NCBI GenBank assembly: GCA_030068145.1
Contig: JAPJBO010000172.1
Span: 62,001 to 126,000, forward strand
Direction of reading: 5' to 3'
Source of the DNA: Diplonema papillatum
Lineage: Eukaryota; Euglenozoa; Diplonemea; Diplonemida; Diplonemidae
DNA: 64,000 nucleotides
The position numbers and the translations under genes were made by a program. How positions within the stretch are numbered: position 1 is the stretch's first letter; every line of letters starts with the position of its first letter. Shown in pieces: positions 1 through 64,000 of this stretch. The notes below the pieces were generated by a model. The model ran no database searches. It worked only from the letters and a program-made list of their open reading frames with translations, and was not told the DNA's origin.

Positions 1-280
1 TGACGCGCTTGCTCCGGAGCGAGTTTTTTCTTTCCCCACAACAACGTGCATCTATCGGACTAACCCACCCGAAGGTGGATATTCTTTCAGGCGGCGGCTT
101 CTCTACAGAAGTGGCTTTCAGTTCATTTGATTCCTTTTTTCCATCAAGAATCGCTCAGTCAGTTGCTTGCTGCCGCCGCATTATTCTGCTGCGGTTGACC
201 GTAGGCTTAAGGTAGATTTTGGGTTTTTAGGGTTGTTATGATTTCCGTTTTTTCAGTTTGTCTTTTTTCAGGGGGTTTTC
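1..280 (+). repeat. Dispersed repeat fragment, also found at 36.12-36.28 kb
   Basis: The stretch around 38-120 (an ACGTG core, then CCTACCCGAAGGTGG-like sequence and a TTTCTNCA segment) matches 36122-36200 with substitutions. It ends near 187-215 with a GGTTGACCGTAGG core that belongs to the widespread family described at 4246-4306. No reading frame here looks coding. I infer a decayed copy of an interspersed element. Confidence 0.5.
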
Positions 281-3221
281 TAAGGAGCTGGGGACTTTCG
301 AATTGAGAAGAAACCTTTACTTTCGATGTCTTTTGCGCACACCAGTCGTCATTCTTGCACGTCTGTGATTGATTACCACACGGCGGGAATGCAGAGCGAT
401 AGGTGACTTGGTGATTGCAAAATAACGTTCCTGGCTCGAAAAGAAGTCTCGCCCTCGTCCCTCCCTGAACGCCCCCCTTTTCCCTTGGTTTCTCGTATTT
501 CTCCTCCCCCCTAATTTCTTATCGGATATGCCGCGACCGGGTCGCGCGAGAAAGAGATCAAGCGAAGAAAATGCGTGCCTGCGCCATCACTGCTAATTGA
601 GCGGTGTCGCTTCGGCAATCGAGGTTGAGGGAAAAGTCTGCGTGCACCGGGACTGATAAATATTTTCTCCGATACACTCCTCCACATGAGATGCAGTGAT
701 TGTCGTGAAGCACGGAGTCCGTTGTTGAGGCAAGGCCCAGCTGGTTGGGAACTAGGCAGAGCGAATCATATCCCCCAATCGCTACACGAGGCAACCCTAG
801 TCCCTTGATGCGCAGAAGATGCAGGGGTCTGGGTGAGGCTCGTGCACGAATGCGGAACCCAGATCACCGAACAGTCGCGCAGGTATCGCTGTAGAAGCGC
901 CTGCGGAGGACATGAGCTTGTACTGGTCGGTGACAGTGTAGCAAACAAGGACTCGTCCATTGGGGACCAAACTGCGTGTTCTAATCGTCCTGTCGTTGCA
1001 TGCAATAAACCATGCCCGTCGAAAACGTATGCTGCACGCACGCGTTGGCAAACGGATGGCGGTTCGATACGGCGACACCTGCGCGACTCTCGGGAACAGG
1101 TGAGAGTAGGGTATGGAACCAAATTCCAGAATGCTGTCTAGTGGCGAAACATGGTTTGCTGCACTAGAGTCGATTCGTCGGCCGTAGAAGAACCCCCCTA
1201 GCATACATTCCACTGCTGAGGGAGCACAGAATCCTCTCGCCCGGAGGATGTAGCTTCGAGGGCTATGTTCAGGGGACTAAGACCGAGCTTGAACCCCCAG
1301 CTCATTGGAGCCATGTTGGTTTGGTGTCGAGCTGTGTTGATTGCTCACCTCGAACTCCACTGCTTGCTCCGCGCGTTGAAGGTCCTATTGCACAGCAGAC
1401 TTATCGGCGTGAGCCCTGAGCACTATGGACTCTGCGTCTCACAGGACGGGAATCCCTTGGACCAGGCTTGGTGTCCTAAAAGAAGAGGGGGAGGAAAGCG
1501 GGCAGTGAAAAAAAAAACGGCTTTCGGTTCTTGCCCGTCTGGCGACAGACATGCCTGAGCGATTCCGTTTAACATGTTGAGATGGGGGGTCGTGAGGGTG
1601 GGGGGAGCGGGGTCGAGTTCCGGTTGTTTACAGTACAGGATGTTTGTTATCTTCTCCGCTTGCTTCTGCTAGCACTTGAGTTGCTTTCTTCGGATGGGTT
1701 GTGTGCAATAATGAGGGAAACTTCTTCCACGAACCACCAGCAGTTCCTGATCTGAACCCGGATGCGGAATGCTCACGCAATACGGTTATTTATATTTGGG
1801 TTTTGTATCACTGGCTCGCAACAGGTGCGAAAAGCATGCGCCATAGCCGCCCGTACTTATTCGATTTTCTCAGTCGACAGGCTCTTTCCTGACCCCGCGA
1901 TACCGAAATCTTCTTGCTGCTAGCGAGTTGTGGCCGCAGCACTGAGACTCAGTGGTTCACGGGACAATCAGGAAAAATCCATTGATGTGGCGAGTAGGGA
2001 GTTGTCGACAATTGTTCGTGTACTTCCGAAACCCAGGCGGGCCACGTGGAGGAAGTTCCCGATTACCCTTTTTGAATACGTTTTCTTCTTTTCTTGTTCT
2101 CGTTACGGAAGCTGAGGTAAGGGCTGCGGTTAGAGGACTTTCGGCGGCCTGTCATGCAAAGAGCGTCCCGGCACACTGTAGGGGTTCGTTCGGATCAGCT
2201 GTGCAATGCACCAACACCTTGACTGGGAAATGCGATGGTAAAAAGAACTACATCTGATCACGCGTGTGGCGAGTCCTCCACAGCAAGCGGACAAAAGGAA
2301 TGCAACCTTGGCACGCCAGCATCAATATCTGAATGCTTGTTCTTTGCGTGTATCCACGTGTTACGGGGCGCTCATGTGCACTCAGAGCGCCAAGCGAGGT
2401 CTATTCTGTTTCAAATCGAGCAGGTATAAAGTCGTTTGTTACCAAGTATTTTCGGGTTTTAGGAAGGCCGGTGTTTCAGCCCCCTCTCCCCCGCCCACCC
2501 CCGTTTGGTCTTTTTGAGAGCCGTTGTTTGTGTGTTTGAAAGTTTGAAGGTCGGGGGCTTTTTATTTTTTTGGAGTCTTGGGCAGGGCTGTAGCTAGACT
2601 TGCTGGGGAGAGCTCAGCCAGGCACCCCTTTTTGTGATCAGGCAGGACGAAGCCGGTCAGCTTTTTTCCTTAGGACCACCCCATGGCACAGGCAAACACA
2701 GGCAATTCGAGGAGGGGAAAGGGAGGTAGAGAACGATGGCACAGTAGCACGGGGTGAGAGGGATGACGCAAAGGAGTAGTGACGCGCGCCTCCTGTGAGG
2801 AGCGGAGGGTTGGAAAATGGACAGGAAGCTGTTGCTGCCGTGTCCAAACAGGCACTTTGGGGTCACGGCCCGCGGGTATTGGCAGGGGCCAGGTCCTACC
2901 TTGTGGCCTACCTTGTTTTTACCCCAGGTTACGTAGCTTATGATATTCAAACCCGTGTCTTGTCGTTCGACTTGTGTTTTCCGACGATCCCGTAGTTGGT
3001 TTTCTGTTTCGGCTATTTTCCTTCATTTTAGAGTTACAGTCTTTGGGGGAAAAAAAAAATCTATTTTATATGTTCAGCTTCCTTTTTACTTGGGGCAGGT
3101 GGTGATTTATCCTTTTGAGCGTTTTCGACCGCTGTATGCGATCGTACATTTTTCCCTATGTGATCTCGACGGGACTAAGAATTCTGGTGTCTTACAACGT
3201 CTTGATCTTTTGGCGATATTT
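281..3221. other. Gene-free stretch, no recognisable feature
   Basis: Only short overlapping reading frames on both strands, with no motif or codon pattern I trust. It includes a copy of the short motif TTCCGACGATCCCGT near 2977. A minus-strand frame at 797-1213 has a weak resemblance to a retroelement protease start and was rejected. Confidence 0.4.
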
Positions 3222-3280
3222 GTGGCCTAGAAAGCCGGTGTTTTAAAAGTCTCCGGTTGACTGTAGGAGTTTTGTGGGAG
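3222..3280 (+). repeat. Copy of the GTCTCCGGTTGAC dispersed motif
   Basis: ATTTGTGG..TAGAAAG-CCGGTGTTTTAAAAGTCTCCGG is followed by TTGACTGTAGGAG. It aligns along its whole length with the copies at 4246-4306, 10629-10690, 36225-36275 and 58125-58180. Confidence 0.65.
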
Positions 3281-3778
3281 GAAGGTGTTGAGCTACAGGC
3301 AGTATTTAGGAATAAAGCGAATCAGTTCCAAGAGTCATTGGTTTCCCGTGCCGGGGGTTGTGAGCGATAGACGAAACTTGTGTAAGCTGGTTTGTCGTTT
3401 TTGGGCTGTACCCCGGACCGGGCCTTCCGCATAACCGCGCTATCGATGGTCACACGGCAGTACTAGGATTTCTGATCACCCACCAAACCGAGCGACCCTC
3501 ATACTTTCCTTTTCGAATACGTTGCATGTGCAAACCAAAGGAGAACTGCGCCACCGGAGGAGGGGCAAGGCTCAAGTTGAACGAACCCTGAAACAAAAAG
3601 TATGCACACAATAGTCTCCTCCTTCCTTGTTGTGCTTTTATGGCTCCGGTCACCGTGAAAAGGATAGGTAGAGACCGACTGCAATTGATCTTCGTGTGTT
3701 TGTCACGCTTGCATTTCGCAGCAAGAGCGTGAGCGGGGGAAGATAGTCCTCTGCAGGTGTATGGTAGTCGGTTAATTG

Positions 3779-3901
3779 ATGTCTACTTCCACCGGTGATG
3801 ACAAAAAAGCAGCCAAGGCCGGAACCCTTGCGGTGCTATACGGCCAGCATGGCCCGTCGAAGGAGCAGTTCGCCGGTCTGCTAGCTTACGCTCTGACCTA
3901 G
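3779..3901 (+). CDS. Possible 40-residue reading frame inside a repeat; unrecognised
   Basis: ATG at 3779 opens a 40-codon frame (MSTSTGDDKKAAKAG... ending FAGLLAYALT) that stops with TAG at 3899-3901. Its composition (Lys/Ala-rich, then hydrophobic) and GC-ending codons look more coding-like than the surrounding frames. It lies exactly in the segment absent from the 35.4 kb copy of the same repeat. It could be the start of a decayed element-encoded protein cut by a stop, or chance. I recognise no homologue. Confidence 0.25.
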   Translation: MSTSTGDDKKAAKAGTLAVLYGQHGPSKEQFAGLLAYALT

Positions 3902-4003
3902 CCGCAGCAGAGGGGACGCGTTACGGTGGCCTGTAGCCGCAGCAGAGGGAACACGTTACGGTGGCCTGTAGCTGCAGCGGAGGGACACGTGGCGGTGGGC
4001 CTG
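3899..4003 (+). repeat. 35 bp tandem repeat, three copies
   Basis: Units begin TAGCCGCAGCAGAGGG at 3899 and 3934, and TAGCTGCAGCGGAGGG at 3969. Each runs to GGTGGCCTG. The third copy has several substitutions. The stop codon of the 40-residue frame is the first base triplet of the first unit. Confidence 0.8.
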
Positions 4004-4245
4004 TACAAGGCACGTAAAAAGACAAACCCTCCTGAAGGGGAACTGAGAAGATTGTTTCGTGCGATTGGGCTTGATGGTGACGACATCGTTAATAACGACG
4101 TTATCGACAATAATAAAATCCTCACTCCTATGCTTGTGTCTGTCACTCTCGTCCTCCGCTCCTGCTCAGCGGAAGCAAGCTACTTTGTTTCTCTGGACGG
4201 ATTGGGAGCGGCAAACCTGTCGTTCGGATTATTATTAGTAGCGTT

Positions 4246-4306
4246 ATTTGTGGATTAGAAGGTCGGTATTTTAAAGTCTCCGGTTGACCGTAGAGGCTTG
4301 GGTATG
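4246..4306 (+). repeat. Best copy of the dispersed GTCTCCGGTTGACCGTAGAGG motif
   Basis: This copy reads GCGTTATTTGTGGATTAGAA, then GGTCGG-ATTTTAAAG, then TCTCCGGTTGACCGTAGAGG and CTTGGG. Related copies or part-copies lie near 3236, 10236, 10645, 11172, 12170, 12514, 18464, 20235, 23571, 28444, 32582, 36240, 56944 and 58125. Many are joined to a second block, TTTTAGAGTKAAAGTTCGCTTG. Several begin at a GCGTTATTTGTGG-like start. This is a real short-repeat family of unknown type. Confidence 0.75.
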
Positions 4307-4600
4307 GCGGGGGGTTGAGAAAAGTAAAAGAGTGCGACTCGTTTCGGGTGTTGTGTCACTCCGTTGTGAAACCTTGTGAAGTCCCCTAACGCGTTTAGAG
4401 GGTGCTTGGGTTTGGGTAGGGTGTGGTCGTTCTGCTGCGGCGTGAAAAGCCAGGAAGTTTCGACGCTAATCTTCGACTCTTGATTAAGTTCACCGGGTTG
4501 CGTGCTCGTCAGGAAGATCCCGGTGCCTGGCTTTTCTATTATTAGTCTTCAAAGAAACAAGTTTCTTTTCCTACAAAAAAAAAAGAGAGATGAAGAGAAA

Positions 4601-7600
4601 GGCCGAGAAGTCCAACATCAGGGCATTGCCACGTGCACTTCTTGAACGAGCCGCATAGCTGACAGCACCACTTGGTACTGTGCACGAAGGCACGTCCTGC
4701 GCATCTCATCAGGGCAGCATGGATCCCGTGTTCCCATTCTCTCAACATCAACCTTCTGTCCTCCGTCCGGGCCCAACTATCCTGCAGTGCAGACGCTCTG
4801 TCGCCAAAAGAGATTTACAATCATGATGCAAAAAAAAGAAAAAACGTTTTTCGGTATGAAGAGTGGCCTGAATAGATGGAAAAAGCGTTGTCTGAGTGCT
4901 GCGGACGCGTTTTCACGTGGGGCTCTTCCCCTGCACGGGTACATTTAGACGCAGATGCACCTCCCTCCGCCCGTGGACATGAGGTGCAAGGGGGAAATGC
5001 TTTCGGCGCCCTCGGGAGGCAACGACGCTATCTTCCCACCCAGCAAACGCATTAATGCCGTTCCCCGCTCTTCTTCGGGTGCTCGTTTCCGATCCAAAGG
5101 TCACTGCAAGGGTACTTCCTTCGTTAAACCATCTTCGTGAGGCAAAGCTCGAAAGCAAGCCTCATGTTAGACTGTTGTGTTTTGAGTTGCGAGGAGGGGC
5201 GGGAAAGGGGTGCGGGGGGGGATTACTGTACCGGAGCTAAGTTTATTTTAACTTTGCTTCTTCGCGTTTTTTTTTTTTTTTTTAATAAATAGAATTGAAG
5301 AGTTTCGCAGTGACTGCGTCTCTCTCCTTGGGACGGTGCAATGGTCAATGTTTTGCAAAGAGGTTCGGAAGGAATGGCTCGTACACTTGTCACTTCAATA
5401 CTCTAGTATCAGCAGCCATTCACTCGATAAGGTTGACTCGGACACTTGCCACAATGACTGCATTTTTTAGACAACTGTTTCTAGCGCTTATTCTATGCGT
5501 TTCATTTGCTAAAGCTTCATCCCGAGTCTAGTAAAATGACACTTCACTTGTAAGAGCTTCGTCTAGCGAAAAGTGCACGCTTCGCCTGTCATTTTCTTAG
5601 AGTTGTAGTTTCTTGTCCAAGCATTCCTTCTGGTCACGGTCATGCCAATGACTACTGCACCGTGTGGTCCAGGCCTCGCCGTGTGAGGCGTCGGGTGTAG
5701 AGACGTTTTTGTTCTGGTGGGCGCAGGAGTTTTCCGCGGCCGATTACATCGGACGGGGCTGGAAGGCCCCGCGCTCCGCAGCGTAAACTTCCGCACCCGC
5801 CAGAACGCAATGATGTTTCCTTCATTTTCTTTGACCTGCCCCACTTGTATCGCGGTGATGCTTTTTCATGTTTCTTTTCCGGAGCAGGGAGCCAAAACAT
5901 ACAAAACCACGAGGACACGTCACCGGCGGTCCGCATTCAATTGTACCCCCTCGTGTGGAAAAAAAGCTCGCCTCGAAAATGTAGGTTGTTTTTCTCTTTT
6001 TTCTTTTTGAACGGCCGGGTTCAGATTGATATCTGACCGGCATGCTTCGGATTCGTTCAGAACATGGCGTGGCTTGGGTGGAATACTTCCTTGTGACCGG
6101 CAACACGCCTATCGGATTTCGCCTAACAGATTTGAAGTGACGGTTCGCGCGTCTCGGGGATGGTTCATTCGTTTTGAGGTAAGGTCTCGCTTCCACAAAA
6201 AGCCTGCATTCATGAAGAATGTTCGAGAGCTCGCGGAATGCTCTATCCTTTCGGTTCCTTCCTCGCGGAGACATTCTCGCTGTCTCTGCTCCTTCACCCT
6301 CCCTGTTCGCATCTATTTTCCTCCTTTCCCGTCTGTTCATGATCCGGATGGTGCACGGCTTTTGGGTGGACAAGTTGTTCAACAAAGCCGCAATTTGCTC
6401 GGCGAGCTGAAAACCCCGCTTTATAACTGCTCGTGCGTTGGTTTCTGTTCGGTAGTTAACCCTTCACACCCTGCCGGCGCATGTAGCGTCGAAAGCTGTC
6501 TCGCCTCAGTGTCACCTAAGACCGTGCAGGCAAGTCTTCACCTTCTAAGGCATGCGAAAGACCTTGTTGTTAAAGTTGGCTTGGTTTGGCCACAGGGTCT
6601 TTTCAAATGTCGCCTTCGAAAGCTAAAAATACTTCATGTGGGGCACATCTCGACGCAAGTGGTCATCGAAATGGACAAGAACGCCGGGAGTAGGGTGTAA
6701 GAGGTTTAATAATATAATACGTAGACGACGGAGCTCGAAAAGGTGGTTGAAAAACGCATCGGCAGCGTCGTGTGCAGTATGCTCGCTGTACTCGAAGGAA
6801 CGTGGGCTCTTGCACACGCGACTACAGTTCCCCCACACAATGAGCTCCTTTTCGGCGTCGCCTACCGCTTTGCTCGGAAGTGATGTATTAAATCGACTTC
6901 CGGGAATATTTTTGTGTGTGAGTATGTGGGGGGTGGGGGATTTCATAGTCATCGAAATCAGAGATTTTTCCACACTCCCTCGATTCCCGGAAAAAGTCGG
7001 AGGAGGTTGGGGGAGCGTTGGGTTTACCCCAATGAGGAAAATCCCTGATCGGAATACGCACAGTCACACACAGTCCCCTAAGAATACTCGGAGATCCCCG
7101 CCTGTTGTGCTTATTCAAAAAAAAAAAAAAAAAAAAAACAAGAAGAAAAGCCAAAAAAGAACAGTAATATCACACAAAAACGTGTTCCCTCAGCAGGAGT
7201 AAGCTGTGGTGTCGTGCCACTTCCTGGACCTAGGGCGCCATTTTGACCACGCTTTTTGTTCGAAATAGGTCGCCGGGCCACTGCAACAATGGAGGCCCCA
7301 ACCCAGTACAAACCAGCGCGCAGAGTGAAGAAGAAGCGCGTACTCAACCGCATCATTCGCAGCCGAATACGTGGGTGTTTCCCAGCCCGATAACCACAGA
7401 AAACGCTCGTTCCTCATCCCCACATGTGGGCATGCAGCATGCATGCCCACCCCCATCATTTCGGACCGGTGCCTTGTACATCTGTACTGATGACATCATT
7501 TTAGAGTGAAAGCTCGCTTTTTTTGGGCGGGGTAAAAGTCCCACCGCGTGGCTTTGTCGAGAACATTGCTCACTTTGGATCTGTCCAGCTGTACAATTCA

Positions 7601-10199
7601 CATTGCCAATACGCTTAGCAGAATCCTAGATTGTCGCGGATAATGCCTTACTTAAGCAACAAGCAAGGCACGAGTCATCGAATGTACTTCTTATTGCACC
7701 TGTCATTTGACAAAGGACTTGGTGGATGCTGCATGTGCACGGGGCTGGTGGCACTAAAGTTGGGCGTTGTTATGTTACAACACAAGATAACGAGAGGCCA
7801 GATGTCAATGCAGAAGAAAGAGTGTTCGCAAAAAGGAAGACGGGGTGCGAGAGGGGGAAGAGTCCAAAAAATATTGAATTTTACATCTTTCTTGTGTCCG
7901 AGTGACCACACCAGCAATGTGCAAGGGGGTACTGGGGTCAGCTTTATCGGAGAAAGCGTATGGGGGTGCTTGTTCTGAGCGTTTTCAGGTGAAAGAAAAG
8001 ACTGCGAAGCATCAAATGTTCTTTTTAAAGAACCTGCAGTGCAGGGATGAAGAACGAAGTTGTCAAGCAGGGTATTTTCTTTTTTAAGGCTACACCCGAC
8101 CAGCTTTCCTTCTTTTTTCGCGGATTGACAAGTCTCAGAGTGAAATTACTTCTTATTTTCTTTTTGCGATTTCCGACGATCCCGTGGTGGGCAGGCTTTT
8201 GTGTTGCGTCGATCTCCAAGAACGACGGTTTCTTTTGTTTTTGTGGTCAGTGTTCGGCACGTAGGTTGCTTTTTTTCCCCTTTAGTATTATGTGCCGAGA
8301 CTGTAGGGGTGGGCCGCTTGTTGGCAAGAGAACGTGGAAAAGGAGCGGGCAGGAGGCGGGAGAGAAAGGAAAAAGAGCCCTTCAACAGAAATTGCGAGCG
8401 CTGGAGCTGCCACGGGAAGGCGAATTGCGCGTGGGGGCAGGCGAAACTTTGGACAGGTATGCTCTATTCCCCTTTTCCCCCTTATTTTCAGAGGCGCTCC
8501 ACGGACACGAGATGTCGAACCCAAAAGGACATGCAGGAAAATACTACTTCCCCTCCGCACACACTAAAAGCAAGGGTGATCGGCAGCTTTGGGGGGTAAA
8601 TCATAGAAAGTCGGGTTGGGCCGGCAAGCCGGTGGGGGCCAGCTTTTGCACATTTCGCGGGGACGCAATTTGTGCAAAAAGATGTTCCTTCCGAGTCCTA
8701 TTTCGTGGCTTCTTGACGGCGAGACTATTCGACGCGAGATGTCCGTTTGTGTGTCAACTTCATGAGCGCCCTTGCGCAGTGTAATATGGGCCCTCTTACC
8801 AATTGACTTCGCCCGTACATGACTGTTCCGGAGGATCCTAAAGATCGTTCGGTCTTCTGTTAAAAATGGGTGCCCTCTTTTTTTTTTTTTTTTTTCCGGC
8901 GGTTTTTCTTTCTGAAAACCGGCCGGCAGCCGGAGATGGGCAAGAAGAGTAAAGGTGTTGGACAAACAGAGAGAGAAAGAGAGAGTAAAAAAGGTGGAAG
9001 GAATGAGAAACATAGAAGATGAGGGTGCGTAAAAAAACGTCAGATTCTAAAAAAAAAAAGAAAAAAAAAGGAAAGAAAAACGAACAGAGGGACGGCATTT
9101 TCTCTTTTTTTTTTGCAGGAAACTAACATAAAAATGGAGGGGAAGAACCCCCGAAGCTTTGGAGGAGCATCAAAAAAAAAGGAAGAGAGATAGCCGCATC
9201 ACCAGACAGAGCCGGCTGGTTCCATTTCCATCGAAGCGCGCAGTGCGTGTTTGAGGGTTGCGGCAGTCTTGTGCGTTTGCTGGTGCGGGGACGAGGCCGC
9301 AGGCTGTCAAGGGGCTTGTAGAAACCAACGCGAATCCCAGTGGGATCTGGCCGTTGACCAAGCGCTCCTCTTGCTCCGCAGATCCAAGCCCCGGCACCGC
9401 AGTTACGCACTAGGCTTTCCTTCCCTTGTGGTCTACTTCTCCCGGCCGACTCTCCATTGTACTTACTAAATTCCGGCTGAACTACCAGTCCGCCATGACC
9501 ACAGAGAGAATGTCATTTTCTTTGGAGGGAATGTTCGCTCTCCGCATACCTTTTTCGCATGTCCTTCATTTGCGAGCTGAGAAGCGGAGGGGCCAATGCG
9601 ATTGCCAGTCAAACCCCTTTTGTTCGTGTGTATGTGTTAATCACAGGGCAATTTCCCCAGTGCGCTGCCGCCAATCGTCACTTTTTGATCATGACAACCG
9701 CGGTTGTTATCATAAGAAACGCGGATAAACTGACACAATATTATCGCTGGCTAGTCGGCTTTTCTATCAGTTCATCAGGCATTGGCATTGCCAGTCGTGT
9801 GGACTGTTGTTGACATGAAGAGTTCGTGTAGCGCTCGCAGCAAGGCGGGACACCGGGATGAAGAGAGTCGGCCTCAAGAAAGCTGTAGGCCGGGGAGGGA
9901 AGAGGCGGATTGCTTTTACCCGCGCACTCGCGCCGAGAAGAAATAGGACCGGCCTGCATGCTGTGTTGAATGTTTCAGCTTGTATTTTTCGGTGTTGTTT
10001 GAATCTTGACAGGGCGGTGTTGCATGACCTCCGGGAGACCAACGTTGATTCGTTCTGATGTTCTCTGCATTTTAGTTTTTTCCCCCGGTTCTTCGTATAA
10101 TCTTAAGACTTGACATGTAGACTGAGGGGTGGGAAGAAAGATTTTGAGTTGAGCATTCTCTCCTCGACAGGACGCCATGTGAATGTGTTGTTTCTTTTT
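4601..10199. other. Gene-free stretch with homopolymer runs
   Basis: Long poly-A/T tracts occur at about 5267-5282, 7119-7138, 8878-8895 and 9048-9070. A copy of TTCCGACGATCCCGTGG lies at about 8169. The longest frames (6026-6700 plus, 8047-8784 plus, 5822-6385 minus) overlap each other on both strands, have no recognisable motif and are rich in residues encoded by the homopolymers. I see no gene. Confidence 0.4.
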
Positions 10200-11218
10200 T
10201 GTTTTCAGAGTATTGTAAGATTAGAAACGCGATTTTTTTAGTCTCCGGTTGACGTGGGGAGACGTGGGGTGGTTTTCAGAACGACAAAAAGGGAGTCATG
10301 ACCATTTTCCGGTGAAAACAGGCTTATAGAAAAACGAAGGGTTGGGGGGGGGGGCTGGCCTTACGTGAGTACGATTTGCTTCAGGGCAGCCCGCCACCCA
10401 TGATTTTTTCCCGATCAGTTCTTGCCGGTTGTCTGCTTGACGGTTGTCTGCTTGAATTCGTTTTCATGCCGAATCGACTCGCAAAAGACAGCAGCAGCAT
10501 CTCGCTCACTTTGTCTTGCGCTGAGGCGCAGACGGACGTAAACCACTGCACTCGGAGGAACAAGACCTGAGCATGGTTCGAGTAAAATTGATTTTCCACT
10601 CGGCGCTTTATGGGACACACCAGGTTTTTTAGCGTTTATTGTGGTTTAGAGGTTCGGTGTTTTAGGGTCTCCGGTTGACCATTGAGGCTGTGAGGCGGGT
10701 GGTATGTGGGTAGTAGGTATGCTTAAATACGGCTAGCCATGTTTGTAAGTGTTGCGACCGACACCAAGAAGAAATTCGCTTTGAATTTAGTCTTGGCCCC
10801 CCACGCGCATGCATGTTGAGCAGGGGTTGCCATGCAGCTCGTATCGGTCTGTAATATGCGTTCTTTCTTTTTTTTTAGAGTTTTGCGAGGCAGTACATAA
10901 AGTGAGAATACGACGCGACCGATAGCTGGAAGTAGGTCAAACAATCCTTTGCGCGCCCTCTCCGCACCAGTAGATTTCGGTAAACACGTAAACGAGTTTG
11001 AGTTTGTCCTGAACAGTGGGGGGTTCACCCCGTTTAAGCCATTCTCGCATGTCTCAGATGGCCACGTCGTAGATTTTCACTGTTATGGATATGTGTCCAT
11101 TTCTTTCGAGCATAAATTCGCGTTGAAACTACCAGGCTATAAGAGTCGCCAGGTTCGGCAAGTTTTTCGGAGTGAAAGTTCGCTTGAATATCCGGGATTT
11201 TAAAGTCTCCGGGCGACT
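10200..11218 (+). repeat. Cluster of three copies of the dispersed motif
   Basis: Copies occur at about 10236-10262 (TAGTCTCCGGTTGACG), 10629-10690 (TAGCGTTTATTGTGGTTTAG through GTCTCCGGTTGACC) and 11172-11218 (AGTGAAAGTTCGCTTGAATA, then TCCGGGATTTTAAAGTCTCC). The last one runs straight into the 33 bp tandem array. No coding signal. Confidence 0.6.
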
Positions 11219-11220
11219 TT

Positions 11221-11474
11221 CGGCAAATGGGTTTCTATTTTAGAGTTATAGTTCGGCAAATGGGTTTCTATTTTAGAGTTATAGTTCGGCAAATGGGTTT
11301 CTATTTTAGAGTTATAGTTCGGCAAATGGGTTTCTATTTTAGAGTTATAGTTCGGCAAATGGGTTTCTATTTTAGAGTTATAGTTCGGCAAATGGGTTTC
11401 TATTTTAGAGTTATAGTTCGGCAAATGGGTTTCTATTTTAGAGTTATAGTTCGGCAAATGGGTTTCTATTTTGA
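11221..11474 (+). repeat. 33 bp minisatellite, 7 full copies plus a partial eighth
   Basis: The unit starts CGGCAAATGGGTTTCTATTT and ends TAGAGTTATAGTT. It starts at 11221 and repeats every 33 bp, with the last start at 11452. The copies are identical to the eye. Single diverged copies of the same words occur elsewhere (TTCGGCAAATGG at about 12160, TTCTGCAAGTGGG at about 23681, TAGAGTTATAGTTCGCTTG at about 56946). So the array arose inside a copy of the dispersed motif. Because 33 is a multiple of 3, frames stay open through it on both strands. Those frames are not genes. Confidence 0.95.
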
Positions 11475-12640
11475 AAGATCCGTGCGGTTTTTTTTTTGTT
11501 GCGAGCGTCATGTAAGTTTTCCTGTGCGACCGTTGCTGTTTCCCGCCATTCAATGATTGTACTATTTTAGAACACGAACACATTTGTTGATCATCACCAA
11601 GTTGTGTATACTCAAGGGTATGCTTATAAATAGAGTGAAGCAGGGTGCGCCCATTGAAGTGCTCGTTGTATTCCAAGTAAAGGTTCGCTTGAGACTCCGG
11701 GTTTGTGGACCACCGTCTTGTTGAGTGGAAGTCTTTGGAACTTGTTTTGAAACAAATTCTTACGTTTTCATTTCGCAAGGACCGTACAAATGAGGAAAGG
11801 AACTAAAGAATTGTGAGTTACCTTCGTGTAGAATGTATTAGAACACAGTGAGCAATGGGAAAAGACGTCGGACAAAGAGGGAACCTTCACATTCCAGGGG
11901 TCCGAGATCCCTCCAGAATAGACCTCTCGTCTAGGATTTAGAGCATCCAAATGACTCCGTTTTAGTTCTGCTCCATATTAGTAGGAGTGGGGACAAATGT
12001 TTAAAAGCTAAAGTCAGCTCGGAACTACGGAACGCCGATTGACTTTCGCTGTAGTGTGATCTCGTTTCTAGTGACTTTAGAGAGTAGAAGTTCGCTTGTA
12101 CGCGTTGATAAAGAATTCTTGAGGTTTACAAGACAATTTGTTCATAAAGGAGTGACCTTCGGCAAATGGATATCGTATAACGTAGAAGGTCGTGTTGAAA
12201 AGCCTTCGGTTGACCGTAGAGGTTTGAGGTGTGAGAGGTTAGGGAGGGAAAAGAAGAAAAGGGTCCTCGTATTCGCAACGCGTTGAGACACAAGCAGAGA
12301 GAGCGTCGGTGAGCACCTTTGTTGGCAATCGTTTGCTCATACCCACGCTATTCACGAGATCCACGTACCTTACATACGGCAGGCCCTCTTCGTTTTAAAG
12401 CCTTCGGTAGGTGACTAACGGCGAGATAATTCTTCAGAATGATAGTTCGTTTGAAACATCGTTTCATGTGCACTGCGCTTGTGTTCTAGAGCATGCGGTA
12501 CGAACAGGGGTTTAGAGTTAAAGATCGCTTGATCGGTTTTTTAAAGTCCGGATCACTTTAAATAGCTTTTTTAAAGTGAACCTCGCGTGTACGCTTTATC
12601 ACTATTATCATTCTTCTTTTTTAGAGTGAATTTTTTTTGG
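11475..12640. other. Gene-free stretch with diverged dispersed-motif copies
   Basis: Diverged motif copies lie near 12056-12232 (ending CTTCGGTTGACCGTAGAGG) and 12514-12610. No reading frame worth calling. Confidence 0.4.
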
Positions 12641-12642
12641 GG

Positions 12643-12720
12643 GGGGGGTCTTAGTTTAGTGTTTGGGCAGAACCCTGGCACTCATGCAAGCTTAATGCCG
12701 GCAACGAATCTTCACGGGAG
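12643..12720 (+). repeat. Diverged copy of the CTTAGTTTAATGTTTAGGCAG unit
   Basis: A G-run is followed by TCTTAGTTTAGTGTTTGGGC, then AGAACCCTGGCACTCATGCA. It aligns with the better copies at 54980-55075, 60015-60118, 61895-61975 and 63330-63390. A GTCGACAG/CTGTCGAC hairpin follows at about 12741-12761. Confidence 0.6.
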
Positions 12721-12761
12721 AGTTTCAAAATGTTTGTTCCGTCGACAGTTTTGCTGTCGAC

Positions 12762-15700
12762 AACATTTGTTTTTCCTTTTCTTTTTGTGTTTTCGGCGAT
12801 ATTCGCTCTTTTTAGAGTGAAAGTTCTTTTTTTTTTTTTTTTTTTTTTTTTAGAGTAAAGAGTTATGTTGCCTTTTCTCCTGGGGCTAGACCTCTCGTAT
12901 CCGGCGTCCACGTTCAGGCATCGGGCCAAGGTGCTACATCGCAGACAGCTTCGGGACGGCTCATGATTTAACAGAATAAGCTCACTAGCTGCAGGAACTT
13001 GCAACCCAACGAAAGAAAAACGGGGGAAAACGGAAGTTTAGTTTGCTACTTCCGACGAACAGAAGAATTTGGACTCGAAAAAGACGAGGGCAAAAAAAGA
13101 AGGAAAAGAATTGACGAAGAGGAAGAAAAAAAACAGGAAAACAAGAGAGAATGGTTGAGTTAGGTCCATGTTGTTGGCTACCCTATTCAGCGCTCGCTTT
13201 TCATTCCTTAGTGCGATTATTGGATGTGCTCAATTCCGATGCCAGTTGTTTCATGAGCACACAAGCAGCCTAACTCAAGTGTTCTTCTTCAGTACGAAGA
13301 GAAAGAAAAACGGTAATCCTTATGATTTAGAAGAAAAAGAGGGAGAAGTTCAGACAGATAGAGAACCACAGCAAAGACTCCGTCGTCGGGTGGCCACGCC
13401 TTAGCAGCCTCCACTCACCTGCACTGTGTTCTAAGAGAAAGGGGGGAAAAGCGGTTAGTTGAGGAAACAAGGGTAGAACTTTTCATGCTGGAGAGCCAGC
13501 ATCGTCAGTGGCGTAGAGGATGACCCTCCACGCGGACAACGACAAACAAGAAGAGAAACTAGAACATCAAGGAGAGGTCGCCGACACTAGTTTCTCTCAT
13601 GCCTCACGCTGACGGAAAGAAGATGAGCACGGCACAACTGCGCTTCGGTTTAAACCAGGCTCCGGCATATATGTTTTAGTACCTTCAAAAAATTCCGAGC
13701 CTCAATGTCTCCGGATAACCTTCGTCGAACAGCTTGTTCTGATCGTGTTTATCGGGTACGGCACATTTCGCAGAAACCGCAGTTCCTGTGTGGGGTATGC
13801 AGATTGCTTTGTGCGGCTCATTCTTCTTTCACTATTTGTGTTTCCGACGATCCCGTGGGACGTACAGATTGGTGTATTTCGACCTTTTTTTTTTAGCGTT
13901 ATTTGTGCCAGGTAGAAAAAAGAAGAAGAAGAGGAAGATAAAGAGACCGACCGAATGGTCACCGATTGTGACGAAGCCGCAAACAACTGAAATCTTCCTG
14001 CGAGGGGAAGTCCAGCTGGCTGACTGCGGAGAGCGGCGCCGGCGGCGGTGAGCAAGCTTCTCGATTCCCCCCGTCAATCCATTGTTTTGGTAAAACAAGA
14101 AAGACGAGAAAAAAACAGAAAAGGTAGGAAAGATAACATTTCCGGAGGCAGATACTCGCACGGTTTTAGAATAAATTGGTCAACGAGCGACAAAGACGAT
14201 TTGCCAAGGCAAAAAACTGTTCTTCACTCGTCACGTGTTTCAGGGAACAATCTCTCCGAGGGGTGTGGTGGTGGGTTGTATAAGCATTTTGTGTTGCCGA
14301 CAACCAACCGGGGATCCTTTTTTTTCTTCGTTTCTTTTGAATGGTCTCACGCTTCTCTTTTTTTTCTTTTGTTTTCGGTGGTGCCGTTGTACCCCGAAAA
14401 TGCTTCCTTCGGGGCAAATAACAAAAAAAAAAAAAAAAAAAAAAAAAAAACAGAAGGAAACAAGAACACACCCGGGGCTCGAAGTCGCTACGTTGGCGCG
14501 CAGTCGCCTGTCCGGCGGTGGTGGACCGCGGAAGTGCCGCGCACCCGGCGCACGAGCCCCGGCGTTGTGAAAAACAGGGTAGGTGAGGAAGGCGCGTCAG
14601 GGGTGCGCGTGCGGCCGTGGTGGCACAGTGGCCTGTGGGGTGGGGGTTGTACGGCCCCATTTTTTTTCTTTTTTTGCAGTTCTCGTGAACCGGCAAAACG
14701 TTGAGTGCCAAGCGACCACGCAGATGCAAGGTGTCGCTCGCCACCCGGACGTGCAAATGCAGGAGGTACGCAAAATTGCGCATGAGCAGCCTGCTTAGTT
14801 ACACATCCATTGGCAGCCCCCCGCCCTCCCACGGGCACCGCCCCCCCTGTTAGCTCAATCCGCTCAATCCAAAAGATTGGTCCTACTGTAGACTGATTTT
14901 ATTGTTTCCTCGATTTCTTTTCCCCCCCCTCTCTTTTCTTCTTCTTTCATTTCTATAAGAGTGAAAAAGTCCGCTTTAAACTCTTCTTTTTTGGTGTGAT
15001 TGATCCGTAACCGAACGGTGCTGATGCCCTTTCATTGCATCACTTTTTCAAGGCATTTCTTCTTTTTGTGATTGTACGGCATGTAGCAATGGGTTGTTTT
15101 TTTTGTTTCTTTTATTTATTTTTTCCGTTCTTTGCATTTTCGTCCAACATTGCAGATGCCGCAAGGAGACTCGAGTATCGTGGAGGGGAGGAGGGAAGCG
15201 TCCGCTAACTGGGAAACATTTTCTCAGGAGGAAGGATGCTGTGTGTGTGTGTGCGTGCCGTCAAATCCAGCACGCATTTTTTTCATATATGGTTTCCCTC
15301 CCCCCGCCCCGCCACCCCCTTCGTTTCATCGCTTTTTTTTTTTTTTTTTTTGCTTTTCTTCATCCCCCACTGGTTTCTTGTTGATATAGTCCATCCAGGC
15401 GGGTGATTCATTCCTCTTGCCAGTCATCGCCTGGCTCTAGTCCTGCGTATTTCCAAGGTGGACATGCGCACTTCTTTGGTCCAGCGCTGAAGCGGGTGAG
15501 GTTTCCCGGTTTACCATACAATCTAACGTATTGAGTGTGTGTGTGTGATGGTGCGTGGGTACTACTATTTCGCTGATTGCGATATGAGAGTGTCCCATTC
15601 AGGCAGGGGGGGAGCATTTCGGTAGCTCTCGGCCCGCGCCGTTGCAACAAAGACGCGGTCGCTGCCTTTTCCATCAAAGGACCACACATCTTCCAGCCCG

Positions 15701-16071
15701 CGCGGCAGCCCCCGTTGACGTTCGTTCTGAGTTCGTTCAAAAAGAAAGGGGGAAAAGAGTGAAAAAATGGCGTCGTGTGTCGATGGAGAAAAAATACAAA
15801 CAAACATACAAAAAAAATAGCCCCTTCTCAACGTTGCCTTTTTTTCTTTTTTTTGGCACCCACCCTATTTCCCGCACACCCCCCCGCCCCCATGCCAGTA
15901 GTTGTACTGTCGTGCTTTTCGTCCCTCATCGGACACATCGCCGTCATGCTTTGAGCGGGTGCTCACGCTTTGTGCCGAGGGTGCGGCGCCGTCACTCGGC
16001 GCGTCCGGATGCCCTGGGCGATCTCCCGCACGGGTCGAGAGGGGGGGGGCGTGCTTTCAAATCCGCTCAAA
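12762..16071. other. Gene-free stretch with long homopolymers and microsatellites
   Basis: Poly-T or poly-A tracts occur at about 12827-12850, 14423-14450, 15333-15350 and other places. A GT microsatellite lies at about 15240-15252 and another at about 15534-15548. A TTTCCGACGATCCCGTGGG copy is at about 13840. I see no gene. This stretch also holds the 3' flank of the 695-residue gene. Confidence 0.4.
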
Positions 16072-18159
16072 TCACGCGCTGGCAGAGTACATGACCTGTG
16101 GAGTGTATCCGAGGGAGGAGTAAGGGTCGTATCTCCACGAGTTCTTGGCCTGCACGGCAGGGGCCTCTACCGGCCACGGCTGCGACGTGGGCTCCGGGTA
16201 CGGGTACGCCGCATAGGTCTCAGAAGGCATTCTGGGCGGCATGGCGGGCACGTATGGCGCGGAGCTTGTGCTCGAGAAGCTGAGGCCGTTGGTGATGGTG
16301 GGGTCCGAGCTCGAGTCTGAGTACCCGGAGCCGACGCGGGGCGGCTTCACGGGCGCGTAGCCCGCAGCGGGGTCCGCACAGAACGGGCGGGTCGATTCGA
16401 CGGGAGTGTACAGGTTGTAGCCGTAGGCGTCGCGCGCCGCCGGCGCGGCGGCCGGCTGGGGGTGGCCGCGGGGCGCCGCCGGCTGCGGTGCGTACACATC
16501 CCTAGGGGCCTGCGGGGCTGCCTTGTGGAAGCCGGATGGGTCGCTGCGCGTGGCGTTGATGACGACGGGGAAGTGGTTCTTCGCCGAAAACGTGGCCACG
16601 TCGGCCTTCGGCGCGGCCTGCTGCTGGGGGCTGCCGCTGGGGGTGACGTTCTTCGCGTCCTTGTCCTTCGACTTGTCCTTCTTGTTCTTCGCGTTCTTCT
16701 TGTTCTTGGTCTGCTTCGCCGAGTCCTTCGATGCTGCCCCCGACGAACGGCGGCTGCTGCGCTGCGACGACGTCACCGACGAGCTCGATGACTTCGAGGA
16801 CGCGTCCAACGGTACGGGCGCAGGCTTCGGAGCAACAGCCTGGTCTTGCTGCTGCTGGGGCTGGGGCTGGGGCTTGCCGCGCTTCTTGCCCTGGCTGAGC
16901 ATGAGGAGGCAGTTCTGGATCCGGGCCTGCTCGGCGGCTTCGAGCTCCTGCTGCTGCTTGCGCATCTCTTCGTCGTCAAGCCCGGACGAGTTCAATGCCT
17001 CGTTGCCGGTCTTCAGGAACACGTCGGGCAATTCGTGGTGCGGGAATCGTTCGCCCGAGGCGAGCCCGATTCTGGTCGGCTGGTCCGGGTCTGACATCCA
17101 CACGAAGGTCCCGCTGTGTCTCGCCAAAAACCGCATCAGCAGCGAGAACGTCGGCTGCAGAGACTCGGTGAAGCCCTTGCAGTCGCGCAGCTTGGCCAGC
17201 AGATCAACCTGCGACACCTCTCCTTTGCCGAGGGCCTTGACCAAGAACTTCTTGAACTCGTCTTCGGACCGCTTCTGCGCGTGGCATCGCTCACGGTCGA
17301 TCTCGTAGATCTCGTCTCTCTTCTTGCCCTTCAAGTAGATGCGGGCGTCGCACTTCTTGATGTGAGGCCCGAGGCCTTGCTCCTTGATCAGCGCTTCCGA
17401 GTAGTAAAACACCTCGAACGCATTGCTGTGCTTCTTCACGAAGTCCAACCACGAGTTGTTGTAGTTCTTGCCGACGACCTTGTCGTACAAGACGGACTCT
17501 TTCGCCTTGTTGTTCAGCAGGACGGAGCTGAGGGAGCCGCCGTCTCTGTTGAGGCGCGGGTTGAGGAGGACTGTTCGCACTTCGTTGACGAGTTGTTCTT
17601 CTTGAGGTGAGGCTGCGTTGGGGTTCGCGACGACGTGAGAGATAGTGACCGTGTAGTGGCTTGGTTGGGCATTCAGGTAGCAGCCAACGTGGGCGTTCTG
17701 TCCGGGGGCCTTCACGGTGCCAAGGTTGACTTTGACCTCACGTGGTGGGTCCGCGCATTGCACGGCATGCAAGGTTGCTCGCCACTCGCCTTCACTCCGT
17801 TTGTGAGGGTGTGTGGGTGCTGCCTTCGATGCCATGAACAGGATGTCGAGACCGAGGCCTCCCCGCTCTTCGGAGACGTTCACGTCCTCAGCCTCCGCGG
17901 TGACGGCGATAGTGCCGCCCGCCTCTGGCAGAGGGCACTTGATCAGCTGGATTCCATTGAGCAGGACCGTACCATGCCCGGCACTCATGTTGATCGGCTT
18001 CTTGCACGAGACCCCCCCGAGCTCCTTGACGGCTTGACAGCACGGTTCACTTCCGTGATCAGTGTCTGTGTAGCCGACGCTTCCTCCTGTCGTCGAAGTC
18101 ACGGAACACGCGTCGTTGTACACATCGCGGTTGCGCGCGAACGGCAAGGGGATGCTCAT
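16072..18159 (-). CDS. Uncharacterised 695-residue protein with two alpha-helical modules and a low-complexity C-terminus
   Basis: This is a single uninterrupted frame with strong GC-rich codon bias. Residues about 60-185 look beta-rich (alternating short hydrophobic segments such as GTVLLNGIQLIKC). Residues about 185-285 and 300-370 form two modules of similar plan: a helix (EEQLVNEVRTVLL; EDEFKKFLVKAL), a linker, a helix with an aromatic patch (SWLDFVKKHSNAFEVFYY; FSLLMRFLARHSGTFVWM) and a basic or turn segment. This could be a tandem winged-helix-like or LOTUS-like arrangement, but that is only a guess from the pattern. Residues about 400-425 are a charged coiled-coil-like helix. The remainder is low complexity: poly-Gln, Ser-rich, a Lys/Asp-rich block near 480-505 that could be a nuclear signal, then Pro/Ala/Tyr-rich sequence. 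The start is the first Met of the frame. No signal peptide or membrane segment. I do not recognise a named family. Confidence 0.8.
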   Translation of the reverse strand: MSIPLPFARNRDVYNDACSVTSTTGGSVGYTDTDHGSEPCCQAVKELGGVSCKKPINMSAGHGTVLLNGIQLIKCPLPEAGGTIAVTAEAEDVNVSEERGGLGLDILFMASKAAPTHPHKRSEGEWRATLHAVQCADPPREVKVNLGTVKAPGQNAHVGCYLNAQPSHYTVTISHVVANPNAASPQEEQLVNEVRTVLLNPRLNRDGGSLSSVLLNNKAKESVLYDKVVGKNYNNSWLDFVKKHSNAFEVFYYSEALIKEQGLGPHIKKCDARIYLKGKKRDEIYEIDRERCHAQKRSEDEFKKFLVKALGKGEVSQVDLLAKLRDCKGFTESLQPTFSLLMRFLARHSGTFVWMSDPDQPTRIGLASGERFPHHELPDVFLKTGNEALNSSGLDDEEMRKQQQELEAAEQARIQNCLLMLSQGKKRGKPQPQPQQQQDQAVAPKPAPVPLDASSKSSSSSVTSSQRSSRRSSGAASKDSAKQTKNKKNAKNKKDKSKDKDAKNVTPSGSPQQQAAPKADVATFSAKNHFPVVINATRSDPSGFHKAAPQAPRDVYAPQPAAPRGHPQPAAAPAARDAYGYNLYTPVESTRPFCADPAAGYAPVKPPRVGSGYSDSSSDPTITNGLSFSSTSSAPYVPAMPPRMPSETYAAYPYPEPTSQPWPVEAPAVQAKNSWRYDPYSSLGYTPQVMYSASA

Positions 18160-18744
18160 CTTCCGGTTTAGCTCGCGAAGGGGTCTTTCCTCTTCTATTT
18201 ACACAAGGAGAGCAACAATAAAACCGAAAAAGCGGGTGGGTTCTCTTTTTTCCTTTTTTTTTTTTTTTTTTTTACTTTGTGCCTTAGGGCGCTCTACTAC
18301 TAGACGTCGAGGCTCGTTTGTTGTGTGTGGATGAACTTTCTATCTGCTTTCGCGGTTCTTTTTTATGTGTGTGTGTTTTGTATTTTTCTTCCTCTCTTTT
18401 TTCGCGGAGTTGACAAACCCTGTTTTCGTGTTTTTGGGGGTACATTTGAAGTTTAGAGAACAGGTGCTCAAAATCTCAGGTTGACTGATGCGGATCAACA
18501 ACGGTCGCGGTTCTTTTCTTTGTGAGGTCGCCTGCCGACTCATATATGTGCAAAGTTCAGGGGCAGCCGACAGCGTTTGGTTCGCGCTTGATCGCTCTGA
18601 AGCTGGGATCTGCGCACGTTTTTCTTCGTTTCCTTGTCGACTGTTCCCCATCATGTATGTAGGATCTGAGATTGCGTGAGATTTGTGGGGGGGGTAATTT
18701 TTTTCTATTCGTCTGAAGAAGATCAGTTCAGTTCGCGGATCTTC
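18160..18744. other. Spacer with a poly-T run and a short dispersed-motif relic
   Basis: This is the 5' flank of the minus-strand 695-residue gene. A poly-T tract lies at about 18255-18273 and a weak TCTCAGGTTGACTGA relic at about 18473. No gene seen. Confidence 0.4.
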
Positions 18745-19265
18745 GCACTGAGGCTCAGATTGTGAGCCCTGCTTCTTGATACATTGTGCGATGGTGCATA
18801 GCCGTCCTGCTTGATGGAGTGACTTGGTGGAGTCGGGTTGATTTCGTTAACGAATAGATCCATGATGGGCGTGTCGTTGTGGGACCTTTGGCACCGGTGG
18901 CTGGCTGCCGAGACGCGCACTACTGGTCGTAGGGGAACTGCGCGCAACGTATAGCGCGCGGAAGAGCGAGCCAATAGCAGGTCTGTGATGCGCACAAATG
19001 TCCTAGGCTGCACGAGCACGACACACGACGCATTGAACGAGTTTGAGAAGACTTCCGCCACCTATCCTGAACTATGCTGAAGAGGATGGGACCCTGGCGT
19101 CGATGGGTGCAAGTATTCTCTGGAGGATTTTCCCTTCGAGCCTCGAGTAAGGGATGCCTAGTAGGCGCAAGCCATCATACAGGTTGCACTAATTACGTTC
19201 CTGCCTATTTGTACACACCGCCCGTCATTGCTATCGATTGGCTGTGGGATAGAGCTTGGGAGCGG
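18745..19265 (+). pseudogene. Degenerate 18S (SSU) rRNA fragment, 3' domain
   Basis: In order, the sequence matches conserved words of eukaryotic 18S rRNA. These are CTCAGATTGTGAGCCCTGC (18754), GATGGTGCATAGCCGTCCT (18791), TTGATTTCGTTAACGAATAG (18839), CCAATAGCAGGTCTGTGATG (18972), CTAGTAGGCGCAAGCCATCA (19158) and the near-universal TTGTACACACCGCCCGTC (19209), followed by TATCGATTGGCTG. The spacing between the first and last words (about 455 bp) is close to that expected in a normal 18S gene. So the whole 3' major domain is present but heavily substituted. The 3' terminal helix and the GTAACAAGG anti-Shine-Dalgarno-side words are not found, nor is the 5' two thirds. This is a pseudogene or rRNA-derived fragment rather than a working gene. 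The divergence is too high to place the organism by eye. Confidence 0.85.
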
Positions 19266-20339
19266 GAGTCTCGTTCTTGGCGCGTGGAAGAGCGCCAATA
19301 GCAGGCAGGTTCCCGCCAGACCATCGTATAACTGCATTTCGGACCGCCGGCTTCTTTCAACGCAGGAGAGTGAGGTTACGAAAGAGGAAACAGGCAATTC
19401 GGAAAAATAATTCGGCGAAAGCTGGCAAATGCAAAAATACCGAACCAACAGCAGTAGTTAGTAGAAGCACTAGCAGGTGTCGAACTGCGGCCGAGACAGC
19501 AGACGCAGGGGGGGGTCCCTTTCTACCCTCCCACGGGGACCCGCCTTCGATCACGACTCTCCAATGAGGAGGTTGGCCATACCCCCAAGTCGCCTTCTGC
19601 ACAACACGGTACAACACAAATGTGTGCGTCCGCCATCGGAGGCTGGCATAGCTGCCACCCACCGCAACAAAGACACGCGTCCCTGAGGTTACTCTGGGCG
19701 CTTCCATTCACAGCTGCATCAGACGCTGGATGATCCGAGAGCTCGCTAGGGGGTGGCGCCGCTCAGCTGTCAGCCTCACAACTGACTGGGTCTTTCTTGA
19801 AAAAAAGAAGAAGAAAAAAGAGACTCTCCTTTTTGAAGCTTGTGGTGGAGAAACCAGGGAAGAGATGGAGGGGACGGTACTTATCTTTCTTCTTTTTTCT
19901 CTCTTTCCTTTGACGTATCTGAAGTCGGTACGCTTCGGTTGGAATGAAAAGGGGGTTGTTTGTCGGCCACAGGATTATGGTCGAACGGGTGTGTCATCTA
20001 CTTCATTTTCTTTATAATTGTTTGAGGGGTAGCCCATCCTCGGCCCGCAGAAAGCGCGCGGGACCTGCGCTCGCCTACGCCTTTCCGAGGGGGGCGGAGC
20101 ACCCGACGCAAATGCCACACGAAGGTTTTCCCGCCCAACTAGAACCCGAACTGCTGGCGAAAAACCAAAAAGAAAAGGATCCTCGAAGCGAGGGCTGAAG
20201 CTAAAGGGCCGGGTCGAATAGGAACCACCTGAGTTATTAGGGTGAAGGTTCGCTTGAATTAATATTCGAAAGTGGCGAATACTAAAAAAAAAAGATATTC
20301 CGGGGAGGCATGCTGTGCCGAACAGTAGCGGTCAAACTA
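19266..20339. other. Gene-free stretch, part of a weak repeat shared with 29.2-29.9 kb
   Basis: About 19450-19690 (ACAGCAGACGCAGGGGG, then a Pro-rich segment and CTTCTGCACAACACGG) resembles 29270-29470 and 29690-29870. The block GGAAGAGCGCCAATAGCAGG at 19286 echoes 18962-18983 in the rRNA relic, which suggests a small local duplication. No gene seen. Confidence 0.4.
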
Positions 20340-21049
20340 TGATAGTGCTTTTTGACAGCCAGACGCGCGTCAAATAACTGTTTTTTATTGGGAAAAATAA
20401 ATTCCCTCTGGTGGAAATGGCTTGCGGAGCGTGACGATAAATTTCGTTTATTTTTGGCAGGATTCCATTGTGTTTACACAGGCCGGAAAAATAAACGAGT
20501 TTATATTTGGAATTTATTTCGTGTGGCAGCATTTATTTTGTGCCGCCAGCCATTTTCAGGTGAAAAAAATAAACGAAATTCATTTTGTATCGCGAAAAAA
20601 TAAACGTTTATTTTTGCGTGGGGGCTATACAGAGAAATCTGTAGGGGAGACCCCTCGCAAAATTTTTTTTCTCCCTGTGGTGAGTGAAATCGCGTGTTTT
20701 GAGCTCGTTTTGAGCCGAATTCATTGGTGTCTCATCCTCGGTGCTCAAAGGCCTGTGAAGAAAACCCCTCCCGTGAACGCTCCAGCCCAGTAAGTGTCAG
20801 ATGAAGTTCACCGCCAGCGAACTCACCCATGCTGAATTCCAGGTCCAAGTGCGTAGAAAACTTGTACCAATTCAGTGTGCTTGAGTCTCGTTGCAAGAAC
20901 ATCTGTGGGTCTGCCTGAGCACACTGGATTCCAGCTGTCTGAGTTCATCTGCTGATCGCCTGCTGTGCATGTGCAAGCGGCCGAGCACTCGCGTTGCAAA
21001 CTAACACCACATCAACTCCCCGCGACTTATCAAAATTTCACGCCGTCCA

Positions 21050-21340
21050 AGCAACGATGTTTTGTTTCCACCCTCGGGAATTTAGTTTTCCCAATAATAA
21101 GCATTTATTCGGCAAGATAATTTCCGTTTATTTTGTCGAGGTGTCGGTTTTAGTCCCGAGGGAGGCCCGAGGGGGGGTTTGCAACCCCGAGCCACGAGGG
21201 AGCGAGTGGCGAGGGGTTGCAAACCCCCCCGAGGGCCTCCCGAGGGACCGACACCGGGCAAAATTGGCGGAAATTATTGCCGAATAAATGATTTTATTGG
21301 GAAAAATAAATTCCCGAGGATGGAAAGAAAACCATACTGC
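21050..21340. repeat. Long palindrome (fold-back element), about 280 bp
   Basis: The sequence reads as its own reverse complement from TTTCCACCCTCGGGAATTTA to the matching TAAATTCCCGAGGATGGAAA. The inner arms are GTCGGTTTTAGTCCCGAGGG, then AGGCCCGAGG and GGGTTTGCAACCCC. The centre is near 21198. It sits inside the larger inverted-repeat element. The sequence could form a strong hairpin or cruciform. Confidence 0.85.
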
Positions 21341-21462
21341 TTTGCAGTTACGTTGGTGTTTAGCAGAACGTTGCGTAGCAAATGTGCGCGGCAGAACGTT
21401 GTGTGTCTGAGACATTGCGTAGCAGAACGTTATGTGGAGACGTTGTTGTAAGTGACAACGGG

Positions 21463-21742
21463 TCACAGATCAACGTGCCTGGTTGTTCTGCTGCAACTGC
21501 GGGAGTCCCGGCAGGTTGACGACAGAACAAAGTCCGTTTTCGAAGGTTTCCTTGTTCTAATCTTCGCAAATGTCGTGAATGCTTCCCACTCCGCCTCGTA
21601 AACCAGTGCACTTTTGCGAGGCACTTTTTGCGGATTTGAGAATGTCATCTGCGCGCTCGCGCTTCAACGGCATTGGAACTTCGGTTTCTTCCTCTGTCCT
21701 TGAGCTGTTTTCACAGTTGGCAGGATCAGAAAAGGATGTCAT
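21463..21742 (-). pseudogene. Possible remnant of a recombinase-like N-terminus
   Basis: Two overlapping minus-strand frames together look like one frameshifted protein start. One begins MTSFSDPANCENSS with an acidic/basic stretch. The other continues with PRKSALVYEAEWEAFTTFAK and RKPSKTDFV. The pattern YEAEWEAF..F then KPSKTDFVL resembles the helical N-terminal (core-binding) part of tyrosine recombinases of Crypton-type elements. This is a pattern match from memory only. It lies inside the inverted-repeat element, as expected for an element-encoded gene. Confidence 0.3.
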
Positions 21743-22110
21743 TGGCTCAAAACGAGCTCAAAAAGCGTGATTTCACTCACCAAAGGGAGAAAAAAAATTT
21801 TGCGAGGGGTCTCCCCTACAGATTTCTCTGTATAACCCCCACGCAAAAATAAACGTTTATTTTTTTCGCGATACGAAATAAATTTCGTTTATTTTTTTCA
21901 CCTGAAAATGGCTGGCGGCACGAAATAAATGCTGCCACACGAAATAAATTCCATAAATAAACTCGTTTATTTTTCCGGCCTGCGTAAACACAATGGAATC
22001 CTGCCAAAAATAAACGAAATTTATCGTCACGCTCCGCAAGCCATTTCCACCAGAGGGAATTTCTTTTTCCCAATAAAATCATTTATTCGGCAATAATTTC
22101 CGTTTATTTT

Positions 22111-22240
22111 GTCGAGGTGTCGGTTTTAGTCCCGAGGGAGGCCCGAGGGGGGGTTTGCAACCCCGAGCCACGAGCGGAGCGAGTGGCTCGGGGTTGCAAA
22201 CCCCCCCGAGGGCCTCCCGAGGGACTAAAACCGACACCGA
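22111..22240. repeat. Near-perfect 56 bp-arm palindrome, second copy of the fold-back core
   Basis: GGTGTCGGTTTTAGTCCCGA, GGGAGGCCCGAGGGGGGG and TTTGCAACCCCGAGCCAC are mirrored after a short spacer (GAGCGGAGC). It is the same core as 21139-21258 but better preserved. On the left it joins the end of the 21.7-22.08 kb arm. On the right only a short outer stretch follows, so this copy looks truncated. Confidence 0.9.
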
Positions 22241-23995
22241 GGCAAAATTATCGACCGCCAACTGGCAGCCTCTCGAGTCTTTCCTACAACGCAGCTGCTT
22301 CTTCGACCCGGTCTGGAGTCTCCAGGTGGCATTCGGCAGACGGATAAAAAGTCAATTTTATTCCTTTTGTTTTCCCGCCCAAACTACACGCTTCGGAGCC
22401 TTTTTTCTTTGCGAAAGAAGTCCATTTTCCGCCAGAGACAAGAACCCTCGTTAGCCGGGACCAACAAGGTGTGGTGTGAGAAGTCGGCGCTTTCTTCTTA
22501 GAGCCACCGGGGTGATCTCAGACGAGACTTGTGGATCATTCACTCTCTTCGTCCTTGTTCACGTTTTTCTTTTCCCTCGTTTTGAGGTTGTTATGGAGTG
22601 GAACAGCTGCCGGCAGGTCGAGAAAAAGCAAAGGACCCCTGACTCTGGAGCGTTGTGACAAGATGGCGCCGGGAACTCTGGTGGTCCGGTCCTCGGACAG
22701 ATGGGTTGCAAAAAAAGGAGGATCGAGACCTGCCGATTTTTCTTGCACGCAACCCCCTGGGTCTGCGCAGAAACCCCAGCGAGTCGGCTGTTTCTTTGAG
22801 CAGCTGGCGTTGGACGCAACGTGTCTACCATTTGTACTCAATTCAAGTTGAGATATGCATCAAGCCCGCCAGCCCCAGACACTCATGTCTTGAGGCATGC
22901 AGGATTACAGCTTGCTCCCAGGCAGTCAGCCGTTCCAGAGTTGTGTCCTTTTTTTTTCTTGTGGGTTGAGCCATACCGGGGTGAAAAGAGGTAAAGAGTT
23001 GGAAGAACCTGGAACACACGGGTCCACAGTTAAACAAAAAAGCCGCGCGTTTCGAGGTTCGAAGTTGCAGAACCCCAGGCAGTTGAGATCATCGCCTGCG
23101 GGTTAAGGCTGATGCTTCGCGTTACAGTCACCGGGTGACCAGAGGTAGGGTTCTGCGTGCAACTTGAAGTGTCAAAGATGAGGTTGCGCCCATAAACTCG
23201 AATCGGCGCTGCGCGTGGGTATGTGTGTGTGTGTGTGTGTGTGTGTCTGTACAAGACCCACGAGTCCCAAGCCCGTACACCATTCATTTATTGCTGGACT
23301 GTCATTTCGTGAAATGTGGACAAAGTCTTGAAAAGGAGAAACGTTCGCCCCGCTCCCTTCCCACACGACCTTTCCTTTTTCAACGACAGCGTGTGTCAGC
23401 ATCCACGGCTGAAGTATTTAGGCAAAGGTTTTTCCGCCGTCGGAAGTTGCTTGGGTAGCTTTTCGCCACCGTTTTCCACCGCCAGGGAAACCCCTCCCCC
23501 TGGTTTGCTTGGTTCCTTGCATGACAACCACGAAGCGCCTTTCTTCTTTTTTTTTTTGACTGTTTTTTAAAGTGAAAGTTCGCTTATTACCCTTTTCTCC
23601 TTATTTTTAAAGTGAAAAGTCTTTTAGAGAGTGAAAGCTTGCAAAGGGACTCCCGGATCTCGAAGTCTCCGGATGGCCTTCTGCAAGTGGGTCCTATTTT
23701 ATTTTGGGGCGCGTGGTTGGAATAGTGAGGTGGGTGCAGTCTATTGAGGCTCGATGCGGTATCCATGCCATCCAGACTGTTTTTCGTGCTTTATTTCTGA
23801 TAGCGGCGTTTGAAAGCAGCTTTCGGTTGGCCAATATCAGTGTGGTGGATGGTCAAGTCATCTTGGAGAGGTCGGGCACTTTTCCGCGGATTCGTTGTGT
23901 GGTGCAGAATCCCTCCCCAGGACACTGGACTTGGAAAATAGGGATACAGGCGGTGGGCCAGCGAGGGGTGAAGATACTCAATACTGCGTAGAAAC
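22241..23995. other. Gene-free stretch with a TG microsatellite and motif relics
   Basis: 22255-22310 resembles the family at 31225-31300 and 58325-58370 (CCAACTGGCAGCCTCT, TCTTTCCTACAACGCAG). A (TG)n microsatellite lies at about 23222-23247. Copies of AGTGAAAGTTCGCTT occur at about 23573 and GAAGTCTCCGGATGGCC at about 23660. No gene seen. A 95-residue frame at 23704-23991 has no recognisable motif. Confidence 0.4.
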
Positions 23996-24434
23996 CTATA
24001 ATGGGTAAGGTGCCTTAGGGGACTAGTCCCAATGTGAAATGTGCCCTTAGGGGACTAGTCCCACTTGGAAATTGTTACCTTGACTTTTGTCAGGGAAATG
24101 CACTTCGCAGATTTTGAGCAAATTTTGGAAATTTTCATTTTTTCCAGATTTTTGCAGATTTTGGCCGATTTTTCCAGATTTTGGCCATTTTTGCCGATTT
24201 TTCCAGATAAATTTGCTAAGTACACTTCCCTGGCAAAAAGTCCAATGAAATTGTTTGCCCTTAGGGGACTAGTCCCCTAAGGGCACATTTTCATTGGGAA
24301 GACTGGGAAATGCACTAAGCAACTTTTTTGCAAATTCTTACCAGGAATTGTAATGCAAAATGGGGACTAGTCCCCTAAGGGCACATTTCACATTGGGACT
24401 AGTCCCCTAAGGCACTTTTCCCAAACCCATAATA
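23996..24434. mobile_element. Short inverted-repeat (MITE-like) element with GGGGACTAGTCCCC palindromes
   Basis: The left arm 23996-24063 and right arm 24363-24434 are inverted copies. Each holds two GGGACTAGTCCC palindromes separated by AATGTGAAATGTGCCCTTA or its complement. A further copy sits at about 24258-24285. The inside is rich in CAGATTTTGGCC-type short repeats (24105-24215). No coding capacity. It is directly next to the left end of the 3 kb transposon and shares the TATAATATATA junction. Confidence 0.8.
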
Positions 24435-24440
24435 TATATA

Positions 24441-24920
24441 TATGAGACGATGCCAAAACCCCCCCCCCCCTTTGCACTAATAAAATATTTTTTGACGTCA
24501 CTCCATACTGGCCCCGAACCCCCATCTGTGTGGCCCAAAACGGGTCCCAAACGGTTTTTGACGGGCTGAGTCGAGGTAAAGGGGTCTCTGAAGGCCCACG
24601 AATGGGCCCAGGTGGGCCCAGGTGGGCCCCGGAGCGGGCTCTCAGTGCGAGGGGGTGTGCCCCCAAAATGGGGTCATTTTCAAAGCCTCGCCACTACTCA
24701 AGCTAGTCAAACACCTTCTGGCCTCCAGCGGGAAACCCAGACTACACAACGACAAGATCGGCTGTGTTCCGCTGTAGATAGCCACCAGCGGGTCCTCTTG
24801 AAGCCGAAGAGTGTTCTCAGGGGTCACAGATAGCCCTACTTGGCCACCCCGCCTGCAGCGCCTGCAGTGGGCAGGCACACATTGTAAATAGAGTGGGTGC
24901 AGCAGGTGCACCCTGCCTTT
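24441..24920 (+). repeat. Left terminal inverted repeat of the 3 kb transposon
   Basis: It contains a CCCCCCCCCCCC run, CATACTGGCCCCGAACCCCC, three tandem CCCAGGTGGG blocks (24607-24630), CTCAAGCTAGTCAAACAC and GTGGGCAGGCACAC. All are mirrored at the right end. Confidence 0.9.
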
Positions 24921-24982
24921 ACCAGCAGTACTAATTAAGAATACAGGTTGACCCAGGAAAACGGAAACTAAGAGAGGGGAAA

Positions 24983-26860
24983 ATGCCAAAGATCACGGGT
25001 CTGGAGTTCGTGGAGTCATCGGTGCGAGCAATGCAGAAGTTATCGCCGTTTCATGAGGAAACAAGACGTGGTCAGTCCATGCAGAGACGACTCGTAGCCA
25101 GCAGGACCTTTTGTGAAAAGGTCTCTGGTGACGACCTGATCGGTTTCTTTCTCGCCCTAATGACAGAGGAGGAGAAGGTTGACATCTGGAAGCGCCTTTC
25201 TGGTAGGCTTTCAGAAGCCTTCAACAGCCTTGACGACGAGGCGAGCCGGCGACGCATCGTGAGCGGTTTGGACTGGGCACGTGCCCGGTACAGGGCTGTT
25301 GGAATGGTCGTGGGTGACAATCTCTGGAAGAACCGGGGAAAGGCTGCCGAGATTGGCGTTGGCGGGAGGCCCACAGTTGTCACACCAGAGATGCGTGAAA
25401 AGGTATCTCAGGAGCATGACCAATTCTCCACGCCAACATCAAGGGTACTGAAGAGGCTTTCAAAAGAAGAAGAAGAAGAGCCTGTCACGGCACACAACCT
25501 CTTGGTACCGTACCGTCTTGTGTACGACGAGAGCGACCTGCAGGATGAGGTGTCGTACACTACGTACCGGCGCATGCGGAATCCGAAGTTTCAGCATCTG
25601 TCCCGACGAACTGACGTGTGTGACATCTGCGATGCGGGGGAGACCGTCAAATCTCAGATGCGGCGATACATTGACGCGAACCGCCAGCACCTGACCTCAG
25701 CGCATTGGTACAACGCCAACAACCCGATGTTCCTCACCGCTTGCCTGTATGAGAAGATGATCCCGGAACGGGTAAGAAAGTGCATGAGCGGCTTCTTGCA
25801 CCAGCTCATGGAGGTCCAACACCACACGACCAGTGCAGAACGACAACGGAGCGCCTACAGAGCGCACTACACATCACCACCCGCCGGGACTGTGGTAGTC
25901 ACTGTCGACTTCAAGCAGAAGGGAAGGCTGCCCATGTTGAAGCAGGAGCCCGGAAAGCTCTTTTACAGCCAGGGTGCCTTCTCACTGCTCGGTTTCGGCC
26001 TACACTGGACCGAAGATGTAGTTGTCAGGCGGCACCATGTGGATGTGCTTCTTCGCACGCATAATCAGGACTCCATGGTATTCGTGCGTGCTTACGAATT
26101 GGTCAAGAACCGCCTCCCGCAGGACCGCAAGGTCATCTTTTGGATGGACTCTGGTCGGCACTTCCGATCGGTGCTTTCTGTTAGTCGTCTCCTGCTAGAT
26201 CCTGACACACAGTCCATCAACTTTTTTGTTGGAGGGCACGGAAAGAATGACCGGGACCAGCACTTCGGAGCCATCAGCAGGAAACTGGAGATGGTGTCCA
26301 AGTCCACAGACATTCTGAACCTCGGGCAAGTTAAAAAAGCCATCGAACAGATCCGAAACACAACGGCGCCCAAGCTTTGCCTTCGCAGCCAGGTTGCTGA
26401 ATTTGAGGTGCTCGACATACCGAACCTCATGATGATTTCTTCTTTCGAGCGAGACCCCCTGACAGGTGCCTTATCGGTACACGAGCACTCTGGCGACAAT
26501 GGCTTTCTGCTCAAAAAGCGAGTCCACGTCATAAAGTTCAAGTTTGTTGCCAAGGTTTCGGACAAACTGCCACTGGGCGAGTCAGATACTGACTGCTCAA
26601 GGTGTTCAGACGACATTGGCTCAAGTGCTTCCAGTGATGAACAGGAGACCGTGGCCGAGAAGATGCAGAAAAAGAGGACAAAGAAGAAAGAGATGTTTGC
26701 CAAGATGGCAGACCAGGAAATAAAAAACAGGGCCCGGGGAAAACATCCACCCAAGGAGAAGCCATCAGCAAAAGCCCAGGCCAAACCGCGTCCAAAGACA
26801 TCCAAGTCCAGTGAACGGAGTTCAGATGCAGCCCCTCCAAGCAAGCGTCAGAAAAAGTGA
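24983..26860 (+). CDS. DDE-type transposase, 625 residues, superfamily not assigned
   Basis: The frame starts at the first ATG inside the element and ends just before the right inverted repeat. Residues 1-120 form a helical, charged N-terminal region. A CDIC zinc-ligand-like pair lies at C213 and C216. The catalytic-core pattern is an Asp at 309 in a strand (VVVTVDFKQKGRLP), a second Asp at 389 (VIFWMDSGRHFRS) and a conserved GGHGKNDRDQHFG loop at 417-429. That loop holds D423 and D425, candidates for the third acid. Residues about 520-625 are Ser/Asp-rich then Lys/Arg-rich, ending in a SKRQKK nuclear-signal-like tail. The D / D / HGK...DxHFG layout is that of eukaryotic cut-and-paste transposases with long inverted repeats. 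I cannot name the superfamily safely. No frameshift or stop is visible. Confidence 0.8.
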   Translation: MPKITGLEFVESSVRAMQKLSPFHEETRRGQSMQRRLVASRTFCEKVSGDDLIGFFLALMTEEEKVDIWKRLSGRLSEAFNSLDDEASRRRIVSGLDWARARYRAVGMVVGDNLWKNRGKAAEIGVGGRPTVVTPEMREKVSQEHDQFSTPTSRVLKRLSKEEEEEPVTAHNLLVPYRLVYDESDLQDEVSYTTYRRMRNPKFQHLSRRTDVCDICDAGETVKSQMRRYIDANRQHLTSAHWYNANNPMFLTACLYEKMIPERVRKCMSGFLHQLMEVQHHTTSAERQRSAYRAHYTSPPAGTVVVTVDFKQKGRLPMLKQEPGKLFYSQGAFSLLGFGLHWTEDVVVRRHHVDVLLRTHNQDSMVFVRAYELVKNRLPQDRKVIFWMDSGRHFRSVLSVSRLLLDPDTQSINFFVGGHGKNDRDQHFGAISRKLEMVSKSTDILNLGQVKKAIEQIRNTTAPKLCLRSQVAEFEVLDIPNLMMISSFERDPLTGALSVHEHSGDNGFLLKKRVHVIKFKFVAKVSDKLPLGESDTDCSRCSDDIGSSASSDEQETVAEKMQKKRTKKKEMFAKMADQEIKNRARGKHPPKEKPSAKAQAKPRPKTSKSSERSSDAAPPSKRQKK

Positions 26861-26954
26861 AGTCGCCATCTCCACCTCTTGGTTCTTTTGCATTTTTCCA
26901 CCTTATATTCTGCGTTTTCCTGGTAAGCACTGTGTTCTCAAAAGCGGGTGAAGC

Positions 26955-27430
26955 CGGATTCTAGGCAGGGCGCACTTGCACACCGCACATTCTAAGCGTG
27001 TGCCTGCCCACTGCTGGCGCTGCGCACATGGGGCTAACTGTGACCCCCGAGAGCATTCTTCGGCTTCAAGAGGACCCGCTGGTGGCTATCTACGGCGGAA
27101 CACAGCCGATCTTGTCGTTTTGAAGTCTGGGTTTCCCGCTGGAGGCCAGAAAGTGTTTGACTAGCTTGAGTAGTGGCGAGGCCCGAAAATGACCCCATTT
27201 TGGGGACTCTCCCCCTCGCGCTCCAGGGGCCTACCTGGGCCTACCTGGGCCCACCTGGGCCTATTCGTGGGCCTTCAGAGACCCCTTTACCTCGACTCAG
27301 CCCGCCAAAAACCGTTTGGGAACCGTTTTGGGCCACACAGGTGGGGGTTCGGGGCCAGTATGGGGTGACATCAAAAAAGGTTTTATTTGTGCAAAGGGGG
27401 GGGGGGGGTTTGGCATCGTACCATATATAT
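26955..27430 (-). repeat. Right terminal inverted repeat of the 3 kb transposon
   Basis: This is the reverse complement of the left repeat. It has four CCTGGGCC-type blocks at 27235-27265 where the left repeat has three, and a G-run at 27396-27409. The inner limit near CTAGGCAGGGCGCACTTGC (26962) pairs with GTGCACCCTGCCT at 24907. Confidence 0.9.
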
Positions 27431-27477
27431 AAGGGAAGCACACTCAATATATGTATCGGAAGTAGTTTCCGACATGT

Positions 27478-27640
27478 ATTTTTTTGAAAGTATGCCAATA
27501 CTGCAGGGAATAGTTGACTAGACCTCTTGAGTTTGTGCTGACCACGAATAGGGGCCCGTTCGTGAGAAAAAGCGAAGAATAAAAACACCTTCTTTTTTCC
27601 ATCTATCTTTGTCAAGAGCTGCAACTCAACTATTCTTCGT
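27478..27640 (-). repeat. Inverted copy of the 34.31-34.52 kb repeat
   Basis: Reverse complement matches 34314-34517. Shared words include GAATAGTTGAGTTGCAGCTC, AGAAGGTGTTTTTATTCTTC, AACTCAAGAGGTCTAGTCAA and CTGCAGTATTGGCATACTTT. The 34 kb copy has about 50 bp extra in the middle. Confidence 0.85.
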
Positions 27641-28302
27641 TTCCGATAAAATATTGTTCAAGTTCTTCGATGTCTTATACGACACAACGAAAACAATCTC
27701 TAACCCCTAACCCCCATGGCAATGGCCACACTCCTGTTGTTGTCATTTCTCCCATTCTGATCTCGCTGGGGGGCGCATTCTGCACATCGCGGTTGAACGT
27801 TCCTAAACAGGACCCGTGCTGCTCTCCCACTGACTGGGTTTTCAGACCAAAGGGTGTGCCGTTTCGACCTGTTTGTGTGTGACGCTCGGCCCTCCATGGG
27901 CAACGAGAGCAACAGTCAGCCGTGGAGCCGGTCTCCTTCATTTAGTGGGCGTTTCCGGCGATGGTCGCGCAGTCAGTTGCCTGTGACGGCGTTTCATTGG
28001 TTGTATTTTACTTGTTGGTACAGAACAAAGGAATTGGTGGCCACCTCTTCAGCGATTGCCGAGTGATTGAGAAAGGCCAATACACAGGAATGAACCATCG
28101 TGAACAGAGGGGGAAGGCAAAGGGAATCACAAAGACGCGGTTCGAATACAAAACCGGAATGGACACGCGAAGAGAGATGAAGGTGGGGGGGAACGAGAAA
28201 GAAGCTGCGGCTCCACCTGAGGTCGGGAGCGCAGCTCACCCACGGAGAGGGTCCGCACATACGAGACTGGTGAAACCTTCTACAGATGCTCCGTTGGCTG
28301 TA
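27641..28302. other. Gene-free stretch, nothing recognised
   Basis: Only short overlapping frames. The words TTTCCGGCGATGGTCGC near 27952 are a weak match to the TTTCCGACGATCCCGTGG motif. Confidence 0.4.
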
Positions 28303-28418
28303 CACAGTGAACTCCAGCAACTTTTGCTTGAGTTAAACCAGACTCTCCAAAAGCGGATGTGGTCACACCCGCACTTGAGGCCGGACTTTAGCTCGAGCAA
28401 AAGCTGGAGTTCACCGTG
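28303..28418. mobile_element. 116 bp MITE with CACRGTGAACTCCAGC ends and a TA target duplication
   Basis: The left end CACAGTGAACTCCAGCAACT and right end AGCTGGAGTTCACCGTG are inverted repeats, extending inwards to TTGCTTGAG/CTCGAGCAAA. The element is flanked by TA at 28301-28302 and TA at 28419-28420. Inside it, AGACTCTCCAAAAGC, GTGTGGTCACACC-like sequence and CTTGAGGCCGGACTTTAGCT match the expanded copy at 60119-60718. It has no coding capacity. TA duplication suggests mobilisation by a Tc1/mariner-like transposase that is not in this window. Confidence 0.85.
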
Positions 28419-29039
28419 TACTACTGTGTGTCACCGACGATCAGCTTTCTTAGAGTTGGAGTTCGCTTGAGACTCGAACAGGGGTCATGCCCAATAGGAA
28501 AGCCCCTCCTGGAAGCCTTAAGGCTCCAGGAGGACGGAAGGAACACTGCCTTTTCCTCAAATAGGTTCCTTTTGAAGCAAATGCGTCTTTCTTTCACTAT
28601 GAAAGTGTAATGAGGGAGTTGCGGGGGAGGGGCGGTGTTGTTTTTTTGGCGAGCACTTGCCTCTGGGCCCCGCTAAAAAATGCGGCCAACCGCATGGGGT
28701 ACCTACATGTGGCGTGGTTCCAATGTGCGCTCTGCAACACAATTTGAGCCACGACCGGCTGGTAGATGCGCGTAGTACAGAACACAGCAGTTGCTGGCGT
28801 TAACACACGCAAGCGGATCGAACGCGCAATAAAGTACAGTCAAGTAAGGTGCAGTCGAGCACCCTACTACTACTGCTTGCGCACACCTGGCCACAAGTGG
28901 GCGACCTGCACAAACGCACAAACGTATTCGAGCCTTATAAGACTTCTGCTGATTTCTGCCAGTGCTGCTGCAAACCGCATTCGAGACAGCAGGACGTGTG
29001 CCGATGGGTTCGGTCCCTGGCTGCACGACTATGTTTTTC
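28419..29039. other. Gene-free stretch with a strong hairpin
   Basis: A palindrome CCTCCTGGAAGCCTTAAGGC continuing TCCAGGAGG lies at 28505-28533. A dispersed-motif relic TTAGAGTTGGAGTTCGCTTG is at about 28450. No gene seen. Confidence 0.45.
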
Positions 29040-29900
29040 ATTCAGTGGGAACGCATCCGAGCCTGAAAGACCTAGTGTACCGAGCGCTTTTTTTAGTTCT
29101 ATGACAACAGCGTGCAACAGTACGAAAGTGTTGTCGACACTGCTTGCTTGAAGAAGGGAGGAGGGATGTGGGGTGAAGATTGTTTAAAAGACAATGTTGT
29201 GGAGATGAACGGTCCTCGGCTGATGCGCACCGGCTGCCAGTAGCAGCAGTAGAAGTGGTAGAACTGCCGAAGACAGCAGCAGGAGACAGCTGACGTGCAG
29301 GGGGGGGGACAGGCCTTGCTTTGCTTTCTCCCTCTTTTTCTCTCTCATGGATGGGGACCCCCCGGCGATTCCGACTGTCGAATGTCGGTCGCGAAAGGTT
29401 TGTGCCTTCAGTGGTGAAGAAGCCGACCAGGTCCCCAAGCCACCTACTGCACAACAAGAGGATGCAAGGCCTGAAACGCACCCGAGACTGAAAGACCTGA
29501 GTGTACCGAGCGGCTGGTTCAGTTCGATGGCAACAGCATGAAACACTACAAAAGTGTTGTCCACTTCGCTTGCTTGAAGGAGAAGAAGGGATCGTGTGGA
29601 TTGTTTGCAAAAGATGTTGTGGAGATGCGCGGTCCATCGGCTGATGCACGATGGCCGCTAGTATCAAAAAGCAGTAGCAGACGCAGGGGGCGGGGTTAGC
29701 TTTGCTTTTTCCTTCTTTTTTTACTATGACCCGCCCCCAGCAACCCCAACTACCCAACCTCGCTCGCGAAAGATTTGAGCCTTGTCGCGATGAGGAGCTT
29801 GATTAGGTCTCAAAACCACTCCCTGCGCAACACAGCTACAACACGAGGATGCGGCCCTGCTGTGTGTGACAGGCAGCTATCATGGAACCCTATCTCGCTG
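29040..29900 (+). repeat. Diverged tandem duplication, period about 428 bp, two copies plus a partial third
   Basis: 29051-29320 and 29479-29700 share GAAAGACCTRGTGTACCGAG, AAAGTGTTGTCSACWYYGCT, TTGCTTGAAG, GATGTTGTGGAGATG and CGGCTGATGC. A third, partial match begins near 29755. The 239-residue minus-strand frame at 29038-29757 shows the same internal duplication and is a product of the repeat, not a gene I can support. A similar unit lies at 19450-19690. Confidence 0.6.
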
Positions 29901-29986
29901 CTCAAGCGTCGGGGCCTGCGGGGGAAAAAAAACATTTATCGTGAAAAAAAGGACGGCAACCCTGGGGCTGTAGGCCATAAGGATGA

Positions 29987-30202
29987 ATGGTCCACCGCCG
30001 GTGTATTCTGGCACATACGAGGCAAAATACTGACGGCGCGCCTGCTGTTCTTATAGACATTGGATCAGGGGCAAATGTGGACACACGCACAACGTTGCAT
30101 GTCGAGAAAGGGTATCTCGAAGGAGGGTCACAAATGCTGAAGAGACTTGCAGGGTTTCTTACACAGTTGACGACTGAAGACTCACATGAGATTGCCTGCT
30201 GA
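29987..30202 (+). pseudogene. Possible relic of a retroelement protease
   Basis: The frame contains APAVLIDIGSGANVDTR. That resembles the LIDxGAxxN active-site strand of retroelement aspartic proteases, with GSG in place of GA/GAS. The expected downstream ILG-type motif is not seen. The match is short and the idea is weak. Confidence 0.25.
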
Positions 30203-31089
30203 GAGGACTTGATGAGTACTGCCAAAACACCGTACCCTAGTCTAGTTCAATACGCCTAAAAAGTTGGCTACTGCTACCAAGCTTCTACTCTCATCGATAT
30301 TCGTACGCAAAAAATGATTTTTGAAAATTAGGCAAACCGCCACCATAAAGAGGTCTGTTGCTTCGAGCTTTCAAGGAGTCGTCTTCAACAGAACATGGAG
30401 GGCGCATTGTGAGGGTTGTTGCTGCATCAGCCACGACCGCCGACGAGTTCCATTAACTGCTGCTGTGTGACGACTACTCACAGGTAGACAAAGATCTGGT
30501 ATTCACGGATCTTCTTATCTTGAAATACTTGAATATTCTCAGCAAGAACTTGAGTGTTCAAATAAGAAACACGCCTCACAAGCAACTCGCATGCTCGACT
30601 CCAACTCGGGCTCGTGCCAGTATGACAATGCTTTTCTCTCAATATTCACCGACGAAAAGAATGCTGCGTTTTTTTTTCAAAAGCCAAGATCGGGGGGGAT
30701 TCACATCGAAACTTGGTCGATTATCACGAACGGAGTGCGTTCCCAGTATGGTATGGTAGCTCGTTGCAGGAGGCAGGCGGTATCCATATTCGGGTGAATG
30801 TAGGAAAACAGCCAAGTTGCTGTGATAGGTCAATGTACTTTGTAGCATGGCGCAAGCACATGAGCACTGCGCGCAAGCAGCAGGAAAGGTTACCTGGCTC
30901 CGAGTATTCTCATTTCTTCTAGACTGAGGGAGCGCCCCATTGATCTACTGGCCAAGATGCACTTTTCTTTTTTCGATTTTCTGGGAGATCACGTTGTCTC
31001 AAAGGTCGTTGTTGCTGTTGTATTTATTTTTTTGCGGCATTTCGGATGGTACACGAGATTTGTTGTTGAGGCAAGAAGCCGTGGAGGGA
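30203..31089. other. Gene-free stretch, nothing recognised
   Basis: Overlapping short frames only on both strands. No motif recognised. Confidence 0.4.
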
Positions 31090-31310
31090 AAATACTCGAG
31101 GGGCTGCCGTGTGCTTACTGCGAAGGAGGCCAGAGGGGGAGAAACAATGCAACGACAAAGTGGGTCTTTTTTGTTGAACGCTTGCGCACGCCACTAAACC
31201 CAGACTTACCTGTGTTTCGTGTGGCTACAGCACATTCACCCCCTTTAAGTTTTCGCAACTGGTAGCTCCTCAAGTACTTCCTACAACGCAGGTGCTTATA
31301 CAAAAAAAAG
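31090..31310 (+). repeat. Dispersed repeat: GGGCTACAGCACATTTACCT family
   Basis: From CTCGAGGGGCTGCC through GGAGGCCAGAGGGGGAGAAA, TTTTTTGTTGAACGCTTGCG, CCTGTGTTTCGTGTGGCTAC, TCGCAACTGGTAGC and CAGGTGCTTATAC. Close copies in the same orientation lie at 57665-57810 and 58190-58385. Part-copies lie at 22255-22310, 35112-35190 and about 49000-49085. No coding frame is conserved between copies. Confidence 0.85.
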
Positions 31311-31556
31311 AACTACGGTGGCCGGCATCGTTTGGCTGACAGGCAAACACAAGAAGAGCAGGCCGTCGCATCAGTGGGGGTAAGTTGTGTCCCTGGACAG
31401 AGCGAACTGAGGCCTCTCGCACCCCCTCTCACTTTGGTGGCGATACGCTCGTTCTTGCCCGACGCTAGCGCCCGGCAGTGTGCAATGCGTGCCGCAGCCG
31501 TTGGGTGGCATTGAGTGGCTTCCCGGACACTCAAATTGGTGGGGGATTTGTCCTTC

Positions 31557-31812
31557 AACCCTTACCGACCAGCGACCTCCACGGGGGTCGTTGAATAGCC
31601 ATTTCTTAGATATGCCGGAAAGTTGGGATAGGTGTGTCGAAAAACAGCTTTCAAGGGCGGGAATGAAACGATATGTGGTGTTTCTCTTTATTCCCGCCCT
31701 CGAACCTCAGAATCCTCGAAAAGTCGACAAGGTGCCAGCCTGACATGACCAGGATTTAGACCCAAACCCCCGTAAAAAATTGTCGAGGGGGCCCGGTCGG
31801 TAACGGGTTAAC
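31557..31812. mobile_element. 256 bp MITE-like element
   Basis: Terminal inverted repeats are AACCCTTACCGACC at 31557-31570 and GGTCGGTAACGGGTT at 31796-31810. Inside, AGGGCGGGAAT (31654) and ATTCCCGCCCT (31690) form a second, nested hairpin. No coding capacity. No other copy seen in this window. Confidence 0.7.
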
Positions 31813-34313
31813 AGAGTGAACCACAGCATCCCGTCTCATCTTTCGGCTATGGTTGTGTAATGTTCGCTCAGCACTCCGATACCCGCTCCGGTTGCAAAAG
31901 GCCACTAGAGCAATATTTGCACATTGCCCGTCACCGAAAATGATGCCGCTCACCCCTAGACAATGAGGGGAGTCGCTTGATGAGATTATTTCTTTCGCTT
32001 TTTGTTCCATCATATTGTTGCTTTTATCCCGCTTCTCTTGCCCCCACATGCACACGGACCGCGTTGGCACTTTTCAGGTACGCTGAAAAGGAAAGAGGAT
32101 TGTTACTCCTACAATAGAGCGGAAGCGTGCAGGGGTGCCGAGAAACGTGCAAACACGTACACGAAATTTGGTTGCGGGATTAAAAGGCGTGCGAACATCA
32201 CGCTCGTATTCAGGTCGCTGCAGTTGTGTGGAGGGCTCACTAAAGATGCCAGCGAAGCGGCAGCGAAAAATAATAATAATAAAAGTGCACAAGATCTTTT
32301 TGTGTGGTTCCTTGTGCTTTTCTTTAGGCGGGTACTAGCTCTGACCGCGACCCCGAGCCAGAAGCTCCGTTGCACACTGCATTGTGGAGAAAGGTGTGGG
32401 TTGGCCAAGAAAGGGTTGAGCAAAGAATCGTGCACTCACGACCTGAGTCAAGCCTGAGCCCTGCTTAGGCGGATTAGTACGCCCTGTTGACGCGAGAAAG
32501 CTTGCACCCGCAGTCTTTGTTTCATGTGGACACAAAGAAGCCAGTGCAAAAACGTCGCAAGGCAGGTGCCCTCAATATTTATAGCGTTTATTGTGGTTTA
32601 TTTTTAGAGTTAAAGTTTTTAATTGACATAAAGCTTTGTTGTTGAAGGAACCGTTTTTGTCATTTCTTGGGTGCGAGAAACCTCTGAAAAAAAGAGACCT
32701 GTTGCTCGGTCGTCTCTTTTGTTGTCCATTCTTCAGAGTGCGAAAGGGAGGGAATGCTTGTGGAGGAAGAGGGGCGAATGGTTGTACTTGTTGGACAGAC
32801 ACCGAACAATCGTAATGTCGTTTCCATGCAAAACATCGAGATCGCATCATTGCACATCTTCGGTACGCCCCGTGTCGGGATGAACACAGCAAAACATTCT
32901 TCTGTTTCACCAAATTGAATAGCTGTCGGTACCATTATTCGCCACCCACTTCCTATCTTCTTTTTTTCGTACAAGATGCTCGTCTCGGATACCTTGCATT
33001 ACCCTAAAGGGCGAGGTTTTAACAGCGCAGCTGCGCGTAAAAAACGCTCACAAAGATGGCAAAGAAGAAACGGCATGTGGCAGGAGAGAGACAAAGAAGT
33101 GTTAGAGTATGTTTAAAAACGTAGTTCAGTGTCACCAAGGGGGGTAATGATACGGTGTGGGGGAGAGGGGCGATTTGACAAGAAAAGGGCAGGGCAAAGA
33201 CATCAGCAAAGAATTCCCAGCCTGTGCTTGCCTTTTTGGCTCCCTCGTGACAGTCGTGGAGTTGGCGCAGCCACCTCATGTTTTCGCAGTCACAGACAGC
33301 ATCTCGACATTTAGCGCCGTGATCTGCATCCTCATAGCGGTTGACAGCCGTCGCACGGTGGGGCACCCAATCACCGGGTGAACAAGTCCCATGTCCAGCA
33401 CTTGCTCCGCGGTACCGCCGTTTTCCGTTTATCTACGTGTAGCAGTGATACTGTTCTTCCGTCTCTCTCCGTACAGTCAACACGATGCCCTGACTGTCTA
33501 TTTCTTTGTTTAATCCTCCTTTTACGTCCGGCCTTTTTTGAAAATCTGGTGTGTTTTTTTTTTTTACCGGAAATCTCAATGGCAGCTGGAGGATACGTGG
33601 ACTCCGGACGAGATTCATTTCTGTCTCCACACTTCCTAATATTTTGACCTCGCAGAGCAGCTATCGAGGGGTGAACATGAGGGAGAAGACCTTGTGGTGT
33701 TTCCTGACCAGAAAGAAGAATCGGCGGGACGGCAATTTACGAGATACTACTTTTCTTTCGAAAATAGGGCAGAAGCTCCCTCCTCCAATATCTTGAAGGG
33801 TACAGGGGCCTTGACTGCACTGCTTTGCTTTAGAGATCCTAGGACATTTCCCGAGACTGTTTTGGAATAATTCCTCCCCCCCCCGGTTCTAGAGCTTCGT
33901 GTTCTGAAGCAGAAACCTTCATCGACACAGGTTGTTTTTTTCTTTGGGAGGAGTTTGGGGTGAGGAGGACGTGCTCGGAAAGGTGTGTCGTTCTTTTTAG
34001 TACTAACAATCTTGCGGGTTGCCCTTCAATGTACTGTGCAAGCTAAAAAGACGTAGGCAGCGTGTTTTGGTGGTTGATCGGAATTCCTTACCTGCATATA
34101 CACAAGGTAAATACAACAAAAGGGAAAAACGATCAACCGGCACGCACAAACAAAACGAGGCGCCTGCTTTTTGTGTTTCCGACCGTTTTTTTTTTTTTTT
34201 TTTTTTTTGGCGGGGGCTATGTAGATCACGGTACTACCTCTGGCCGCCACCGATCCAGAAGCTGGAGAGCTGGTCCACTGCGCAGAGAAATGGAAGGACA
34301 CTTGTGGGTTGGC
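31813..34313. other. Gene-free stretch
   Basis: TAGCGTTTATTGTGGTTTAT and TTAGAGTTAAAGTT at 32582-32612 are a dispersed-motif relic. A poly-T tract lies at about 34187-34208. No coding frame recognised on either strand. Confidence 0.4.
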
Positions 34314-34517
34314 CCAGGAATAGTTGAGTTGCAGCTCTTGACAAATATAGATGGAAAAAAGAAGGTGTTTTTATTCTTCACTTTTTCTCACGAACGGGGG
34401 GATTCGGTCCTGCTTTTGGCTTTGTAGGTTCTCCCGACTCCCCAATTCGTGGTCAGCACAAACTCAAGAGGTCTAGTCAACGATTCCCTGCAGTATTGGC
34501 ATACTTTCAAAAAGCGG
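34314..34517 (+). repeat. Interspersed repeat, inverted partner of 27.48-27.64 kb
   Basis: Described at 27478-27640. Here the central segment carries about 50 bp more (TTCGGTCCTGCTTTTGGC and on). Confidence 0.85.
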
Positions 34518-35110
34518 TGAGCAAAGAAGCGTGGACCCGACGAGATCCTGATGTGAATGCTGCGCTCGTATATTACTACTACGGGGCGTAGGAGAGCTGT
34601 GCTGTTGCGGTCGGAACACTAAATACAGGACTACAGACTAAAGCCCGGGCCTGCCCACATGACGTTGGGGCAGGTCCCTTCAGGGGCACCATGCACACAG
34701 ACGGCAATTGTCAGCATTGCACTTCTGGACGACAAGTGACTCGCGTCACTTCCCCGAGAGAGGGAGTCTTGGAGGTGCTTGGAACAGCTAGGCAAGCCGT
34801 CGGCTGGGAGGTGCCGCCTGTGCGCAGACTGAAACAATTTCGAGGATTTGGGTTTAGGGTAGAGCGTTCAACAGAAGAACTTTCTTTCTTTACTTCAGAC
34901 CAGCTTTTTAGCGGATGGAGACCAGCTTTACACCCTAGCTAGTACCTTGATGTGGATGCAAACGTGGGAAGCGGACATGCAGAAAAGGTTTCTTGCACGT
35001 CCTATTCAAGGGAAGCTCACTCCCGGAGCATGAGTACAAATAGTATTTGAAAATCTTTGCCTTTGGCGACGTGGCTCGCGCTAAGTTAAATAGCGCTCGA
35101 CTGAAGATTT
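34518..35110. other. Gene-free stretch, nothing recognised
   Basis: Short overlapping frames only. Confidence 0.4.
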
Positions 35111-35665
35111 CAGGTAACACTCGGAGGGGCCTGCCCGATGCTTCCTTCGACGGAGGACCGAGAGGGAGAACCAATACAACTACTAATATTCTCCTCCTTG
35201 GTGTGCGTCTCGTGCTGCAACTAGCTCCAGTCTCAGTGCCGCTGCGTAAAAGGGTAAGTAGAAAACGAACCAACTGTTAATCTTCGTGTGTTTGCCACAT
35301 TTCCGCAAGCAAGAGCGTGAGCGGTTGTGTGATGGAGCGAGAGGCCCTGTTTCACAGTATATCACTAGTCGGTTAATATTAATCTTCTAAGACTAGCGTC
35401 TTATACGATAATAAAATCCTCACTCCTATGCTTGTGTCTGTCACTCTCGTCCTCCGCTCCTGCTCTGCTTGCCGCGCGCAGTATAGTTGGAGCAAAAGGT
35501 GAAGCCAGAAAGCTGTTAATCTTGGTGCTGACCACATGAAGTGGTGGCAAGTGGTAGCAAGCTACTTTGTTCCTCTGGACGGATTGGGAGCGGCAAACCT
35601 GTCGTTCGGATTATTATTAGTCTTCAAAGAAACAAGTTTCTTTTCCTACCAAAAAAAAAAGAGTC
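35111..35665 (+). repeat. Long interspersed repeat, partner of 3.65-4.59 kb
   Basis: 35112-35190 is a diverged piece of the 31.1 kb family. 35275-35370 then matches 3690-3775, 35408-35470 matches 4108-4170, and 35550-35655 matches 4170-4230 and 4537-4590. At the point where the 3.7 kb copy carries the small frame and the 35 bp repeats, this copy has only about 45 bp. Confidence 0.6.
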
Positions 35666-36880
35666 ATTGTGTGCCGAACCCGAACTGTTGACCGCTGGCG
35701 GCAGGAAAATCCCAGATTTACCTGGCGTTGTAGTGAGAGGCGGCCTCCTCCGATGGTTCCAAAACGGGTGCTCCCTCGCCGGCCACAGCCGGATTCTCGA
35801 CAAATCGGCCATTTTCGCTGCAGCAGGACCAGCTGGAACAGCAGATCCAGAGCGCTAGGCTCCAGTATAAAAAAGACCGTTGCAGAGCATTCTTTCTCTA
35901 CATTCCCCCCGACGACAGCAAGTGTCACACTAGACCCACCCTGTTGTCAATAAGTTGCCACAGGCAGGGTAGGCAGCTTATGATCGCAAGGGGAAGAGCG
36001 CATAAGATCGCGGAAGCCGGAGCGAACCGCACTGATAAGGCTGCAAAATCGCAAGCATGAATTGTCGGAAACGACCGAATGTGCTTTTTTATTGTTTGTG
36101 ACGTTTTCTTTTTTTTCCTCCGACAGCAACGTGTCAGACTAGCCTACCCGAAGGTGGTCGATTCCTTTGGCGCAGTGTTTCTCCACCAGCGGAAATTGTT
36201 TGGGATGGCTTTTTTTTGCTTATTTTGTGTCATTTGTTCAGAAGGTCGGTGTTATAAAGTCTCCAGTGGACCCCCAGCAGACTTGAAGTGGGGTGGGAAT
36301 AATTGGGTTGTTGTTTGATCTTTCCCTTTTTTGTACCCAAAACACTTCGAATGGCCATTTAATTTTGGCCTGGAAACCGCGGTCAAGGGTAAGAATGAGC
36401 TGAGGCTGATGCTGCAAAATGGCTGCGTGGTTTCGGTCTTTTAAGGCGGACCATCATCAGTAAGTGTCTGCAGCCAGTGCAGCAATGTGAGTGTGATTGT
36501 AAAATGCGTGTGTGGGGGGGCATTTCAAGGACGTGCTCAGAATGGTTATGTGTTCACCACCGCGCTGGTGTTTTGCTCGTTTAAGCCACAAGGCTGCTCA
36601 TCAGCAGCACGGAGCCTGAGTGTCTGCAGACACGACAGCGGTGAGTCTGATGTGTCAGGTGGCTGTTTGTACATCCAGGACCACCACAGGACGGCACAAG
36701 CAAATCTGTCTCGGGGAAGGCCTTAGAACCGTATCTGAGCAATCTGGGCATCCGCCCATTATAACAGTAGCAGTTTTGGACAGTTTCGCTTGTTGGTCGG
36801 TGTGGTAGGAGTTGCGCTATTTGCGCCTGTGAGTTCATCTCGAGCTGCTTGAGAGGCACACAGGTTCGATATTTTTATTA
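35666..36880. repeat. Mosaic of repeat fragments
   Basis: 36122-36275 matches the window's first 220 bp and ends in a dispersed-motif copy (GAAGGTCGGTGTTATAAAGT, then CTCCAGTGGACC). 36524-36600 resembles 61798-61880 (CGTGCTYRGAATGG, TATGTG, TCAMCACCGC). No gene seen. Confidence 0.5.
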
Positions 36881-37008
36881 GCCACATGCAATGTGTGAGG
36901 AAACTGAACCGCCCAAGTAGGAGCTTCTGATCATGGTCATTTGCAAATATCTTTATTTGCCACCTGAAACCACGTCCAGGATTTGCTCAGGGTAGTGCGG
37001 TCAACGAA
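36881..37008 (-). repeat. Inverted copy of 62473-62597
   Basis: Reverse complement shares CGTTGACCGCACTACCCTGA, AATCCTGGACGTGGTTTCAG, GTGGCAAAT and GGGCGGTTCAGTTTCCTCAC with 62473-62597. About 125 bp match. Confidence 0.85.
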
Positions 37009-37529
37009 AAAAAAACCGGTCTGCAACTTTCGCGTCGTTCTGATCTGTCTGGCGAGCGTTGTCATACTGCTCGCCTTTTTTCTTCGGTGCTTCCGACGAT
37101 CCCTTTTTTTCTACGGACGTTTCGTCTTTGTTCCCCTTTTCCGTAATGCTCGCTGCCAGTAGGGCGCGTGATGCGTCGCCAAGCACGTGACCAATACGGG
37201 GGTTGTCGCAATACGACCGGGAATTCAAAGAAAATCCTCGATCGTCAATTTTGGGGGCAATGCTCCCAGCGAATCGTCAGAGTCCGGCCGCTTGTAGTGC
37301 TCCTCACGCAAGAAAACAAACCCCTGGTTGCTTTCGAGCTGCAGTGCGTTTGTGTGAGGGGCTCCTCCTTCCAAGATATCATCTCCATACCGCAGCAGCT
37401 TGGCTGAAACAGCAGCCCCCAGCCCCTCCCCGGTGGGGGTTTTTTTTTGGTTTCCAAGCAGGTAGTGTTCGCACGAGCTTCTTCCCCCCCTCCCTGACTC
37501 CGCTTTGAAAGCCGAGCCTGATTCGGTCT
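37009..37529. other. 3' flank of the giant DOMON gene
   Basis: Contains a TTCCGACGATCCC motif copy at about 37089 and a T-run at 37439-37448. No gene seen. No polyadenylation signal can be assigned with confidence. Confidence 0.4.
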
Positions 37530-40500
37530 CTAGAGCTCGAAGGTCTCGGTGTGAAGCGGCAGCCGGAGCGGCGAGCGGCGGACTGCGTCTGACGCACCGA
37601 CGATCATGCCTGACGGCCCGCAGATTGCCACGGCTGAGTGCTCGGTGGCGTTTTTGACGAGCAGGGCTGTGTAGTCGGGTCTGCCGCGCACGATCGCGAT
37701 CCTCTCCGTTTCAAACTTGACGTCGTCGAGCCCCGCCCCGGTGAACGAAACGATCACCTTGAGGCCCTTGAACCGGGCAGCAAGCTCGTGGAGATCGTCC
37801 ATGAGCATCTGCACCAGCTCCGCATCTCTGACGCTCCAACTAAGCGTTGCCTCCTGCGCCACGTCCATGTACCGAATGACGCTGAGCATCGGCGTGACCC
37901 CGATACCTCCCGCAATGAGGATGAGGTTGTTGTGCTTGTCGATGTCGAAGGACAGCTTGCCGTACGGTCCTTCGAGCTTCGCTTGGAGCTCTATCTTTGG
38001 CTCGCTGGGCAGTTGGGTGAGTCGCTCCGTCCACGTGCCGGGACCCATGTTCTTCACGTAGAATGTCGCGGTTTTAGTCGAGTGGTGCGAGGTGACCGAC
38101 AACGGGTGGTACTCCATGTAACCAGCCTGCGGGATAGACACGCAGAAGTAGCTACCAGGGCCCCATTTCTTGATCGGCTTGGGCGGAACGATCGTCAGCT
38201 TGGTCACGCTGCCAACGTTTGTGTGTTGGAGGATGTACGAGTTGTGAACACTGAGGTATACACGGTACAGGCAATCCAAAACGTACAGGAGAACGGGCAA
38301 GCCGAAGATGGCGTACGTTCGCCAGCCATCGGGCAGGTGCAGAATGGTGAAAACCAGCGTGCAAAGGCTCAGCACGACGTGCGACGCCACGAAGGCTTGG
38401 TAGAAAATGCGGCGGATGGCCGGCAGCCCAAGCAGGACGAGGACAGTGTACAGCACCCACGCGATGATCCCGTAGAGCGGTCGCACTTTTCCGGCGCCAT
38501 CCGTGGTCCCTCCGGTTCCGAGTTCGGTGTGCAGCAGCACGCTAGCGTCCCCGTCGTTGTTCTCACGGTACTCCGCAATCACCAACGAGCCGTGCAGCGT
38601 CACGAACAGCCACCCCATCCTCCCGATCCAACGATGCCACACGAGCGCGCGCTCCTGCGGCACGGACATCAAGAACAGGCACGGGGAGAACATTTTGACC
38701 TTCACCAGCAACGTCAACGCCAAGCAAATCTGCGCGGGCCCCCCGAAAAGCACGCCGTACTCCACGATTCTCCCCCTGTAGTGCTCGTAGTCGCCGATCG
38801 ACATGGTCACCAGTGAGCACATGATGAACACCATCGACAGCACGCTGCCCACGGCACTCTGCTGGAAGAAATACCCGAACCTCGGCTTGACCATGATCAT
38901 GATCCCGGAGACGAGGCCAAGCACGGTCAGGAGGAAGAGGGAGATGAGGATGTGGATCCAGACGGTGTCGTCGTCGCTGGTCACTTCCGCGGTTCCTGTC
39001 AGGGCGTTGATGGCCGCAGTGCCTTCGGCGGCGTGCTTCGTCGTGGGCGTCGAAACCGCGGAGGCCGGCCCGTTCGCGAAGATGAAGTCGATGTTTTCGG
39101 ATGCGATGGCGCGGTCCTTGTCGTCGCCCGTGTCCAACAACCGCGAAACCTTCACCGTGAACCAGCCGTCCCCGAGAACCTGCGTCTCCTCCACCACCAA
39201 GTCCTGCGACGCATCCTCCGGGCACGTGGCGCGGCTGGTGCAGTACCAATCGACGCAGCGAATCCCGTCCGCATGCTCCCAGCAGACGAACGCGTCCGAT
39301 TGGAGCATCGTGCCGTCGTCGCTGAGGCCGAGCGCACAGTACTGTCCGACCCGGCACACAAACGTCAGGAGCACGTGCGTGTACGGAAAGTTGGCGTCGG
39401 CCAACGCAACCGAGCTCCTCTGTTTCCCGCTCAGATCCCTGCGTCGCAGCTCGACGGACGCGGAAAAGTCGTCGGTGAGGCGGTGCAGCGAGGCCCCGGG
39501 TACTGGCGTCGTCGGCGGCGGAATCGGCGTCGCCGGGACCACCGTGTCGACGGCTGACTTGTCCGCCCACGCCAGGCGCGTCATGCCGCGGCCCCCACCC
39601 TCGTGCTCGATGAACTCGCCGTCTGCGTGTTGGCCTTGGGCCCAGATCACCGCCTGCGGCTCGGCGCCTTCGGCGACGTCCAAGACCCTGTCATCAGCCC
39701 CGTCCGCCGTTGCGACCGGGCGGCTGAACACGACCCACCACGCCGCCCCCACGACCGCGTGTTCCAAAACGGTCAAATCCTGGCTGGCATCTGCCAGCGG
39801 CGCGACGAGTTCATCCCGCACGTGGCTGTCCGTGCAGGTGGCAGCGCCGTCCCGCGCGAAGCACATGAACACGTCACTGTTGACCATCTCCTCTCCCAAC
39901 CCGAACGAGCAGTACATTTCGGTAGAAGGACACGTCAAGTTGAACGTGACGACGTCCTCAGCGTCGGACACGCTCCATCGGAGCACCATGCCTTCCGCGA
40001 ACGTCTTCGTGGCGCCCGTTTCCTGCTTCTCTCCGCCCCACGCGACAGCCAGGCTTCCCTTGGACCGGCGGCTGTGTTCCTGGGGGATCCCGTTGCTGTC
40101 CATGTCTCCGAAGGCCCAAATCATCTGCTGCTGCTCTCCGTCGATGATGAACGGCTTGTCGCCGGGGTCACTCGACACAACGAGCCGCTTCAACAGCACG
40201 CTCCACGCACCCGTGGCCGCAATGTCGAAGGCAAGAACGTCGTAGTCCTGCTGTTGGTCGGCTGCGGGGGCGTCGTGGCCCACGACAGACCCGTCGGTGC
40301 ACTGCACGGCGGCATTCGCCACCCAGCACAGCACCGTGTCCGCGTCTGCCATGTCCTGCCCAAGGCCGAAGGAACAGTACTGCTCGGAGGTGGGGCACGT
40401 CAGGTTGATTGCGATCACCGACTGCTCCGCCATCACTTCCCAGTACAAATCCATCCCCTCGGCCAGCGCGACGTGCGAAGGGTTCGTCAAACGCAGCAGT

Positions 40501-43500
40501 CCCCACGCAATGTTCACTGCGCCGCGGGTTGACCTCGCGTGCTGTTGCACACCGTCACTGTACTTGCCGAAAGCCCAAATCACAGCTTGCTCTTGACCGT
40601 CGACCACAAAAGCCTTGTCCGTTGGATCACTGCTGTGCACGGGCCGCGTCAGCAGGACGCTCCAAGCTCCGTTGGCGGAAACTTCTGACGTGATGAAAGT
40701 GTAGTCTTGCTGATCGTCAGCGACTGGAGCTGCGTGGCCGGAGACTGATCCGTCGAAGCAAACAGCAGCGCCGCCGTCCACTCTGCAAAGGACGGTGTCA
40801 GCGTCGTCCATAGATTGTCCGAGACCGAAAGCGCAGTACTGCTCAGTGGACGGGCACGTCATGTTGATCGCAATAAGCGTTTCGTCCTCCATGACCTGCC
40901 AGTACAGGTGCACGTCGGCGGCAAGCTCGATGTGCCGCGGGTTGTCCAGAATTAAAGGCTTCCACGCGATGCCGATTTTACCTCGGGTAGACCTCTTGTG
41001 CTTTATGAACGGCTTGTCGGCTGTAGCGTTGTATGTCCCGTAGGCCCAGATGGCCGGCTGTAGCTGGCCGTTGACGACGAAAGCCTTGTCGGTTGCGTCG
41101 CTGCTGTTCACCGACCTGGTGAAGAAGACACTCCAGGTTCCGTTGGGAGACACCTCAGACGCGATCACGACGTGGTCTTGCTGGTCGTCAACTGCAGGAG
41201 CCGCGTGGCCGGAAACCGAGCCGTCCGAGCAAACCGCGGCAACGTCGCCCATCCAGCAATGAATGGTGTCGGCGTCGTCCATGTCTTCTCCGAGACCAAT
41301 GGCGCAATACTGCTCGACGGATGGGCAAGTCATGTTGATGGCGATGAGCGCATCGTCGTCCATCAGCTGCCAGGAGAGGTGCATGTCGGTAGCAACCTCC
41401 AAGTGCACAGGGTCGGTCAGGGCCATGTACTTCCACGCAATGCTGGTGGCGCCGCGGGTTGACCTCTTGTGCTTGCTGAACGAAGCGTCATCTGCATTGT
41501 ACGTCCCGTAGGCCCAGATGATCGGTTGCTGCTGACCATCGACGATAAACGCCATGTCCGTCGCGTCGCCGCTTTGAACTGCCCTCGTAAGCAGAACGCT
41601 CCAAGAGTCCTCAGAAATCTCAGACTTAATCAGGACGTAGTCTTGCTGGTCGTCAGCAACGGGTTCTTCGTGCCCGGAGACGGATCCGTCTGAGCAGATA
41701 ACGCCGGTAGCGCCTACCCAGCACAGGAGGGTGTCAGCGTCGTCCATGTCTTCTCCGAGACCGATGGCGCAGTACTGCTCGGTGGAAGGGCACGTCAACT
41801 TGATAGCGACAGTCGCGTCGTCGTCCAAGAGTTCCCAGTACAGGTCCATCCCAGTTGCCAGCTCGACGCGGTGGGGGTTGCTCAATGACAACGGCTTCCA
41901 CGCGACTGCCGCTTGCCCGCGGGTCGACCTCTTGTGCTTGCTGTAGGTTCCGTTGCTGTAGGCCCCGTAGGCCCAGATGATCGGCTGCTTCTGGCCGTCG
42001 ACTACGACGAATGCCTTGTCGGCAGCGTCGCTGCTGACGACCGGGCGCGTGAGCAACACACTCCACGTGCCGTTGGGCGTAATTTCCGAGGAAATGACGG
42101 TGTAGTCCTGCTGATCGTCCGCCGCCGGGGCTGCGTGGCCGGTTACGAAACCGTCTGAACAGCTAGCCACTGGGCCATCAACCCAGCACAGAACGGTGTC
42201 AGCGTCGTCCATGTCCTCTCCCAGCCCAATAGCGCAGTAACCTTCCGTAGACGGGCACGTCATGTTGATCACCATCAGCGAATCACCGTCCATGAGCTGC
42301 CAGAACAAATCCATTCCGTCCGCAAGCTCGATCTGCTGAGCATCGTCGAGTGCCAGCGACTTCCACGCGATGTCGAGGACCCCGCGCGCCGATGTGCCTC
42401 GTGAATGCCGTGCAAAGATGCCGCCGCTGTAGCTGCCGACGGCGTAGATGACGGACTGAGTCAAACCGGTAACGGTGAAGGTTTTGTCGGTCGGGTCGCT
42501 GCTTCGGACCGCCCGTGCGAACAGCACGCTCCAGCTGCCGTCCGCCAAAACTTCGAACGCAACGACGATGACGTTCTGCTCACTGTCGGCTTCCGGTTCG
42601 TCGTGGCCTGACACAGATCCATCCGAGCAGAACACCTGCGAGTCCTGTACCCAGCACAAAGTGGTGTCAGCGTCGTCCATGTCTTCTCCGAGGCCAATCG
42701 CGCAGTACAGCTCGTCTGAAGGACACGACATGTTGATCGCAACAATTGTATTCTCTTCCAAGAGCTCCCAGTACAAAGTCATGCCAGTGGCGGCCTGCAT
42801 ATGTTGCGGGTTCGTAAGCGACAAACGCTTCCAAGCGATGGCGGTTTGCCCACGCGTCGACCGTTTATGCCGGCTGAACGTTGCGTTGTTGTATGTCCCG
42901 TGGGCCCAGATGATGGGTTGCTTCTGGCCGTCTACGAGGAATGCTTTGTCCGTTGTGTCACTGCTCCGCACCTCCCTCGTGAACAAAACGCTCCAGCTAC
43001 CGTCAGACTGCATAGCCGACGAGACGACGATGAAGTCTTGCTGATCGTCAGTGACAGGTTCGTGATGACCGGACACAGACCCGTCCTTGCAAGACACGGC
43101 AGTATCGTCCGCCCAGCAGAGGACCGTGTCGGCATCGTCCATGCTTTCGCCAAGACCGAAAGAACAGTACTTTTCGGTATCGGCGGCAGGGCACGTCATG
43201 TTGAACGCGATCACCGTCCCGCCTTCGATAATCTGCCAGTACAGGTCCATCCCCGTGGCCAACTCGACGTGCTGCGGGTCTACGAGGGTCAGCGGCTTCC
43301 AAGCGATGCCGCTGGCGCCGCGTGTCGACCGTTTGTGCCTTCCGAACGAACCGGCGCCGTAGCTTCCGAAGGCCCAAATGAATGGCTGCGTCCGCCCGTC
43401 GACGACGAACGCTTTGTCCCCCGCATCGCTGCTGTTGACAGCCCTTGTGAACAACACGCTCCACGTGCCATCCGCTGACACCTGCGACGTGACGATGGAC

Positions 43501-46500
43501 ACGTCTTGCTGTGCATCCGCGGTTGGCTTGTCGTGACCCGTCACGAAGCCGTCTGAACAGTTGGCGGTGTTGTCATCGAGCCAGCAGAGGATGGTGTCCG
43601 CGTCGTCCATGTCTTCTCCGAGGCCGATCGCGCAGTATTGCTCGGTGGACGGGCACGTCATCTCGATCGCGATGAAGGAGTCTTCCTCGAACAGCTGCCA
43701 CGAGAGGCCCATCCCGCCGGCGAGCCCAACGTGGTGCGGGTCTGACAGGAACAGCCGCCTCCAAGCGACGTCCACGGCACCCCGCGTGTCCCTCTCGTGC
43801 CGGCTGAAGCTGCCGTTGACGTTAGGCCCGTGCGCCCAGATGACGGGCTGCTTCCCGCTGTCGACGACGAACGGCTTGTCCGCCGCGTCGCCCGTGTCGA
43901 CGGCCCTCGCCAGGAACACGCTCCACGAGTCGTCCACGGCGACCTCGTACGCCAGGACCACGTAGTCCTGCTGCGCATCGGCGGCGGGCGCGCGATGGCG
44001 CGAAACCGTGCCATCCGAGCACTTGACGGCGTCGTCCGCCACCCAGCAAATGACGGTGTCGGCGTCGGACATGTCCTTGCCGAGGCCGATGGCACAGTAG
44101 CTGTCAGTCGACGGGCACGTCATGTTGATCGCGATGAGCGAGTAGTCGTCGAAAAGCTCCCACTGCAGGTCCATGCCGGCGGCCAGGTCCAGGTGCTGCG
44201 GGTCCGCCAAAGAAATCGGCTTCCACGCCAGCGCCAGGCCGCCACGAGTGTCCCGCCGGTGCTTCGAGGGTGTGCCGTCGGTGTGGTTGCCGTAGGCCCA
44301 GATCATCCCCTGCTGCTGTCCGTTCGTGACGAATTGCTTGTCGGACGGATCCGAGGTGTTGACGGCGCGCGTGAAAACGACACTCCACGAGTCGTCGGAC
44401 TCAACGGTCGACGTGATGACTACCAAATCCTGCTGTTCGTCCGCCAGTGGCGCCCGATGCCCTGTCACAGCGCCGTCAATGCACGCGACTTCAGTGCCGT
44501 TAACCCAGCACAGCATCGTGTCTGCATCATCCATGTCGTGACCCAGACCAATAGCACAAAAGTATTGCGCGGAAGGGCACGACAAGTTCACGATGATGGA
44601 CGTCGACTGGTCACGAAGCTGCCAGTACAGGTCCATACCCTGGGCGAGCTCGATGTGGTGGGGGTTGAGCAGAAGCAGAGGCCGCCACGTGACCGATGTG
44701 ACGCCTCGGGTCGACCTGCGGTGCTTGGAGTACGTTCCGTTGTTGTACCCGCCGCTAGCGAATATCACGCTTTGCGCCTGGCCGTTCACGGTGAGCGCAA
44801 CGTCGCTAGCGTCGCCCGTGGCGACCGCGCGGGTGAACAGCACGCTCCACGACCCATCCGCGTTGATTTCACTGTGCAAAACCGTGCAGTCCTGCTGGTC
44901 GTCAGCGGTCGGGCTTTCGTGGTCGTTGACCCAGCCGTCCTGGCACTCGACTCCGACAAACTCATCTGCAACCCAGCAGGTAATCACGTCGGACCCGTAC
45001 ATGTCAACGCCAAGGCCGATCGCGCAGTACTTCTCGGCAGATGGGCACGTCATGTTCACGGCGATCCAACTGTCTTCCCCGCTGCCGTCGTGCAGCACCC
45101 ACGAGATGGTCATCCCGTCGAACAACTCTTGGGACAGCTCGTCCACCAGCTGCATCGGGTCCCAGGCCACCGCTGACATCCCCCGAGTCGACCTCGCGTG
45201 GCGGGAAACCTTCCCATCCTCGCCGATCCCGCCGAAGGCCCATATAATGGGCTGCGCAACTCCCGGGCGTGTCTCGAAGGCCGCATCCTTCAAGCTGTCG
45301 GCAGTGGTCGTTTTCCGGGTGAAAAACACCGACCAGCCGCCGTCGGCCGAGGCCCAAGAAATGACAACGACGTCCTGCGACGCATCCGGCGTCGGCTCCG
45401 TGTGTCCATTCACGAATCCGTCCTTACAGAACGCTTCCTCCGTGCTTTCATTGAACCAGCAGAGCACGGTGTCCGCCCCGTACATATCGTCTCCCAGACC
45501 CATCGCGCAGTAACTCGACGTCGACGGACATGACATGTCAACGGCGATCAACTGTTTCTCCTCCATCAACTCCCAAGTCAGTACCATGCCGTCTGCCGAC
45601 AGCTCGTGCCTGGATGGGTGCTCGAATGCGATCAGGTGCCAGTAAACAGTCGAAGACCCGTCGGCGAACAAGTATTCCTTCGCGGCGTCGTTCGCTCCGG
45701 TGGCCCAAACGATGGACTGCGACTGGCCGTTGACGGTGACCGTGGTGTCGTTTCCGTCGCCGGTGTGCACGGGCTTCGTGAACAAAACGCTCCAGCTGCC
45801 GTCCGGTTGCAATTCGTGCAGGATCACCGCCACGTCTTGCTGCCCGTCTGCAACAGAGATTTGAAGGCCCGCGGCGATGTGGCCGTCCTCACAGACTGCT
45901 TCCATCGAGGCAGTCATCCAGCACAAGACGGTGTCCACGCCAGCGGCCTCTTCGCCGATCCCGAGCCCGCACCAGTTGTCCAGCGATGGGCACGTGAGGT
46001 TCACCGCGACGAAGGACCTGCCCTCCTTCAACTCCCATCGCAGGTCGATCCCTTCCCCCAGCGCTTCGTGCTGCGGGTCGTCCAAGTGCACCCGCGACCA
46101 CGCAATCGCGGCGAATCCGCGATCGCTGCTGCCGTGGCGGGAGAGAGAGCCGTCGGAGACGGACCCGTTGGCCCAAATGATGGCCTGCGGCGTGGCGTCG
46201 ATGGTGAACTGCTTGTCGGCCGGGTCCGCGGACGCCACGCGCCTTGTGAACACGACGCTCCACGTGCCGTTGCCGTTCGTGACGCTGGAGATGATCGTCA
46301 AATCTTGCTGGGCATCTGCCGCCGGCGCGCGGTGGCGGGTGACGTGTCCGTCGGAGCACGTGACGCTCTCAGCGCCCAGCGGCTTCCAACACGTCATCGT
46401 GTCGGCATCTGACATGTCCTCTCCCAGACCGATCGCGCAGTATTCAGAGCCGCAGGTCATGTTGATGGCAATCACAGTTCGGTCCTCGATCAGCTCCCAT

Positions 46501-47531
46501 TCTAACTCCATCGTCTCGTGGAACGCGTGGCGCAACTGTCTGTCGAATGCAAACGGCCGCCACACGACGTCGAGCTCCCCTGTTTCTGCCGTTGACATGT
46601 TCTGGAACACAACCCCGCCAGCGTCCGCTGTGACTGTTCCGATAGCCCACGTCACTCTCTGCTCAGCTCCGTTGACAAAGAACCCGACGTCTTCGTCATC
46701 GGCAGTGGAAACGAACCGGCGATACAGCACACTCCAGCTCCCATCCTCAGCCACGGCATGCGCGATCACAGTAACGTCGCTGGTGCCATCCGGAGCCGGG
46801 ACGCCGGTCGCGTTGGCCACGCCGTCCACGCACAGCGCAGCGCCGTCTTCCAAATAGCACAGCAAAACGTCAGTGAAACCTTCACCCTCCAAGCCCACGG
46901 CGCAGTAGACCTCCGCACGCGGGCAGGTCACGTTGACGAGCATCACCGACGCGTCGACCCTTACTTCCCAAGCCACAGCCATGCCGACGCCGCTTTCGAA
47001 TTCGCGCGGCTCTGCTTCAAAGGCCATGGGGCGCCACACAACCTTCTCGATGCCTCTGTCACTGCGGCCGTGCTTCGAAAAACTGCCGGTGCTGTCGAGG
47101 TCTCCGACTGCCCAAATGATGCTCTGAGGCAGTCCGTTCAGGTTGAACTTTTGGTCCCCTGCCACGTCTTCTGTGTCCACAGCCCGTTTGAAGACTACGC
47201 TCCACGAGCCGTCAACGTTGAAGGACTCAACAGCAACGTCGCCTTGGACATCCTGTGCTGGTACACGATGGCCGGTCACACTCCCATCGTAGCATACGAC
47301 GGTGCCATTAGCTTCCACGACAGAGCACAGCACTGTGTCAGCCTCGCTCATGCTCTCCCCGAGCCCGACCGAGCAGTACTGCGTGGTCGACGGGCACGTC
47401 ATGTTGATCACGACGACTGTGTCATTCTCTTCTAACTTCCAGTACAAATCCATCCCGTCGTCATGCAAATGCACATTGCCAGCCGCAGCAGTGGCTGCCG
47501 CGCAGGCTAAAAGTAAAAAATGGAGGGTCAT
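37530..47531 (-). CDS. Giant secreted/membrane protein: eighteen DOMON domains fused to a ferric reductase (NOX/FRE-type) core, 3,333 residues
   Basis: Residues 1-18 are a signal peptide (hydrophobic LLLACAAATAAA). Residues about 20-2850 are eighteen DOMON domains, spaced 150-160 residues. Met in the GLGxxM motif falls at 61, 373, 683, 844, 1000, 1154, 1308, 1464, 1618, 1774, 1929, 2084, 2241, 2394, 2549 and 2742. A His about 93 residues later sits in an SKHxRSTRG motif. Domains 2 and 4 lack both. From V2857 a multi-pass membrane region carries H2966/H2980 and H3051/H3065, each pair spaced H-x13-H, the haem-binding pattern of ferric reductases and NADPH oxidases. Then come the FAD motif HPLS at H3142, the NAD(P)H motif GGIGVTP at 3208-3214 and CGP at 3304. 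Known for the families: such cores carry electrons from cytosolic NAD(P)H through FAD and two haems to the outside, and some DOMON domains bind b-haem by Met and His. Inferred: the DOMON array is an extracellular haem chain receiving these electrons, perhaps for metal reduction. There is no cytochrome b561 domain, the usual DOMON partner. No intron, frameshift or stop is seen. The start is the first Met and gives the signal peptide. Confidence 0.93.
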   Translation of the reverse strand: MTLHFLLLACAAATAAAGNVHLHDDGMDLYWKLEENDTVVVINMTCPSTTQYCSVGLGESMSEADTVLCSVVEANGTVVCYDGSVTGHRVPAQDVQGDVAVESFNVDGSWSVVFKRAVDTEDVAGDQKFNLNGLPQSIIWAVGDLDSTGSFSKHGRSDRGIEKVVWRPMAFEAEPREFESGVGMAVAWEVRVDASVMLVNVTCPRAEVYCAVGLEGEGFTDVLLCYLEDGAALCVDGVANATGVPAPDGTSDVTVIAHAVAEDGSWSVLYRRFVSTADDEDVGFFVNGAEQRVTWAIGTVTADAGGVVFQNMSTAETGELDVVWRPFAFDRQLRHAFHETMELEWELIEDRTVIAINMTCGSEYCAIGLGEDMSDADTMTCWKPLGAESVTCSDGHVTRHRAPAADAQQDLTIISSVTNGNGTWSVVFTRRVASADPADKQFTIDATPQAIIWANGSVSDGSLSRHGSSDRGFAAIAWSRVHLDDPQHEALGEGIDLRWELKEGRSFVAVNLTCPSLDNWCGLGIGEEAAGVDTVLCWMTASMEAVCEDGHIAAGLQISVADGQQDVAVILHELQPDGSWSVLFTKPVHTGDGNDTTVTVNGQSQSIVWATGANDAAKEYLFADGSSTVYWHLIAFEHPSRHELSADGMVLTWELMEEKQLIAVDMSCPSTSSYCAMGLGDDMYGADTVLCWFNESTEEAFCKDGFVNGHTEPTPDASQDVVVISWASADGGWSVFFTRKTTTADSLKDAAFETRPGVAQPIIWAFGGIGEDGKVSRHARSTRGMSAVAWDPMQLVDELSQELFDGMTISWVLHDGSGEDSWIAVNMTCPSAEKYCAIGLGVDMYGSDVITCWVADEFVGVECQDGWVNDHESPTADDQQDCTVLHSEINADGSWSVLFTRAVATGDASDVALTVNGQAQSVIFASGGYNNGTYSKHRRSTRGVTSVTWRPLLLLNPHHIELAQGMDLYWQLRDQSTSIIVNLSCPSAQYFCAIGLGHDMDDADTMLCWVNGTEVACIDGAVTGHRAPLADEQQDLVVITSTVESDDSWSVVFTRAVNTSDPSDKQFVTNGQQQGMIWAYGNHTDGTPSKHRRDTRGGLALAWKPISLADPQHLDLAAGMDLQWELFDDYSLIAINMTCPSTDSYCAIGLGKDMSDADTVICWVADDAVKCSDGTVSRHRAPAADAQQDYVVLAYEVAVDDSWSVFLARAVDTGDAADKPFVVDSGKQPVIWAHGPNVNGSFSRHERDTRGAVDVAWRRLFLSDPHHVGLAGGMGLSWQLFEEDSFIAIEMTCPSTEQYCAIGLGEDMDDADTILCWLDDNTANCSDGFVTGHDKPTADAQQDVSIVTSQVSADGTWSVLFTRAVNSSDAGDKAFVVDGRTQPFIWAFGSYGAGSFGRHKRSTRGASGIAWKPLTLVDPQHVELATGMDLYWQIIEGGTVIAFNMTCPAADTEKYCSFGLGESMDDADTVLCWADDTAVSCKDGSVSGHHEPVTDDQQDFIVVSSAMQSDGSWSVLFTREVRSSDTTDKAFLVDGQKQPIIWAHGTYNNATFSRHKRSTRGQTAIAWKRLSLTNPQHMQAATGMTLYWELLEENTIVAINMSCPSDELYCAIGLGEDMDDADTTLCWVQDSQVFCSDGSVSGHDEPEADSEQNVIVVAFEVLADGSWSVLFARAVRSSDPTDKTFTVTGLTQSVIYAVGSYSGGIFARHSRGTSARGVLDIAWKSLALDDAQQIELADGMDLFWQLMDGDSLMVINMTCPSTEGYCAIGLGEDMDDADTVLCWVDGPVASCSDGFVTGHAAPAADDQQDYTVISSEITPNGTWSVLLTRPVVSSDAADKAFVVVDGQKQPIIWAYGAYSNGTYSKHKRSTRGQAAVAWKPLSLSNPHRVELATGMDLYWELLDDDATVAIKLTCPSTEQYCAIGLGEDMDDADTLLCWVGATGVICSDGSVSGHEEPVADDQQDYVLIKSEISEDSWSVLLTRAVQSGDATDMAFIVDGQQQPIIWAYGTYNADDASFSKHKRSTRGATSIAWKYMALTDPVHLEVATDMHLSWQLMDDDALIAINMTCPSVEQYCAIGLGEDMDDADTIHCWMGDVAAVCSDGSVSGHAAPAVDDQQDHVVIASEVSPNGTWSVFFTRSVNSSDATDKAFVVNGQLQPAIWAYGTYNATADKPFIKHKRSTRGKIGIAWKPLILDNPRHIELAADVHLYWQVMEDETLIAINMTCPSTEQYCAFGLGQSMDDADTVLCRVDGGAAVCFDGSVSGHAAPVADDQQDYTFITSEVSANGAWSVLLTRPVHSSDPTDKAFVVDGQEQAVIWAFGKYSDGVQQHARSTRGAVNIAWGLLRLTNPSHVALAEGMDLYWEVMAEQSVIAINLTCPTSEQYCSFGLGQDMADADTVLCWVANAAVQCTDGSVVGHDAPAADQQQDYDVLAFDIAATGAWSVLLKRLVVSSDPGDKPFIIDGEQQQMIWAFGDMDSNGIPQEHSRRSKGSLAVAWGGEKQETGATKTFAEGMVLRWSVSDAEDVVTFNLTCPSTEMYCSFGLGEEMVNSDVFMCFARDGAATCTDSHVRDELVAPLADASQDLTVLEHAVVGAAWWVVFSRPVATADGADDRVLDVAEGAEPQAVIWAQGQHADGEFIEHEGGGRGMTRLAWADKSAVDTVVPATPIPPPTTPVPGASLHRLTDDFSASVELRRRDLSGKQRSSVALADANFPYTHVLLTFVCRVGQYCALGLSDDGTMLQSDAFVCWEHADGIRCVDWYCTSRATCPEDASQDLVVEETQVLGDGWFTVKVSRLLDTGDDKDRAIASENIDFIFANGPASAVSTPTTKHAAEGTAAINALTGTAEVTSDDDTVWIHILISLFLLTVLGLVSGIMIMVKPRFGYFFQQSAVGSVLSMVFIMCSLVTMSIGDYEHYRGRIVEYGVLFGGPAQICLALTLLVKVKMFSPCLFLMSVPQERALVWHRWIGRMGWLFVTLHGSLVIAEYRENNDGDASVLLHTELGTGGTTDGAGKVRPLYGIIAWVLYTVLVLLGLPAIRRIFYQAFVASHVVLSLCTLVFTILHLPDGWRTYAIFGLPVLLYVLDCLYRVYLSVHNSYILQHTNVGSVTKLTIVPPKPIKKWGPGSYFCVSIPQAGYMEYHPLSVTSHHSTKTATFYVKNMGPGTWTERLTQLPSEPKIELQAKLEGPYGKLSFDIDKHNNLILIAGGIGVTPMLSVIRYMDVAQEATLSWSVRDAELVQMLMDDLHELAARFKGLKVIVSFTGAGLDDVKFETERIAIVRGRPDYTALLVKNATEHSAVAICGPSGMIVGASDAVRRSPLRLPLHTETFEL
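38980..47480 (-). repeat. Coding tandem array: eighteen DOMON repeats of about 465 bp
   Basis: Each unit encodes WxL/V...NxTCPS...YCxxGLGxxMxDADTxxC...DGxVxGHxxPxxDxQQD...SWSVxFTRxVxxxDxxDKxF...Q..IWAxG......H.RSTRG...AW. Units 7 to 16 are the most alike and keep long stretches of near-identical DNA (for example GTCGTCCATGTCTTCTCCGA on the plus strand). That suggests recent unequal crossing-over or gene conversion in the middle. The outer units (1, 2, 4, 17, 18) are the most diverged. Confidence 0.9.
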
Positions 47532-47800
47532 CGCCGACCAGCTCCGACGGTTGCTTGCTTTAGCTTTTGTGGTGCGGTGTTCAACAAAAGCGCGGTTTGC
47601 TTTTACCTGCGGGGTGAAGGGGGTAAAGGGAGTGGACCTCTACTTCGGCATCATTTTCATCTGAACTTCTGCGTTTTCGTTTGAACGGAACTAGCGAATT
47701 CCTCTTTTGCGGCACTAATTGCGGACACAAATGTACTGCACGGCAGTCAAGTTTCACGTGTTCGGCGGACCGTACAGCTACGTGAGCCGGCCCATCTCTC
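47532..47800. other. 5' flank of the giant DOMON gene
   Basis: Would hold its promoter and 5' untranslated region. I see no TATA box or initiator that I can assign with confidence. Confidence 0.3.
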
Positions 47801-47803
47801 ACC

Positions 47804-48010
47804 TGATAGACCATGGTGTACCGTGAGTGGTCAGAATGCAGAATATCTGTAGCGATGGCTTGTATTTGTCACCAGGTGATAATGCAGGCCACCGTGATTG
47901 ACAGCTTTAAGCAATTCCACGAAACTCTAAGGAATAGGGATGGACCTGATAGACCATGGTGGACCGTGGCACCATCAGACGCCGCGATTGACCAAAGTGA
48001 GCTGTACCTC
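47804..48010 (+). repeat. Repeat with CCTGATAGACCATGGTG words, related to 62.69-62.90 kb
   Basis: CACCTGATAGACCATGGTG occurs at 47804 and GACCTGATAGACCATGGTGG at 47943, a local duplication about 139 bp apart. In reverse complement, 62690-62895 has GACCTGATAGACCGTGGTGG and further GATAGACCGTGATAGACCG words. The family is short and of unknown type. Confidence 0.65.
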
Positions 48011-49266
48011 ACACTGGGGGAATTTGTGCACAGAGGAGGTGCAGAATAGCACGTTTAACCCAACTGGAATGGACCCCAATCAGGTAGTGGGGTTTCCTAG
48101 CGAACCGTTGGAAGAACTTCCCTTTCGCGGGCTCCCTGTCCACAACGATGCCAATGGTTGCTTTGTTTGTACGCGCTAGTGGAACTCACCTGCTTTGGTC
48201 AGTTTCATGCCAAAATAGCCCGAGCGGCGGGGCCAACGGAAGAAGCCGAAGACGGCCACGTTCGATGTGTGCGTCAAAGAAAACCCTGCAGGCAAGCAGA
48301 TAACAGAAGCCGTCCGACCGCCTCAGGCACACCATCCCGTGCCTTTCGCAAGTTGTAACGAGCGTAACGTGCCAGAGAACACAAGGGGCCAGGTCTGGTC
48401 CCACCAAGGACAGTGCGGTGCAGGCTTTGCTTTTACGGCTTGAGGGGGGTGTTGGTATAGTCCACCACGCAGCCGTCCTCCTCGTATTGAGATCAGTTTC
48501 CAATGTGCAGTGGGGCGTCCCCAGCAACAACTCCCTTGCGCGTGACTCTCTACTGGTCGCAGCAACACAGTTGGACAATGCGCAAGCCTTCTTGCAGCGA
48601 AACCAGATGCTGAGCTCGTGTCTTCCAAAATAAACCGCTAAAACAGGAAAACGGGAGAAAGGGGAAGTTTATGCCGGGCATAGATCACGTCAACAACTCT
48701 TCCCGACGCCCGCAAACAACATGGGAGGAAAGAAAGGGACCCTGTGGGTGTGCACGGCCAATGACGTCTTCGTTTTTGACGCTGGCGCAGTGCGAGAGGA
48801 ACGAGAGAGAGAGCGAGAGAGAGAGAGAGAGCGAAACGTCGCTAGACGCGCCACAGGGAAGATGTCGGTAACAAGAGAGCCGCGAGTTATAGAGGATACC
48901 GGCATTCACGGCGGAGAGCCCTCGCGCCAATTTATTGAACAAGCGCCAGCTTTACGCATGTTCCAAACAACAAAGGAGCGCTGTAGCCCCACACGAAACA
49001 CATGAGGTTTCGTGCCGCGGTGTTACGCCCGGTGCGAACTTGTGTTTTGTGGGCTACAGACACATTTCCTCCTTTGAGATTTGGGACTCTTGCTGTGTTC
49101 GTGGGGAGTCATCGGCATGCTGACGAGTCACTTTGGCGCGTTTTCGTCGTGGTGCAACTCGTGATGGTTCCTATTGTTGCGGACAGATAGTGACTCGAGT
49201 GTAATGCTGCGACCCCCCTCCGAGAGGCGGCGCTTCGGTAATTTCGAGACGCGCGGGACACTTCTT
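48011..49266. other. Gene-free stretch with a GA microsatellite
   Basis: A (GA)n run lies at about 48803-48831. 48995-49085 is a diverged part-copy of the 31.1 kb repeat family (TGTGTTTTGTGGGCTACAGA, CATTTCCTCCTTTGAGAT). No gene seen. Confidence 0.4.
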
Positions 49267-49579
49267 CTGCGGGGGTACTCTCTCGGTCAAGAAATGGCCG
49301 GAATCGATAGTGCCGAGCATCAAGGCACGAAAGCAGATCCTTTCTGAAACAGGGTTTTGTCAGACCGCTGAGAGAGGTCACATCAATATTCCCCGCGGGC
49401 CGGAGGAACAAGAAAAAGCTCACTCCGGACTCCGGGGCTTCAGCGTGCCGTTCAACCGCAGCATGCAAAAGCTTAGTGTCACAACCCCATCCGCTATGCC
49501 CCTGATTGACCGTGTCTACGGGCTCGTGTCAGAAGCTCCAAGGTACATCTTCAGATGCTTTGGTTTGGGAAGTCGGTAG
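49267..49579 (+). pseudogene. Degenerate Gypsy-type reverse transcriptase fragment
   Basis: The frame reads GFSVPFNRSMQKLSVTT, PSAMPLIDRVYGLVSEA, then PRYIFRCFGLGSR. This matches the order RFCVDYRxLNxVTxxDxYPLPxIDxxLDxLxGAxYFSxLDLxSGY typical of Ty3/Gypsy reverse transcriptase. Just upstream, another frame gives FPAGRRNKKKLTPDSG, like the SSPVVLVxKKDGS segment, so at least one frameshift is present. The catalytic YxDD segment is not found. It is a short, dead relic. Confidence 0.55.
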
Positions 49580-50700
49580 GCCTCTGCAGCACCGCAGAAC
49601 ACGTGTCGTCTTTCCCGGGATTTCACATGTGTAGCTTCCGCGATCAGCTCAAGCTGTCGTGAACGAACCTCGAAGCGCACTGACAAGGCCGACTCACTGG
49701 AACCAACTGTCCTGCACTGCTTCGAACTAACAGCCGGGCTCTAAACCTGCAAAAAAGAAGGAGAGGTAGGAGTCCCAACTTTGTATCGAGAACCGAGAGG
49801 AATACGCAAAAGGAAGAAAACGTATACACGCGCCCTGGCTGACCCTTGTAGATATCGACTTTTTTGGTTGTTTTCCCCTCTTTTTTCGGAGGGGGTTTGT
49901 TTTCGAAAAAGCATTCCCCTTTTCCGGCTAAAGAAATCTTCAAGGACGTTCGAGGCTACACCCAGTCCGGGTCAGATTGCTTCCTTGGCGGAAGCAGCGC
50001 TTGTGTGGAACCCAGCCCATTTTTTTGGCGCGATTGACTTGTGTTGGGAACACTTCTGGAGACGGGGTCTTGCACTGGTGAACGGCAGCGGACATTCAGC
50101 ATCAACCGAACAATAGCAACAAAACGATGAGGTAATGGATGCTTCTTCCCGCAGCCTGCAAGCCTCTCGGTTGTCCTGCGCTAGCACTGTATTCGATTGG
50201 TTCTCGTGTTTAACCTTCAGGCGTGCAGCCGTTGTTCCGAAAATGCTCCCTTCGGTGCAGTACATAAAGCTTACGAACCTCATTTTTTACGCAATCCATG
50301 AGGAATTTCGGCAGGTCTGCAATAATACTAATTGTCGAATTGCCAATGCAGCCGGAGACAGCAGACGCGGTCGGTTTGCTTAGCTTTTCGTGTACTGGCA
50401 ATCCCGACTGCCAATCTCAAGTCACTAAAGTCTTTGGTCGCTTCACCTGTCAGTCTCACATCCTGCAGTGTTTCCGACCCCAAAAAATGATGGCGAAGTC
50501 CCCAAAATATATAAATCCCTGGAAAACGGCAATGGTGAGTTCACCATCAGTTTAGTTCGTGGCCAATTACCCTCTTCCCACCTGAGCCTCAGCTGCCGCG
50601 AAATCCCCCTGCCCGCAAGGGGAAATCTTGGCCTGATACTTAGGATAGAACACTGCTCTCATGCATGGGAGGGGGGTGTGATTGGGGATGAACTACACGG
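49580..50700. other. Gene-free stretch
   Basis: No coding frame recognised. Near 50648-50675 ACACTGCTCTCATGCATGGG resembles the AGGCAGNACACTGCCTCTCATGCATG unit. Confidence 0.4.
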
Positions 50701-50804
50701 ATAAAGAAAATTATGTCTCTCGTCCGTAAAGGGCTAAAACGTAGTACATTTGCATTCCGACGAAATCTGCGCAATTCTTTTTTTTACAACGACAACTCTC
50801 GCAC

Positions 50805-52000
50805 GGACCCCAGGCGTGAGGTCCGCGTGGATGTTTACAACGTAAAATACTCAGTATTTTTAGTATTTTCGGTAACTATCCCCTCGTGTAATTGAGACAC
50901 CTATTTTCGTCGCTGGCCCAAAAGTGTCTCACTTTCAAGCGCTATTTCCTTTGTGACGGTGACACCTGCACTGACAAGGCAGGTCCATCCAGTTGTGGAA
51001 ATGAACCTGGAGCACGACGAGTTCTAACCATGCTTCGGACAACCGACAGCGCTGTTCCTGAACTCGACTGTTCTGCAAGCCCGTGCCCCGTTTAAGCTTG
51101 GGGATTTCGACAGCTGGCCTTGATAAGACTCTGCGCTCTTGCAAATTGCTCTCGTTTGCTTCCAATCCTTGGATCAGCTCGTTCAGGTCTGTCCAGATGG
51201 AATCTCTGGAAACAGCCTCCTGACTCCTACTCGTGGTTGAAGAGTTGGTTCTGGCAATCGCGGAGCAGGTTGACAAGTGCAGACAGGGCGCAACAGAGCT
51301 CAATATATTGCCCAGAATGCTATACTGCACGTACACCTTCCGGTCTCCTTCATGCTTCGGTCGATGTCAGTGAGTCAGTTGGGCAAGCTCCACCTACTGA
51401 AACTGCCTACCTATATATATATATATATATATATATGTCCTGTATCTGTTGTCTGGAAGGCGCTCATGCGACTCACAACGATTCTGGCTTTTGCATTTCT
51501 TCGTGTGGAATGGTCCGAATATGTCCAGGTCCACGTATCTTCTTGGGAAGCTTGCAGAATGCCTCGTAAGAACTTTGTAGATCGTGGACAAAAGAGTAGT
51601 GCCGACATGATGAGCTGTCTTCGCTGTCGTTGGCGCCACTTCCGACCCACTCAGTATCCAGTATCTCGCCTCCGTGTCTCGAGCCGTGTCTTTGCGAGGA
51701 GGCTGAACAGCGAGTAAGCTATGGGTCGCACTGTGCCGCTGCTGTCGCCCGCGACGTGACCTAAAGAGCATTCTTCTGGCCAATATTCTTCCGAGCAATT
51801 TTCAGTCTAGTGGTGTTTCCATCGGTACATTTCCTACACGCTGGTAATTGAAACACCCCGCGTTGAGCCCAAAAAGTGTCTCAATTACATAGGGGGTGGG
51901 TATGGTATTTTACTTAGCCTGCGGAAAATTAAGAATACTAGAAATACTGAGTATTTTAAAACATCCACAGGCTGACCACGGAAACACACGGAATTCTGAG
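50805..52000. mobile_element. Inverted-repeat-flanked degenerate element
   Basis: 50813-50935 and 51830-51995 are related in inverted orientation. Shared pieces are GGATGTTT with AAACATCC, AAAATACTCAGTATTT with AAATACTGAGTATTTT, and the CAAAAGTGTCTCA / GTAATTGARACAC words. The arms are diverged and interrupted. Between them lies the integrase-like relic, so this may be an old element with terminal repeats or a relic caught between copies of another repeat. The outer ends are not defined. Confidence 0.5.
51394..51798 (-). pseudogene. Degenerate Gypsy-type integrase fragment
   Basis: The minus-strand frame contains SASFPRRYVDLDIFGPF and HTKK. This closely fits the P.E.VDLDIFGPF-like start of the integrase catalytic core of Ty3/Gypsy elements, with its first catalytic Asp. 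The zinc-binding HHCC module expected upstream survives only as a YW and His pair (ARYWILSG...TAHHVG). The frame then runs into an (AT)n microsatellite (51411-51436) and loses similarity. Clearly dead. Strand and distance argue against it belonging to the reverse transcriptase relic at 49.3 kb. Confidence 0.5.
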
Positions 52001-54285
52001 TCCGTGTAGTTATATTCCGTGTGAGTCCGACGGAATCCGTCGTATGCATGATAGTTACTTATAGTAGTAGTAGATTTGAACTTGACAACAACACTGTCGA
52101 TAGACTCAAGATAGACTCAAGATCACTTCGAGTTGTTCGTAGAGTTTCAACAGGCAAAATAACTCAACAAGTCAACCGCCATAGAGACACCAATTTCGTT
52201 TTGAGAGGGAGATTTCTTTTGCATGTTCGGTCGTATATGAGGCAAGTTTTGCGTTCCTATTTACACAGGAGAACCGCAACAACGTTTGAAAGAAAATAAT
52301 GAGTGCGTGCGGCGGTGATTCCCTCGGTGCCAACATCGATTCCCGTGGGTGCGTTCTGTTTCCCGAGGGTTTCAAGAGGTGGCCTCACTCATTGCGTTTC
52401 CAATAAGAAGGAGAGAGAGAGAGAGAGACGAGTGAGAGTGCCGGGACGATCTCTCCGAGGAGTATCCGGTCGCCCCACTACAATCCCGTACTACTACGGC
52501 GGGCGCAAGTCATTGCGCCGTGGGCGCGGAGCGAGCCGTGGCCCAGTCAAAGATGATTGCTGCGCCGATGGTGGCGCAGCTGGGGGCGTTCTGACTGGCG
52601 GACGAGACCGCCTGGCAGGCGTGTGTTGACGGACTTTTTGCGACAAATTGAGATTTTTTTTTTTTTTGAATATTCAGACACAAATACTCTCGTACAAAAT
52701 GGGGGCAGGGAAAGAACATTGGCGGTTTGGAATTGCGGTTTCTTTAGTTTTAGTACCCAAGAGACCGTTGGATGCAACGACTCGCCGGATATATCAGACA
52801 CGGGGAATGCCCGTCGTTAGTGTGAGCTAGACTGCAGAGAATCTGAGGCGATAGCGTTGAAAGCACCCAGCGAATGGGAAGCAAGCAAGTCATCTGCATT
52901 CATTTTTCACTTTTCTTTCTGACAGGGCATGGTGGTAAGCGGCGAGCGGCGAGTGTAGGAACGGGACAACGACGCTCCGTACCTCGCAAGGGGAATGGCA
53001 CCCCTCGTGATACAGCTTCTAGCGACACTGCGACGCCTGGCGGCTTCCGGTGGCGAATAAGATTCCCCAAAGCAGGTACGGCCGGTTTCCTCCGAAACCC
53101 ACGGTTGGCTTTAAAAATGACAGCTATCCATTCGCTGTGATGGAGAGAAAAAAGCACTCGTCTCGTTTCATATCGTTTGGCCACTCGGGCTTCCCGGCAC
53201 TCGTGGCCAACAATAAAAATGAGAGTGATTTTTCCTCTATTCACCGGAAAACATAATTATTTTGCCTCGGTCGCAAAATTGAGTCACTCCCCAGCCTTAT
53301 GTCACGCGCTGAAATGGCCTCCCTCGTGGAAGGACGCGCACAGCATCTTTGAGCAGCTCGGAGTCGCCTTCGAGCTCATCCGAGTCCGAAACGCCAGCAC
53401 AGCGCAGAATCGGAGCTGGCCGGAATGCCTCGGAGTCGGCTGAACCTCTGTGCCTGAGGTCCCTCAGGCTTTAACTTCTGCAGAGAATTCCTTGTTCGTT
53501 CTGTCCAGTTCTATTCAGGGAACCCCGTGGAACCCACCTGTGAATTTACTGCAACTACTCGTTCTCGAACATTCGCGAAGGTGCAGACATCACCATTCTG
53601 CACTGAAGGCAGCAAAGAAGGCAGCCAAAGCGTTTTAACGAGTAGCTCACAGACCACTTCGCGCTGCTCTTTTTCGTTCTCCTTCATCATCGGCACAACA
53701 CTCCTCTTGCGCACCGACTCACTTCTAGTTACACATCAGTCACCCACTTGATTAAGGACCATTTGTGTTAACATTTGTCTCATTTATCAGCATCGCTGAT
53801 CCTTTTTTCCCGCTGTCCATGTTTTTGGAGCCGTGACATAATAAGCGTTTGCGTGACACGAAAACTGACAAAGTTTTATGGAAGGAGTGAAGTAATTTTT
53901 GCGGTCCATGCAAAATAAGATTTTGTTTGTGCGTGCTGGTTGATCGTTTTCCCACTTTTTTTATACCGTACCGAAAAGAAACACCCCAAAAAGAAATTCC
54001 ACCACCGCGGGCCAAGAATCCATCCTCCCCGCCGAGAATATGTACCGAGAAGTAAAAAAAAAGAACTCCGCCCTGCGGAACCTGAGACCCCTAGGCACAA
54101 GTCGCAACTCGCCCCAGACGTGCCGTTGGGCCCTCGCCCGCAAACTCGCCTTTTGACTCACCCAACTTGCCCTTCGACTCGCCCTTCGTGGGCCACGTCG
54201 AAGAGCTCACTCCGCCTCACGGGGTATTTGCTCCAGATTGTTGTGGTTATACGCCAGGCACAAAAAATTGGCCCTGCATAGTAAA
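52001..54285. other. Gene-free stretch holding one copy of a paired repeat
   Basis: 52410-52600 is a repeat partner of 55165-55385. A poly-T run lies at about 52654-52667. No coding frame recognised on either strand. Confidence 0.4.
52410..52600 (+). repeat. Interspersed repeat, partner of 55.17-55.39 kb
   Basis: A (GA)n run is followed by CGAGTGAGAGTGCCGGGACG, ATCTCTCCGAGGAGTWTCCGG, CTACTACGGCGGGCGCAAGTC and GGGCGTTCTGACTGGCGG. The same order with substitutions is found at 55172-55385. Confidence 0.8.
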
Positions 54286-54289
54286 GCCC

Positions 54290-54985
54290 CCCCCCCTCGT
54301 ACTATTTAGGCAGTCGTACTATTTAGGCAGTCGTACTATTTAGGTAAATAGTACGAGTGTTGTTTTTTAACAGTAAGTGGTGCCCCCAGCTGCAACGACT
54401 TTTAAGTTTTAATTCTGGCTGAGAGCTCACGCTCGTCCCTTCCCCGTTTCTCTTTGATGCAGGTGAGGGACAGGTATCAGCACGCAGATCCAGCACAGAG
54501 AGCGCGTCCAGGTCCATCATCACTGATTCGTCAAGGTTCACCACCTCCATTGCATCAGCAATGCGAGAGCTGCTGCGAGCAGTGTGTGTTTAGTCCTTCT
54601 GAGCCCATTTGACAGTTCGGCATGTGTCACTTAGAGTGAGGCTCATGCACTTTTGTCCTCTGTGACTGAAAAATGCGGTTTCAGTGTCACTTAGAAGAAT
54701 TAGAAAACGGAAGATTTCGGCGGAAACCCAGTAAGCTGACCCTAAACCAAGACAAATGCGGTTTCAGTGTCACTATAGAGTAGAGCATTCAGCAGCACTT
54801 AGAGTGAGACCTCACTCTAAATGACGCCGAGCCCCGATTCTCTCGGTTCTAAATGGTGGTCCAATAGTGGTTAAATAGTGGTTAAATAGTGGCAAAATAG
54901 TACGAGTCACTCTGAAACTTTGGGGGGTGTACTTTTAGCTTTTTCAGGAAGTATCTGATGATTTTCACCTAAATAGTACGAGGGG
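54290..54985. mobile_element. About 695 bp element with CCCCCCTCGTACTATTTAGG inverted ends
   Basis: The left end is CCCCCCCCTCGTACTATTTA, with the TCGTACTATTTAGG word repeated three times in tandem (54297-54345), followed by an inverted copy AAATAGTACGAG. The right end is CACCTAAATAGTACGAGGGG at 54967-54985. Inside, AATGCGGTTTCAGTGTCACT occurs twice (about 54672 and 54753), and CACTTAGAGTGAG and inverted CTCACTCTAAATG form a hairpin. No coding capacity. It abuts a copy of the CTTAGTTTAATGTTTAGGCAG unit on its right. Confidence 0.7.
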
Positions 54986-55080
54986 GGAAAATCTTAGTTT
55001 AATGTTTAGGCAGAGCACTGCCTCTCATGCATGGTTGATGCTAGCATCAAGTCTTCTTCGAGGAAGATGTCGGGGGGGGG
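54980..55080 (+). repeat. Complete copy of the CTTAGTTTAATGTTTAGGCAG hairpin unit
   Basis: The unit is a G-run, AAAATCTTAGTTTAATG, TTTAGGCAGAGCACTGCC, TCTCATGCATGG, TTGATGCTAGCATCAAG, TCTTC and a second G-run. It contains two small hairpins (GGCAG..CTGCC and TGATGCTAGCATCA). Other copies lie at 12643, 60015, 60105/60719 (split by an insertion), 61895 and 63330. A part-copy is at 61708. Confidence 0.8.
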
Positions 55081-55164
55081 GGCTTTACTGAGGGCGAGTG
55101 AAGAGCGAATGAAGGCGAGTCTCGGGCGAGTCGCGACTGCCCGCCACCTGTGCCTAGGGAACCC

Positions 55165-55385
55165 CAAATTATAGAGAGAGAGAGAGAGAGAGAGAGACGA
55201 GTTAGAGTGCAGGGACCATCTCTCCGGGGAGTTTCCGGTCTCCTCACTTCTCTTCGCACTGCTACGGCGGGCGTAAGTCGCTCCGGAGGCGCGCTGCAGG
55301 TCGCGGCTCTGCTACAGTGAGTGGTAGCACCGGAGTTGGTGCTGCAGCGGGCGCTCTGGCCGGCGGGTGAGCTCGTCTCGCGGGG
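55165..55385 (+). repeat. Interspersed repeat, partner of 52.41-52.60 kb
   Basis: It starts in a (GA)n run at 55172-55197. The match with 52410-52600 is described there. Confidence 0.8.
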
Positions 55386-55816
55386 GATCGCCGCCTTGTA
55401 GCGCTGCGGGCCCTCTTCTTCCTCGCGACTGCGCGGCCTACGGCGGCGGCAAACACTTTGATGGGAAACTTCAGCTTCCAATGAGCGAAAGCTACGTCCT
55501 GAGGGTACACGGGTTTGGCGTCGTTCCAGCTGTCTTTGGAGCATACTGCTTCTATGCCGTTTAACATCAGCTCTGTCCTCCGTCCAGCTGCAAAACGTGG
55601 ACGGTGTGAGAATCCCGGCATTGCCGGCGCACCCAGGCAGCGTAAAGAGCATACACCCTGTCGCCACTTCCCGGGGAAGGCTGAGGCCCCCGTGTCAGCA
55701 AAGCTTAGGTCGTTGATGGCTCGTGCTAGATATCCTATCTGCAACCCTTTTTCGGCAAACGTTTCCCCAGGCAGCTTGGATCGCGTGTAGGCCTCAAAAT
55801 CCAAAGCGAGTTCCAC
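55262..55816 (-). CDS. Possible coding fragment, 184 residues, unrecognised
   Basis: The first 125 residues (starting MELALDFEAYTRSKL) have a balanced, protein-like composition unlike nearby frames: alternating helix-like and turn segments, AINDLSFADTG and VYPQDVAFAHWKLKF. The last 60 residues are Ala/Arg/Pro-rich and lie in the 55.2 kb repeat, so the true end is uncertain. It may be an exon-like remnant of an element gene. I recognise no family. Confidence 0.3.
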   Translation of the reverse strand: MELALDFEAYTRSKLPGETFAEKGLQIGYLARAINDLSFADTGASAFPGKWRQGVCSLRCLGAPAMPGFSHRPRFAAGRRTELMLNGIEAVCSKDSWNDAKPVYPQDVAFAHWKLKFPIKVFAAAVGRAVARKKRARSATRRRSPARRAHPPARAPAAAPTPVLPLTVAEPRPAARLRSDLRPP

Positions 55817-58600
55817 GCCGGTCGTAGGGAGAGGGGGGGTGTTGACCCAACGTAATTATATTTGGGGTTGAAAAAGATGAAAAAAGACAATGCCGTCATG
55901 TATCTGGCTGGAAGTAGTTTTCGGGTTGGTTTTTGCGCACCGACCAAAAGACAAAAAAATACCAGAAGACAAAAAAAGACAAGGGGACATCCCTAGAGGC
56001 TCCCTGTGTTTAAGATCGTGCTCATTTCTTAAAAAATGATCTTAAACACGGGGGGAGGGGAGGTATTTAGAAAAGCAATGTCGGCCCAGAAAAAGACCGT
56101 TTTCGCGGGGCCGTATCTATTGCAGATCTTTGACGACCTCGGATTAAAACGGGGCACCCAAGTCATCGTGTGGAGCATGTCGTGAAATTGGTTGGGGGGG
56201 GGAGATACCTGATAGCGATGTGTGTGCAGTTTTGTAGGCTTGCGAAGACGTGTTCAGGCACTGAGCAGCGTGCCAATGCAGCCTTGCTGTCAAAGAACGG
56301 TGCGTTGCAAGGCCACAAGGGGTTGATAGCCGCAGCCACCCACATACACGCGCGTGACTCTCAACACAGCACAAGCGAGCGTTCTTCAAGTGCAAGGACT
56401 CTGCTTATGGTGTACAACCGCACTAGACACCCCCCGCTATATTTCGAGGCAAGGGGCCGACGTACCAGTGGGTGGTCGTTGGTAGTGGTGCGATTTTGAG
56501 GTGGGGGAGAAAAAAGCAAAAGAACCCCCACCTAAAATACTCTCTAAGACCTGCTCATATTTTGAAAGCCTCAGTACAAATAAACTGAATGCAGTAGTTG
56601 TCTTGACTTCTGGCGCACACGTCTTCCGCAAGATCGCCTTAATTGTGATATTGCTGGACGACACAGGGTATGGAACGATTGGACAATGATCGGGCGAGGA
56701 GAATGGAGGGGGTGGATTTTCTCTTTTCCTCCGTTGGTAGGAACCCCCGTCAAGGAGCTCGTCACCGCAAACTGTGGCGGTTTTACCTATAATGAATCTG
56801 GCTGAACGGAAAAGCCGGCAGGCACTGCGTTCATTAGAAACAACACCACTCTCTCTCTCTCTCTCTCTTTCTCATCGTCATCATTAGTCATAGTTTCCTA
56901 TCAGCCGAGGTTGTACGAGTGACAAGCTCTCTAGTTTCCTACTTTTAGAGTTATAGTTCGCTTGAGAATCCGGGATTTTTATTTTGGATGCTGCAAGGGT
57001 TTTTGCGATTCGTTTCGTTTTCCAGATCCACCTACTGTTTAGTAGAAATCTTCACAACTTTTCACAATCAGTGTTGGTCCATTGTTCCGCAGAGTTCTGC
57101 AAAGCTCTGCAAAGTTGCCCCCTCTGGAGTCCCGTAGCGAAAAGCTGGCATAGTGTGGTACTCATTTGCATGCAAATGACTCCCCACTAACGCAACAAGA
57201 AGTGCCGCAGGCGGGACTCCGCAAAGCTGCCACCTAAACGGCAGGTTCCACCCACTACCCATGAATGGCAACGCAAGCAGGCCCGATGGAAACACGAAGT
57301 GAAGCGCGAGAGACGACTACAGAGACGGACGCAATGTTACAGTCGTTGGGTGTTATTGTCAAGGGGCTTCATCGGTCACTTGAGTGAGCTTCGTTACTTC
57401 ACCGCGTAGGTTCCCCCCTGACCTGGGAGGCCCGCTTGGCTGTCCTTGGATTGTGCTTCCATGTCACTGCTGCTTCGTTGTCGGACTTCTTCTCAGGTCG
57501 CACGATCCCAAGTCCCGGTCACAACAATGCCGGACGCTAGCGTCTGTCAAGAGCATGTGTTGCACAGCCGTGTCTTAAAGGTGGGAGTGAGAGGCATTGG
57601 CTCACTCTGTCAAAGGACAATACCACGAACGCAACAAGAAGAACAAGTTGTGCATTGATCTGAAATTCTGTGGAGATTTGTTGAACGCTCACGCCCGCCA
57701 CTAAACCCAGATTTACCTGTGTTTCGTGTGGGCTACAGCACATTTACCTCCTTTGATCTTTCGCAACTGGCAGTCTTCTCAAGCATTTCCTACAAAGCAC
57801 GTGCTTGGTGCTTTGTTTATGCGTACGTGTGTAAACCCTGTTTTGAGTGATTTAGCACAGCGCGCTGCCATCCGACACTTTTTGATACATACAAGCAAGC
57901 ATGTTACCATAAGAAATAGGCGGATCGCCCCATGAACCCCTGCATAGTTGGGCCATGGCGGAAGAGGGGCGGTGCCGTGGTTCAGCGTTTTGGCAGCATT
58001 TCGGGTCCAGAGATCCGACCCCCGGGTTGACCACCGGGTACAGGTCCTTCGCCAGGGGACCATTCGACCATCCCCTTACTTCACAGCCCGAATCGTCACC
58101 CTGTCCTCGGCGCCCTTTTCTAACGCTATTTGTGGATTAGAAGTATTTCAAAGTCTCCAGTTGACCGTAGAGGCTTGAGTAAGTTTTCTATATAAAAAAC
58201 TCGAGGGGCTGCCCTTGTGCTTACTTCGAAGGAGGCTAGAGGGGGAGAAACAATACAACTGGGTGGGTATTTTTTGTTGAACGCTTCCGTGGGCTACAGC
58301 ACATTTACCTCCTTTGATCTTTTGCAGCTGGCAGCCTCCTCAAGTATTTCCTACAAAGCAGGTGCTTATACACAAATAAACAAGCCAACTGCAAAGGCGT
58401 TCGTTTCATGCTTCTCCGATCCGCCGTAGCGCAAAAATGTGTGCTAGCGACATTCCCATTTTGGAATGGATTTACGGAAAGCTAGGGCCTAGGCAACGTA
58501 CGCATTTTTACTTGCGAACGTGTGCAAGAGTGTGCAGACAGCACCGAAACCAGAGAAGCCAGCAATGCCTCCTCGCGGACGCATCTCCCTCTAACAGTGT
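55817..58600. other. Gene-free stretch with hairpin, CT microsatellite and repeat copies
   Basis: A hairpin GTGTTTAAGATC...GATCTTAAACAC lies at 56005-56050. A (CT)n run is at about 56851-56870. A dispersed-motif copy TTAGAGTTATAGTTCGCTTG lies at 56945 and another (AACGCTATTTGTGGATTAGA, AAAGTCTCCAGTTGACC) at 58121-58180. Copies of the 31.1 kb family lie at 57665-57810 and 58190-58385. No gene seen. Confidence 0.5.
57665..58385 (+). repeat. Two copies of the GGGCTACAGCACATTTACCT family
   Basis: 57665-57810 keeps the GTTGAACGCTCACG to ACGTGCTTGGTGC half. 58190-58385 keeps the CTCGAGGGGCTGCC start, then jumps from GTTGAACGCTTCC to GTGGGCTACAGCACATTTAC, lacking about 40 bp present in the 31.1 kb copy. 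Both match 31090-31310. Confidence 0.85.
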
Positions 58601-59622
58601 AAATTTGTTGCATTAGTGTGATTGTCAGGCCTTCGACTACCCTGAGCAACGCACTATGTGTCTAACAGTGCTTGAAAGTATACCATCTCTCCGGGCCAGC
58701 ACCCCGCCCGACGAACGCCGCCCAATGCGCAGCCCCCGGCTGCGTCCATCCGGCGCGCGAACCGACGCAAACACGAAGAAATGTGAAAACGGGTTTTTGC
58801 CTAGAGGCTTTTCGTGTTATTTTGCAAATGCTTTGAGCTATCTTTGTGTCTGTGCTTTCAGTCGTCTTCTTAACCAAGTGCGCAAATGGTGTCAGCCGAA
58901 GCTGGTAAAGCTTCGGCGCCGCCCACGTTATGTTTGTATAGCATTGAGTTCTTTGAAGTACATGAACCACATGGATTAGCATGCACTGCGTCGCCGCTTA
59001 AGGTTACTTTATGACGTCGTCACCTGTCATTGCGTCGTCAAGGTCGAGTACTTGTGGCGCAGGGGCGCTGGGCTTTCTTGCGGTTCCGGGGATTGCGTGG
59101 GGGGCACAGGTTCGGACAGGCTTGCACTTTTTTTACTCTCGAGGGCACGGGAGTTTTTAGCATTGAGTTCTTTTAAGTACATGAACCACATGGATTATCA
59201 TGCACTGTCTTTAGCAGCGGCTGCCAAACATCCCGTGACACCGCGCAAGGTGGTAAAACGCTCTTTTGTTTTCTTTTCGATTGCTTTTGATGGGGCATGC
59301 AGGCCTGATAGTGCAAGAATGGAAAAGAGACGGGGGGGGAAAAAAGGGGGGGGGGGAAGGTTTGTGCCTTCGTAGCTCGCCGGGCCAGCGCTCCAGATAG
59401 GACTGGGCTAGGTATTTTGGTGGCATGCAGGGTTTTTGAAACGAGCGAAGGGTCATCCAACGACGGCTCCGGCCGGGAGGCCACAACGACCCACTCGTAG
59501 GCCGCCCCCGCGGCGGCGCAACAAACGCGTTCCATGTGCTGTGACGTAGACACGGAGTGTGCATAGTGCGTTGCTCAGGGTAGTCGAAGGCCTGGCAATC
59601 ACACTCATGCAACAAATAATCA
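58601..59622. mobile_element. About 1.0 kb inverted-repeat element
   Basis: TTTGTTGCATTAGTGTGATT, GTCAGGCCTTCGACTACCCT and GAGCAACGCACTATG at 58604-58660 are repeated in reverse complement at 59561-59622 with very few changes. Inside, GCATTGAGTTCTTTGAAGTA and CATGAACCACATGGATTAGC at 58940-58986 recur as a direct repeat at 59160-59206. No coding frame recognised. Probably a non-autonomous element. Confidence 0.7.
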
Positions 59623-60014
59623 CATAACCATGTCAGCGTGGACAGATCTTAACACGTTACCCCTCTGCGACGATTGCTACGTTCTTGCATTCGTCCTCCG
59701 TAAGTAAAATTTTCTGTTTCTCTTTTCTTCTTCTTGCGAACTTGTGGGCCTACAACTCGGCCTTCCTTGGATGATTGGGAGTACCGGGATAAGCAATGAA
59801 TAAAGTCATGAGGGATTGCCCCTGACTGTCTGCGCACCTCGTTCTGGAGGATGGGAAAACGTGCGTGGAGGCGGACCATCAGTGCGGAAGCTGTGCATCT
59901 ACAAATAATGGCAGCGGTACGAGTCAGGCGGCTGTAAGTAGCTCGTCACCGCCGGTACGGTTGAACTTGGAACGGTCTACCTTCACAAGTGCGAGCTCAA
60001 CAGGAACAGGAAGG
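59623..60014. other. Gene-free stretch, nothing recognised
   Basis: A 287-residue frame begins at 59865 but owes its length to the 93 bp repeats downstream. Confidence 0.4.
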
Positions 60015-60770
60015 GGGAAATCTTACTTGAATGTTGAGGCAGAAGAATGCCGCTCATGCATGATTGATGCTAGCATCAAGTCTTCAGGGGGGGGAGCTGG
60101 GGGGGAAATCTTAGTTTACACGGTGAACCCCAGCAACTACTGCTCGAGTGAAACCGGACTCTCCAAAAGCTGCACACCCTATTTCCGGGTGTGGTCACAC
60201 CCACACTTGAGGTCGGACTTTAGCTCGAGCAAATGTTGCCGGAGTTCACCGTGCAATAGAATGTGCACACCCTATTTCCGGGTGTGGTCACACCCACACT
60301 TGAGGCCGGACTTTAGCTCGAGCAAATGTTTCCGGAGTTCACCGTGCAATAGAATGTGCACACCCTATTTCCGGGTGTGGTCACACCCACACTTGAGGCC
60401 GGACTTTAGCTCGAGCAAATGTTGCCGGAGTTCACCGTGCAATAGACTGTGCACACCCTATTTCCGGGTGTGGTCACACCCGCACTTGAGGCCGGACTTT
60501 AGCTCGAGCAAATGTTTCCGGAGTTCACCGTGCAATAGAATGTGCACACCCTATTTCCGGGTGTGGTCACACCCACACTTGAGGCCGGACTTTAGCTCGA
60601 GCAAATGTTGCCGGAGTTCACCGTGCAATAGAATGTGCACACCCTATTTCCGGGTGTGGTCACACCTGCACTTGAGGCCGGACTTTAGCTCGAGCAAAGG
60701 TTGCTGGAGTTCACCGTGTAATGTTTAGGCAGGACATTGTCTTCCATGCATGTTTCGAGACTGGAGGTCC
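60015..60770 (+). repeat. Two tandem copies of the hairpin unit, the second split by a MITE
   Basis: 60015-60100 is one unit (AAATCTTACTTGAATGTTGA, GGCAG..., GATGCTAGCATCAAGTCTTC). A second begins GGAAATCTTAGTTTA at 60104 and is cut at 60118. It resumes with TAATGTTTAGGCAGGACATT at 60719 and runs to CATGCATG. Confidence 0.8.
60119..60718. mobile_element. Expanded 600 bp MITE, same family as 28303-28418, with TA target duplication
   Basis: The left end CACGGTGAACCCCAGCAACT and right end GCTGGAGTTCACCGTG are inverted repeats. TA at 60117-60118 and TA at 60719-60720 flank it. Joining the flanks restores CTTAGTTTAATGTTTAGG, which is the intact sequence at 55.0 and 61.9 kb, so the filled and empty sites agree exactly. 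The interior is an array of 93 bp units (starts at 60171, 60264, 60357 and on, six in all). Each ends in its own copy of the right end (GTTCACCGTG), followed by CAATAGAMTG. Each unit also holds a GGGTGTGGTCACACCC palindrome. Because 93 is a multiple of 3 the array gives a long open frame, but nothing suggests a gene. Confidence 0.9.
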
Positions 60771-60884
60771 TATGAACATGCAATGTGAATAGCCTCTATT
60801 CGAGCCAACCCGGCTTTTCTTCATGAAAAAAGTGTATTGTTTTTGGAAAGAGCCGGGCAAGCTTTTTTTTTCCCTCGCAGAAGG

Positions 60885-60962
60885 TATGCGGGTGGCAGAG
60901 TGACCGGGCGTCGGCCTTCAGGCCGGTGGGTCCGGGTTCGAACCCCGCCCATGACATTTTTT
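60885..60962 (+). other. tRNA-like Pol III sequence (tRNA pseudogene or SINE head)
   Basis: An A-box-like TGGCAGAGTGACCGGG at 60893-60908 and a perfect B box GGTTCGAACCC at 60935-60945 are correctly spaced and followed by a T6 run at 60957-60962. The T-arm (CCGGG TTCGAAC CCCG) folds. But the acceptor arms do not pair (ATGCGGG against CCATGAC), and no clean seven-base anticodon loop with U33 can be drawn. So a working tRNA is unlikely. It could still be transcribed by Pol III or be the head of a SINE. Confidence 0.5.
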
Positions 60963-61104
60963 CGGTCGAAGATTGTTTTCGAGGTTTGTTGAGTTTCGGG
61001 GTCAAATGTGCGAAAATTGCGTTTTTGGCGGAGTTTCTCAGTATCTCGCGGTAGTTGGGTCACCCCGGGAAACGGAGTCGGGCGGCCGAGCTTGCCATCA
61101 CAGG

Positions 61105-61685
61105 CCAAACTTGCTACGAGAACCGAACTTTGCTTCACCAGAACTCAGCTTCGTGCGAACTTTGCTTCGTCCGAACTCAGCTGCGCCCGTACCAGAATTT
61201 AGCATCGCCCGAACTTTGCTTCGCCAGAAACCGAGCGTTGCTTCGCCCGAACCCAGCTGCGCCCGAACTTTGCTTCACCAGAACTTAGCTCCGCCCGAAC
61301 TTAGCATCACTCGAACTCATTATCGTCCGAACTGAGCTTCACCAGAACTTAGCTGCGCCCGAACTTTTGCTTCGCCGGGGGGCGGCGGGGGGGCGCCCAC
61401 CCGGGTACCAGCGCCAAACTTTTCCCGCACTCGGTGGGTCGGGGGGGGTCCGGGGGGGGTGTCCCCCCCGGGTACGAGCACCGACCTTGGCTTCACCCGG
61501 ACTTTACACCCTGGCCGAACTTCGCTTCGTGCCCGAACTGTTTTTTAGTACCAGCGCAGCCTGAGCGCTTAGCAACGCCCGAACTAAGCATCACTCGAAC
61601 TTAGCTTCACCAGCATTGCCCGAACTTAGCTTCGCCCGAACTTTACTGTTCCCCGAACTTTAACTGCTGCCTCCAGTCTCGCCAC
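61105..61685 (+). repeat. Degenerate 16-17 bp minisatellite (GAACTTWGCTTCGCCC)
   Basis: About two dozen imperfect units of CGAACTTAGCTTCGCC, CAGAACTTAGCTGCGC and the like run in tandem. They are interrupted at about 61369-61555 by a very G/C-rich block with CCCACCCGGGTACCAGC words. Non-coding. Confidence 0.85.
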
Positions 61686-62472
61686 GCGCCGGCCTTAGCC
61701 GAGCGCACGTACTTGATGCTAGCACCAAGTCTTCGTTCGAAGAAAGTGTGAAATAGAAAAGGGAAAGGGAACAGGGTGGGGAGCAAGGGGGTATGCAAGA
61801 ACGTGCTTGGAATGGATATGTGCTCAACACCGCACTTGTCCCGTCTGCGCCGTGTTTCGGTCCCTTTAAGCAACGGACACATAAGGCGGACCAAGGCGGC
61901 TGGGGGGGGAAAACTTAGTTTAATGTTTAGGCAGGACACTGCCTCTCATGCATGTTTGAGGGGGGGGGGGGGGGGGGGGTGAGTGGGAGGCACACTTAGC
62001 AGTTCTTCGTGTCAAAACACGCCCCTTCTGACTAAGGTCTGCGACACTTAGTCTTCGCAGGCTTGCAACTCCAGGCTTTTTTTGCTGCCGGTGCGTAGCG
62101 GCAACTCGTGATGAAAGCAGCGATGTGTCCCCTTCTGGGTTCCTCGTGAAGGGCTGGCGATGTCGACCCTCACCACCCGTCTCGTCATCTCAGCCGTTCC
62201 ATAGGGGAGGCAAGGCTCAGATTAGGGTCTGTGTGTCGGTCACTATCGTTTGGCGGGACATCGGGCTCAACACGTCGCTGGTGGCTTTCTTGCCCGCTCA
62301 CCCGAGACACGTGGGCGATGGTTTCTCCATGTTTTCCGGAGGGGTCTCACCATGGGTGGGGGCTGTGTTGCCCTGTTTCCCCGTGCTATTCCAAGCTGCG
62401 ATGTGCAATCTACTGTGCGTTTTCACCTTCCTCTGAAGAATGTGATTATCGTGGGTGCGTCCCTCCCTAGAA
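61686..62472. other. Gene-free stretch with repeat fragments
   Basis: GATGCTAGCACCAAGTCTTC at 61708 is a part-copy of the hairpin unit. 61798-61880 resembles 36524-36600. A complete hairpin unit (AAAACTTAGTTTAATGTTTA, GGCAGGACACTGCC) lies at 61895-61975 and ends in a long G-run. No gene seen. Confidence 0.5.
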
Positions 62473-62895
62473 TTTTCGTTGACCGCACTACCCTGAGCCC
62501 AAATCCTGGACGTGGTTTCAGGTGGCAAATTTGCAAATGATCGTGATCAGAACGTCCTACTTGGGCGGTTCAGTTTCCTCACACATTGCATGTGGCTTAA
62601 AAAAAAAGGCTGAAAACTTCAACTTGTCCCAGATTTCCCAAAATGCCTTCTTGATTCAAGGTACCTCTTATATTCAAGGTAACTCGTGGATTCCCATGGT
62701 AAGGAGTGTTTGCTGATGTACTGTTTGAGCCGGTCCGTCCCTGTCTCTTGAAACTGCATCGAAGTGCTGCCGCTGTTTATCGCAGTGAACCACGGTCCAC
62801 CACGGTCTATCAGGTCCAGCCCTAGTCCCTAGAGCTGCATCGAATTGCCCGGTGCTGTATTCTTCGGTCTATCACGGTCTATCAAGAGGAGATGG
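62473..62895 (+). repeat. Partners of 36.88-37.01 kb and 47.80-48.01 kb
   Basis: 62473-62597 is the inverted copy of 36881-37008. 62690-62895 carries the GTCCACCACGGTCTATCAGG words related in inverted orientation to 47804-48010, and repeats AGCTGCATCGAA/AACTGCATCGAA internally about 80 bp apart. Confidence 0.7.
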
Positions 62896-64000
62896 ACCGG
62901 CTCACAGTTGTCAAAAGGTGCGAAAGAGCATTGGCAGCTCTCGCCTTCCTTGACGGTGGAGTTTTTGAGTGACGTGCAAGCAGCGGGTGCGGACTGAATT
63001 TGGTTCGCTTCGTTCCACCCCCCGCCCCCTTCCACCCTTTGCCAGCACCTCTGGTTTGGTTTCTCTGTTCTCCCTTTTCGTCTGCCAATATCCGTAGTCA
63101 GTCGCCCTCCCCACAGGGGTTTCGACAGCCGAAATAGGGGGAAGACCTTTGTTTACGGACTGGCTCCATTTTTATGGACGACATGCAGATTATCCGCCAG
63201 ACAGGGGGGGAAATGTTTCTTGGGTTTGAATAGCGCGTGGTGCTTGCACCACTGAGGCCCTGGGGGGTCGTTGTAGAATGGTTTAGCTTGAAGGGTATTG
63301 GAAAGGTTGAAAAGGTTTTGGGGGTCACCGGGGGGGGGAATCTTGGTTCATTTGTTTAGGCAGAACACTGTCTCTCATGCATGCGGAAGGTAAATGACAA
63401 CGATATCGACTGATGGGTTTAACGCTATCGAAGAAAACGTAGCGTCCGCCAGGCAAAGACAACTTGCTGGCCCCCGAGCGAGAGATAAAGGTTCGTCATG
63501 CTCCCTTTCGCGTTTTTCCACACGGGGCTTTTCCTTCGTCCCGTGTTTCCGTGGCCTTCTTAACTTGATAAGTTTGCTTATGGAAAGACCCGGTGGGCGT
63601 TCCCCCTCCTGCAGGGAGAAGAAGAAAGCCATCGTGACTCCGATGCACCACGCGTGTCTGAACGTCACCGTTCCGACCACAAACCAGGTAATCCGGGACT
63701 TTGCGACAAACAGACTGACGAGGACACTGCTTGGGAGGCGTAACCCAACGCCGAACGAGAAAGTTCCCGTTTGTTTCGACGATCTCCTCACGATTAGAAA
63801 AAGCAACGTGTTCCGAGGCTTCTTCTTAGCAGGGGACAAGATTGACTATCCCGGAAAGCTGCACTTTCTTCGTGCAGTAGGATGTCTTGTGGATGTTCAT
63901 TTATTCGTGGATTTTTTTTTTTCTTGTGCCAGTCTGGCTCTTGGTGCTCTCGGTTTTATGTATGAAAACTCGGAACCGTCGAGCCGTTGGCTAGGTTTGG
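62896..64000. other. Gene-free stretch to the end of the window
   Basis: A hairpin-unit copy (GAATCTTGGTTCATTTGTTT, AGGCAGAACACTGTCTCTCA) lies at 63336-63382. A 154-residue minus-strand frame at 63375-63839 has no recognisable motif. No gene seen. Confidence 0.4.

Follow-up and report, generated by a model that had tools for sequence, protein, structure and literature searches.

A Diplonema papillatum gene fusing 18 DOMON domains to a ferric reductase-type core, a candidate NAD(P)H-driven reductase with an extracellular haem array

Introduction

Diplonema papillatum is a marine single-celled flagellate. One long open frame in its 271-Mb genome assembly, located in a stretch of 64,000 nucleotides (contig C172 bases 62001-126000; here, the window), joins a string of DOMON domains to a FRE/NOX-type membrane core. 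In cellobiose dehydrogenase (CDH), a single cytochrome domain is fused to a sugar-oxidising flavoprotein. What, then, do 18 such putative haem domains do in front of one reductase, and do they pass electrons along at all?

Results

Domain organization of the 3333-residue protein

The frame, on the minus strand (Table 1), is open from its ATG for 3333 codons, plus a stop, and for 3369 codons from stop to stop. Pfam searches of the 3333-aa protein identified 18 DOMON stretches (total E 2.2e-285), followed by Ferric_reduct (residues 2933-3061), FAD_binding_8 (3112-3192), and NAD_binding_6/1 (within 3200-3313), each above its cut-off; CDH-cyt was also matched. These matches confirm what a preliminary description of this DNA had read from the letters, namely, 18 DOMON domains, a FRE core, and FAD and NAD(P)H domains in one frame, and the motifs given there (H2966/H2980, H3051/H3065, HPLS, GGIGVTP, and CGP) are all present. 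Neither cytochrome b561 nor EF-hand was found among the Pfam matches of the protein, the core being Ferric_reduct. The units of the array are ~155 residues long.

Table 1. Features of the DOMON-reductase gene, in window coordinates
Feature	Position	Strand	Basis
Single open frame, 3333 aa plus stop: DOMON x18, FRE/NOX core, FAD, NAD(P)H	37530..47531	-	Pfam
Signal-peptide-like N-terminus, residues 1-18, resembling the start of paralog P0003	47478..47531	-	Sequence reading alone
DOMON U01, Met and His present	47016..47486	-	Pfam, ligand columns
DOMON U02, without either haem ligand	46551..47015	-	Ligand columns
DOMON U03, Met and His present	46083..46550	-	Ligand columns
DOMON U04, without either haem ligand	45621..46082	-	Ligand columns
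DOMON U05-U18, 14 consecutive units with Met and His	38982..45620	-	Ligand columns
DOMON U18, membrane-proximal unit	38982-39449	-	Ligand columns
Membrane core, residues 2855-3095, seven long helices (model)	38247..38969	-	Model, hydropathy, Pfam
First haem-histidine pair, H2966-x13-H2980	38592..38636	-	Motif scan
Second haem-histidine pair, H3051-x13-H3065	38337..38381	-	Motif scan
FAD-binding domain, residues 3112-3192, HPLS at 3142	37956..38198	-	Pfam, motif
NAD(P)H-binding domain, residues 3200-3313, GGIGVTP at 3208, CGP at 3304	37593..37934	-	Pfam, motif
933 nt (two units) missing from deposited model P0002; one of 47 equivalent placements, upper end 42662 to 42708	41760..42692	-	Alignment to P0002

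Haem ligands and fold of the DOMON units

By a column-based count, both ligand columns are occupied by Met and His in 16 of the 18 units, and U02 and U04 have neither residue. Were the losses independent, they would coincide in the same two units with a chance of 1 in 153; paired loss is as expected if both residues act as a pair. From the membrane outwards, U18 to U05 are 14 competent units in a row, and U04 and U02 break the rest. The two residues are described as not conserved in sugar-binding DOMON domains or in DBH (PMC10691727). Four Cys per unit are invariant (18/18), and the 3333-aa protein contains no CxxCH motif; a b-type, non-covalent haem is expected.

The predicted folds of the units match CDH cytochrome domains (1d7c, 4qi3). 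By sequence, a profile of the 18 units matched DBH (E 2e-5) and nitrite oxidoreductase subunit C (0.036) in the PDB, with CDH absent from its matches, and a single-unit PDB search returned DBH (0.0078), CDH (0.051), and a mycobacterial protein (1.3). As the profile search did not find CDH, the proposed kinship is based on the Pfam CDH-cyt match and on the predicted folds. In the weak match to the CDH cytochrome 4qi3 (E 0.051), the Met residues of U09 and of this domain are aligned with each other; the title of a further CDH cytochrome entry, 1pl3, names an 'M65H mutant'. As a candidate ligand, the His of the GH-x-x-P loop is missing in U17 and U18, which retain the Met and the C-terminal His; the C-terminal His is the preferred candidate. 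Compared by range ends only, the 4qi3 chain ends at 189 against model residue 307, and the U13 His (residue 2021; model 293) lies 14 residues before that end, with H176, named in PMC10784544, 13 before.

The ligand pairs and the fold match support the earlier proposal that the units are of the haem-binding DOMON type, and such units may carry haem. The proposed maximum of 16 DOMON haems agrees with the 16 ligand pairs, but since U02 and U04 lack both ligands, a continuous run linked to the membrane would have at most 14 (U05-U18).

Membrane core and topology

Modelling of the tail gave seven long helices in the core (weak model, mean pLDDT 68). Hydropathy flags six of the seven, missing the His-bearing helix 2966-2980, and gives further signals at 1654-1673 and 3203-3222, both outside the core. 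With an odd number of helices, and if the flavin domain is cytosolic, the DOMON array would lie outside the cell. An outside location agrees with the excess of N-glycosylation sequons in the ectodomain (35 versus a shuffled mean of 10.5 and maximum of 19 in 500 shuffles) and with the distribution of Cys (75 in 2862 ectodomain residues versus 3 in 248 cytosolic residues). The array is acidic, with 417 Asp and Glu versus 165 Lys and Arg, and could draw metal cations.

The core has the layout of the FRD superfamily, with four canonical haem histidines in two helices and FAD and NAD(P)H domains behind them. Among solved structures, it is closest by sequence to DUOX1 (E 1.4e-9) and a flavohaemoprotein (1.5e-9), then to NOX5 and NOX2, and its predicted fold is nearest to NOX5 and DUOX1 over the membrane and flavin parts. 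The marks described as separating NOX from FRE proteins include an extra His (NOX2 His-119), at +4 from the second TM3 haem His, and a TM4 Thr (NOX2 Thr-178) (PMC3591440). In the window protein, the +4 position is V2984, and judged on this His mark alone, the lack of a NOX-type residue favours metal reduction. Of the related frames described below, all four on contig C7 carry the NOX-type His and none of the 15 others does (the window protein included), suggesting that the C7 group may do something else.

Deposited gene model and reality of the frame

This gene has been deposited under the name 'Ferric reduction oxidase 4 [Diplonema papillatum]' (P0002; 3022 aa, 16 units), in a version identical to the window protein apart from a gap of 311 residues, which corresponds in length to two units. 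The junction has 47 equivalent placements; at none of them are the ends GT-AG or GC-AG, and 31 of the placements fall within a single identical stretch. Introns of D. papillatum are described as GT-AG, with few GC-AG and no unconventional ones, and spurious introns as arising at repeats (PMC10161547, section 7). Given these intron types and the lack of splice ends at every junction, the 933-nt gap is unlikely to be a real intron and is best read as an artefact of the gene model, which agrees with the earlier view of the frame as intron-free; the gap may otherwise reflect a real shorter allele or an assembled transcript.

Could the 18-unit frame itself be the artefact, produced by misassembly of a repeat or by an open frame that happens to run through two genes? 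The deposited model does have two fewer units, and a near-identical copy (99.3%) of a portion of the 5' end is present at another place on the contig. However, DNA identity between units does not exceed 71%, too low for assembly collapse or multiplication, 18 further genomic frames fuse DOMON to the core, and P0002 itself covers both array and core. An artefact is therefore hardly credible, and separate genes for array and core were rejected on the same evidence of the other fused frames and the low DNA identity.

The copied segment (window 46375-49817) comprises the 5' end of the gene and upstream sequence. Its copy, of at least 3463 bp, lies ~99 kb away, from about 207538 to at least 211000 of contig C172 (L033), and contains a 435-aa open frame. 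Similar repeats of 5' gene parts are described in section 7 of PMC10161547, but the copy here is non-tandem.

A family of DOMON-reductase fusions in the genome

A search of the genome gave at least 114 DOMON matches and at least 25 Ferric_reduct loci, and 19 of the 25 listed Ferric_reduct loci share an open frame with DOMON units (1 to 18). Seventeen of these frames were read from contig DNA and one from the window, and the P0004 protein was used for the nineteenth. Contig C150 has six (7, 5, 4, 4, 4, and 4 units), C171 four (10, 9, 8, and 3), C7 four (16, 7, 3, and 1), C504 two (3 and 3), and C39, C71, and C172 one each (2, 1, and 18), giving 112 units over 19 frames. Domain order is alike in the paralogs (P0003, P0004, P0006, P0009-P0013, and the C7, C150, C171, C504, C39, and C71 frames), which differ from the window protein in having 1 to 16 units, in the distal Lys residues of C150 and C504, and in the NOX-type His of C7.

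Across the 112 units, 89 have Met with a His at or near its column, 17 have Lys and His, 3 have another residue or a gap with His, 1 has Met without His, and 2 have neither (U02 and U04). Of the 17 Lys units, one is in C171_1073, and the other 16 occupy distal positions in six frames of C150 and C504 (L021, L022, L026-L028, and P0004). Ligation of haem by Lys occurs in ethylbenzene dehydrogenase, and by analogy a Lys/His haem is possible in these units. The membrane-proximal unit has the Met in all 19 frames, and its His stands at the exact column in 17 of them and nearby in the remaining 2. This constancy suggests that transfer from the membrane haem to the first DOMON haem is the part of the mechanism common to the family, with the other units being variable.

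C171_1073 is without HPxS, GGxGxTP, and one His pair and may be decayed; C504_908 is missing the GGxGxTP match. Six listed Ferric_reduct loci have no DOMON, and the C359/C1812 and C2021/C225 pairs score equally and may be duplicates. DOMON frames with no listed Ferric_reduct match occur on contigs C164, C175, C190, C241, C612, C947, C675, C6, C17, C58, C371, and C1485, some of them exceeding 1600 aa and standing in tandem copies. A motif scan of such core-less loci was empty for L016, L017, L018, and L020 and gave a single anchor in frames of L019 and of L023. The cytochrome b561 matches listed in the genome search, at least four, are on contigs with no listed DOMON match, and one of them (C141:125074-125370, minus strand) lies within a 3495-aa open frame.

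Protein searches scored only the candidates sharing most words (2669, 7991, and 7992). The Naegleria and oomycete proteins of Zhang et al. (see Discussion) were not recovered, which shows these searches to be blind to distant relatives. Besides proteins named D. papillatum, only P0005, P0007, P0008, P0014, and P0015 were found among the scored candidates. The C-terminus of P0005 (EukProt) matches the 1230-aa frame of C150, and the listed Pfam domains of the other four include no DOMON.

Evolution of the arrays

Synonymous differences in the window array are near saturation (median pS 0.66, pairs U01-U17), and pN between neighbours is 0.20-0.30 from U08 to U16. Together with the four Cys of every unit, this marks the array as more than a chance product: it is old, maintained, and under purifying selection. 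Gaps between unit hits are 17-23 residues in 16 of 17 cases, the exception being 58 residues before U18, with a Thr/Pro-rich stretch. In two measured arrays of C7 and C171, the gaps are mostly 36 and 20-54 residues.

A second giant is located at C7:446070-455375 on the plus strand (L031), a 3102-aa frame with 16 DOMON units and a core with the NOX-type +4 His. Unlike the old, diverged units of the window array, its internal units 2-13 are mostly 99-100% identical in DNA between neighbours (93.5% at the last), suggesting a recent expansion, the copy number of which could be an assembly matter.

A tree built from the 19 cores together with four outside sequences unites all C7 genes, four in number, in a single clade (100/100). 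Arrays of at least 7 units need four changes on this tree, at least three of them forced by well-supported branches, with gain and loss not separated. C71 and C171_1073 are on long branches, and their placement is unsure.

Neighbourhood in the window

The window contains 96 stop-to-stop ORFs of at least 120 aa, 25 of which overlap the gene. Pfam searches with 30 of the 71 non-overlapping ORFs gave one match above the cut-off and two below, with no match for 27. An ORF at 11203-11802 (minus strand) matched SRP1_TIP1 with 26.2 bits against a cut-off of 25, in a stretch overlapping a perfect 33-bp tandem repeat (7.7 copies, 11219-11472). A 93-bp repeat (5.9 copies, 96%) is present at 60171-60722, and a 695-aa ORF with no Pfam match lies in a GC-rich island (63%) at 16072-18159 (minus strand).

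Discussion

We propose, with moderate confidence, that the gene encodes a giant diplonemid FRE-type, NAD(P)H-driven plasma membrane reductase whose array passes electrons to an outside acceptor. Cytosolic NAD(P)H would reduce the FAD, and electrons would cross the membrane via two b-haems, held by H2966/H3051 and H2980/H3065. From there, they would reach the b-haem of the membrane-proximal U18, move on through further DOMON b-haems from U17 to U05, and be handed to an acceptor outside the cell, most likely Fe(III) or another metal. The ectodomain may carry up to 16 extra b-haems, and the array would multiply and extend the haem-bearing surface outside the cell, probably for reducing metal. The domain order, ligand residues, and predicted folds are observed here; haem occupancy, the direction of flow, hopping between units, and the metal acceptor are inferred.

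The nearest tested analogue of this mechanism is HYP1, a CYBDOM protein in which a DOMON b-haem is modelled outboard of a b561 core, at an Fe-Fe distance of 20.9 A from the nearer membrane haem, and which reduces Fe(III) and Cu(II) when expressed in oocytes (PMC10784544). A test of its DOMON ligands failed, as the mutants were mislocalised (PMC10784544). CYBDOM proteins share with the window protein a Met/His DOMON haem outboard of two membrane haems, but their b561 core is driven by ascorbate and they usually have one DOMON; among 888 insect hits, 19 had two (PMC10691727). Closer in architecture is the DOMON-bearing eFRE clade described from Naegleria gruberi, Albugo (F0X089), and Phytophthora (D0MUZ3) (Zhang et al. 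2013; PMC3591440). It likewise has extracellular DOMON N-terminal to the FRE core and the FAD and NAD(P)H domains in one chain, but one or two DOMON instead of 18, a difference drawn from the published description only. The preliminary description had stated that no FRE fusion on such a scale was known. In kind, such a fusion is not new, DOMON-FRE fusions having been known since 2013 and the window gene being one of 19 here; the 18-unit scale is new as far as could be seen. Neither 'DOMON' nor 'ferric' is used in the main text of the published accounts of D. papillatum genome and metabolism (PMC10161547, PMC8611851), by which an absence from print is suggested but not firmly established.

The alternatives overlap in part with the favoured explanation and with each other, and their probabilities are not meant to add up to one. 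The one with the most weight, possible but rather unlikely in our judgement, is that only U18, perhaps with its neighbours, is catalytic and that the other units serve as a stalk, in adhesion, as a spacer, or as haem sites out of electronic contact. It would account for a proximal Met kept in every frame next to 0 to 17 distal units, many of them without Met, for the frequent changes of array length on the core tree, and for the long gaps between unit hits in the C7 and C171 arrays. A pure stalk, however, needs no ligands, and the window array keeps both of them in most of its units despite synonymous near-saturation, with gaps that are short and even. Opposite to this stands a reading that goes beyond the favoured one, namely, a eukaryotic haem wire, tens of nanometres in length and made of tandem beta-sandwich cytochromes in one polypeptide that hold as many as 14 non-covalent b-haems. 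It would be connected through two membrane haems to cytosolic NAD(P)H, reach distant or solid acceptors, and have been built at least twice (the 18-unit FRE-type array of C172 and the 16-unit array of C7 with its NOX-marked core). We regard such a wire as somewhat less likely again and offer it tentatively. Bacterial wires of multihaem c-type cytochromes would be similar in having many haems in line outside the cell and in their possible role, and different in haem type, the window protein having no CxxCH.

The remaining alternatives assign the array a different task, and we consider each of them improbable. Apo-DOMON units could capture haem outside the cell, with the reductase helping to release or use it, as the many haem-type sites on one surface protein might suggest, but the 30 neighbouring ORFs scanned contain no transporter domain. 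The b-haems of related cytochrome domains, as in CDH, serve electron transfer, which also counts against haem capture. CDH cytochromes donate electrons to lytic polysaccharide monooxygenases, and the resemblance of the units to these cytochromes would suit an electron donor to secreted oxidoreductases that attack polysaccharides or other targets, perhaps by a slight margin the least improbable of these. The nearly 500 CAZymes described for D. papillatum (PMC10161547) count in its favour, but the terms 'lytic polysaccharide' and 'monooxygenase' are absent from the main text of that paper. No more probable than haem capture is a role as an NADPH oxidase producing extracellular superoxide, in which the DOMON units would be accessory haem domains. 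The likeness of the core to DUOX1 by sequence and to NOX5 and DUOX1 by fold points that way, as does the NOX-type His throughout the C7 clade; against it, this His, described as a NOX/FRE mark (PMC3591440), is missing in the window protein and in the 14 other frames outside C7, and EF-hand is not among the Pfam matches.

If the favoured reading of an NAD(P)H-driven metal reductase is right, this gene, the largest of its family, may enable the cell to deliver electrons to iron or other outside targets. The effect of an extra haem domain could be studied with the natural length series of the family (1, 2, 3, 4, 5, 7, 8, 9, 10, 16, and 18 units) and with two natural ligand variants, distal Lys for Met and the loss of both ligands in U02 and U04. 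Because D. papillatum has been described as genetically tractable, direct tests of reductase activity, haem content, and array length are feasible. Haem wires for electron export in bacteria and archaea use c-type cytochromes; judging from the family described here, a eukaryote may have assembled long arrays of haems from b-type DOMON domains instead, and more than once.
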